The notes under the pieces: generated by a model
The model's input: only the letters and a program-made list of their open reading frames with translations
What the model was told of the DNA's origin: nothing
The model's database searches: none
Made by a program: the position numbers and the translations under genes
Assembly: GCA_021780035.1 (NCBI GenBank)
Contig: JAJXZO010000148.1
Location: forward strand, 1-34,654
Reading direction: 5' to 3'
Length of the DNA: 34,654 nt
Source: Pseudomonadota bacterium
Lineage (GTDB): Bacteria; Pseudomonadota; Alphaproteobacteria; Acetobacterales; Acetobacteraceae
Shown: in pieces, positions 1 through 34,654 of the stretch
Layout of the letters: every line of letters starts with the position of its first letter
Position numbering within the stretch: position 1 is the first letter of the stretch

Positions 1-437
1 CGGCCCGCGGGGTCGAGGCCGAGCATGCGGCGGATGGGGCGAAGGGTGCGCCGGGCGGCGGGGGAGTCGGCGAAGGCCGCGGCGGCTTCCGGTTCGGCAA
101 GGAGGGCGGCGAGCTGGCTGGCGTAAGCGGCCGCTTCGGCGCCGATGGCGGCGACGAGCCAGGCGTGGCCGGCGGGGAAGAAGCGCGGGCGGGGCGCGGT
201 GCGGAGTCGCGGGCTTTTACGGTGGGGCGTTGCCGGGGCGGCGGCGGATGGCCGGGCGAAGGCGCGTTGGAGTCGGCGGGCGGAGAGGGTGATGAGGCGC
301 CACGCCGGGCGGGCGAGCGAGGTGTTGCGGGGATGACGGAGGAAGGCGCGGACGACGAGCGCGGCGAGGCCGGCGAGGATGACGCCGAGCCTCAGCGTGA
401 AATCGGGAGCGCCGGGCGGGGGGGAGACGGCTGACAC
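1..437 (-). CDS. Hypothetical membrane-anchored protein, partial (3' end outside window)
   Basis: An open frame of 145 codons runs off the left edge. It was read by hand on the minus strand from a GTG at 437 (GTGTCAGCC) with no stop to base 1. The product has one hydrophobic segment at about residues 15-32 (LRLGVILAGLAALVV), followed by an Arg/Pro/Ala-rich linker and then a more ordered segment starting near FFPAGHAWLVAAIGAEAAA that carries alternating Ala/Leu helices. This looks like a small inner-membrane-anchored protein with a cytoplasmic helical tail, but I do not recognise the family. There is no ATG start in the stretch, and no strong Shine-Dalgarno before the GTG, so the start is uncertain. 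Plus-strand open frames across it are Arg/Gly-rich shadows. Confidence 0.5.
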   Translation of the reverse strand, partial: MSAVSPPPGAPDFTLRLGVILAGLAALVVRAFLRHPRNTSLARPAWRLITLSARRLQRAFARPSAAAPATPHRKSPRLRTAPRPRFFPAGHAWLVAAIGAEAAAYASQLAALLAEPEAAAAFADSPAARRTLRPIRRMLGLDPAG

Positions 438-546
438 GAATATATTCCTAGCACAAACGCACGGCAAAAGCAACGGCGCCCGTATCCGGACGGTATCGCC
501 GATGCGGTTACACCGTACTGTCCTGCCGTCGGGACCGGCAACTGCC

Positions 547-564
547 GGTGGGCTGATGCCCACC
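547..564. repeat. Short perfect palindrome (REP-like hairpin)
   Basis: The sequence GGTGGGC-TGAT-GCCCACC forms a perfect 7-bp stem with a 4-nt loop. It follows directly on a second small hairpin, CCGGCA-AC-TGCCGG (535-548). Hairpins with a GGTGGGC/GCCCACC stem are common intergenic palindromes in many proteobacteria. It lies between the partial gene at the left edge and the decayed lipoprotein copy, and could equally be a transcription stop. REP-like status is inference; copy number in the genome would decide it. Confidence 0.45.
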
Positions 565-595
565 CGACGTTGCCTGCGCGCATTCCGCCCCGCGG

Positions 596-863
596 ATGGT
601 GGTAGGATGGGGCGGGTGGCCGTGGCGGGGAGGGTTGGCGCTGGCTGTGGGCGCGAGCGCGTGCGCGGGGTTCGGGTATCGGCCGAGTGACGCCAGTTTC
701 ACGCAGACAGAGACGGAGGCGAACGCGGGCAGCGCCGACGCGCAACTGACGCTGGCACGGATGTACGCCGACCCAGCCGCGTGGCCGCAGATGCGCTGAA
801 GGCCGCGGGACGAGGCGCGGGCGGCGAAGTGGTGCCTGATCTGCCGCGGCCGGAGCGAAAGGC
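596..863 (+). pseudogene. Decayed tandem copy of the downstream Sel1-like lipoprotein gene
   Basis: The frame from ATG 596 gives a 67-residue product that matches the lipoprotein encoded at 1030-1416. Both contain a lipobox-like start (ASAC here, VSGC downstream), a GYxPxD segment, and the stretch AQLTLARMYADPAAW against AQLVLARMYAEPSAW. The match continues past the stop at 797-799 in the same reading frame: the codons after TGA read DEARAAKWCLI against GARAAKWCVI in the intact copy. The TGA is therefore an in-frame nonsense codon replacing a Gly codon, with no length change. Similarity ends near 855, where a palindromic element begins. I infer a tandem duplication in which the upstream copy has lost its 3' half. 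A short functional lipopeptide of 67 residues cannot be fully excluded. Confidence 0.7.
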
Positions 864-889
864 GGCGGGATACGCTGCGCTTTCCCGCC
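864..889. repeat. REP-like palindrome at the broken end of the pseudogene
   Basis: GGCGGGA and TCCCGCC form perfect 7-bp arms around a 12-nt spacer (TACGCTGCGCTT), followed by CCTACGG. The element sits exactly where the similarity between the two lipoprotein copies stops. The form resembles the widespread GGCGGGAT...ATCCCGCC intergenic palindromes of proteobacteria. That it inserted there and truncated the copy is inference. Confidence 0.5.
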
Positions 890-947
890 CTACGGCTTGC
901 TCGTGTCTTATTTGTATGATTCGTGGGCGGATGGCGGCACGCTAACG

Positions 948-971
948 GCGGATTGCGCTTCGCTTATCCGC
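948..971. repeat. Second REP-like palindrome, same spacer length
   Basis: GCGGAT and ATCCGC form perfect 6-bp arms around a 12-nt spacer (TGCGCTTCGCTT), which itself can fold as GCG-CTT-CGC. Arm composition and spacer length match the element at 864-889, so the two are probably members of one repeat family. It lies between the decayed and the intact lipoprotein gene. Confidence 0.5.
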
Positions 972-1029
972 GTACGACTTGCTGCGCGAAGTGCACCCTG
1001 CGGGGCAGCCTGATGTGGGGAGGGTGGCG

Positions 1030-1416
1030 ATGCGGTGGCGCTTCGCGCTGGCCGGAGTGGTGGCGGCGGGGGTGAGCGGGTGTGCGGCGCTGGGCTACCA
1101 GCCGGGCGACAGCTACGCCCACACGCGGGCCCTGGCGAATTCCGGCAACTCCGAGGCGCAGCTTGTGCTGGCGCGGATGTATGCCGAGCCTTCCGCGTGG
1201 GCGGATAGAAAGGGCAGGAAGCCCGACGGGGCGCGGGCGGCGAAGTGGTGCGTGATCTACCAGCGGCAGGGGGTGGCGGCGCGGGCGGAGGTGGCGGCGG
1301 CGGGGCCTTCGTGCCCGCGGATTCTGGCGGGGCTTTCTCCCTCCGCCGTGTTCGTCGGCGAAGGAATGGCCGGCGAGTTCGGGGCCGAGCCGATGCGGTG
1401 GCTGTGGGCGCGCTGA
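1030..1416 (+). CDS. Small Sel1-like lipoprotein
   Basis: A 128-residue product begins MRWRFALAGVVAAGVSGC. This is a classic lipoprotein signal peptide with Arg-rich n-region, hydrophobic core and lipobox VSGC, giving Cys18 as the acylated residue. The mature part contains a single repeat-like unit (SGNSEAQLVLARMYAEP...ARAAKWCVIYQRQG) reminiscent of one Sel1/TPR-like repeat (NAQxxLAxMYxxG...A.xW). I infer an outer- or inner-membrane-anchored periplasmic protein. The start at 1030 is preferred over an ATG at 979, because it gives a clean signal peptide and has GGGGAGGG upstream. A truncated paralog lies just upstream. The precise role is unknown; Sel1-like proteins are usually adaptors for protein contacts. 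Confidence 0.75.
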   Translation: MRWRFALAGVVAAGVSGCAALGYQPGDSYAHTRALANSGNSEAQLVLARMYAEPSAWADRKGRKPDGARAAKWCVIYQRQGVAARAEVAAAGPSCPRILAGLSPSAVFVGEGMAGEFGAEPMRWLWAR

Positions 1417-1437
1417 GGCGGTGACGGGGCCTCTGGC

Positions 1438-3903
1438 CTACCGGAGCACCCCGCCGGTGGCCTTGGCGACGGCGGAGACGATTTTCGCGCAGGCGGCCTC
1501 GATCTCGGTGTCGGTCAGCGTGCGTTCGGAGGGTTGCAGCGTCACCTCGATGGCGAGCGACTTCTTGCCCTCCGTCAGCTTCTCGCCCTCGTAGAGGTCG
1601 AACAGCGCCACGCCGGCGATGAGCGCGCGCTCGGCGCCGCGGGCGGCGCGGATCAGGGCGTCGGCGCGAACGGAGGCATCGACGACGAAGGCGAAGTCGC
1701 GGCGCAGCGGTTGGAAGGAGGCGAGGGTGGGAGCCTGCCGGCGGCGGCGCTTGCCGTCGGCGATGGCGTCGAGGAACAGTTCGAAGGCGACCGCCGGACC
1801 GGGGAGATCGAGACCGGCGAGGACGCGGGGGTGCAGTTCGCCGAAGGTGGCGAGCACCGTCTTCGGCCCCTGGCGGACCACGCCGGCGCGGCCGGGGTGG
1901 TAGTAGGCGGGAGGTTCCGCCGTGACGGTGAGCGCATCGAGCGGGACGTTGAGTGCGGCGAGCAGCGCCCAGAGGTCGGACTTGGCATCGAAGGCATCGA
2001 CCGCGCGGGCGGGCTCGATCCAGCTTCTGGGTGTGCGGCCGATGCGCAGGCCCGCGGCGACGAGGCGGTGGCCTTCGGGGTCGGGGCTTTCGAAGCCGGG
2101 GCCGACCTCGAACAGGCCGAGATCGCCCCAGCCGCGGGCGGCGTTGCGCGCGGCGGCCAGCGCCAGGGTGGCGAGCGGGCTGGGGCGCATCTGGTCGAGA
2201 TCGGCGGCGATGGGGTTGTCGAGCGTGAGCGAGCCCGGCGCCGTGCCGAGCAGGGAGGCGACGCGGCGCTCGGTGAAGGAGAAGGTGACGCATTCGGCGA
2301 GGCCGCGGCCGGCGAGGATGCGCCGTGCCATCGCCGTGCGGCGCTGGCGCGGCGTGAGCGTGGGTTCCGGAACCGGCTGGGCTCGCGGCAGGCTCGCGGC
2401 GGGGACGGCATCGAGGCCCTTCAGGCGCAGGACTTCCTCGATCAGGTCGCACTCGGCCTCGACCATGGCGCGACCCTCGGCGGCTTTCGCCACCTGCCCG
2501 GCGGGGAGCGTTTTCGCCGGTTCCAGCGCGCCGGGGGCGGCGACGTCGTTGCGCCACGAGGGGACGCTGACGGTGACGGAGCGGGCGTCGCGGGAGACCT
2601 GCCGGAAGCCGAGGCGTTCGAGCGCGGCGGTGGCTTCGTCGGGCGGCACGGCGAGGCCGCCGAAGCTTTGCAGCCGCGCGAAGCGGAGGGTAGCTTGGCG
2701 CCGCCAGTTCGGCTCGGCGCCGGCGGCGACGACTTCGCTCGCCTCGCCGCCGCAGAGTTCGATCACCATCGCCGCGGCGGCTTCGAGGAAGGCAGGCATC
2801 AGGGCCGGGTCGATGCCGCGCTCGAAGCGCTGGCGGGCGTCCGACGTGAGGCCGAGGCGGCGGCCGGAAAGGGCGACGCGCACCGGATCGAACAGGGCGC
2901 ATTCGATGAAGACGGTGCGGGTGGCTGCATCGGAGCCGGTGGCTTCGCCGCCCATGACGCCGGCAAGCGACTGCACGCCCGCCGCATCGGCGATGGCGCA
3001 GTCTTCCGGGCCGGCGGAATAGTCTTTCCCGTTCAGCGCGCGGAAGGTTTCGCCCGCGCCCCGGCGGAACGTGAGGGTATCGCCGGCGATCTTGTCCACG
3101 TCGAAGACGTGTAGCGGCCGCCCGAGGTCGATGGTGAAGAAGTTGGTGATGTCCACCAGCGCGTTGATGGGGCGGAGGCCGATGGCGAGGAGGCGGCGCT
3201 GCAGCCACTCCGGGCTGGGGCGGTTGGTGACGCCGCGGACGGTGCGGCCGAGCACCCAGGGGCAGTATTCCGGCCAGTCCACCCGCCAGGAGACGGGGCT
3301 GGCGAACGCCGAGGGCACCGGGGCGGGGTTGAAGGGCTTCAGCGTGCCGAGGCCGGCGGCGGCGAGGTCGCGGGCGACGCCGCGGACGGAGAGCGCGTCG
3401 CCGCGGTTGGGGGTGACGGAGATCTCGATCACCGGGTCGTCGAGGCCGGCCCAGGCGGCGTAGGGGACGCCGACGGGGGCTTCGGCGGGCAGTTCGACGA
3501 TGCCGGAGTGGTCGTCGCCGAGGCCCATTTCGCGCGCCGACAGCAGCATGCCGTTGCTGGCGACGCCGCGGATGGAGCCGGCCTTCAGCGTGAGGCCGGT
3601 GCCGGGGATGAAGGCGCCGGCGGGAGCGAACACCGCCTTCATACCGGTGTGCGCGTTCGGTGCGCCGCAGACGACGGAGACGAGCGTGCCATCGCCGGCA
3701 TCCACCGTGCAGGCGTGCAGGCGGTCGGCGTTCGGGTGCTTCGCCGCTTCGACAACGCGGGCGATGCGGAAGGGGGCAAGCGCGGCGGCGCGGTCTTCCA
3801 CGCCTTCGAGTTCGAGGCCGATGTTGGTGAGGGTGGAGGTGATGGTTTCAAGCGAGGCTTCGGTTTCGAGGTGCGACTTGAGCCAGGAGAGGGGGAATTT
3901 CAT
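1438..3903 (-). CDS. pheT: Phenylalanine--tRNA ligase beta subunit
   Basis: This is the beta chain of the alpha2-beta2 synthetase that charges tRNA-Phe in the cytoplasm. It has 821 residues. In order it shows an N-terminal MKFPLSWLKSHL start, an EMAP-II-like tRNA-binding OB domain (about 40-150, with AKHPNADRLHACTVD), the B3/B4 editing region (about 210-390, with NALVDITNFF and ERGIDP), the B5 region (about 405-500, PSWRNDV to CDLIEEVLRLKG), the catalytic-like core (about 525-700, including TFSFTERRVASLLG), and the C-terminal FDX-ACB anticodon-binding domain (about 730-820, starting FQPLRRDFAFVVD). Between PSWRNDV and the CDLIEEVL helix there are about 27 extra residues (455-482) not seen in E. 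coli-type PheT. The gene begins 4 nt after the pheS stop, so the two are surely co-translated. The long opposite-frame ORFs across it are GC shadows. Confidence 0.98.
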   Translation of the reverse strand: MKFPLSWLKSHLETEASLETITSTLTNIGLELEGVEDRAAALAPFRIARVVEAAKHPNADRLHACTVDAGDGTLVSVVCGAPNAHTGMKAVFAPAGAFIPGTGLTLKAGSIRGVASNGMLLSAREMGLGDDHSGIVELPAEAPVGVPYAAWAGLDDPVIEISVTPNRGDALSVRGVARDLAAAGLGTLKPFNPAPVPSAFASPVSWRVDWPEYCPWVLGRTVRGVTNRPSPEWLQRRLLAIGLRPINALVDITNFFTIDLGRPLHVFDVDKIAGDTLTFRRGAGETFRALNGKDYSAGPEDCAIADAAGVQSLAGVMGGEATGSDAATRTVFIECALFDPVRVALSGRRLGLTSDARQRFERGIDPALMPAFLEAAAAMVIELCGGEASEVVAAGAEPNWRRQATLRFARLQSFGGLAVPPDEATAALERLGFRQVSRDARSVTVSVPSWRNDVAAPGALEPAKTLPAGQVAKAAEGRAMVEAECDLIEEVLRLKGLDAVPAASLPRAQPVPEPTLTPRQRRTAMARRILAGRGLAECVTFSFTERRVASLLGTAPGSLTLDNPIAADLDQMRPSPLATLALAAARNAARGWGDLGLFEVGPGFESPDPEGHRLVAAGLRIGRTPRSWIEPARAVDAFDAKSDLWALLAALNVPLDALTVTAEPPAYYHPGRAGVVRQGPKTVLATFGELHPRVLAGLDLPGPAVAFELFLDAIADGKRRRRQAPTLASFQPLRRDFAFVVDASVRADALIRAARGAERALIAGVALFDLYEGEKLTEGKKSLAIEVTLQPSERTLTDTEIEAACAKIVSAVAKATGGVLR

Positions 3904-3907
3904 GGCG

Positions 3908-4978
3908 TCATACCCCCTCGTGCAGGATGGCGGGCGTGAGCGGGCTGGCGCCGTAGTGGCGGAGCCAGCGGATGTCGCTGTCGTAGAAGGGGCGGAGATC
4001 GGGGATGCCGTGCTTCAGCATGGTGACGCGCTCGATGCCCATGCCGAAGGCGAAGCCCTGCCACTCCCGTGCATCGATGCCGCAGTTGGCGAGAACCTTG
4101 GCGTGCACCATGCCGCTGCCAAGGATCTCCAGCCAGTCGCCGCCGCCGCCGAGTTCGCCGGTGCGGCGGTTCCAGCCGATGTCCACCTCCATGCTGGGCT
4201 CGGTGAAGGGGAAGTAGGAGGAGCGGAAGCGCACCGGCAGGTCGGCGATGGCGAAGAAGGCGCGGAGGAAGTCGATCAGGCAGCCCTTCAGGTGGCCGAG
4301 GGTGATGTTGCGGTCGAGAACCAGGCCTTCGACCTGGTGGAACATGGGCGAGTGGGTGGCGTCGTGGTCGGCGCGGTAGGTGCGGCCGGGGACGATGACG
4401 CGGAAGGGGGGCGTGCGGCTCAGCATGGTGCGGGCCTGCACCGGCGAGGTGTGGGTGCGGAGCACGCGGCGCCTCCCGCCCGGTTCGCGCGCGGGGAGGT
4501 AGAACGTGTCCATGTCTTCGCGCGCGGGGTGGTGGGCGGGGATGTTGAGCGCCGAGAAGTTCAGCCAGTCGGACTCGATGTCGGGGCCCTCGGCGATCTC
4601 GAAGCCCATGGCGCCGAAGATGGCGGCCATCTCCTCCATGGTGCGGCTGATGGGGTGGATGAGGCCCGAGGCGGCGGGGCGCGGCGGCAGGGTGACGTCG
4701 AGGCTTTCGCGGGCGAGTTTCGCGTTCAGGGCCTCGGCTTCGAGCGCGGCGCGGCGGGATTCGATGGCGGCGGCGAGTTCGTCCTTCAGCACGTTGAGGG
4801 CGGCGCCACGCTGGCGGCGTTCCTCGGGCGGGAGGGCGCCAAGCTGCTTCAGCAGCGCGGTGAGGCGGCCGGATTTGCCGAGGATGCCGACGCGCACCGC
4901 ATCCCAGGAGCGGAGGTCGGCGCAGGCCGCGAGAGCCGCCGCGGTTTCGCTTTTCAGCGTGGAGAGTTCGTCGGTCAT
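3908..4978 (-). CDS. pheS: Phenylalanine--tRNA ligase alpha subunit
   Basis: This is the catalytic alpha chain of phenylalanyl-tRNA synthetase. It has 356 residues from ATG 4978 (MTDELSTLKSE). An N-terminal coiled-coil arm (about 1-95) precedes the class II catalytic core. Motif 2 is around FRVIVPGRTYRADHDATHSP (192-211), and motif 3 is around GFAFGMGIERVTMLKHGIPD (308-327). The HSPMFHQVEG segment that shapes the active site is intact, as is FTEPSMEVD (258-266). An in-frame upstream ATG at 5032 would add 18 residues, but these are the translation of the rplT-pheS hairpin, so I prefer 4978. Order and spacing (rplT, hairpin, pheS, 4 nt, pheT) are those of the conserved translation block. Confidence 0.97.
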   Translation of the reverse strand: MTDELSTLKSETAAALAACADLRSWDAVRVGILGKSGRLTALLKQLGALPPEERRQRGAALNVLKDELAAAIESRRAALEAEALNAKLARESLDVTLPPRPAASGLIHPISRTMEEMAAIFGAMGFEIAEGPDIESDWLNFSALNIPAHHPAREDMDTFYLPAREPGGRRRVLRTHTSPVQARTMLSRTPPFRVIVPGRTYRADHDATHSPMFHQVEGLVLDRNITLGHLKGCLIDFLRAFFAIADLPVRFRSSYFPFTEPSMEVDIGWNRRTGELGGGGDWLEILGSGMVHAKVLANCGIDAREWQGFAFGMGIERVTMLKHGIPDLRPFYDSDIRWLRHYGASPLTPAILHEGV

Positions 4979-4993
4979 GCTTCTGTCCAGGCA

Positions 4994-5022
4994 AAAGGGC
5001 CGCCCGGTGCGGGCGGCCCTTT
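4994..5022 (-). terminator. Strong hairpin between rplT and pheS (terminator or attenuator)
   Basis: AAAGGGCCGCCCG and CGGGCGGCCCTTT are perfect 13-bp arms around a 3-nt loop (GTG on the plus strand). In the direction of transcription the stem is followed by TTTTGCC. It lies 15 bases before the pheS start. The form fits an intrinsic terminator with partial read-through or a pheST attenuator. A Phe-rich leader peptide, as used in E. coli pheST attenuation, is not visible in the 41 bases between rplT and the hairpin. Confidence 0.75.
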
Positions 5023-5063
5023 GCGTACGCATTCGATTGGCCCCGGGGGAGAGCCCGGCGGGG

Positions 5064-5420
5064 TCAGGAAAGGGCGGCCTGCACCTTCTTCACGATCTCG
5101 CCGAAGGAGACGGGATCGTCGTAGGCGACGGCGGCGAGCATCTTGCGGTCCATCTCGATGCCGGCGCTCTTCAGCCCGGCGATGAACCGGGAGTAGGTGA
5201 GGCCGTGCTCGCGGACGGCGGCGTTGATGCGCTGGATCCAGAGGCCGCGAAAGTCGCGCTTCTTGTTGCGCCGGTCGCGGTAGGCGTACTGCAGCGACTT
5301 TTCCAGGCGCTCGATGGCGATGCGGAAGCCGGCGGAGGAACGGCCGACGAAGCCCTTGGAGGCGTCGAGAACCTTCTTGTGGCGGGCGTGGGTGGTAACG
5401 CCGCGTTTGACACGTGCCAT
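5064..5420 (-). CDS. rplT: 50S ribosomal protein L20
   Basis: An early-assembly protein of the large ribosomal subunit that binds 23S rRNA. The 118-residue length is typical. It starts [20 protein letters not shown], has the basic helical N-terminal arm (about 1-60, with [15 protein letters not shown] and [20 protein letters not shown]), and ends in the globular part with [18 protein letters not shown]. It follows rpmI by 12 nt in the usual order. In several bacteria L20 represses its own operon by binding the leader; no such site can be recognised here beyond a simple hairpin before rpmI. Confidence 0.98.
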
Positions 5421-5432
5421 GGGTCTGCCTCC

Positions 5433-5636
5433 TCAGTCGAGCCCGTAGGGAGCCCACTGCTTGACGGTAAGACCGTCGGCGTGGGTAAGGGTTTGGCTGC
5501 CGCGGTTCTGCCGCTTCATTTTCTGCGAGCGGTTTATGAGGCCGTGGCGCTTCTTGCCGGGGCCGGCGAGAACCTTGCCGGTAGCGGTGATCTTGAAGCG
5601 CTTCTTGACCGCTGACTTGGTCTTGAGCTTGGGCAT
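5433..5636 (-). CDS. rpmI: 50S ribosomal protein L35
   Basis: A small basic protein of the large subunit, 67 residues. It starts [20 protein letters not shown] and continues with [17 protein letters not shown], both hallmarks of L35. The start at 5636 is supported by AGGAG eight bases upstream. The open frame extends further upstream through another Met, but that part is not L35-like. The usual partner infC (translation initiation factor IF3) is not upstream; a tRNA-Ser gene on the other strand occupies that place. Confidence 0.97.
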
Positions 5637-5676
5637 TTGGGTCTCCTGATGGTTCCCGCGACATGCGGACGCCGCG

Positions 5677-5704
5677 GCCGGGCATGCCCACACAGAGGCC
5701 CGGC
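5677..5704 (-). promoter_or_regulatory. Leader hairpin before rpmI-rplT-pheST
   Basis: GCCGGGC and GCCCGGC form perfect 7-bp arms around 14 nt, about 40 bases before the rpmI start in the 174-base gap between rpmI and tRNA-Ser. It could be part of a ribosomal-protein leader or a random GC-rich fold. No clear -35/-10 pair is seen here for the operon. Confidence 0.25.
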
Positions 5705-5810
5705 GCGCAGACGGAGGCGGGCTTATAGCGGGCGAGGCGGGAGGGTGCAAGGGGCGGAGGCGGTTGCGGCCAGGGCGGGGGTTCCGTATAAGGCGCGGGC
5801 CGCTGCCTGC

Positions 5811-5899
<89 letters not shown>

Positions 5900-5914
5900 A
5901 CAAGCCATATCAAT

Positions 5915-6103
5915 CTATTGAGTAGACACGGTTTTTGTTTTCGGCCTCGGCGCAGTTCCCCCATCCGTTCCCCCTACGCGCGCCAGATGATGGCGAACGG
6001 CGGCGAACCGATGCGCGGCCCTCAGCGCCGCCTCGACGCTCGCCACGAGCAGCAGCAGCGTTACCGCCAACAGCAGCAACGCCGGCAGCAGAACGAACGC
6101 CAT
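5915..6103 (-). CDS. Small single-span membrane protein of the island remnant
   Basis: A 62-residue product starting MAFVLLPALLLLAVTLLLLV has one strong transmembrane helix (about 2-26), followed by a basic, polar tail. The family is not recognised; tiny membrane proteins of this type are frequent in phages and integrative elements. An overlapping GTG one codon earlier (6106) is an alternative start. It begins 11 bases after the stop of the amber-interrupted gene, with GGTAG upstream, and ends 15 bases from the tRNA. It seems the last gene of the operon. Whether it is expressed is unknown. Confidence 0.45.
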   Translation of the reverse strand: MAFVLLPALLLLAVTLLLLVASVEAALRAAHRFAAVRHHLARVGGTDGGTAPRPKTKTVSTQ

Positions 6104-6114
6104 CACTTATTCGG

Positions 6115-6618
6115 CTACCCGGTAGGTTCGGCGTCGCCCTCGACGACAACGCCCGGCTCAACGTCAGCGGTCAACAATAACACCTCCGCGAACGCGGCAC
6201 GCTGCTCATCTGTTAATTTGTCGAGATTAACCGGCAAAGGCCGGTCGTCTCGCGGCGGCGTCAGATCAACTGTTGCTTGGATCGCCCGGCCCTCGGCGCG
6301 ATCAACTATCTTTTCGGCGGCAACGACGCGCGCGATGGGCGGCGCTTCCTTGTTCTCCATCACTTCTCTCCATACCAACACGGCCCGAACGGCATGCTTC
6401 TTGGCTTCCTCCGCCGCCGACCGGGCTGCGGCGTGGCCCGCCGCCTTGGCCTCGGGGCTGGGCTGGCCGTCCCTCGTCAACGATGGACGGGTTCCCGTTC
6501 CTCGCGCTGCGCCCCCCTAACCGCAGCCGCCGGCAGGGGTGCCGCTGGCAGGGATGCCGCTCGCCGGCGTGTTCACGGGGGCCTTTCCGGTTCCGCGGTG
6601 TCTGGGTTTACGCGGCAT
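6115..6618 (-). pseudogene. Island/phage small-terminase-like or hypothetical protein, interrupted by an amber codon
   Basis: Translation from ATG 6618 (preceded by AAAGGAAA) gives MPRKPRHRGTGKAPVNTPAS and then GGCG, and stops at a TAG at 6517-6519. The same frame continues for 133 more codons: GGAARGTGTRPSLTRDGQPS, a helical region (AAARSAAEEAKKHAVRAVLV), then KIVDRAEGRAI and a Glu/Asp-rich C-terminus. Phage proteins with this N-terminal style usually read G-x-G-W-G-G-P-A at the interrupted place, so the TAG probably arose from a TGG Trp codon. The repeat-containing helical part with VVAAEKIVDRAEG resembles small phage DNA-packaging or hypothetical proteins that keep the same motif. The assignment to a terminase small subunit is weak. 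A 121-residue product from TTG 6480 is possible but less likely. Confidence 0.6.
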
Positions 6619-6687
6619 GGTCGTTTCCTTTGGCAAATGAGGTGCTCGGAGGAGCAGGGCGTAGGCGGGAATCGGCCGGTTTCGTGG

Positions 6688-7046
6688 TCATGGGGCCACC
6701 TCCATCGGACGCGCGCGCGGCGTTCTTCCGTGGTGCCGTGGAACGCGCGACAGAAGGCCGCTCGCCGCTTGCGCGACTACTTCCCTTCGCGCCCTCACTC
6801 GCGTCGCCGTCTGTGGAAAAATCACCTGCGTAGCTACGCGGACGTGGGGTGGTGCGAGGCTTCCATCCCGATGCCGGGCCCGTGCCGCCGTGACCTTGCC
6901 GGCGTTCGGCCTCGGGTCAGCGCCCAGGCGGAAAGCGTAAAGGGAGCAGTGTCCCCGCACCCGCATTCCTTCACCGCCACTGGGCTGCCACAGCAGCTGA
7001 TGCAGAAGTGATGGACTACATGCAGAAGCTTTGTCTTGGTTGTCAC
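6688..7046 (-). pseudogene. Phage-type Cys-cluster (zinc-finger-like) protein, frameshifted
   Basis: Translation begins at GTG 7046, overlapping the TGA of the preceding gene (GTGA). It gives HHFCISCCGSPVAVKEC, the first half of a Cys motif common in phage and island proteins, of the kind C-x2-C-C-G-G-x-x-x-x-V-R-x-C-x4-C-P-L-Y-P-F-R-x-G-x-x-P. The second half, CSLYAFRLGADPRPNAG, lies in another frame that runs on to the stop at 6688. The last Cys of the first half (codon 6965-6963) and the Cys of the second half (6948-6946) are 17 bases apart, so one base was lost or two gained. The gene is therefore broken. Function of the family is unknown; metal binding is inferred from the Cys pattern. 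Confidence 0.6.
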
Positions 7047-7568
7047 GGCTCCGTTCCTTCGATCTGGTTGACGAATTTGCGCGCCGCCGCTTCCTCAATT
7101 TGAAGCAGTAGGCCGCGCGCCAATGGATCGAGCGCCGCCAGCCGATGTCGCGCCCCTACCTGGTAGTAGGCGAGATCCCGTTCGGGATCGACGATGCGTT
7201 GCCAGCGGCGCGGTCTCGCCATCGCGCACGCCAACCGCTCCACTAGGTCGGCCGGCGGATCGGTCGGCGCCGCTACCGGCAGCGCCTCCGCCTCGGCGAT
7301 GGCGGCATCGTCAGTCAGTACGTCCGGAGCCACGAGGGTGTTGGGCAGCAACGGCGCCAACGCATCGCAGGTGGCCACCAGGTCGGTGAGGTGGCAGGCT
7401 CCCTCGGCCCGCGCCAGGTTCCGCCAGCACCTCGCCCCGGTGCGCTTTCACCTCGGCCAACAAGTCGGGCGAGACGCGCGACGGCGGCCGGAGCGCCAGC
7501 CGGCCGCCATGCGGTTCCACCGTGATGCCGAGGTCATGCAGCCGGGCGAGCACAGCGGCGCCGCTCAT
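7043..7568 (-). pseudogene. TubC-like domain protein of the island, probably frameshifted
   Basis: From ATG 7568 the frame gives MSGAAVLARLHDLGITVEPH and then GGRLALRPPSRVSPDLLAEV, a small alpha/beta domain like the N-terminal docking domain of TubC and of many island proteins. After EVLAE the frame turns into Arg/Pro/Gly-rich nonsense and stops at 7311. The alternative frame, read from the same place, gives LARAEGACHLTDLVATCDAL and continues sensibly to TGA 7043 (111 residues from GTG 7378, ending VNQIEGTEP). The simplest reading is one gene with a frameshift near 7410-7430. The other is two genes overlapping by 68 bases. ATGA overlap upstream and GTGA overlap downstream place it inside the operon. 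Confidence 0.55.
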
Positions 7569-7807
7569 GGTGCCGGCTCCGTTTCAACAAGGCGGTGCGG
7601 TTCGGCGAGGCGCAGGCGCAGCAGGGCGGCGATGGCCGCCTTGTGCTGGCGGACAGTGGCGAGCAGGTCGGGCGACACTTTCCCCGCTGGCCGCATGGCG
7701 AGGCGGCCATCCCCTTGAAGCCGCGCCTCCACACCCGCCGCTTCCAGCCGGGCGACGGCGAGATAGGCGGCGGCGCCATCAGGCCAGGACGAACGGACCG
7801 CGCTCAT
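7565..7807 (-). CDS. Small TubC-like domain protein of the island
   Basis: An 80-residue product starts MSAVRSSWPDGAAAYLAVAR. A single domain follows, ARLEAAGVEARLQGDGRLAM then RPAGKVSPDLLATVRQHKAA, closely similar in pattern to the start of the next gene downstream. The two are adjacent paralogs of a TubC N-terminal docking-domain-like fold. The start at 7807 is chosen because of AAGGAG six bases upstream; the open frame extends 26 codons further. It overlaps the end of the primase/helicase fragment by 29 bases, and its stop overlaps the next start (ATGA). Role unknown; proteins of this size commonly accompany primase genes in alphaproteobacterial islands. Confidence 0.6.
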   Translation of the reverse strand: MSAVRSSWPDGAAAYLAVARLEAAGVEARLQGDGRLAMRPAGKVSPDLLATVRQHKAAIAALLRLRLAEPHRLVETEPAP

Positions 7808-8603
7808 CTTCTCCTTCCTCTCGCTCGTCACCTCTAGATTCAGAAGGGATTTTTGCGTCCGCCCCGTCCGCATCGGTCTCCGCATTGGTTTTCAACGGGT
7901 TGGCGCGGACGGTCTCGACGGGGGCTCGGCCCGTACCGTCCACATCGTTGGCGACCGTCCGCCGATCGGGAGCCATGAAGGCGTTGGCCGGGTTGGACTT
8001 CGACAGGGAAGCGGGCGGTGCGGACGATGCGGACGGTTGCGCCCCGCGATCTTCCGGCTTGAAATCGCCGGAGGCGACGGTGAGATGGATGATCCTGGTC
8101 CGCGCCCGCCCCTCGCGGTGGAATTGGACGTCGATGCCGATCTGGCGCAAGGAAGTGGCTGCTCGCCGCAGCCGGCCCGCCAAGGCCCGAGGGCTGTCCG
8201 GCCAGGCCTTGGACTTGGCGACACGCTCGCCCGCTGCCTCGGCCGGGGTGTCCAGAAGCTCCGAGGTGGTTCCCGTCCACACTGTCCGCGTCAGCATGAT
8301 GGCGCGCACGGCGGCGGCGATCGGGTCGGCGTCGAACAGCACTTCGTCCTGGTCGGTGTAGAGTTGTCGCACGGCGAAGCCGCCACCGGTGGCCAGGCGG
8401 CACAGGGTGTCGGAAATCCACGCCGCCAGGCCCGATACGTTGTCGGTGGATATGACGCTCGCCTTCCAGGCGAGCTTGGACGACGCTGCCGCGTCGTCCA
8501 CATCCCCACAGCCCCAACCGCAGCCAAAGGCGGCTTGATTCTCATGGAGATCAGAACGGCGCCGTTTCCAACTTAATTCCCCCGGTCCCTGGTCCTTACC
8601 CAC
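7779..8603 (-). pseudogene. Remnant of an island DNA primase/helicase, 5'-truncated and internally deleted
   Basis: The open frame is 274 codons, but recognisable sequence begins only near codon 50 (about 8456). There the segment DNVSGLAAWISDTLCRLATG followed by GGFAVRQLYTDQDEVLFDA matches the part of primase/helicase ATPases of phage islands that normally continues into a RPVILNGI-type strand. Here it jumps at FDA to DPIAAAVRAIM, which belongs near the C-terminus of the same proteins, and continues through the usual ending (KSKAWPDSPRALAGRLRRAA, then FHREGRARTRIIHLT). I infer an in-frame internal deletion with junction near 8330. The first 49 codons look like junction noise and overlap the IclR gene. 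The Walker A region is absent, so the fragment cannot be an active helicase. Confidence 0.6.
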
Positions 8604-9442
8604 GGGTCCAGTTCACGGTCTGAGGGGCCGGCTTCGCCGCGCGGCGGGTGATAGCCGAGTTGTACCGAGATCAGCCTGGCGTGGGTAATCGCCAGTTCGG
8701 CGAGGTCTTCCGTGCGGTGCTGCTCCATCCGCCGCACGCTGCCGCTGACGCTGATGGCGGCGAACACGCGGCCGGCGGCGTTGCGGATCGGGGCGGCGAC
8801 GCAGCGAAGGTCGGGCTCGTGCTCGCAGTTGTCGATGGAGTAGCCGCGGGCGCGGATGGCGGCGAGTTCCTCGCGCAGGGCCTCGGCGGTGACGATGGTG
8901 TTGCGGGTGAAGCGTTGCAGGCCGAGGCCGATGATGCGGTCGATCACTGTCGGCGTCTGGAAGGCAAGGGCGGCCTTGCCGACGCCGGTGGAATGGCAGG
9001 GCGTGGACTCCATCGTAGTGACGACGTTGTTCGGCCGCGCGCCTTCACGGCCGCGCGCCACGAACACCATTTGCGTGCCGTCGAACACGAAGAGGTGCAC
9101 GGCCTCCGCGCTGAGCTTGGCGAGCGTATCGACGAAGGGCGCGGCTTCGCGGTGCAGCGGCATGGTGGTGAGCGCGGTGTTGCCGAGGCCGAACAGCTTG
9201 AGGCCGAGTCGGTAGTTCTCGCGGCTGGCCTCCTGTTCGAGGAAGCCGGCGGCGCGCAGGCTGTCCACCAGGCGATGCACGGTGGTGCGCGGCAGGCCGG
9301 TGCGCTGGGCGATCTGCAGCACCGACAGTTCCGGCGTGGTGGGGGAGAAGCACTCCAGCACGTCGACCATCTTGAACAGCGATTTGACGCTGCCAGTGCG
9401 GTCCTCGATTTCCGTGGCGGCGGTGTTCCTGGAATCTGCCAT
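8573..9442 (-). CDS. IclR-family transcriptional regulator (module 1)
   Basis: A 289-residue regulator from ATG 9442. Near the N-terminus it has a winged helix-turn-helix (about 18-85, with LSVLQIAQRTGLPRTTVHRL and YRLGLKLFGLGN). A C-terminal effector-binding domain follows (about 95-265, with TPCHSTGVGKAAL, GYSIDNCEHEPDLRCVAAPI and the FAAISVSGS strand). These are the standard IclR layout and motifs. In-frame starts at 9454 and 9568 exist; the latter would put the coding sequence over the inverted repeat at 9561-9579, so I prefer a downstream start, although none has a good Shine-Dalgarno. It is divergent from the MHS transporter at 9786 and probably controls it. The effector is unknown; IclR proteins of catabolic clusters usually sense a pathway acid. 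Confidence 0.93.
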   Translation of the reverse strand: MADSRNTAATEIEDRTGSVKSLFKMVDVLECFSPTTPELSVLQIAQRTGLPRTTVHRLVDSLRAAGFLEQEASRENYRLGLKLFGLGNTALTTMPLHREAAPFVDTLAKLSAEAVHLFVFDGTQMVFVARGREGARPNNVVTTMESTPCHSTGVGKAALAFQTPTVIDRIIGLGLQRFTRNTIVTAEALREELAAIRARGYSIDNCEHEPDLRCVAAPIRNAAGRVFAAISVSGSVRRMEQHRTEDLAELAITHARLISVQLGYHPPRGEAGPSDRELDPWVRTRDRGN

Positions 9443-9560
9443 GACGGAACGCATAGGCCGGGCTGGGGCAGGACTCAACGGCACACGCGCGCTCCCGCCC
9501 GCGGCGTCCGCCGAGGCGGCGGCGTGCCGAAGGTTCGATCCGGGATGATTCCTTCGGGGA

Positions 9561-9579
9561 ATGTCCATATAACGGACAT
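9561..9579. promoter_or_regulatory. Inverted repeat, probable IclR operator (regulator side)
   Basis: ATGTCC and GGACAT are perfect 6-bp arms around 7 nt (ATATAAC). The 17-base core TGTCC-N7-GGACA is shared with the site at 9709-9727. It lies upstream of the IclR gene in the divergent IclR-MHS region, the expected place for autoregulation. Operator function is inferred from position and symmetry. Confidence 0.55.
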
Positions 9580-9677
9580 ATATAACGTTTGTGGGATACC
9601 GCTGTCAAGCCAGGCCGGCAGGAATGCGAAGTGATCGTTATCAGTAGTTGAATTTTCGTGCGTGGCGGAATTCGTCA

Positions 9678-9707
9678 TTGACAAGCCTTTTTTGCCGGCG
9701 GAATTAT
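9678..9707 (+). promoter_or_regulatory. Sigma-70-type promoter for the MHS transporter
   Basis: A consensus -35 hexamer TTGACA (9678-9683) is followed after 18 bases by AATTAT (9702-9707), four of six matches to TATAAT. The operator-like repeat 9709-9727 begins two bases after it, over the expected transcription start. Position and direction fit the gene at 9786, with a leader of about 70 bases. Confidence 0.55.
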
Positions 9708-9708
9708 C

Positions 9709-9727
9709 TTGTCCGCAATACGGACAA
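9709..9727. promoter_or_regulatory. Perfect inverted repeat, probable IclR operator (transporter side)
   Basis: TTGTCCG-CAATA-CGGACAA: 7-bp perfect arms with a 5-nt spacer, centred just downstream of the -10 box of the transporter promoter. This is the best-formed site in the window, and binding there would block transcription start. The arms share TGTCC/GGACA with 9561-9579. Confidence 0.65.
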
Positions 9728-9785
9728 AAGCCAGTCGCACCCATGGCCCTGCCGTGGAACGGAACGGCGCACAGGGAGGACGGCG

Positions 9786-11108
9786 ATGAATTCCAGGGCA
9801 GCGGTAGAGTCTCGTGCCGGAGTGTATTCCAGCGAAGGCGAGGCGGAAGGCTCGGCCATCCTGAAGGTGGCGCTGGCCAGCGCCATCGGCACCACCATCG
9901 AGTATTACGACTTCACCCTCTACGCCACCGCGACAGCCCTCGTCTTCAACAAGATATTCTTCCCGTCGTTTGATCCTCTTGTCGGTTCGATGGCGGCTTT
10001 CGCCACGTTCTTCGTCGGCTACTGCGCGCGGCCGCTCGGCGGCGTGCTGTTCGGCCATTTCGGCGACAGGGTCGGGCGCAAGATCTGTCTTCTCATCACC
10101 ATCCTGATGATGGGTCTCGGCACCGTGGCGATCGGACTGATGCCCTCGTATGCCTCCATCGGCGTCTGGGCGCCGATCGGCCTCATCGCGCTGCGCATGG
10201 CGCAGGGCATCGGCCTCGGCGGCGAATACGGCGGCGGCATGGTGATGACCGTGGAGCACGCGCCCCCGGCACGGCGGGGCTTCTACAGTTCGCTGGTGCA
10301 TGTCGGCGTGCCGGCCGGCTTCCTGATCCCCATCCTTCTGCTCGGCATCCTTTCGAGGTCGATGGACGGCACCGCCTTCCTTGCCTGGGGCTGGCGGGTG
10401 CCGTTCATCCTCAGCATCGTGCTGGTCGCCGTCGGGCTGGTGATCCGCTTCCAGATCTCCGAAACCCCGGCCTTCCGCCGCGTGCTGGCGAGCGGCAGGA
10501 CCGCCGCCGTGCCGGCCTACGAGGCGGTGCGCCACCATTGGGTCAGCATCGTCTTCGGCATCGGCGCCAAGATCGCCGAAAGCGGGCTTTTCAACATCTA
10601 TGCCGTGTTCGCCATCACCTACTCCGTCGTCGTCCTGCACCTGCAAAGCCAACCCATCCTGAACGGCGTTCTTTTCGGCTGCGCGGTGGAGTGCGTGACG
10701 CTGCCCTTCTTCGGAGCGCTGTCCGACCGCATCGGCCGCCGCCCCGTCTATGTCGGCGGCATGATCTTCCAGTTGCTGCTTGCCTGGCCGTTCTTCCTGA
10801 TGGTGAGCAGCGGGCAGACCGCCCTGATCTGGCTTGCCATCGCGCTCGGCCTCGGCTTCGGCCACGGCTCCGTCTATGGCGCGCAGGGGGCCTATTTCTC
10901 CGAGCTGTTCCCGGCCCGCCTGCGTTATTCCGGTCTTTCGCTCGTGCAGCAGATCGGGCCGATCCTGGGCGGCGGCCTGTCGCCGCTGATCGCCACGGCC
11001 CTGCTCGCCGCCTACGGCGGCTACGGCGCCATCGTCGCCTACATGGCCGGCATCGCCCTTCTGTCCGCGCTCTGCACCCTGGGGCTGCGGACCCCGGCCG
11101 AGTCCTGA
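9786..11108 (+). CDS. MHS-family (metabolite:H+ symporter) MFS transporter, module 1
   Basis: An inner-membrane secondary transporter of 440 residues with about 12 predicted helices. The signature GTTIEYYDFTLYATATALVF near the N-terminus and the loop GHFGDRVGRKICLLITILMM (with D-R-x-G-R-K between helices 2 and 3) are those of the MHS group, which takes up organic acids such as shikimate, alpha-ketoglutarate, citrate and proline/betaine. The second-half loop ALSDRIGRRPVYVGGM repeats the pattern. The start at 9786 is supported by AGGGAGGAC upstream. It is divergent from the IclR gene and followed after 36 bases by a LivK-type protein and a lyase. I infer uptake of the acid substrate of this cluster; the exact substrate cannot be read from sequence. 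A close relative lies at 20780. Confidence 0.93.
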   Translation: MNSRAAVESRAGVYSSEGEAEGSAILKVALASAIGTTIEYYDFTLYATATALVFNKIFFPSFDPLVGSMAAFATFFVGYCARPLGGVLFGHFGDRVGRKICLLITILMMGLGTVAIGLMPSYASIGVWAPIGLIALRMAQGIGLGGEYGGGMVMTVEHAPPARRGFYSSLVHVGVPAGFLIPILLLGILSRSMDGTAFLAWGWRVPFILSIVLVAVGLVIRFQISETPAFRRVLASGRTAAVPAYEAVRHHWVSIVFGIGAKIAESGLFNIYAVFAITYSVVVLHLQSQPILNGVLFGCAVECVTLPFFGALSDRIGRRPVYVGGMIFQLLLAWPFFLMVSSGQTALIWLAIALGLGFGHGSVYGAQGAYFSELFPARLRYSGLSLVQQIGPILGGGLSPLIATALLAAYGGYGAIVAYMAGIALLSALCTLGLRTPAES

Positions 11109-11144
11109 TCCGGTACCCCACTCCAACCTGGTGCGAGTCACCCC

Positions 11145-12308
11145 ATGAACACGCAGAACGCCGCTTCTCCCCGCCGTCGTGCCGTTCTCAAGGCCCTGGC
11201 CGGCACCGCTCTCGCCGCGCCGATGCTGGGGCGCACGGCCGGCGCCACCGGCGCGCCGATCCGCATCGGCTTGTCCGCGCCGCTTACCACCGCGTTCGCC
11301 GAGGACGGCAAATGGATGCGCCAGGGCGCGGAACTCGCCATCAAGGAGATTAACGCCGCCGGCGGCATCAAGGGGCGGCCGCTGCAGCTTTTCGTCGAGG
11401 ACGACCAGGGCCCCAACCCGACGGCGGCCGCCAACGCCGCCACCAAGCTGATCTCCGAGGATAAGGTCCTGGCCATCGTAGGCCCGCACTTCACCCCTGG
11501 GATTCTCGCGGTGGAGCCGCTGCTCAAGCAGTACCACGTTCCCGCCTTCTCCGGCGCCACCGGCCCGGTGGTCACTGCCCAGGGCAACCCCTACGTCTTC
11601 CGCGTGCGGCTCAACGACAACGTCGGTGCCAGGCTGCTGGTGCGCTACGCCGTCGAGAAGCTGCACTGGACCGATATCGGCATCGACTACGTGAACACCG
11701 CCTTCGGCCAGGGCGGTCTCGGGGCGCTGAAGGCCGCGCTGGCCGAGATGCACATCCAGCCGAAGATGGTGCAGACGCATCTCGACAGCACGAAGGACTT
11801 CACGCCGCAGTTGCTGGCGTTCAAGAGCGCCGGGGTGAAGAACCTGTTCATCTGGACCGACGACCAGCCGATGGGTCTCATCAACAAGCAGATCAAGACC
11901 CTGGGACTTTCGTTCGGCATCGCCGGCAACGCCGGGCTGACGCTGCCCAACGTCATCGCCCTCGCCGGCGACGCGGTGAACGGCGCCTACTCCATCGGTG
12001 AGTTCATCGCCGACAACCCCGACCCCGTGGTGCGGGAGTGGGTGAAGCGCTACCACGCGGCCTACGGCGCCGATCCCGAACTCTACGGCAGCGTCTATTA
12101 TGACGCGACGAAGATCCTCGGCGACGCCATGCAGCGCGCCACCGCCATCGACGGCGCGGCGATCCAGGAGGCGCTGACGAAAACCCGCAGCTTCCGCGGT
12201 GTGGTGACCACCTACACCTGGTCTCCGGGCGGCGACATGGTGCACAGCGCCCTCATCACCCGCGACGAGAACAAGAAGCCGGTGATCATCGAGAAAGTCA
12301 CCGACTAG
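11145..12308 (+). CDS. Branched-chain-amino-acid-type ABC substrate-binding protein (LivK-like), first copy
   Basis: A periplasmic binding protein of 387 residues. The N-terminus has a Tat-type signal (SPRRRAVLKALAGTALAAP), so it is exported folded. The mature part starts at about residue 37 with APIRIGLSAPLTTAFAEDGK. It shows the Peripla_BP_6 layout: KEINAAGGIKGRPLQLFVED, then a DDQGPNPTAA motif, IVGPHFTPG, and the hinge region DYVNTAFGQGGLGALK. It is clearly paralogous to the protein at 15024 (shared stretches such as VEDDQGPNPTAA, THLDSTKDFT and NPYVFRVRL). It has no permease of its own next door and may feed LivHM-GF of the cluster. LivK-like proteins bind branched-chain amino acids, amides, aromatic acids or other carboxylates; the ligand is unknown. 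Confidence 0.93.
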   Translation: MNTQNAASPRRRAVLKALAGTALAAPMLGRTAGATGAPIRIGLSAPLTTAFAEDGKWMRQGAELAIKEINAAGGIKGRPLQLFVEDDQGPNPTAAANAATKLISEDKVLAIVGPHFTPGILAVEPLLKQYHVPAFSGATGPVVTAQGNPYVFRVRLNDNVGARLLVRYAVEKLHWTDIGIDYVNTAFGQGGLGALKAALAEMHIQPKMVQTHLDSTKDFTPQLLAFKSAGVKNLFIWTDDQPMGLINKQIKTLGLSFGIAGNAGLTLPNVIALAGDAVNGAYSIGEFIADNPDPVVREWVKRYHAAYGADPELYGSVYYDATKILGDAMQRATAIDGAAIQEALTKTRSFRGVVTTYTWSPGGDMVHSALITRDENKKPVIIEKVTD

Positions 12309-12310
12309 CC

Positions 12311-12327
12311 CCCGCGGCGCCCGCGGG
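12311..12327 (+). terminator. Small GC-rich hairpin after LivK-like gene
   Basis: CCCGCGG and CCGCGGG form a perfect 7-bp stem with a 3-nt loop, three bases after the stop at 12308. There is no T-run. It could slow RNA decay or partly stop transcription, keeping the binding-protein transcript more abundant than the lyase transcript. Confidence 0.35.
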
Positions 12328-12373
12328 CATGGGTGCCGTCCTTCCTCTTGAGTGACAACAAAGGAGTGCCGAC

Positions 12374-13270
12374 ATGCAAACGCGACTGAAGGGCGTCATC
12401 CCCGCCCTCGTCACACCCTTCGACTCCGACGGCGAGATCGACGAGGCCGCCTTCCGCGCCCAGGTCCGGTTCATGCTGGGCAAGGGCGTGCACGGCGTCT
12501 GCGTCGGCGGGTCCACCGGCGAGGGCTATGCGCTGGAGACGGCGGAATTGCGCCGCCTGACCGCCGCCGCCGTGGAGGAGGTGGCGGGGCGCATCCCCGT
12601 GGTGGCGGGCATCATCGCCAACTCCACCCGCGAGGTGATCGCCCGCGGCCGCGCGGTGGCCGACCTTGGCATCGAGGCGATCCAGGTCACGCCCACCTTC
12701 TACGTGTTCCAGACCGACGAGGAATCGCTGTTCGGCTACTTCAAGGAGATCTGGGAGAGCGTGGGCAAGCCGGTGCTGCTCTACAACGTCATTCCCTGGA
12801 ACCTGCTTTCCACCGATTTCGTGCTGCGCATCCTGAACGACATTCCGGGAGTCGTCGGCATCAAGCAAAGCGGCGGGGACATCCACCGCATGGCGGAGAT
12901 GCTTCTGCACGTGCCCGAGGGCAAGGTGATTCTCGCCGCCATCGACGGCCTGCTCTATCCCTGCTTCGCCGTCGGCGCGCACGGCACGCTGGCGGCCTCG
13001 CCCACCGCGGCGCCGGGGCCGGTGGTGGCGCTGTGGGATGCGGTGCAGGCGGGCGATCACGCCAAGGGCATGGCCATCCACAGGAGCCTGCTGGAGTTCT
13101 GGCGGAAGATGCCGCACGCCAATCTGCCGGCCTGCGTCAAATACTGCCTAGAACTGCAGGGATGCCGCTCCGGCAAGCCGCGGCGGCCGATGCCTTATCC
13201 GGGCGCCGCCGAGCAGGCGGTGATCGCGCCCTTGCTGCGGGCGCTACTCGCCTACGACCGGACGCTCTGA
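12374..13270 (+). CDS. DapA-family class I lyase (2-keto-acid aldolase/dehydratase type), copy 1
   Basis: A cytoplasmic TIM-barrel protein of 298 residues in the dihydrodipicolinate synthase / N-acetylneuraminate lyase family. It keeps the substrate-carboxylate loop GGSTGE (45-50), the catalytic Tyr137 in LLYNVIPW, and the Schiff-base Lys164 in VVGIKQSGGD. The YN-V-P-x-R-T motif, whose Arg holds the aspartate semialdehyde in real DapA, is replaced by YNVIPWN. It is therefore probably not lysine biosynthesis but a pyruvate- or 2-keto-acid-forming aldolase or dehydratase. The start has AAAGGAG nine bases upstream. It follows MHS1 and LivK1 in the same direction. Two paralogs lie at 22175 and 23175; the copy at 23175 has the similar YNVIPQN form. 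Confidence 0.92.
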   Translation: MQTRLKGVIPALVTPFDSDGEIDEAAFRAQVRFMLGKGVHGVCVGGSTGEGYALETAELRRLTAAAVEEVAGRIPVVAGIIANSTREVIARGRAVADLGIEAIQVTPTFYVFQTDEESLFGYFKEIWESVGKPVLLYNVIPWNLLSTDFVLRILNDIPGVVGIKQSGGDIHRMAEMLLHVPEGKVILAAIDGLLYPCFAVGAHGTLAASPTAAPGPVVALWDAVQAGDHAKGMAIHRSLLEFWRKMPHANLPACVKYCLELQGCRSGKPRRPMPYPGAAEQAVIAPLLRALLAYDRTL

Positions 13271-13287
13271 GGGGGACGGAAACGGGG

Positions 13288-13312
13288 GTCCGGGGACCAT
13301 CGGTCCCCGGAC
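13288..13312. terminator. Long perfect hairpin after DapA-like copy 1
   Basis: GTCCGGGGACC and GGTCCCCGGAC form a perfect 11-bp stem with a 3-nt loop (ATC), 17 bases after the stop at 13270. It lacks a T-run. As a hairpin it would work in both directions; here it probably marks the end of the MHS1-LivK1-lyase transcript before the promoter at 13372. A repeated intergenic palindrome is the alternative. Confidence 0.5.
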
Positions 13313-13371
13313 GAACCGGGGCGGCGCCCTGACGGAACTCCGGCCTGCGTGCCTCGCGCGAGTTCGGAGAG

Positions 13372-13402
13372 TTGACTTATGCGGACCGATATTCCGTATA
13401 AT
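13372..13402 (+). promoter_or_regulatory. Promoter with an operator-like repeat in its spacer, for the flavoenzyme gene
   Basis: TTGACT (13372-13377) and a perfect TATAAT (13397-13402) are separated by 19 bases. The spacer holds ATGCGGA-CCGATAT-TCCGTAT (13379-13399), an inverted repeat with six of seven bases paired, overlapping the -10 box. The long spacer and the repeat suggest a regulated promoter. The gene starts at 13458. CGGA/TCCG arms are shared, in the opposite orientation, with the IclR-type sites elsewhere in the cluster. Confidence 0.5.
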
Positions 13403-13457
13403 GGGATGAAAGACCGGCCGTGGGGCGCCGGACGGGAGTGGCGGGGGAGACGCGGGA

Positions 13458-14870
13458 ATGCCGACGAAGTCGGACCTGGTGTGTGCGCGGGCGGAGAACG
13501 TGTTCGAGCCGCTCGGCACCATGCTGGGCACGCGCTTTTCCATCTCTCCGGCGGTGCGCGAGCACCACAGCCACGGCGAGGGCCTGCCGGCGGCGGGCAT
13601 GCCCGACGGTGTCGCCTTTCCCGAGAGCACCGCGGAAGTGGCCGCGATCGTGCGGATCTGCCGTGACGCCGTGGTGCCTATCGTAGGCTTCGGCGCGGGA
13701 TCGTCGCTCGAGGGACACGTCGCCGCGGTGCGGGGCGGCATCTCGGTGGATTTCACCGGCATGAACCGCATTCTCGACGTCTCGGCCGCGGCGCTCGACT
13801 GCCGGGTGGAAGCCGGCGTCACGCGGGAACAGCTCAACGCCGATCTGCGCTCGCAGGGGCTGTTCTTCCCGGTCGATCCCGGCGCCGACGCCACGCTCGG
13901 CGGCATGGCGGCGACGCGGGCCTCGGGCACCACGACGGTGCGCTACGGCACCATGCGCGAGAACGTGCTCGGCCTCACCGTGGTCATGCCCGACGGCACG
14001 GTGATCCGCACCGGCGGGCGGGCGCGCAAGTCGGCGGCCGGGCTCGATTTAACGCGGCTGTTCGTCGGCAGCGAGGGCACGCTCGGGCTGATCACCGAAG
14101 TCGCCTTGCGGCTCTACGGCCTGCCGGAGACGATCACCGCTGCGGTCTGCCAGTTCGAGAGTTTGCGCGGCGCGGTGGAGACGGTGGTGGCCGCGCTGCA
14201 GTTCGGCCTGCCGCTCGCGCGCATGGAACTTCTCAACGCGCTGCAGATGCGCGCCTGCATCCGCTACGCCGACCTTAGCGAGTTCGCGGACAAGCCGACG
14301 CTGTTCCTGGAGTTCCACGGCAGCGAATCCTCGGTGGCCGAGCAGGTGGAGACGATGCAGGCGCTGTGCTCGGAAGGCGGCGGCGAGGGATTTCGCTTCG
14401 CCAGCCGTCCGGAGGACCGCACGCGGCTGTGGAAGGCGCGTCACGACAACTACTACGCCTGCATGGCCCTGGCTCCGGGGCGGAAGAACATGGGCACCGA
14501 CGCCTGCGTGCCGATCTCCGAGCTTGCCTCGTGCATCATGGAGACGGAGCAGGACGTCGAACGCACCGGCCTGGTGGCGCCGATCGTCGGCCATGTGGGC
14601 GATGGCGCTTTCCATCTCGGCATCATGTTCGACCCGGACGATCCCGACGAGGTGCGCCGGGCAGAGGCGCTGGCGCGGCGGACCGGCGAGCGGGCGATCC
14701 GGATGGGGGGCACCTGCACCGGCGAACACGGCATCGGCCTGCACCGGCGCGAACTTCTGGAACTGGAGCACGGGGCGGCGGTGGGGGTCATGCGCACCAT
14801 CAAACGGGCACTCGACCCGCTCGGCATCATGAATCCCGGCAAGATGCTGAACGACGGGACGGCGGAGTAA
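13458..14870 (+). CDS. FAD-linked 2-hydroxy-acid dehydrogenase (GlcD / D-lactate dehydrogenase family)
   Basis: A 470-residue flavoenzyme of the vanillyl-alcohol-oxidase fold, likely oxidising a D-2-hydroxy acid to the 2-keto acid and passing electrons to cytochrome c or the quinone pool. The FAD-binding N-terminal half is clear: PIVGFGAGSSLEGH (74-87), DPGADATLGGMAATRASGTT (140-159) with RYGTMRENVLGL after it, and VGSEGTLGLITEV. The C-terminal cap has GHVGDGAFHLGI and GEHGIGLHRRE, holding the His and Glu residues used for metal and substrate in this family, and ends LDPLGIMNPGKML. No membrane helix is present. The start has GGGGGAGA upstream. It stands alone between two transcription-signal regions inside module 1. 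It may supply or consume the 2-keto acid handled by the DapA-like lyases; substrate unknown. Confidence 0.92.
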   Translation: MPTKSDLVCARAENVFEPLGTMLGTRFSISPAVREHHSHGEGLPAAGMPDGVAFPESTAEVAAIVRICRDAVVPIVGFGAGSSLEGHVAAVRGGISVDFTGMNRILDVSAAALDCRVEAGVTREQLNADLRSQGLFFPVDPGADATLGGMAATRASGTTTVRYGTMRENVLGLTVVMPDGTVIRTGGRARKSAAGLDLTRLFVGSEGTLGLITEVALRLYGLPETITAAVCQFESLRGAVETVVAALQFGLPLARMELLNALQMRACIRYADLSEFADKPTLFLEFHGSESSVAEQVETMQALCSEGGGEGFRFASRPEDRTRLWKARHDNYYACMALAPGRKNMGTDACVPISELASCIMETEQDVERTGLVAPIVGHVGDGAFHLGIMFDPDDPDEVRRAEALARRTGERAIRMGGTCTGEHGIGLHRRELLELEHGAAVGVMRTIKRALDPLGIMNPGKMLNDGTAE

Positions 14871-14911
14871 CGGGGCGGGGGTGATCGGCCAGAACATCCC
14901 ACAATCCGGCA

Positions 14912-14958
14912 CGGAATTCCGAAGATATGTTGACAGGGCATTTCCGATCGCCCATGCT
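14912..14958 (+). promoter_or_regulatory. Candidate promoter region before LivK2-LivHMGF
   Basis: In the 153-base gap before 15024 there is a perfect 10-base palindrome CGGAATTCCG (14912-14921), followed by TTGACA (14930-14935) and, after 17 bases, CATGCT (14953-14958), only three of six matches to the -10 consensus. The -35 box is convincing and the -10 box is not. The palindrome again uses CGGA/TCCG arms. Confidence 0.35.
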
Positions 14959-15023
14959 CGCCGCCATTCTGTCCAAGCGGCCGCAGAGCGGCCGGAACAA
15001 CGAAAACTGGAGGAAAACAAGAC

Positions 15024-16208
15024 ATGCCGACACGTCGCCAGAACCCGTCGTGCCGCGGCGGTAGATTTTCCCGCCGGGCTGTCCTCGGCAGCGGGCTTGC
15101 CGCTGCCTCCGCCGCGCTGTTGCCCGCAGCCGTGCGGGCCGCGCCCTCCGGGGCGCCGATCCCGATCGGCTGCTCGGCGGCGCTCACCGCGCAGTTCGCC
15201 CAAAACGGCCTGTGGATGAAGCAGGGCGTCAGCCTGGCCGCCAAACAGATCAACGACAAGGGCGGCGTCAAGGGCCGGCCGGTGCAGGTGTTCTTCGAGG
15301 ACGACCAGGGCCCGAACCCCACCGCGGCTTCCAACGCCGTCATCAAGCTGCTGACGCAGGACAAGGTGGTGGCGGTGATCGGTCCCCACTTCACTCCCGG
15401 CGTCCTGCCGGTCGAGCCGATGCTCTCCCAGTACAAGGTGCCCGCCCTCACCGGTGCCTCCGGCCCGGTGGTGACGCAGCAGAACAACCCGTACGTGTTC
15501 CGCGTCCGCCTCGACGACGCCACCGGCGCGGTGCTGCTGGTGAAGTACGTGCTCGAGAGCCTGAAGTGGAAGAAGATCGGCCTCGACTACGTCAACACCG
15601 CCTTCGGGCAGAGCGGCATCGCCGCGGTGAAGGAGGCGCTGAGCGCGCGCGGCGTCACCCCGGTGGCGACGCAGACGCATCTCGACAGCACCAAGGACTT
15701 CACCTCGCAACTGCTCACCTTCAAGCAGGCGGGAGTGGACGGCATCATCGTCTGGACCGACGATGCGCCGAGCGGGCTCCTGGTGAAGCAGATGAAAACC
15801 CTGGGCGTGAAGTTCGGCCTGGCCGGCTCCACCACTTTCAGCCAGCCGCCGTTCCTGGCGCTGGCGGGCGACGCCGCGAACGGGGTTTATTCCGTTACCG
15901 ATTTCGTGCAGTCGAACCCCAACCCGCGCATCACCGAATGGAAGAAGGTCTATCACGCCGTCTATAACGAAGACCCGGAACTCTACGCCACCACCTACTA
16001 CGACGCGATGAACATCCTCGCGCTCGCCATGGGGCAGGTCGGGGAAATCAGCGGACCCGCCATCCAGGAGGCCCTGACCAAGGTGAAGGACTACCAGGGC
16101 ATCATGACCAGCTACACCTGGAGCAAGAACGGCGATATGGTTCACTCGGGGCTGATCGCTGAGGTGAAGGGCGGGGCGCCCCAGGTCATCGAGACGGTCA
16201 AGGAATAG
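15024..16208 (+). CDS. LivK-type ABC substrate-binding protein, second copy
   Basis: A periplasmic binding protein of 394 residues, the recognised first gene of the livHMGF operon. The signal peptide has a Tat motif (FSRRAVLGSGLAAASAALLP, with the twin Arg), cleaved near AAVRA-APSG. The mature chain, from APIPIGCSAALTAQF, has the same landmarks as the copy at 11145: DDQGPNPTAAS, IGPHFTPG, NPYVFRVRLDDATG, DYVNTAFGQSGI and TWSKNGDMVHSG. Ribosome binding site GGAGG lies ten bases before the ATG. livH begins six bases after its stop, so co-transcription is certain. By position it is the regular partner of the permeases. The ligand is probably a small carboxylate or amino acid, not determined. Confidence 0.95.
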   Translation: MPTRRQNPSCRGGRFSRRAVLGSGLAAASAALLPAAVRAAPSGAPIPIGCSAALTAQFAQNGLWMKQGVSLAAKQINDKGGVKGRPVQVFFEDDQGPNPTAASNAVIKLLTQDKVVAVIGPHFTPGVLPVEPMLSQYKVPALTGASGPVVTQQNNPYVFRVRLDDATGAVLLVKYVLESLKWKKIGLDYVNTAFGQSGIAAVKEALSARGVTPVATQTHLDSTKDFTSQLLTFKQAGVDGIIVWTDDAPSGLLVKQMKTLGVKFGLAGSTTFSQPPFLALAGDAANGVYSVTDFVQSNPNPRITEWKKVYHAVYNEDPELYATTYYDAMNILALAMGQVGEISGPAIQEALTKVKDYQGIMTSYTWSKNGDMVHSGLIAEVKGGAPQVIETVKE

Positions 16209-16214
16209 GGTGCC

Positions 16215-17096
16215 GTGTCGGCGACGGTTCTCCAACTCGTCCTGGGCGGGCTTGCCATGGGCGCGGTCTACGCGCTCGTGGCCCTGGGATTCACGCTGAT
16301 CTGGAATGCTGTCGGCATCGTCAACTTCGCCCAGGGCGACCTGGTGATGCTTGGCGCCTACGTGGTGGTCGGCTCGTGCTTCAACGTCTGGCACCTGCCG
16401 ATCGGCCTCGACCTGCTGGTGATGCTGGGCGTCATGGCGGTATTCGGCCTGGCGTTCGCCGTTTTCGTCTACTCCCCGGTGCGCAACGCACCGCAGTTGT
16501 CGGCGATCGTGGCGACGCTGGGGCTCTCGATGGTGCTGGAGAACTCCGTCGTCCTGGTCTGGGGGCCGGAGCCGCTTTCCTTCGGCGGCCCGCTGGGCAA
16601 TGCGACGGTGCAGATACTGGGCGCGAAAATCTATGCCCAGTATGTGCTGATCCTGGGCGTGCTCCTGCTCATGATGCTCACGCAGGAGGGGATGTTCCGC
16701 TTCACCTCGATCGGGCGGGGCATGCGCGCCACCGCCCAGGATGCCGAGGCGGCGCGGCTGATGGGGATCCGCACGTCGCGCATCACCGCGCTCATCTTCA
16801 TCTACGCCTCGGTGCTGGCCGGCATCGCCGGCTGGCTGCTGGCGCCGGTGTTCTACGTCTCCGCTGACATGGGGGTGAAGGTGTCGCTGGAGGCGTTCGC
16901 CTCCTGCATCCTCGGCGGCTTCGGCAGCATTCCGGGCGCGCTGATCGGTGGGCTGCTGCTTGGCGTCATCGAATCCCTGGGCGGATTCTACATCTCCTCG
17001 GAATACATCGACGTCATCGCGTTCGGCGTGCTGTTCGTCACCCTGGTGGTGCGCCCGGAGGGCATCTTCGGCGAACCGCAACTGGAGCGGCCGTGA
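16215..17096 (+). CDS. livH: Branched-chain-amino-acid-type ABC permease LivH
   Basis: An inner-membrane permease of 293 residues with about eight hydrophobic helices. The N-terminus (LQLVLGGLAMGAVYALVALG, then GFTLIWNAVGIVNFAQGDLV) is the LivH hallmark: in this family the first helix pair is followed by N-F-A-x-G-D. The EAA-like cytoplasmic loop lies around GMRATAQDAEAARLMGI, which docks with the ATPase. The C-terminus has the KVSLEAFASCILGGFGSIPG stretch, typical of LivH. GTG start at 16215 with AAGGAATAGGG upstream. Its stop overlaps livM. No sign of damage. Confidence 0.95.
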   Translation: MSATVLQLVLGGLAMGAVYALVALGFTLIWNAVGIVNFAQGDLVMLGAYVVVGSCFNVWHLPIGLDLLVMLGVMAVFGLAFAVFVYSPVRNAPQLSAIVATLGLSMVLENSVVLVWGPEPLSFGGPLGNATVQILGAKIYAQYVLILGVLLLMMLTQEGMFRFTSIGRGMRATAQDAEAARLMGIRTSRITALIFIYASVLAGIAGWLLAPVFYVSADMGVKVSLEAFASCILGGFGSIPGALIGGLLLGVIESLGGFYISSEYIDVIAFGVLFVTLVVRPEGIFGEPQLERP

Positions 17097-18081
17097 TGGA
17101 AGAACGGAGATTGTGGGGGCAGCTCGCGGCGCTGGCGACATTCGCGGTGGCGCTGGCGGTCGGTCTGCCGCGGCTCGTCGATCCCTACTACGTCCATGTT
17201 GTCGACGTGACGCTGATCAACCTGGTGATCGCCATCGGCCTCAACCTGGTGCTTGGCTTCGGCGGCCAGATCTCCTTCGCGCAGTCGGCATTCTTCGGCA
17301 TCGGCGCCTATACCTTCGCGTTCCTCCAGGCACACGGCGCACCGGCCGCGCTTGCCGCGGTGGCGGCGGTGCTCTTCACCTCGCTCGTCGGAGCACTGCT
17401 GGGCTGGCCGGCGCTGCGCCTCAAGGGCCACTATCTGGCGCTGGCGACGCTCGCCTTCAGCCTCATCATGGGCGAGCTGATGGTCGATCTCGATTTCATC
17501 ACGGGCGGCGCCAACGGCATGATGAACATCGTCGGCATCGGCCTCGCCCGCGACGACGTGGCGATGCTGCCGGTTCTGGTCGCGGTGGCCGCTCTCGGCC
17601 TCGGGGCGGCGATGATTTTCGCCGCGAGCCCGGCAGGACTTCGCGTGCGTGCCTTCCGCGACAACGCCATCGCCGCGCAGGCGGCGGGAGTGAACGTGCG
17701 GTCGCTGAAGATCGGCCTGTTCATCGCTTCGGCGGCCTACGCCGGGGTCGGGGGCGTCTGCTACTGCTGCCTTCTCGGCTACATCAGCCCCGACGTGTTC
17801 GCGTGGCAGACCACGTTCGCCTATCTGGCCATGGTGGTGGTCGGCGGGCTCGGCAGCAACCTCGGCGCGCCGCTGGGCGCGGCGCTCTACACGCTGGTGC
17901 CGGAATGGCTGCGGTTCCTGCAGGAAGCCTATTTCGTCATCTTCGGTGCGGTGGTCATTGCCGTGATCGCGCTGCTGCCAGGCGGCATGGCGGGCGTGGT
18001 GGGCTGGGTGTTCGGGCGCATCTGGCAACGATCGAAGTCGGTGCTGCGGTTGCACGCAGGGCCGACAACGGAGAGCGGATC

Positions 18082-18085
<4 letters not shown>
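17096..18085 (+). CDS. livM: Branched-chain-amino-acid-type ABC permease LivM
   Basis: Second permease subunit, 329 residues from ATG 17096 (a GTG one codon earlier, at 17093, is the alternative; both overlap the livH stop). About nine hydrophobic helices. The segment INLVIAIGLNLVLGFGGQIS (followed by FAQSAFFGIGAYT) is the LivM hallmark, with G-Q-x-S-x-G/A-Q-x-x-F-x-G-I-G-A. The docking loop RVRAFRDNAIAAQAAGVNVR and the VGGLGSNLGAPLGAAL segment are typical. The stop overlaps the GTG of the fused ATPase gene (GTGA), so the three are translationally coupled. Confidence 0.95.
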
Positions 18086-19538
<1,453 letters not shown>

Positions 19539-19560
<22 letters not shown>

Positions 19561-20360
19561 GCCGGTTCCGCCGGGCGATAGCCGAGCGCCAGCGAGATGG
19601 CATTGGCGGAATGCATCGCCACTTTCGCCAGGCCGTCGATCTCGCTCTGCGGCAGGCGCCAGAACGGCCCGGTGATGCTGATGGCGGCGACCACGCGGCC
19701 GCTCTGGTCGCGGATCGGCGCGCCGACGCAGCGGAGCCCTGGCTGGTGCTCGCCTTCGTCGATGGCGTAGCCGCGGCCGCGGATCTCGTTGAGCTGTTCG
19801 CGCAGCACGCGGGGATCGGTGATGGTGGAATCGGTGAAGCGGGCAAGCCCCGCCGCGATCACCCGTTCGACGGTGGCTTCGCTCTGGTAGGCGAGGATCA
19901 CCTTGCCGACGGACGTGCAGTGCACCGGCGCCTGCTCGATCATCGCGGTGGGCTGTCCCTTTTCGGGCGAGGCGTCGGCGCGGTGGATCACCAGCGCGCG
20001 CTGGCCGTCGAACACGGCGAGGTGCACGGCCTGGCCGCTCTGGCGGGTGAGGGCATCGACGAACGGGCGCGCCTCGCGGTGCAGTTCCATATTGGCGAGG
20101 ACGATGTTGCCGAGTTCGAACAGCTTCATGCCCAGGCGGTAGCGGTCGCGCTCGCGGTCCTGGTCGAGCAGCCCGGCCTCGCGCATGGCGGCGAGCAGGC
20201 GGTGCGCCGTGCTCTTGGGAAAACCCGTGCGCTGACCTATGTCGGCGAGTGACAAGGCGCGGTCGACGGTGGAGAATGCATCGAGGACGCGCACGACCTT
20301 GGTGAGCGACTTGAGTCCTTCGTCGGCGCGGCGGGGCGGCCTGGAAATTTCACGATTCAT
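19539..20360 (-). CDS. IclR-family transcriptional regulator (module 2)
   Basis: A 273-residue regulator. Winged helix-turn-helix at about 15-80 (LSLADIGQRTGFPKSTAHRL and DRYRLGMKLFELGN). Effector domain at about 90-260, with VHCTSVGKVILAY, GYAIDEGEHQPGLRCVGAPI and VVAAISITGP. The start at 20360 (MNREISRPPR) is chosen over the open frame to 20759, because the extra upstream part is Arg-rich non-protein and the regulatory repeats lie there. It is a paralog of the regulator at 8573 (same motifs, different wing). The last 22 bases overlap the end of the livGF gene on the other strand. It is divergent from the MHS transporter at 20780 and probably regulates it. Confidence 0.93.
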
Positions 20361-20363
20361 ACC

Positions 20364-20393
20364 CGGTATCCCAGAAAGTGGAATTCGATACCG
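20364..20393. promoter_or_regulatory. Inverted repeat just upstream of the second IclR gene
   Basis: CGGTATC and GATACCG are perfect 7-bp arms with 16 bases between (20371-20386), starting three bases before the regulator's start codon. Its place and symmetry fit an autoregulatory operator on the IclR transcript. The arms differ from the TCCG/CGGA class elsewhere, so it may bind the same protein differently or another factor. Confidence 0.4.
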
Positions 20394-20474
20394 CATAACC
20401 AGGAATGCGGCAAGGCCGATATCGTTGTCCCTTCCACCCTCACCGTTGGTTCCCGGGAGAAGTGCGCGCGTATC

Positions 20475-20517
20475 TTCCGCCAGACGGAATTTTTCATCAT
20501 GGTCCGATATGCGGGAC
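20475..20517. promoter_or_regulatory. Pair of IclR-type inverted repeats in the IclR2-MHS2 divergent region
   Basis: The first site, TTCCG-CCAGA-CGGAA (20475-20489), is a perfect 5-bp-arm repeat with a 5-nt spacer. The second, GTCC-N8-GGAC (20502-20517), reads GGTCCGATATGCGGGACA and is imperfect when read as TCCG-N5-CGG. The first has the geometry of the 9709 site. They lie 10 to 53 bases upstream of the -35 box of the transporter promoter. The 419-base gap 20361-20779 also holds the IclR2-side repeat and the promoter; no further gene is seen in it. Confidence 0.5.
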
Positions 20518-20527
20518 AAAACTCTGA

Positions 20528-20556
20528 TTGACGGGACGAGATCGGTTTCGTAAACT
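20528..20556 (+). promoter_or_regulatory. Sigma-70-type promoter for the second MHS transporter
   Basis: TTGACG (20528-20533) and TAAACT (20551-20556) are separated by 17 bases: five of six and four of six matches to consensus at ideal spacing. The leader to the ATG at 20780 would be about 215 bases, rather long, and Arg/Ala-coding noise fills it. Confidence 0.5.
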
Positions 20557-20779
20557 TTCGCCAACGTTCCGGGATGGATGGCGTGCCAGAACCGCTCGCG
20601 GAAATGCCTGTCACCGACAGCGCCGCTGCCTGCTCCGCAGTATCGCCGGCCGCCGCCCGCCGGAACGTGTTGCTTCCCGCGCGCTCCGGCGCGCGCGTGC
20701 GAACCGCATTGCGGGACCGCTTTCGGCATGGCCTCCGCCGTGCGCCGACAAGCCAACAATAAAGCAACGGAGTAGACAG

Positions 20780-22126
20780 ATGGAAGAAAATACGGCCGTT
20801 ATCGCGCCTGCGCCGTCAGCCAGGGCCTTCCAGGAAAGCAGCCTTGCCACGGTCGTCGGCTCGAGCATGATCGGCACCACGATCGAGTTCTATGATTTCT
20901 TCATCTATGGCACGGCAGCCGCCTTGGTATTTCCGCAGCTTTTCTTCCCGACTCTGAAGCCGATCTACGGGCTGATGGCGGCCTATGCCACGCTGGCGAT
21001 TCCCTTCACGACCCGGCCGATCGGGGCGGTGCTGTTCGGCCATTACGGCGATCGCTACGGCCGCAAGAAGATGCTGATTCTGGCACTCCTGGTGATGGGG
21101 CTTTCCACCTTCTTCATGGGGCTGGTGCCCGGCTACAGCACCATCGGCGTATGGGCGCCGATCGTCGTCATTCTGCTCAGGCTGCTGCAGGGATTCGCCC
21201 TTGGCGGCGAATGGGGCGGCGCCGCGGCGATGGTCATCGAATACGCGCCGCCGAACCGGCGCGGCTTCTACGGCACGTTCGTGCAGCTTGGCAACGTTGT
21301 CGGCCTGTTCACCTCGGTTCTGGTCTTCGCCGCCATTCCGCGCGCGAGCCTGCTGGCCGGCGGCTGGCGCATTCCGTTCCTGGTCAGCATCGTCGCCCTG
21401 GCGGTCGGGCTCTATATCCGCTCGCACATCAACGAAACGCCGCTGTTCCGCGATCTTACCGCGAAGAAGGCGGAGCGGCGCGCGCCGGTGATGGACATCC
21501 TGCGCTGGGGCAAGCGTGCGGTGCTGCTGGCCATGGGCGTGCGGACGGGCGAAATCATTCTTGGCTGGCTCGTCATCGGCTTCCTGCTTTCCTATGCCAC
21601 CCGCAACGTCGGCTTCAATTCCACGCAGGTGCTGTGGGTCATCCTTACTGCGAGCGTGGTTGACATGGTCTCGGTGCCGCTGGCGGGCTACATCTCCGAC
21701 CGCGTCGGCCGCCGCCCGGTATTCCTGTTCGGCGCCATCGTTGCCGCGCTGATGGCCTTCCCGATGTTCTGGCTCACGGACACCGGCAGCTATCCGCTGT
21801 TCGTGCTGGCCGTGGCTTTCACCTTCGCCTTCGGCAACGGTGTCATGTTCGCCGTGGAACCGGCGTTCTTCTCGGAGGCGTTCGCCACCGGCGTGCGCTA
21901 CACGGGCATTTCGCTCGGCTTCCAGTTCGCCAACATCATCGGCGGACTCACGCCGCTGATCGGCACCTGGCTGCTGCAGCTTTCCGGCGGCAAATCGTGG
22001 ATCGTCTCGCTGTTCCTGCTGACGGGTTGCGTCATCACCATCGGCTGCGCGGTGGCGATGCGCGAGCGCGCCGGCGTGCGGCTCGACATCGAGCAGGTCG
22101 AGCAGCAGCAAGGCGTGGCCGACTGA
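20780..22126 (+). CDS. MHS-family MFS transporter, module 2
   Basis: An inner-membrane metabolite:H+ symporter of 448 residues, about 12 helices. The MHS signature GTTIEFYDFFIYGTAAALVF is at about 35-54, with the D-R-x-G-R-K loop in GHYGDRYGRKKMLILALLVM. The second-half loop YISDRVGRRPVFLFG matches the family. It is a paralog of the 9786 transporter, with the same ATASVGIGxxxPxY-type landmarks GYSTIGVWAPI and GGEWGGAAAM. The start at 20780 has GGAG eight bases upstream. Two DapA-like genes follow in the same direction (48 bases to the next start), so transport and aldol chemistry are co-transcribed. The substrate is probably a carboxylic acid; nothing in the sequence fixes which. Confidence 0.93.
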   Translation: MEENTAVIAPAPSARAFQESSLATVVGSSMIGTTIEFYDFFIYGTAAALVFPQLFFPTLKPIYGLMAAYATLAIPFTTRPIGAVLFGHYGDRYGRKKMLILALLVMGLSTFFMGLVPGYSTIGVWAPIVVILLRLLQGFALGGEWGGAAAMVIEYAPPNRRGFYGTFVQLGNVVGLFTSVLVFAAIPRASLLAGGWRIPFLVSIVALAVGLYIRSHINETPLFRDLTAKKAERRAPVMDILRWGKRAVLLAMGVRTGEIILGWLVIGFLLSYATRNVGFNSTQVLWVILTASVVDMVSVPLAGYISDRVGRRPVFLFGAIVAALMAFPMFWLTDTGSYPLFVLAVAFTFAFGNGVMFAVEPAFFSEAFATGVRYTGISLGFQFANIIGGLTPLIGTWLLQLSGGKSWIVSLFLLTGCVITIGCAVAMRERAGVRLDIEQVEQQQGVAD

Positions 22127-22174
22127 AACGGCACCTCCAGTGCCGATCCCTTCCAACCCGACAAGGAGAGACTG

Positions 22175-23095
22175 ATGTTCGACAAAGCCAAGTACGGCCG
22201 GATCCTGGTGCCGATCCTCACGCCCTACGCCGCCGACCAGAGCGTCGACCACACCGCGCTGAAGAAGCTCGCCGTCCACCTGGTGGACAACAAGCTCTGC
22301 GACTCGCTCGTGCTAAGCGGCACGACCGGGGAATTCCACACCCAGCGCTTCGAGGAACGCGTGGCGATCTTCGAATCGGTGAAGGCGGCGGTGGCGGGGC
22401 GGGTGCCGCTCATCGCCGGCGTCGGCTCGGCCTCCACGATCGAGACGGCGGCGCTGGCGAAGAAGGCCGTCGAGATGGGCTTCGACACGGCGATGGTCGT
22501 GGCGCCGTACTACACCAAGCCCACGCAGCGCGAGCTTTATGCGCACTACACCGAAATCGCCCGCGCCGTGCCGACGCTCAACATCATGGTCTACAACATC
22601 CCGATCTTCACCGGCGTGAACGTCGATCCGGCGACGCTGGGCGCGCTCGCCACCCTCCCCAACATCGTCGCGGTGAAGGAAGAGGCCGAACTGAACCCGA
22701 AGCAGATCACCGGGTTCCTGAATGCCACGCCGGAGAGCTTCATCATCTACAACGGCGACGACACGATGATTCTGGAGGCGTATGCGCAGGGCGGCGACAG
22801 GCGTATCGGCGGCGTCATCTCCGGCGCCTCGCATGCGGTCGGCAACTACATCCGCACGATGATCGAGACGTTCCTGGCCGGCCGGATCGACGAGGCCGCC
22901 GGCATGCAGCGCAAGCTCTATCCGCTGCTGAAGATCATGGGCCAGAACGGCAGGACCAACCCCGCGCCGCTGTGGAAGGACGCGATGAAGCTGCTCGGCG
23001 TCGATGCCGGCATTCCGCGCCGGCCGCTGAGCGCCGGCACGCCGGAGGAAGTCGCGGAGGTCCGCAAGGCGATGGTGACGTTCGGCCTGCTGTAA
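22175..23095 (+). CDS. DapA-family class I lyase, copy 2
   Basis: A 306-residue TIM-barrel protein. It shows GTTGE (49-53), Tyr140 in IMVYNIPIFTG, and Lys168 in IVAVKEEAE, the Schiff-base lysine. The GTTGEF loop is the most DapA-like of the three copies, but the motif Y-N-V-P-x-R-T of lysine-pathway enzymes is changed to YNIPIFTG, without the Arg. It is therefore more likely a 2-keto-acid aldolase or dehydratase. The ribosome binding site AAGGAGA lies six bases before ATG. It sits between the MHS transporter and a third copy and is surely in the same operon. Confidence 0.92.
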   Translation: MFDKAKYGRILVPILTPYAADQSVDHTALKKLAVHLVDNKLCDSLVLSGTTGEFHTQRFEERVAIFESVKAAVAGRVPLIAGVGSASTIETAALAKKAVEMGFDTAMVVAPYYTKPTQRELYAHYTEIARAVPTLNIMVYNIPIFTGVNVDPATLGALATLPNIVAVKEEAELNPKQITGFLNATPESFIIYNGDDTMILEAYAQGGDRRIGGVISGASHAVGNYIRTMIETFLAGRIDEAAGMQRKLYPLLKIMGQNGRTNPAPLWKDAMKLLGVDAGIPRRPLSAGTPEEVAEVRKAMVTFGLL

Positions 23096-23174
23096 GCGCG
23101 GGCCCGGCGGAAGCGGTGGCCGTTTACCGGCGACGGAGGACGGCCGCCGCGCCGATGAGGAAGGAAAACGATCG

Positions 23175-24068
23175 ATGAAGAAGGGCGAGCGCTTCAGGGG
23201 CATCACGCCCCCGGTCCTCACCACGTTCAGCGCCGACGAGAAGATCGATACCGAACGCTACCGGCGCGAGGTGCGCTACCTGATCGATGCGGGCATCGAC
23301 TGCATCAGTCCCGGCGGCAGCACAGGCGAAAGCGCCGCGCTGTCCGATGACGAACTGGTGCAGTTGATCGGGGTTATCCGCGAGGAGAACCGCAAGGGCA
23401 TCCCGGTCGTCGCCGGCGTGGCGCGCTGCTCGACGCAGGCGGCCATCGCCACAGCGCTCCGCGCCAAGGCAGCCGGTGCGGATGCCCTGATGGTGACGCC
23501 CACCTTCTACAACGTGCTCGTCCCGGACGACAACGGCAACGAGAAATTCTACCGCGCCATCTCCGACGCCGTCGGCCTGCCTATCATCGTCTACAACGTC
23601 ATCCCGCAGAACGAGATTTCCTCGGAACTGTTCTCGCGACTGCTCGAGATCGAAAATGTTGTCGGCGTGAAGCAGAGCGTTGGCGGCATCATGGCGATGT
23701 ACGACATGAAGGTGATGTGCGGCGAACGCGGCATGGTGTTCGCGGCGACCGACGAGATGATCTACTCCTGCTTCGCGGCGGGTGCCGATGGCGCGATCTC
23801 CGCGATCCTGTCGCTGTTTCCGCGGCTTTGCGTGAAGATGTGGCGGCTTGCCAATGCGGGACGGCATGACGAGGGCCTTAAGATCCAGAACCGCCTCTAT
23901 CCGCTGTGGAAGATCGTGCGCGGGCCGCAGTTCCCTGCGCGCATGAAGGCCGCGGCGAAACTGCTGGGGCGCGACTGCGGCTATTCGAAAAGCCCAATGA
24001 CGGAGGTGAGCGGCGAGACGATCGGGCGCATGGCGGCGATCCTGCGCACGGTTCGCGACGAAGACTGA
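23175..24068 (+). CDS. DapA-family class I lyase, copy 3
   Basis: A 297-residue TIM-barrel protein of the same family. GGSTGES (47-53), Tyr140 in IIVYNVIPQN, Lys166 in VVGVKQSVGG. It is closer to copy 1 than to copy 2 in the active-site segments (YNVIPxN, GVKQS / GIKQS), suggesting that copies 1 and 3 act on similar substrates in the two modules. The Arg motif of real DapA is absent. GGAAGGAAAACGATCG precedes the ATG. It ends the module 2 operon, followed by a hairpin. Alternative roles are N-acetylneuraminate-lyase-like or 5-keto-4-deoxyglucarate dehydratase-like; sequence alone does not decide. Confidence 0.92.
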   Translation: MKKGERFRGITPPVLTTFSADEKIDTERYRREVRYLIDAGIDCISPGGSTGESAALSDDELVQLIGVIREENRKGIPVVAGVARCSTQAAIATALRAKAAGADALMVTPTFYNVLVPDDNGNEKFYRAISDAVGLPIIVYNVIPQNEISSELFSRLLEIENVVGVKQSVGGIMAMYDMKVMCGERGMVFAATDEMIYSCFAAGADGAISAILSLFPRLCVKMWRLANAGRHDEGLKIQNRLYPLWKIVRGPQFPARMKAAAKLLGRDCGYSKSPMTEVSGETIGRMAAILRTVRDED

Positions 24069-24085
24069 CTCCGGTGATGTGTCGG

Positions 24086-24110
24086 GGCCCGTCGCGCGGT
24101 GCGGCGGGCC
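24086..24110 (+). terminator. Hairpin terminator-like structure after module 2
   Basis: GGCCCGTCGC and GCGGCGGGCC pair in nine of ten positions around a short GCGGT loop, 17 bases after the stop of DapA-like copy 3. Only a weak T-content follows (CGCTTCATC). It probably separates the module 2 operon from the ABC importer at 24276. The 207-base gap otherwise shows no gene or clear promoter. Confidence 0.4.
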
Positions 24111-24275
24111 GCTTCATCGGTTTCATCCCGAAGGATTGCACCGGCATTCGCCAGGAGTTCGGCGGGCATTTCTCCGTTGCTATACCAAACGATCCCGCGT
24201 TAGGGTCGCGGCGGAAGTGGTGGCTGAGCGGGCTCGCCAGCGGCTGCTCGAAGCATTGTTTTGGGAGGGGAAGAC

Positions 24276-25547
24276 ATGCCTTTGAACCGGCGCCAATTCG
24301 TGGCTGGCATCGGACTTGCCTCGACCGGCGCGCTCGTGCCCGCGGCAGGCCAGGCCGCCGAGCTCACGCTCAATTTTTTGTTTTCCCAGCCGCCGAGCAC
24401 ATGGGACGCGGTAATTGCGGCCTTCGAGAAGGCGAACCCCGGCATCAGGATTGCACGCCAGAACGTGCCGTTCGACGCGCTGAATGCGGCCGTGCAGTCG
24501 CGTATCGGTCAGAAGGACAGCAGTATCGACGTGTTCGGCTGCGACGAGCCGCGCGTGCCGACGTTCTCGCATCGCGGCTACCTGGTCGATTTGAGCGGGA
24601 TGCGCCCCGCCTTCGAAAAATCCGTGTCGAGCGCGGCGATAGAAGCCGTCAGTTTCAAAGGCAAAATCTGGTCGTTCCCGCTTTGGACGTCGACCCAGGT
24701 GCTGTTCTACAACAAGGACCTGCTCGCCAAGGCCGGCCTGCCCGAGCCGCCGCTTGACGTAAACAAACGGATGACCTGGGAGCAGGTGCTGGAGGCCGGG
24801 GCGAAGGCACAGAAGGCCGGCGCGAAGTGGGGGCTCGGCTTCGACCAGGTGGACCGCTACTACCAGTTGCAGGCGCTCTACGAATCGAGGGGCGCCGGTC
24901 CCGGCCTGACCGGCCCCGACCTGCTGACGCCGGCTATCACGACACCGAAATGGATCGAGACGACCGAATGGTACGGCAGGCTGTTCTCGAGCGGGCTGGC
25001 GCCGCGCGGCATCCCGCCGGAACAGATGCCGCCGCTCTTCGCCGCCGGGCAGGTGGCGTATTTCTACGGCGGGCCGTGGCAGATGGGGTTGTTCTTCAAG
25101 ACCGCGGGCCTGAACTTCGGCATGGCGGCGGCGCCGTATTTCGCTGACGGCAAACCCTGCACACCGACCGACAGCTGGTCGATGGCGGTCAACCCCTACA
25201 GCAACAACCGCGAGGCGGCGCTCAAGTTCGCCTCGTTCATGACGCTGGACGACGTCGGCGCACTGGCATCGACGCAGAAGATGCCGCTGCCGCCGGCGAA
25301 CAAGACGGCGTTCGTGGAATACCTGAAGCGGATCGAGGCGGAAGGGGGCGCGGTTACGAAGGGTTATGGCACGCTCGTGCGGTACGAGCTTGCCAACACG
25401 GCGGTGCATCGCCCGCGCACCATCGGCTGGGTCGATTTCGAGCAGATAATGAACAAGTCATTCAGTGACGTGCGGAATGGCGCCGACGCCACGAACACGT
25501 TGAAGGCGGCCGACAAGCAGTTGCGGATCGTCTTCAGCCGGCTGTGA
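24276..25547 (+). CDS. ABC sugar-type extracellular substrate-binding protein (family 1, UgpB/MalE-like)
   Basis: A periplasmic binding protein of 423 residues. N-terminus MPLNRRQFVAGIGLASTGAL has a twin-Arg Tat signal, cleaved near GQAAEL. The mature part has the layout of solute-binding family 1: DAVIAAFEKANPGIRI, DVFGCDEPRVPTFSHRGYLV with DLSGM, PLWTSTQVLFYNKDLL, and PTDSWSMAVNPYSNNREAAL, a common C-terminal stretch. The start at 24276 (MPLNRR) has GGGAGGGGAAG upstream. Its stop overlaps the first permease start (GTGA). It probably binds a saccharide, polyol or, given the downstream nucleoside hydrolase, a nucleoside; this last is inference. Confidence 0.93.
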   Translation: MPLNRRQFVAGIGLASTGALVPAAGQAAELTLNFLFSQPPSTWDAVIAAFEKANPGIRIARQNVPFDALNAAVQSRIGQKDSSIDVFGCDEPRVPTFSHRGYLVDLSGMRPAFEKSVSSAAIEAVSFKGKIWSFPLWTSTQVLFYNKDLLAKAGLPEPPLDVNKRMTWEQVLEAGAKAQKAGAKWGLGFDQVDRYYQLQALYESRGAGPGLTGPDLLTPAITTPKWIETTEWYGRLFSSGLAPRGIPPEQMPPLFAAGQVAYFYGGPWQMGLFFKTAGLNFGMAAAPYFADGKPCTPTDSWSMAVNPYSNNREAALKFASFMTLDDVGALASTQKMPLPPANKTAFVEYLKRIEAEGGAVTKGYGTLVRYELANTAVHRPRTIGWVDFEQIMNKSFSDVRNGADATNTLKAADKQLRIVFSRL

Positions 25548-26449
25548 GAACCGCCGTGGCGGATGGTGGTCGACGCCGCCCGCCACGCCTGGGCCGGCGG
25601 CAGGGCGAATGGCTGGCCGCGGCGGGCTTTCTCGCGCCGGCGCTGCTGGCGGTGGTGGTGCTGCGGCTGTGGCCCACGCTGCAGGCCGCGCTGGTGGCGT
25701 TCGGGGTCGGGTTGAGCAAGGGGCCGTCGCTGGCGAACTTCCGTTTCCTGTTCGCCGATCCCGAATTCACCGGTTCGCTGCTGACGACGGCGCTTTATTC
25801 CCTGCTGGTCAACCCGATCCAGATCGCGCTGGCGCTGGCGCTCGCGGTGCTGCTCAACCGGGCGCTTCCCGGCGTAGGGCTGTGGCGGACGCTGGTGCTG
25901 CTGCCCGTGGCGGTGCCGCAGGTGGTGTCGGCGGTGATCTGGGGCGTGGCGATGCGTCCGGACGGGCCGCTCAACGCGCTGTTCCAGGCTTGCGGCTTCG
26001 CGCAGCAGCCGTTCCTGACCTCGCCGCGACAGGCGCTCGGATCGATCATCATCATCGTGAGCTGGATCGGCGTTGGCTACTGGATGACCTTCCTGATCGC
26101 GGGCATGAAGGACATCCCGACGCAATACTACGAGGCGGCGGCCATCGACGGCGCCAACGCGTGGCAGCGCTTCTGGAAGATCACGCTGCCGCTGCTGCGC
26201 CGGCCGCTCACCTTCGTGCTGGTGGCGGACACCGTCTCCAATTTCCTGGTGTTCGCGCCGGTGCAGGTGCTGACCAAGGGCGGCCCGCAAGGATCGACGA
26301 ACCTGGTGATGAACGAGATCTTCACGCGCGCCTTCGACCAGGGCGACACCGCGGGCGCGGCCGCGGCGACGACGATCCTGGTGCTGGTGGTCGTGGCGGT
26401 GGTGACGATCCAGTTCCGCCTGATGCTGCGGAAGGACGACTTCAGTTGA
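25544..26449 (+). CDS. ABC sugar-type permease 1 (UgpA/MalF-like)
   Basis: An inner-membrane permease of 301 residues, six hydrophobic helices. The EAA loop that docks with the ATPase is EAAAIDGANAWQRFWKITLP (about residues 197-216), followed by LLRRPL. GTG start at 25544 overlaps the binding-protein stop. N-terminus is Arg/Gly-rich before the first helix (WLAAAGFLAPALLAVVVLRL). The stop overlaps the TTG start of the second permease. Member of the MalFG-type family for carbohydrates and related substrates. Confidence 0.94.
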   Translation: MRTAVADGGRRRPPRLGRRQGEWLAAAGFLAPALLAVVVLRLWPTLQAALVAFGVGLSKGPSLANFRFLFADPEFTGSLLTTALYSLLVNPIQIALALALAVLLNRALPGVGLWRTLVLLPVAVPQVVSAVIWGVAMRPDGPLNALFQACGFAQQPFLTSPRQALGSIIIIVSWIGVGYWMTFLIAGMKDIPTQYYEAAAIDGANAWQRFWKITLPLLRRPLTFVLVADTVSNFLVFAPVQVLTKGGPQGSTNLVMNEIFTRAFDQGDTAGAAAATTILVLVVVAVVTIQFRLMLRKDDFS

Positions 26450-27309
26450 GCGCCGCCGCTGTGCCGCGACGGCCGAGCCGCGGCCGCGCAGGGGCCGCGC
26501 TTCTCCTCGTCCTGGCCATGCTGGCGGCGCTTTATTCGATGATGCCGCTGATCTGGGCGGTGGCCAGCGGGCTGCGGCCGGGAGCGGAGATTTTCCGCTA
26601 TCTGTCGCCGCTGACCATCTGGAGCCTGCTGCCGCGGCACCCGACACTGGCCAACCTGCACGTGCTGTGGAGCGGGCCGTTCGCCCGCGCCATGGCGAAC
26701 TCGATCTTCGTTGCCGGGACGACCGTGGTGGTGGGACTGCTGCTGTGCTCGACCGCGGCCTTCGCGCTGGCGGTACTGCGCTTTCCGGGCAAGAACGCGG
26801 TGTTCGCGATCATGGTGGTGAGCTTCCTCATCCCCTTCGATTCCATCGCGGTGCCGCTGTCTTCGCTGTTCCGAGGCTTCCACCTCGACAACACCTACAC
26901 GGGGCTGGTGCTGCCAGGGCTCGGCAACGGGCTGGCGGTGTTCCTGTTGCGGCAATTCTTCCTCGGTATTCCGGGCGTGCTCAGCGAGGCGGCAATGGTG
27001 GACGGGCTGGGGTGGTGGGGGATCTATACCCGCATCTACCTGCCGCTTTCGCGCCCGGCGCTGATCGGCGCGGGACTGATTTTGTTCGTCTTCCAGTGGC
27101 AGGCGTACCTCTGGCCGCTGCTGATCGCGCCGGCGCCGAATGTGCACGTGGTGGCGATTGCCATCGCCAACTTCGCCGGCGAGTTCCAGGTGGATTACGG
27201 CGAGATGTTCGCGGCCACGAGCTTCGCGGCGCTGGTGCCGATGCTGATCATGCTGTTCTTCCAGCGCTACTTCGCCGCCTCCCTGGCCACGTCAGGCAGC
27301 AAGGAGTGA
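26446..27309 (+). CDS. ABC sugar-type permease 2 (UgpE/MalG-like)
   Basis: Second inner-membrane permease, 287 residues from TTG 26446, overlapping the previous stop (TTGA). A GTG at 26461 is an alternative. Six hydrophobic helices. The docking loop is EAAMVDGLGWWGIYTRIYLP, followed by LSRPAL, and the MalG-type FLIPFDSIAVPL segment lies before it. It is the last transport gene; the nucleoside hydrolase follows after 7 bases. No ATP-binding gene of the MalK/UgpC type is present within the cluster, so the importer must borrow an ATPase encoded elsewhere. Confidence 0.92.
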   Translation: MSAAAVPRRPSRGRAGAALLLVLAMLAALYSMMPLIWAVASGLRPGAEIFRYLSPLTIWSLLPRHPTLANLHVLWSGPFARAMANSIFVAGTTVVVGLLLCSTAAFALAVLRFPGKNAVFAIMVVSFLIPFDSIAVPLSSLFRGFHLDNTYTGLVLPGLGNGLAVFLLRQFFLGIPGVLSEAAMVDGLGWWGIYTRIYLPLSRPALIGAGLILFVFQWQAYLWPLLIAPAPNVHVVAIAIANFAGEFQVDYGEMFAATSFAALVPMLIMLFFQRYFAASLATSGSKE

Positions 27310-27316
27310 CAAGACC

Positions 27317-28300
27317 GTGCGTATGATCCTCGATTGCGACCCCGGCAACGGCGTTCCCGGTTCCGACGTGGACGACGGGCTGGCTCTGGGCCTGATTCTG
27401 CGCAGCCCGGAGTTCGAGATGGAAGCGGTGACGGTTGTCGGCGGCAACACGGCGGTGGATGTCGGCACACCGGCCGGGCTTGCGGTGCTGGAGGCGGCCG
27501 GGTCCAGTGTGCCGCTGTACCGGGGCGCGTCGCGGCCGCTGGCCGAGGATCCCGCTCCGTGGCGGGCGAGCCTTGACGGCAGGCGCACCGTGGAGCCGGC
27601 CGTTTCCGTGTATCGCGGCACGTCCTATCCGGCGCCCACCCGGCGTCCCGCGCCCGGCTCGGCGGCGGAGGCGATCGTGAACAGCGTGAATGCGCATCCC
27701 GGCGAGGTGACGATCGCCGCCGTCGGCCCGCTGACGAACGTGGCGCAGGCGATCCTCATCGACCCCGACCTGCCGCGGAAAGTGCGGCAGATCGCCATCA
27801 TGGGCGGCGCCTTCAACGTGTGGCACCGGCCGCAGGAGTTGAACGTCTGCTACGACCCGGAGGCGGCGCACATCGTCGTGACCTGCGGCGCGCCGGTGGT
27901 GATGGTGCCGCTGGACACGACGCTGCGCACCGGGATGGCGCGGGACGATGTCGAGAGGCTTATCGCCTCGGCCGATCCCCTCGCGCACTACCTCGGCGTG
28001 ACCAGCGATCCGTGGCTGCGCTGGGTGGGGGCCGTGCGCAACCGCGCCAGCTTTCCGCTGCACGATCCGCTCGCCGTGGCGGTGCTGCTGGAACGCGGCT
28101 TCGTTACGGTGGAACGGGCGCATGTCGATATCGAGCTGGTCGGCCGGTTGACCCGTGGCCGGCCTGTTTCGTGGCGGCCCGGCGATCCGTTCTCCTCCTG
28201 CGGCCTGCGTCTGCCCGAAGTGCCGCAGATCGAGATCGTTACCGACGTGGACAACGACGCATTCAAGGCGTTCCTGATGGATCGTCTGCTGGGAGAATGA
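27317..28300 (+). CDS. Nucleoside hydrolase of the inosine/uridine-preferring family
   Basis: A 327-residue hydrolase that would cleave the N-glycosidic bond of a nucleoside to base and ribose. The family's calcium-binding Asp motif is at the N-terminus as ILDCDPGNGVPGSDVDDGLA, an expanded form of D-x-D-P-G-x-D-D. Other landmarks are AAVGPLTNVAQA, IMGGAF, ELNVCYDPEAA, and FPLHDPLAVA (the His-Asp motif near the C-terminus). GTG start at 27317 with AAGGAG upstream; an ATG two codons later is an alternative. It follows the permease by 7 bases and faces cyoE convergently. I infer that it acts on the importer's substrate in the cytoplasm; no secretion signal is present. Confidence 0.92.
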   Translation: MRMILDCDPGNGVPGSDVDDGLALGLILRSPEFEMEAVTVVGGNTAVDVGTPAGLAVLEAAGSSVPLYRGASRPLAEDPAPWRASLDGRRTVEPAVSVYRGTSYPAPTRRPAPGSAAEAIVNSVNAHPGEVTIAAVGPLTNVAQAILIDPDLPRKVRQIAIMGGAFNVWHRPQELNVCYDPEAAHIVVTCGAPVVMVPLDTTLRTGMARDDVERLIASADPLAHYLGVTSDPWLRWVGAVRNRASFPLHDPLAVAVLLERGFVTVERAHVDIELVGRLTRGRPVSWRPGDPFSSCGLRLPEVPQIEIVTDVDNDAFKAFLMDRLLGE

Positions 28301-28384
28301 AGCGGCGGGTGCGGCGAGGGTCGTTCGATTCCGCCGGCCAAGCCGCCCGGCAGGAAGATCGGGACCGCAAACGGGAAGGGCGTT

Positions 28385-29365
28385 CTAGAGTCGGTAGTTG
28401 CAGCCCATCATCACGTTCAGCGCCAGGACGATGAGGATGGAGAAGAGGAACATTCTGCGCGCCCAGGCGCGATCGTCGCCGCTCCGCGGGCCGGCCAGGC
28501 CGAGAGAGAACCAGTAGGCGCCCGCCGCCAGGACAACCGCCAGATAGGCGTAGCCGGTGTAGCCGGCCAGCGTCAGCGCCGCCGACGACGGCACGAAGGC
28601 GGCGATGTAGGCCAGGATATGTCGCCTGGTCGCGGCCACGCCGTGGCGCACCGGGAACACCGGAATGCCGGCGGCGGCGTAGTCGTCGCGATACAGGATG
28701 CCGATGGCGTAGGAGTGCGGCATCTGCCACAGGCTGAAGATCAGCAGCAGCAGCGCCGCGCCGGCGTCGAGCTGTCCGCGCACCGCGCAATAGCCGATCA
28801 CCGGCGGCATCGCCCCCGACAGGCTGCCGACGAGGGTGCTGAGCGGCGAGCGGCGTTTCAGGTAAAGACTGTAGGCGCCGATGTAGACAGCGAAGCCCGC
28901 CGCCGCGAGGACGGCCGCCAGCCCGCTTACCGCTTCGGCCAGAACGGCGATCCCGGCCAGCCCGAGCATGATGGCGAAAACCAGCGCCGCGGCGGGCGAG
29001 ACCAGCCCGCGCACCAGCACCCGGCCGCGGGTGCGCTTCATCGTGGCGTCGATGTCGCGGTCGACGACGTTGTTGAAGGCGCAGGCCGACGCGATGACCA
29101 GCGCCACCCCGGCCAGCACCGCCAGCAGCAGCGGCAGAGAAAAGTGACCGCGGGCCGCCAGGAGAAAACCGCCGGCTACAGAAACGAGATTGCCGAAGAC
29201 GATTCCGGGCTTGGTCAGTTGCAGGTAATGGCCGAGGGTGGTCCTGACCCGGTCAAGCTGCCCCGCCGCCGGCCGCCGGAGCGGCGACGAGGCTTCGATG
29301 CCGGGGCAGGGATCGAGGCGGAGTTCCGCACGCATCGCGAACTGTTCCTGGATGACTTTTGCCAT
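28385..29365 (-). CDS. cyoE: Protoheme IX farnesyltransferase (heme O synthase)
   Basis: An inner-membrane prenyltransferase of 326 residues that adds a farnesyl group to heme B to make heme O for the bo3 oxidase. About eight to nine hydrophobic helices. The first Asp motif is NNVVDRDIDATMKRTRGR (98-115; N-x3-D-x3-D form). The second is YRDDYAAAGIPVFPV. The pattern KPGIVFGNLVSVAGG before helix 1 is typical. The first 40 residues are soluble and variable. A Met at codon 11 is an alternative start. It is the last gene of the cyo operon, 33 bases after cyoD. The converging nucleoside hydrolase ends 84 bases away. Confidence 0.95.
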   Translation of the reverse strand: MAKVIQEQFAMRAELRLDPCPGIEASSPLRRPAAGQLDRVRTTLGHYLQLTKPGIVFGNLVSVAGGFLLAARGHFSLPLLLAVLAGVALVIASACAFNNVVDRDIDATMKRTRGRVLVRGLVSPAAALVFAIMLGLAGIAVLAEAVSGLAAVLAAAGFAVYIGAYSLYLKRRSPLSTLVGSLSGAMPPVIGYCAVRGQLDAGAALLLLIFSLWQMPHSYAIGILYRDDYAAAGIPVFPVRHGVAATRRHILAYIAAFVPSSAALTLAGYTGYAYLAVVLAAGAYWFSLGLAGPRSGDDRAWARRMFLFSILIVLALNVMMGCNYRL

Positions 29366-29398
29366 GAACCGACCTGGATTCCTCTTTCGCGACCCGTC

Positions 29399-29737
29399 CT
29401 AGCCGTGCGGCATGACCGACGGCGAGGCCATCAGGGTGGTGATCATGTTGTGCATGATCCAGAGCGACCCGCCGACGATCAGGGCCAGGATCAGCACGGT
29501 GAAGACGAGGGAAAGCAGGTTCCAGCGGTTGTCGCGGCGCAGGCTCATGTGCAGGAAGTAGGTGAGATGGACCAGGATCTGCACGACCGCCAGGGCCAGA
29601 ATGACCGCGATGATGGCGGTCCGCGGCATGGCCGGGTGCATGACCACGAAGAAGGCGGCGACGGTCAGGACGACTGCCAGCGCGAAGCCGGTGAGGTAGG
29701 ACTTCAGCGTGCCGTGATCGGCGTGACCGGTTTCCAT
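29399..29737 (-). CDS. cyoD: Cytochrome bo3 ubiquinol oxidase subunit IV
   Basis: The small accessory subunit of the bo3 oxidase, 112 residues with three hydrophobic helices. It starts [20 protein letters not shown] and contains ILVHLTYFLHMSLRRDNRWN, a typical CyoD stretch, then a last helix LVFTVLILALIVGGSLWIMH. The ATG at 29737 overlaps the stop of cyoC (ATGA). A much longer frame through the region begins inside cyoC in another frame and is not the real start. Confidence 0.95.
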   Translation of the reverse strand: METGHADHGTLKSYLTGFALAVVLTVAAFFVVMHPAMPRTAIIAVILALAVVQILVHLTYFLHMSLRRDNRWNLLSLVFTVLILALIVGGSLWIMHNMITTLMASPSVMPHG

Positions 29738-30369
29738 CAGACGGTTCCCATCAGATACACGATCGTGAAGACGCAGATCCAGACGATGTCGAGGAAGTGC
29801 CAGAACACGCCGAGGTTGCTCAGCCGGCGCCGAGCCGAGCCGCCGAGGCCGCCCCGGGCGACCTGGACCATCATCACCGCCATCCAGACGAGGCCCAGGG
29901 TGACATGCAGCCCGTGGGTGCCGACCAGGGTGAAGAAGCCGGAGAGGAAGGCGCTGCGGGCGGGACCGAAGCCCACCGTCACCAGATGGTGGAACTCGGT
30001 GACTTCCATAGTGATGAAGACGAAGCCGAACAGGAATGTCACCGCCAGCCACGACAGCACCTGGCGGGAGGCGTTCCGATACAGTGCCAGCGAGGCGAAC
30101 CCGTAGGTCACGCTGCTGATCAGCAGGCAGAAGGTTTCGGTGATGACGTAGGGAAGATCGAAGATGTCTCTGCCGGTCGGGCCGTCGGCCACGTTGTGGC
30201 GCAGTACCGCGAACGTCGCGAACAGACACGCGAACAGGACGCAGTCCGTCATGATGTAGATCCAGAACCCGAACAGCGCATCGCCGTCGGCCGCCGAACC
30301 GTCATGATGCCCGTGCGCGACGGGCCTTGGCGCGATCAGCGAGTATTGGCCGGGAAGATCGACGGACAT
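29737..30369 (-). CDS. cyoC: Cytochrome bo3 ubiquinol oxidase subunit III
   Basis: Membrane subunit of the oxidase, 210 residues with five helices. Landmarks: [20 protein letters not shown] near the N-terminus, [32 protein letters not shown], and [20 protein letters not shown]. No cofactor is bound by this subunit. It begins 24 bases after cyoB and ends in the ATGA overlap with cyoD. Confidence 0.96.
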
Positions 30370-30393
30370 GGATCGGTATCGCCCTGCTTGATG

Positions 30394-32346
30394 TTACGAA
30401 TGGCCTTGTTCGATCTGCGCGACCACCGCGGCCGGCACGTAATAGTCGGTGTTGCCGTCGGCGGCGCGGAGCAGCAGCGTCACGAAAATCCCCAGCCCGG
30501 CGGCGACGGCCATCCACCAGATGTGCCAGATGAGGGCGAAGCCGAGCACCAGGCTGAATCCTCCGACGAACAGCCCGGCCGCGGTGTTGCGCGGCATGTG
30601 GATGTCGTGGAACGCGGCGCCTCTGGTCGAGCCACCCTGCTCCTTGGCCGTGGCGAAGGCGTCGCGGCCGGTGACCACCGGGATTTCGGCGAAGTTGTAG
30701 AAGGGCGGCGGCGAGGTTGTCGCCCATTCCAGGCTGCGGCCGTTCCAGGGGTCGCCGGTGAGGTCGCGGTTCTTCTCGCGGTCCCTGATGCTGACGACGA
30801 TCTGCAGGAGCTGGAAGAAGATGCCGAGCGCGATGATGGCGGTGCCCACGGCGGCCAGCACCAGCCACGGACGCCAGTCCGGGTTGTCGTAGTGATTGAG
30901 GCGGCGGGTCATGCCCATGAAGCCGAGGACGTAGAGCGGCATGAAGGCCACGTAGAAGCCGACCAGCCAGCACCAGAACGCGGCCTTGCCGATCCGTTCG
31001 TCGAGAGTGAAGCCCGTAGCCTTGGGAAACCAGTAGGCGAGCCCGGCGAAAGAACCGAATAGCACCCCGCCGATGATCACGTTGTGGAAATGGGCGATCA
31101 GGAACAGGCTATTGTGCAGCAGAAAGTCGGCGCCGGGCACCGACATCAGCACGCCGCTCATGCCGCCGATGGTGAAGGTGACGAGGAAGCCGATCGTCCA
31201 CATCATCGGGGTGGTGAAGCGCACCCGGCCGCGGTACATGGTGAACAGCCAGTTGAAGATCTTCACCCCCGTCGGCACGGCGATGACCATGGTGGCGATG
31301 CCGAAGGCGGTGTTGACGTCGGCGCCGGCGCCCATGGTGAAGAAGTGGTGCAGCCAGACCATGTACGACAGCACCGTGATCGCCATCGTCGCCCACACCA
31401 TCGAGGTGTAGCCGAACAGCCGCTTGCCCGAGAAGGTGGCGGTGACCTCGGAGAAAACGCCGAAGGCCGGCAGGATCAGGATGTACACCTCGGGATGGCC
31501 CCACGCCCAGAACAGGTTGACGTAGAGCATCGGCTCGCCGCCGGCGGTATTGGTGAAGAAGTGAGTGCCGACGTAGCGGTCGAGGGCGAGCATGGCCAGC
31601 GTCGCCGTGAGGATCGGAAACGCGCCGAGGATCAGGATGTTGGTGCACAATGCGGTCCAGCAGAAGATCGGCATGTGCATCATTTTCATGCTGGGCGCGC
31701 GCTTCTTGATGATGGTGACGAAGAAGTTGATGCCGGTAAGCAGCGATCCCACCCCGGCGATCTGCAGCGCCCAGATGTAGTAGTCGACGCCGACGTCGGG
31801 GCTGTAGGTCAGTTCCGACAGGGGCGGATAGGCAGTCCACCCGGTCATGGCGAACACGCCGAGGAACAGCGACAGGTTGACCAGTGCCGCCCCGGAGATG
31901 GTCAGCCACAGGCTGACCGAGTTCATGAACGGGAAGGCGACGTCGCGGGCGCCGATCTGCAGCGGCACGACGATATTCATCAGGCCGATGACGAACGGCA
32001 TGGCGACGAAAAAGATCATGATGACGCCGTGCGCGCTGAACACCTGGTCGTAGTGGTGCGGCGGCAGGTAGCCCTGGTTGGAACCGTAGGACAGGGCAAG
32101 CTGGGTCCGCATCATCACCGCGTCGACGAAGCCGCGCAGCAGCATGATCAGGGCGACGAGGATGTACATGATGCCGATCTTCTTGTGATCGACCGACGTC
32201 AGGTACTCGGTCCACAGCCATTTCCACTTGCCGGCGTAGGTGACGCCGCCGACGATCGCCGCCCCGGACAGGGCCATGAAGGCGACCGCCCCCATGATGA
32301 TGGGCTGGTCGAAAGGAATGGCGGAAAGGCTGAGCTTACCGAGCAT
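30394..32346 (-). CDS. cyoB: Cytochrome bo3 ubiquinol oxidase subunit I
   Basis: The catalytic subunit of the proton-pumping quinol oxidase, 650 residues, about 15 helices. Every key residue falls at the E. coli CyoB position: heme b ligands His106 and His421, heme o3 ligand His419, CuB ligands His284, His333 and His334, and the Tyr288 cross-linked to His284 ([16 protein letters not shown]). Asp135 and Lys362 of the proton channels and Glu286 are present. The quinone-site residues Arg71, Asp75, His98 and Gln101 are also there. The start overlaps the end of cyoA by 11 bases. It should be a functional high-capacity terminal oxidase. Confidence 0.98.
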
Positions 32347-33244
32347 TTGCGACCCCCTGGGCCATGGGCTCCATGCCCGATTTCATGTACTTGGCGATGA
32401 TGCTGCCGAACAGATGCGGATCGACCGCCGAATAGTAGCGGACGGGGGTGTTCTCGCTCGGCTTGGCCAGTTCCGCGTAAGCGGTGGTGCCAAGCTCGGC
32501 GGACGGCCGCCGGGCGTTGGCCACCCAGGCGTTGAACGCGGCGTCCGACAGCGCCAGCGCCTTGAACGACATGCCCGAAAAACCGCTGCCGCTGAAATTG
32601 GCCGATTCGCCGTAATAGCTGCCGGCGGCATTGGCGATCAGGTAGAGTTTCGCGTCCATGCCGCCCATGGCGTAGATCTGGCTGCCCAGTTGCGGAATGA
32701 AGAAGGAATTCATCACCGAGTCCGAGGTGATGTCGAAGCGTACCGGCACGCCCACCGGAAAGGCCACCTCGTTGACGCTGGCGACGTTCTGGGCGGGATA
32801 GATGAACAGCCACTTCCAGTCGAGCGAGACGACCTCGATATGGATCGGCTTCGCCTTGGCCACGATCGGCCGGGCGGGGTCGAGGGCGTGGGTGGACTGC
32901 CAGCAGACGACGCCGAGGATGGTGATGATGAGAAGCGGCACGCCCCATATCACCGCTTCGATTTTCCCGGAGTAGTCCCAGTTGGGGGCGTAGGTGGCCT
33001 TGTCGTTGGAGGCCCGGTAATGCCAGGCAAAGAACAGGGCCATGAAAATGGCCGGGACCACCACCAGCAGCATCAGGCCGACGGAGAGCAGGATCAGGTT
33101 CCTCTCGTCGATGCCGATAGTGCCCTTGGAGTCGAACAGCACCAGCTGGCAGCCCCCAAGCAGGACGGGAAGGCACAACACCACGCCGCCGCGCAGCAGA
33201 CGCATTGCGTCACCACGCAGCCCGACGCGCAGCTTTCGACCCAT
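32336..33244 (-). CDS. cyoA: Cytochrome bo3 ubiquinol oxidase subunit II
   Basis: Membrane-anchored subunit with a periplasmic cupredoxin-like domain, 302 residues from ATG 33244. The lipoprotein signal [20 protein letters not shown] puts the acylated residue at Cys32. Two helices follow (about 46-70, [20 protein letters not shown], and about 88-110, [20 protein letters not shown]). The periplasmic domain has no CuA-binding C-x3-C motif (the loop around [17 protein letters not shown] has no Cys), so it takes electrons from quinol rather than cytochrome c. The start has AAAGGAG ten bases upstream; a Met 14 codons earlier is less likely. First gene of the operon. Confidence 0.96.
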
Positions 33245-33552
33245 ATCGAGCGGCTCCTTTGTGTCCACCGACGGAAACTCCCCCAATCCAGCATCTAAGA
33301 AGGGACAAGGGCCGCGAAAAGACCTTCCGGTGACGAGCCGATGCCATCAGCGCCCCTTTTGTGGCGTCGTTGCAACGGTAGGCGGCCTTTTTCTCGATCT
33401 CATCAAGTTCTGGCGATGTCGCGCCGTCTCGCATTCGACGCCGGCGGACCGGGTGGCGGCGTGCGTCCGCCTGAACCGGCGACGCCCCATGATGTGCCGT
33501 GCGGAGCCAATTCGCGGTGGTCGTCGTTCCGCCCGTGGCGTTATGATGCCGT
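33245..33552. other. Divergent intergenic region between cyoA and the kinase gene
   Basis: This 308-base gap must hold the minus-strand promoter of cyoABCDE and the plus-strand promoter of the kinase. I see no confident -35/-10 pair, operator or RNA structure. A minus-strand frame of 138 codons across it (33210-33626) has Arg/His-rich, unbiased composition and overlaps cyoA; I do not count it as a gene. Confidence 0.4.
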
Positions 33553-34654
33553 ATGCCCGAAGACGTTACCGGCACGGTGGGGAAATACGAGCTGATCCGC
33601 GTCCTCGGGCGGGGCGCCATGGGCACGGTCTACGAGGCCCGCGACCCGGTGATCGACCGGCGGGTGGCGATCAAGACGGTGCGGCGGGCGGCGGCGGACG
33701 AGGGCGAGGGGCTCGACCGCTTCCTGCGCGAAGCTCAGGCGGCCGGCCGCCTGAGCCATCCCAACATCGTCGGCGTGTTCGACTACGGCGAGACCGACGA
33801 GGTTGCCTACCTGGTGATGGAACTGGTCCAGGGGCGGACGCTGAAATCCATTCTCGACAGCGGCGAGATCCTGCCGCCGACAACCATCGCGCGGGTGATG
33901 GGGGAAGTGCTGGACGGGCTGGGCTACAGCCATCGCCACGGCGTGGTGCACCGCGACATCAAGCCGGCGAACATCATCCTCACTCCGGAGGGACAGGCGA
34001 AGATCGCCGATTTCGGCATCGCGCGGATCGAAAGCAGCACGGCGACGCAGGTGGGCACGGTGCTCGGCACGCCGGCCTACATGTCGCCCGAGCAGTTGCG
34101 CGGCGAGACGGTGGATGCGCGCACCGACATCTATTCCGCCGGGGTGATGCTCTACCAGCTTCTCACCGGCGAACGCCCGTTCGAGGGCGGCCTGACGGTG
34201 ATTCTGCACCGCGCATTGAACGAGGTGCCGCCGAAGCCGTCGGAACTGTCGGTGAGCGTGTCGCCGGCGTTCGACGCGGTGGTGGCGCGGGCGATGGCGA
34301 AGCGCCCGGCCGAGCGCTACCAGACCGCCGAAGCGTTCGCCGAGGCGATCCACGCGGCGATGGCGGCGCCCCTTCTGCCGGTGGAAGGCGAAGCCGACGC
34401 GACGCTGGTGGCGCGGGCCGCACCGCCGCCGCCGGCAGCGCGAAAATCGGCACGCGGGCCGCTGGTGGCGGCGGCGATCGCCGCCGTCGTGGTGCTGGGG
34501 GGCGGCGGGGCGTGGTATTTCCTTGCCCAGCCGAGGCAACCGGCGCCGCCGCCCGTGCCGGCCGCCGCACCTGCGGCGCCGGTGGCAGCGCCGGTGACGC
34601 CGGCATCGCCACCGCCTGCCGCTCCGCGCGCGGCGCCGGTCACGACCCAGGCGC
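33553..34654 (+). CDS. Membrane-anchored serine/threonine protein kinase, partial (3' end outside window)
   Basis: An open frame of 367 codons runs off the right edge from ATG 33553. A complete Hanks-type kinase domain spans about 11-270. It has the Gly loop LGRGAMGTVYEA (19-29), Lys41 in VAIK, HRDIKPAN (133-140, catalytic Asp135), DFGIA (153-157), the GTPAYMSPEQ activation segment (172-181), and the Arg of the last subdomain (RPAERYQ). A linker and one transmembrane helix follow (about 303-325, LVAAAIAAVVVLGG). The outer part is Pro/Ala-rich and continues outside. The layout is that of bacterial PknB-like sensor kinases, kinase inside and sensor outside. The start codon has no good ribosome binding site. 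The target is unknown. Confidence 0.9.
   Translation, partial: MPEDVTGTVGKYELIRVLGRGAMGTVYEARDPVIDRRVAIKTVRRAAADEGEGLDRFLREAQAAGRLSHPNIVGVFDYGETDEVAYLVMELVQGRTLKSILDSGEILPPTTIARVMGEVLDGLGYSHRHGVVHRDIKPANIILTPEGQAKIADFGIARIESSTATQVGTVLGTPAYMSPEQLRGETVDARTDIYSAGVMLYQLLTGERPFEGGLTVILHRALNEVPPKPSELSVSVSPAFDAVVARAMAKRPAERYQTAEAFAEAIHAAMAAPLLPVEGEADATLVARAAPPPPAARKSARGPLVAAAIAAVVVLGGGGAWYFLAQPRQPAPPPVPAAAPAAPVAAPVTPASPPPAAPRAAPVTTQA

Follow-up and report, generated by a model that had tools for sequence, protein, structure and literature searches.

The window, by which we mean the whole stretch of 34,654 nucleotides that was analysed, contains a unit of four genes that encode a binding protein (SBP), two permeases and a nucleoside hydrolase (NH):

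24276 to 25547, + strand: SBP, family 1 (MalE/UgpB-like) solute-binding protein with a twin-arginine-like N-terminus; ATG start; SBP_bac_1 3.2e-30, SBP_bac_8 1.2e-29
25544 to 26449, + strand: permease 1, MalF/UgpA type, with EAA coupling loop; GTG start; BPD_transp_1 1.3e-16
26446 to 27309, + strand: permease 2, MalG/UgpE type, with EAA coupling loop; TTG start; BPD_transp_1 6.9e-8
27317 to 28300, + strand: NH, variant nucleoside hydrolase whose DPGxDD fingerprint carries an insertion of 7 residues; GTG start; IU_nuc_hydro 3.5e-68

The stop codon of SBP and the start of permease 1 are joined in GTGA at 25544-25547, the stop of permease 1 and the start of permease 2 in TTGA at 26446-26449, and permease 2 is separated from NH by 7 bases (27310-27316). 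The GTG and TTG starts are predicted from the frame and from AG-rich stretches upstream. An earlier note on this DNA had described the same gene content and junctions, which were confirmed with exact coordinates. The unit is bounded on both sides, with opposite-strand genes after NH and genes of other families before SBP. A genus mate (L035/L064) carries the identical four-gene order, with 78-87% identity to the unit of the window (79% for SBP in L035), a 4-base overlap between SBP and permease, and a gap of 8 bases before NH, whose start was placed by alignment. As both the order and the tight junctions recur in this genus mate, the arrangement is more than chance. The four genes probably function jointly, as the earlier note had proposed, and this is supported by the linkage of NH to one permease clade, which recurs across genera and families and also in other gene orders.

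Upstream of the unit lies a cluster of genes for an IclR regulator, an MHS transporter and two DapA-family proteins, and the unit might be part of this cluster, with the DapA-family enzymes processing the ribose released by NH or a related acid. The unit shares the strand of this cluster and begins 207 bases past the second DapA-family gene, and a search of 23900 to 28500 yielded no sigma-70-type promoter-like site, which says little, since shuffled sequences lead one to expect only 0.3 such sites. Against this stands the fact that relatives show no DapA or MHS match beside their units, where L064 covers only 1.7 kb upstream, and we regard membership in the cluster as very improbable.

The proteins fit an importer of the CUT1 type. 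SBP belongs to binding-protein family 1, as is usual for CUT1 importers, with 106.6 bits for SBP_bac_1 (cut-off 26) in the profile search and SBP_bac_8 likewise above its cut-off, and its signal, judged by an RR motif, is presumably of the twin-arginine-like type. The two permeases are different proteins of the MalF/MalG type that match BPD_transp_1 with 61.4 and 32.9 bits (cut-off 26.4); at the level of subfamilies, permease 1 reaches 121 bits for UgpA and 113 bits for MalF, and permease 2 reaches 114 bits for GlcU and 110 bits for UgpE, all below the respective cut-offs. Both contain what we take, from familiarity with the motif, to be EAA-type coupling loops. Among solved chains, SBP is closest to binding proteins of the sugar type, chiefly the maltose type (best E 1.5e-20), which counts against a nucleoside or other N-riboside as the ligand.

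NH matches IU_nuc_hydro with 230.9 bits (cut-off 34.2). In alignments with 1mas and others, and also with 12 other NHs, the catalytic residues are retained as DCDPG..DD, GPLTN, MGG, ELN and HD; the metal and ribose residues of PF01156 are among them, namely the Asp residues of the fingerprint (DCDPG...DD), the E-x-N triad (ELN) and the Asp after the C-terminal His (HD), with roles in metal and ribose binding that are partly given in PMC8910321. The His before the last metal Asp, which is typical of structural group I, is also present (FPLHDPLAVA). The His of the beta3-alpha3 loop, a defining residue of group I (PMC8910321) that touches the base in enzymes of this group (PMC2898832, PMC8910321), is absent, the NH of the window having WRASLDGRR where most relatives have HG. 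As this base-contacting residue is missing, a standard nucleoside is not assured as the substrate. NHs on plasmids of E. coli and Salmonella (L083, L084) are 39.6% identical to that of the window, and the E. coli plasmid enzyme has the same fingerprint insertion; they differ in their surroundings, as they adjoin a LacI regulator and an MFS transporter instead of an ABC importer. The genome of the window encodes a second NH, which has a ComB-like (PF04029) gene nearby, and in Mesorhizobium a ComB-like (PF04029) gene recurs adjoining a ribokinase-like gene.

The linkage between importer and NH was followed on a tree of 33 permease rows, for which 38 loci were tried and five were dropped that lacked one or both permeases (L028, L071, L075, L077, L080); the tree program flags several branches as long (L030, L052, L031 and others). 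All nine NH-linked rows fall in one clade of 13 rows, with support of 94/92, slightly below the program's star, and NH linkage occurs in 0 of the 20 rows outside it. For the nine tree loci that came from ATPase searches, the absence of NH was checked by BLAST and profile, some of these loci spanning only 4 kb. NH linkage requires three changes on the tree, compared with a mean of 8.1 after shuffling, and none of 500 shuffles gave so low a number. Consistently, NH was found in only two of 17 control CUT1 loci, both of which belong to the NH-linked clade. In the linked units, NH is the first gene in L043 and L066, the last in the window, L064 and L044, divergent in L027, L028, L045 and L046, and present on both flanks in L069, and the NHs of different lineages are only 19-51% identical to each other. 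That the linkage recurs despite changes in gene order and NH lineage supports a coupling of importer and hydrolase beyond a single genome. It also speaks against the view that the importer takes up a plain sugar or oligosaccharide and that NH is a neighbor whose target is another pool or a sugar-linked side product. That view is favored by the CUT1 membership, by the sugar-type relatives of SBP, and by the four of 13 clade rows without NH (L040, L041, L042, L065), which include one unit with an aldo/keto reductase and another beside a LacI-type regulator. These four rows indicate that the importers of the clade may not all take nucleosides, and for the unit of the window we consider a plain sugar to be unlikely, yet worth keeping in mind.

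The earlier note had also stated that the unit contains no MalK/UgpC-like gene, and a Walker-plus-signature scan bore this out. The sole ABC-ATPase match to this pattern in the window is ORF 16948-19560, with two ABC_tran stretches and a C-terminal domain of the branched-chain amino-acid type; this Liv-type ORF was rejected as the ATPase of the unit, since it sits behind its own two BPD_transp_2 permeases. The absence of an ATPase is real but not special. Among 14 loci of the clade, including the window, an ATPase is found in or near the unit in three, none adjoins in the sequence at hand in nine, and two are cut off. BLAST identifies both permeases in 13 of the 17 control loci, and for only four of these does the available sequence include a MalK-like gene; among the other nine, L074 stops at a contig edge just behind the permeases, and L066 and L069 are members of the clade. 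With ATPase-less units this frequent in the clade and in the controls, the missing ATPase was rejected as a special mark of this unit.

A dedicated ATPase might nevertheless exist on another contig or in a part of the genome that the draft lacks. The assembly is a draft, 90% complete and in 253 contigs, so such a gene could be missing; one gene of the MalK type, C40, is truncated by the start of its contig, and the units of Devosia and G394 have their ATPase within the unit. Conversely, the unit of the window is complete on both sides, and no ATPase was found in 13 kb downstream of the genus-mate unit (L064) or within 19 kb around the unit of the single-contig relative G279, so that we think a dedicated ATPase is quite unlikely.

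Sharing of an ATPase with another importer, which the earlier note had suggested, is plausible in view of the frequent ATPase-less units, the gene counts in a relative and published precedents (PMC8603345, PMC7658222), whereas the missing ATPase on which the suggestion was built is not peculiar to this unit. The genome of the window has several MalK/UgpC-type ATPases outside the unit. An orphan MsmX-like ATPase, for which the earlier note had proposed to search, was not found among its OB_MalK genes, all of which adjoin their own permeases except the truncated C40. Without a lone gene of this kind, sharing would have to be with the ATPase of another importer. In the relative G462, which is 99% complete, five permeases similar to its NH-linked MalF-type permease face a single OB_MalK ATPase, a divergent one beside another SBP-permease unit, and this excess of permeases makes a shared ATPase plausible; G462 also has eight ABC ATPases of lower similarity at E 1e-40, which are possible partners too. 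In the genome of the window, 16 permeases match a MalF-type query. Eight of them lie on contigs with a MalK-like match at E 1e-40, two have a less similar ABC ATPase nearby (C110, C36), three have no ABC ATPase in the surrounding stretch (C46, which is the window, C173 and C109), and for three the contig ends too close by to judge the surroundings (C34, C201, C45). Most of the similar permeases that can be judged thus have an ATPase on their contig, which counts against sharing.

ATPases were also compared at residues associated with multitask ATPases, with positions mapped by their offset from the Walker lysine, which we take to be K43 of MsmX, and not on a structure. Two of the six ATPases examined from the genome of the window, and two of 14 overall, have all four, with D, R, E and K at the positions of D77, R104, E110 and K154 of MsmX, whereas at least three are missing from the unit ATPases of G394, Devosia and Klebsiella. 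These four residues were reported for multitask ATPases (PMC7658222), and they come from Firmicutes enzymes. The two candidates are C230:7503-8555 and C212:18948-20000 (C212a), and each is already beside an importer, which counts against sharing with the unit.

Several known systems resemble parts of the unit. UspABC of Mycobacterium tuberculosis (PMC8603345) likewise consists of a CUT1-type binding protein and two permeases with no ATPase in the operon; it differs in that UspC is reported to prefer amino-group carbohydrates and that no nucleoside hydrolase partner appears in the available part of its description (PMC8603345). MsmX-type multitask ATPases of Bacillus subtilis (PMC7658222) each serve several type I importers, a precedent that the two ATPases with the four residues would match, except that no lone ATPase was found in the genome of the window and sharing is inferred. 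The plasmid unit of Devosia neptuniae (L043), which we know as annotation only, combines an importer of the same clade with NH in the order NH-SBP-P1-P2-UgpC, and differs by having NH first and without the insertion, and the ATPase in the unit. Among bacterial nucleoside importers are the PnrA/BmpA-type systems, which, like NupABC, have another type of binding protein and permease and their own ATPase. In the role proposed here the unit would resemble NupABC, the thymidine transporter of Ruegeria pomeroyi and thus a nucleoside importer in Alphaproteobacteria (PMC10130141). Literature searches, judged by titles and abstract openings, found no published CUT1-NH unit.

From the gene content, the junctions, the recurrent linkage, the lack of a local ATPase and the retained catalytic residues, we infer the substrate class, the sharing of an ATPase and the candidates for it, and we consider it somewhat probable that the unit is a CUT1 importer which takes up nucleosides or other N-ribosides, belongs to a clade specialised in such compounds, and borrows a MalK-type ATPase. 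SBP would capture the N-riboside in the periplasm, the permease pair would carry it into the cell, powered by the MalK-type ATPase of another importer that is encoded elsewhere, and the variant NH would then split the N-glycosidic bond to ribose and base.

This reading is favored by molybdenum hydroxylase genes, which adjoin NH in L064 and L028; when 55 loci, counting the window, were scanned by BLAST with three queries, matches came from L028, L064 and L035 only, the L035 match being the same place as that of L064. Molybdenum hydroxylases often oxidise N-heterocycles. As a tentative and rather doubtful extension, the clade could have switched from sugars to N-ribosides and repeatedly acquired different NHs; the branch of the window, whose NH has an extended fingerprint and has lost the His on the base side, would import the riboside of a non-standard N-heterocycle, the molybdenum hydroxylase of the genus mate would oxidise the freed base, and much of the clade would run on borrowed ATPases.

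CUT1 importers are usually presumed, by their family membership, to carry sugars. As units without an ATPase are common in the clade, annotation that demands a complete gene set misses such importers or calls them broken. If the clade takes nucleosides or other N-ribosides, the automatic label of sugar ABC transporter would be wrong for it, and the linked hydrolases would provide a rule for finding further members.

The importer and the hydrolase form a compact unit of four genes, each of which matches its Pfam family above the curated cut-off:

24276-25547, + strand, family 1 solute-binding protein (SBP)
25544-26449, + strand, permease 1 (P1), MalF/MalG-type
26446-27309, + strand, permease 2 (P2), MalF/MalG-type
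27317-28300, + strand, nucleoside hydrolase (NH)

The earlier note had described this unit from the sequence alone, and its placement of the genes, both overlaps (GTGA, TTGA) and the 7-base gap proved exact on checking; gene content, junctions and the lack of a MalK-like gene were all confirmed. NCBIfam profiles gave no name to any of the four genes, as all scores were below the cut-offs. Upstream, across a 207-base gap and on the same strand, lie a pair of DapA-family genes and the gene of an MHS-type transporter, accompanied by an IclR regulator on the opposite strand; 3' of the unit, the next genes are, by reading, on the opposite strand. The first DapA-family gene (22175-23095) scores 220.9 bits against the NCBIfam dapA cut-off of 206.15, and the second remains below it. 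The neighbouring clusters 8573-14870 and 15024-24068 are alike in make-up: each combines a minus-strand IclR regulator with a transporter of MFS/MHS type, a binding protein of the Peripla_BP_6 family and one or more DapA-family enzymes, as though one partly duplicated the other.

The binding protein has relatives (E 1e-30) in 4 of 396 other genomes of the family (G665, G556, G004, G006), 3 of 384 of the class (G394, G279, G462) and none of 397 of the phylum, the three draws overlapping, and is therefore rare. One close relative emerged from the genome-contig search (L035, an uncultured Acetobacteraceae draft, 79% identity, order SBP-P1-P2-NH); the whole-genome search recovered what we infer, by contig number and length, to be the same place in the genus mate G665 (locus L064). 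Plasmid records matching at E 1e-5 number 382, and among the 40 of these that were listed, two from Mesorhizobium and one each from Klebsiella and Devosia stand out with 149-287 bits versus at most 90.

The linkage to a hydrolase recurs in several arrangements among the relatives.

Gene order at the loci compared
SBP-P1-P2-NH: window, L064
SBP-P1-P2-ATPase-NH: L044 (G394)
NH-SBP-P1-P2-UgpC: L043 (Devosia neptuniae plasmid)
NH divergent from SBP-P1-P2: L027, L028, L045, L046
Two NHs: L066 (both 5' of SBP), L069 (one per flank)
NH not found in the stretch covered: L040, L041, L042, L065

Among 17 control CUT1 loci from the family search, read for about 6 kb per side where contigs were long enough, a hydrolase was found at two (L066, L069). 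In a tree of the joined permease alignments (33 rows from 38 loci tried), all nine NH-linked rows fall within a 13-row clade that includes the window (support 94/92), and none of the 20 rows outside it is NH-linked, nine of these having been re-examined with the NH profile. The label requires three changes on the tree; shuffled labels required 8.1 on average, and none of 500 shuffles needed so few. The NH-linked L028 was left out, since its contig stops within permease 1. The hydrolases of the clade belong to several lineages with 19-51% identity between them. Most simply, this would mean that the importer repeatedly meets the same kind of cargo; a single ancestral linkage whose hydrolase was later replaced would give the same picture. 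The earlier proposal that importer and hydrolase are coupled and serve a nucleoside or N-glycoside is supported in part: the coupling is well supported, and the cargo is an inference.

No ATPase gene is present in the unit, as the earlier note had stated: a MalK-like gene is absent, and the only ABC-ATPase match in the window is a branched-chain-type ORF. This ORF (16948-19560) has two stretches matching ABC_tran plus a C-terminal domain of the branched-chain amino-acid type, and looks like LivG-like and LivF-like ATPases fused in a single frame, 3' of two BPD_transp_2 permeases. The absence is real and, within the clade, not unusual. Among 14 loci (the 13 tree rows and L028), an ATPase lies within the unit or close to it at three (L042, L043, L044), and nine have none adjoining it in the stretch covered (window, L040, L041, L045, L046, L064, L065, L066, L069), with a UgpC 9 kb away at L041; at L027 and L028 the stretch ends too early to judge. 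UspABC of Mycobacterium tuberculosis is likewise known as an importer without an ATPase, according to PMC8603345.

The window's genome, a 90% complete draft (2.67 Mb, 253 contigs), contains six OB_MalK matches, four of them above the cut-off. The ATPases on contigs C176, C230, C212 (18948-20000) and C154 stand with permeases, as does that on C54 from the protein search; C212:52521-53594 has permeases before it, and the C40 ATPase is truncated by the contig start. Half of the 16 permeases matching the MalF-type query are on contigs with a MalK-like match at E 1e-40, two lie close to an ATPase of lower similarity (C110, C36), three have surroundings that end at a contig edge (C34, C201, C45), and for three no ABC ATPase was found in the stretch covered (C46, which is the window, C173, C109). 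G462 (99% complete) has five permeases matching its NH-linked MalF-type one versus a single OB_MalK ATPase, divergent from a different SBP-P1-P2 unit. It has eight further, less similar ABC ATPases (E 1e-40), about six with a TOBE_2 domain; the four with surroundings examined (C132, C57, C63, C59) presumably belong to other transporter types.

Candidates for a shared ATPase were compared with MsmX, the multitask ATPase of Bacillus subtilis, by counting from the Walker lysine, which we take to be K43 of MsmX. The residues D77, R104, E110 (with one exception) and K154 are conserved in Firmicutes ATPases able to replace MsmX, according to PMC7658222. D, R, E and K occupy these positions in the C230 (7503-8555) and C212 (18948-20000) ATPases. 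The C65 ATPase of G462 and the corresponding one of G279 have D, R, E and Q, and the ATPases from the units of G394, Devosia and Klebsiella each lack three or more of the four. The distance from Walker lysine to signature is 93 in 14 of 14 ATPases examined. This is compatible with ATPase sharing, without being proof of it.

Among solved chains, the window's hydrolase is nearest to enzymes of the cytidine/uridine-specific, plant and RihA types (E 5e-39 to 1e-31). Its fingerprint, DCDPG-NGVPGSDV-DD, is seven residues longer than the usual DPGxDD, an extension common to the hydrolases of the genus mate and of an E. coli plasmid (39.6% identity). GPLTN, MGG, ELN and HD are retained, and the beta3-alpha3 loop reads WRASLDGRR in place of His-Gly. 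The loop histidine of RihA is described as facing the base analogue (PMC2898832) and the loop as partly defining the structural groups of these enzymes (PMC8910321). With these motifs kept and His-Gly replaced, the ribose/metal side seems to be preserved and the base side altered, and judged from its sequence the enzyme may act on a non-standard base. The 39.6% identical hydrolase of E. coli and Salmonella plasmids (L083, 8965-9984; L084, 5965-6984) has a LacI regulator and a transporter of the MFS type as neighbours. The window's genome has a second hydrolase (7801-8829 of L087, contig C85, minus strand), 62-65% identical to the importer-linked ones of G004 and G006; a ComB-like gene (PF04029; 10311-10832, minus strand) is about 1.5 kb from this hydrolase, near a contig end.

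Neighbouring genes also bear on the cargo. In the genus mate, genes for a [2Fe-2S] protein and for a molybdopterin subunit (xanthine dehydrogenase superfamily) are 3' of the hydrolase on the same strand; at L028, the genes about 650 bases past it encode a [2Fe-2S] protein, a cytochrome c and, split across two frames (61-2392, minus strand), a molybdopterin subunit, the split being a real break or an assembly error. A BLAST scan of 55 loci, the window among them, resting on three valid queries, found such Mo-hydroxylase-type genes only in L028, L064 and L035 (the L064 place), and none in the window. In Mesorhizobium, a kinase adjoins the importer, with 275.5 bits to ribokinase versus a cut-off of 299.65; on two plasmids of this genus (L041, 7379-9068; L040, 375-2071) a ComB-like gene overlaps the ribokinase-like gene next to the importer. 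In small numbers, the molybdopterin-type and ribokinase-like neighbours point to ribose plus an N-heterocycle.

A literature search that reached few subscription journals found no description of a CUT1 importer-NH unit. CUT1 importers as such are known; the present one likely has a nucleoside or N-riboside as its cargo.
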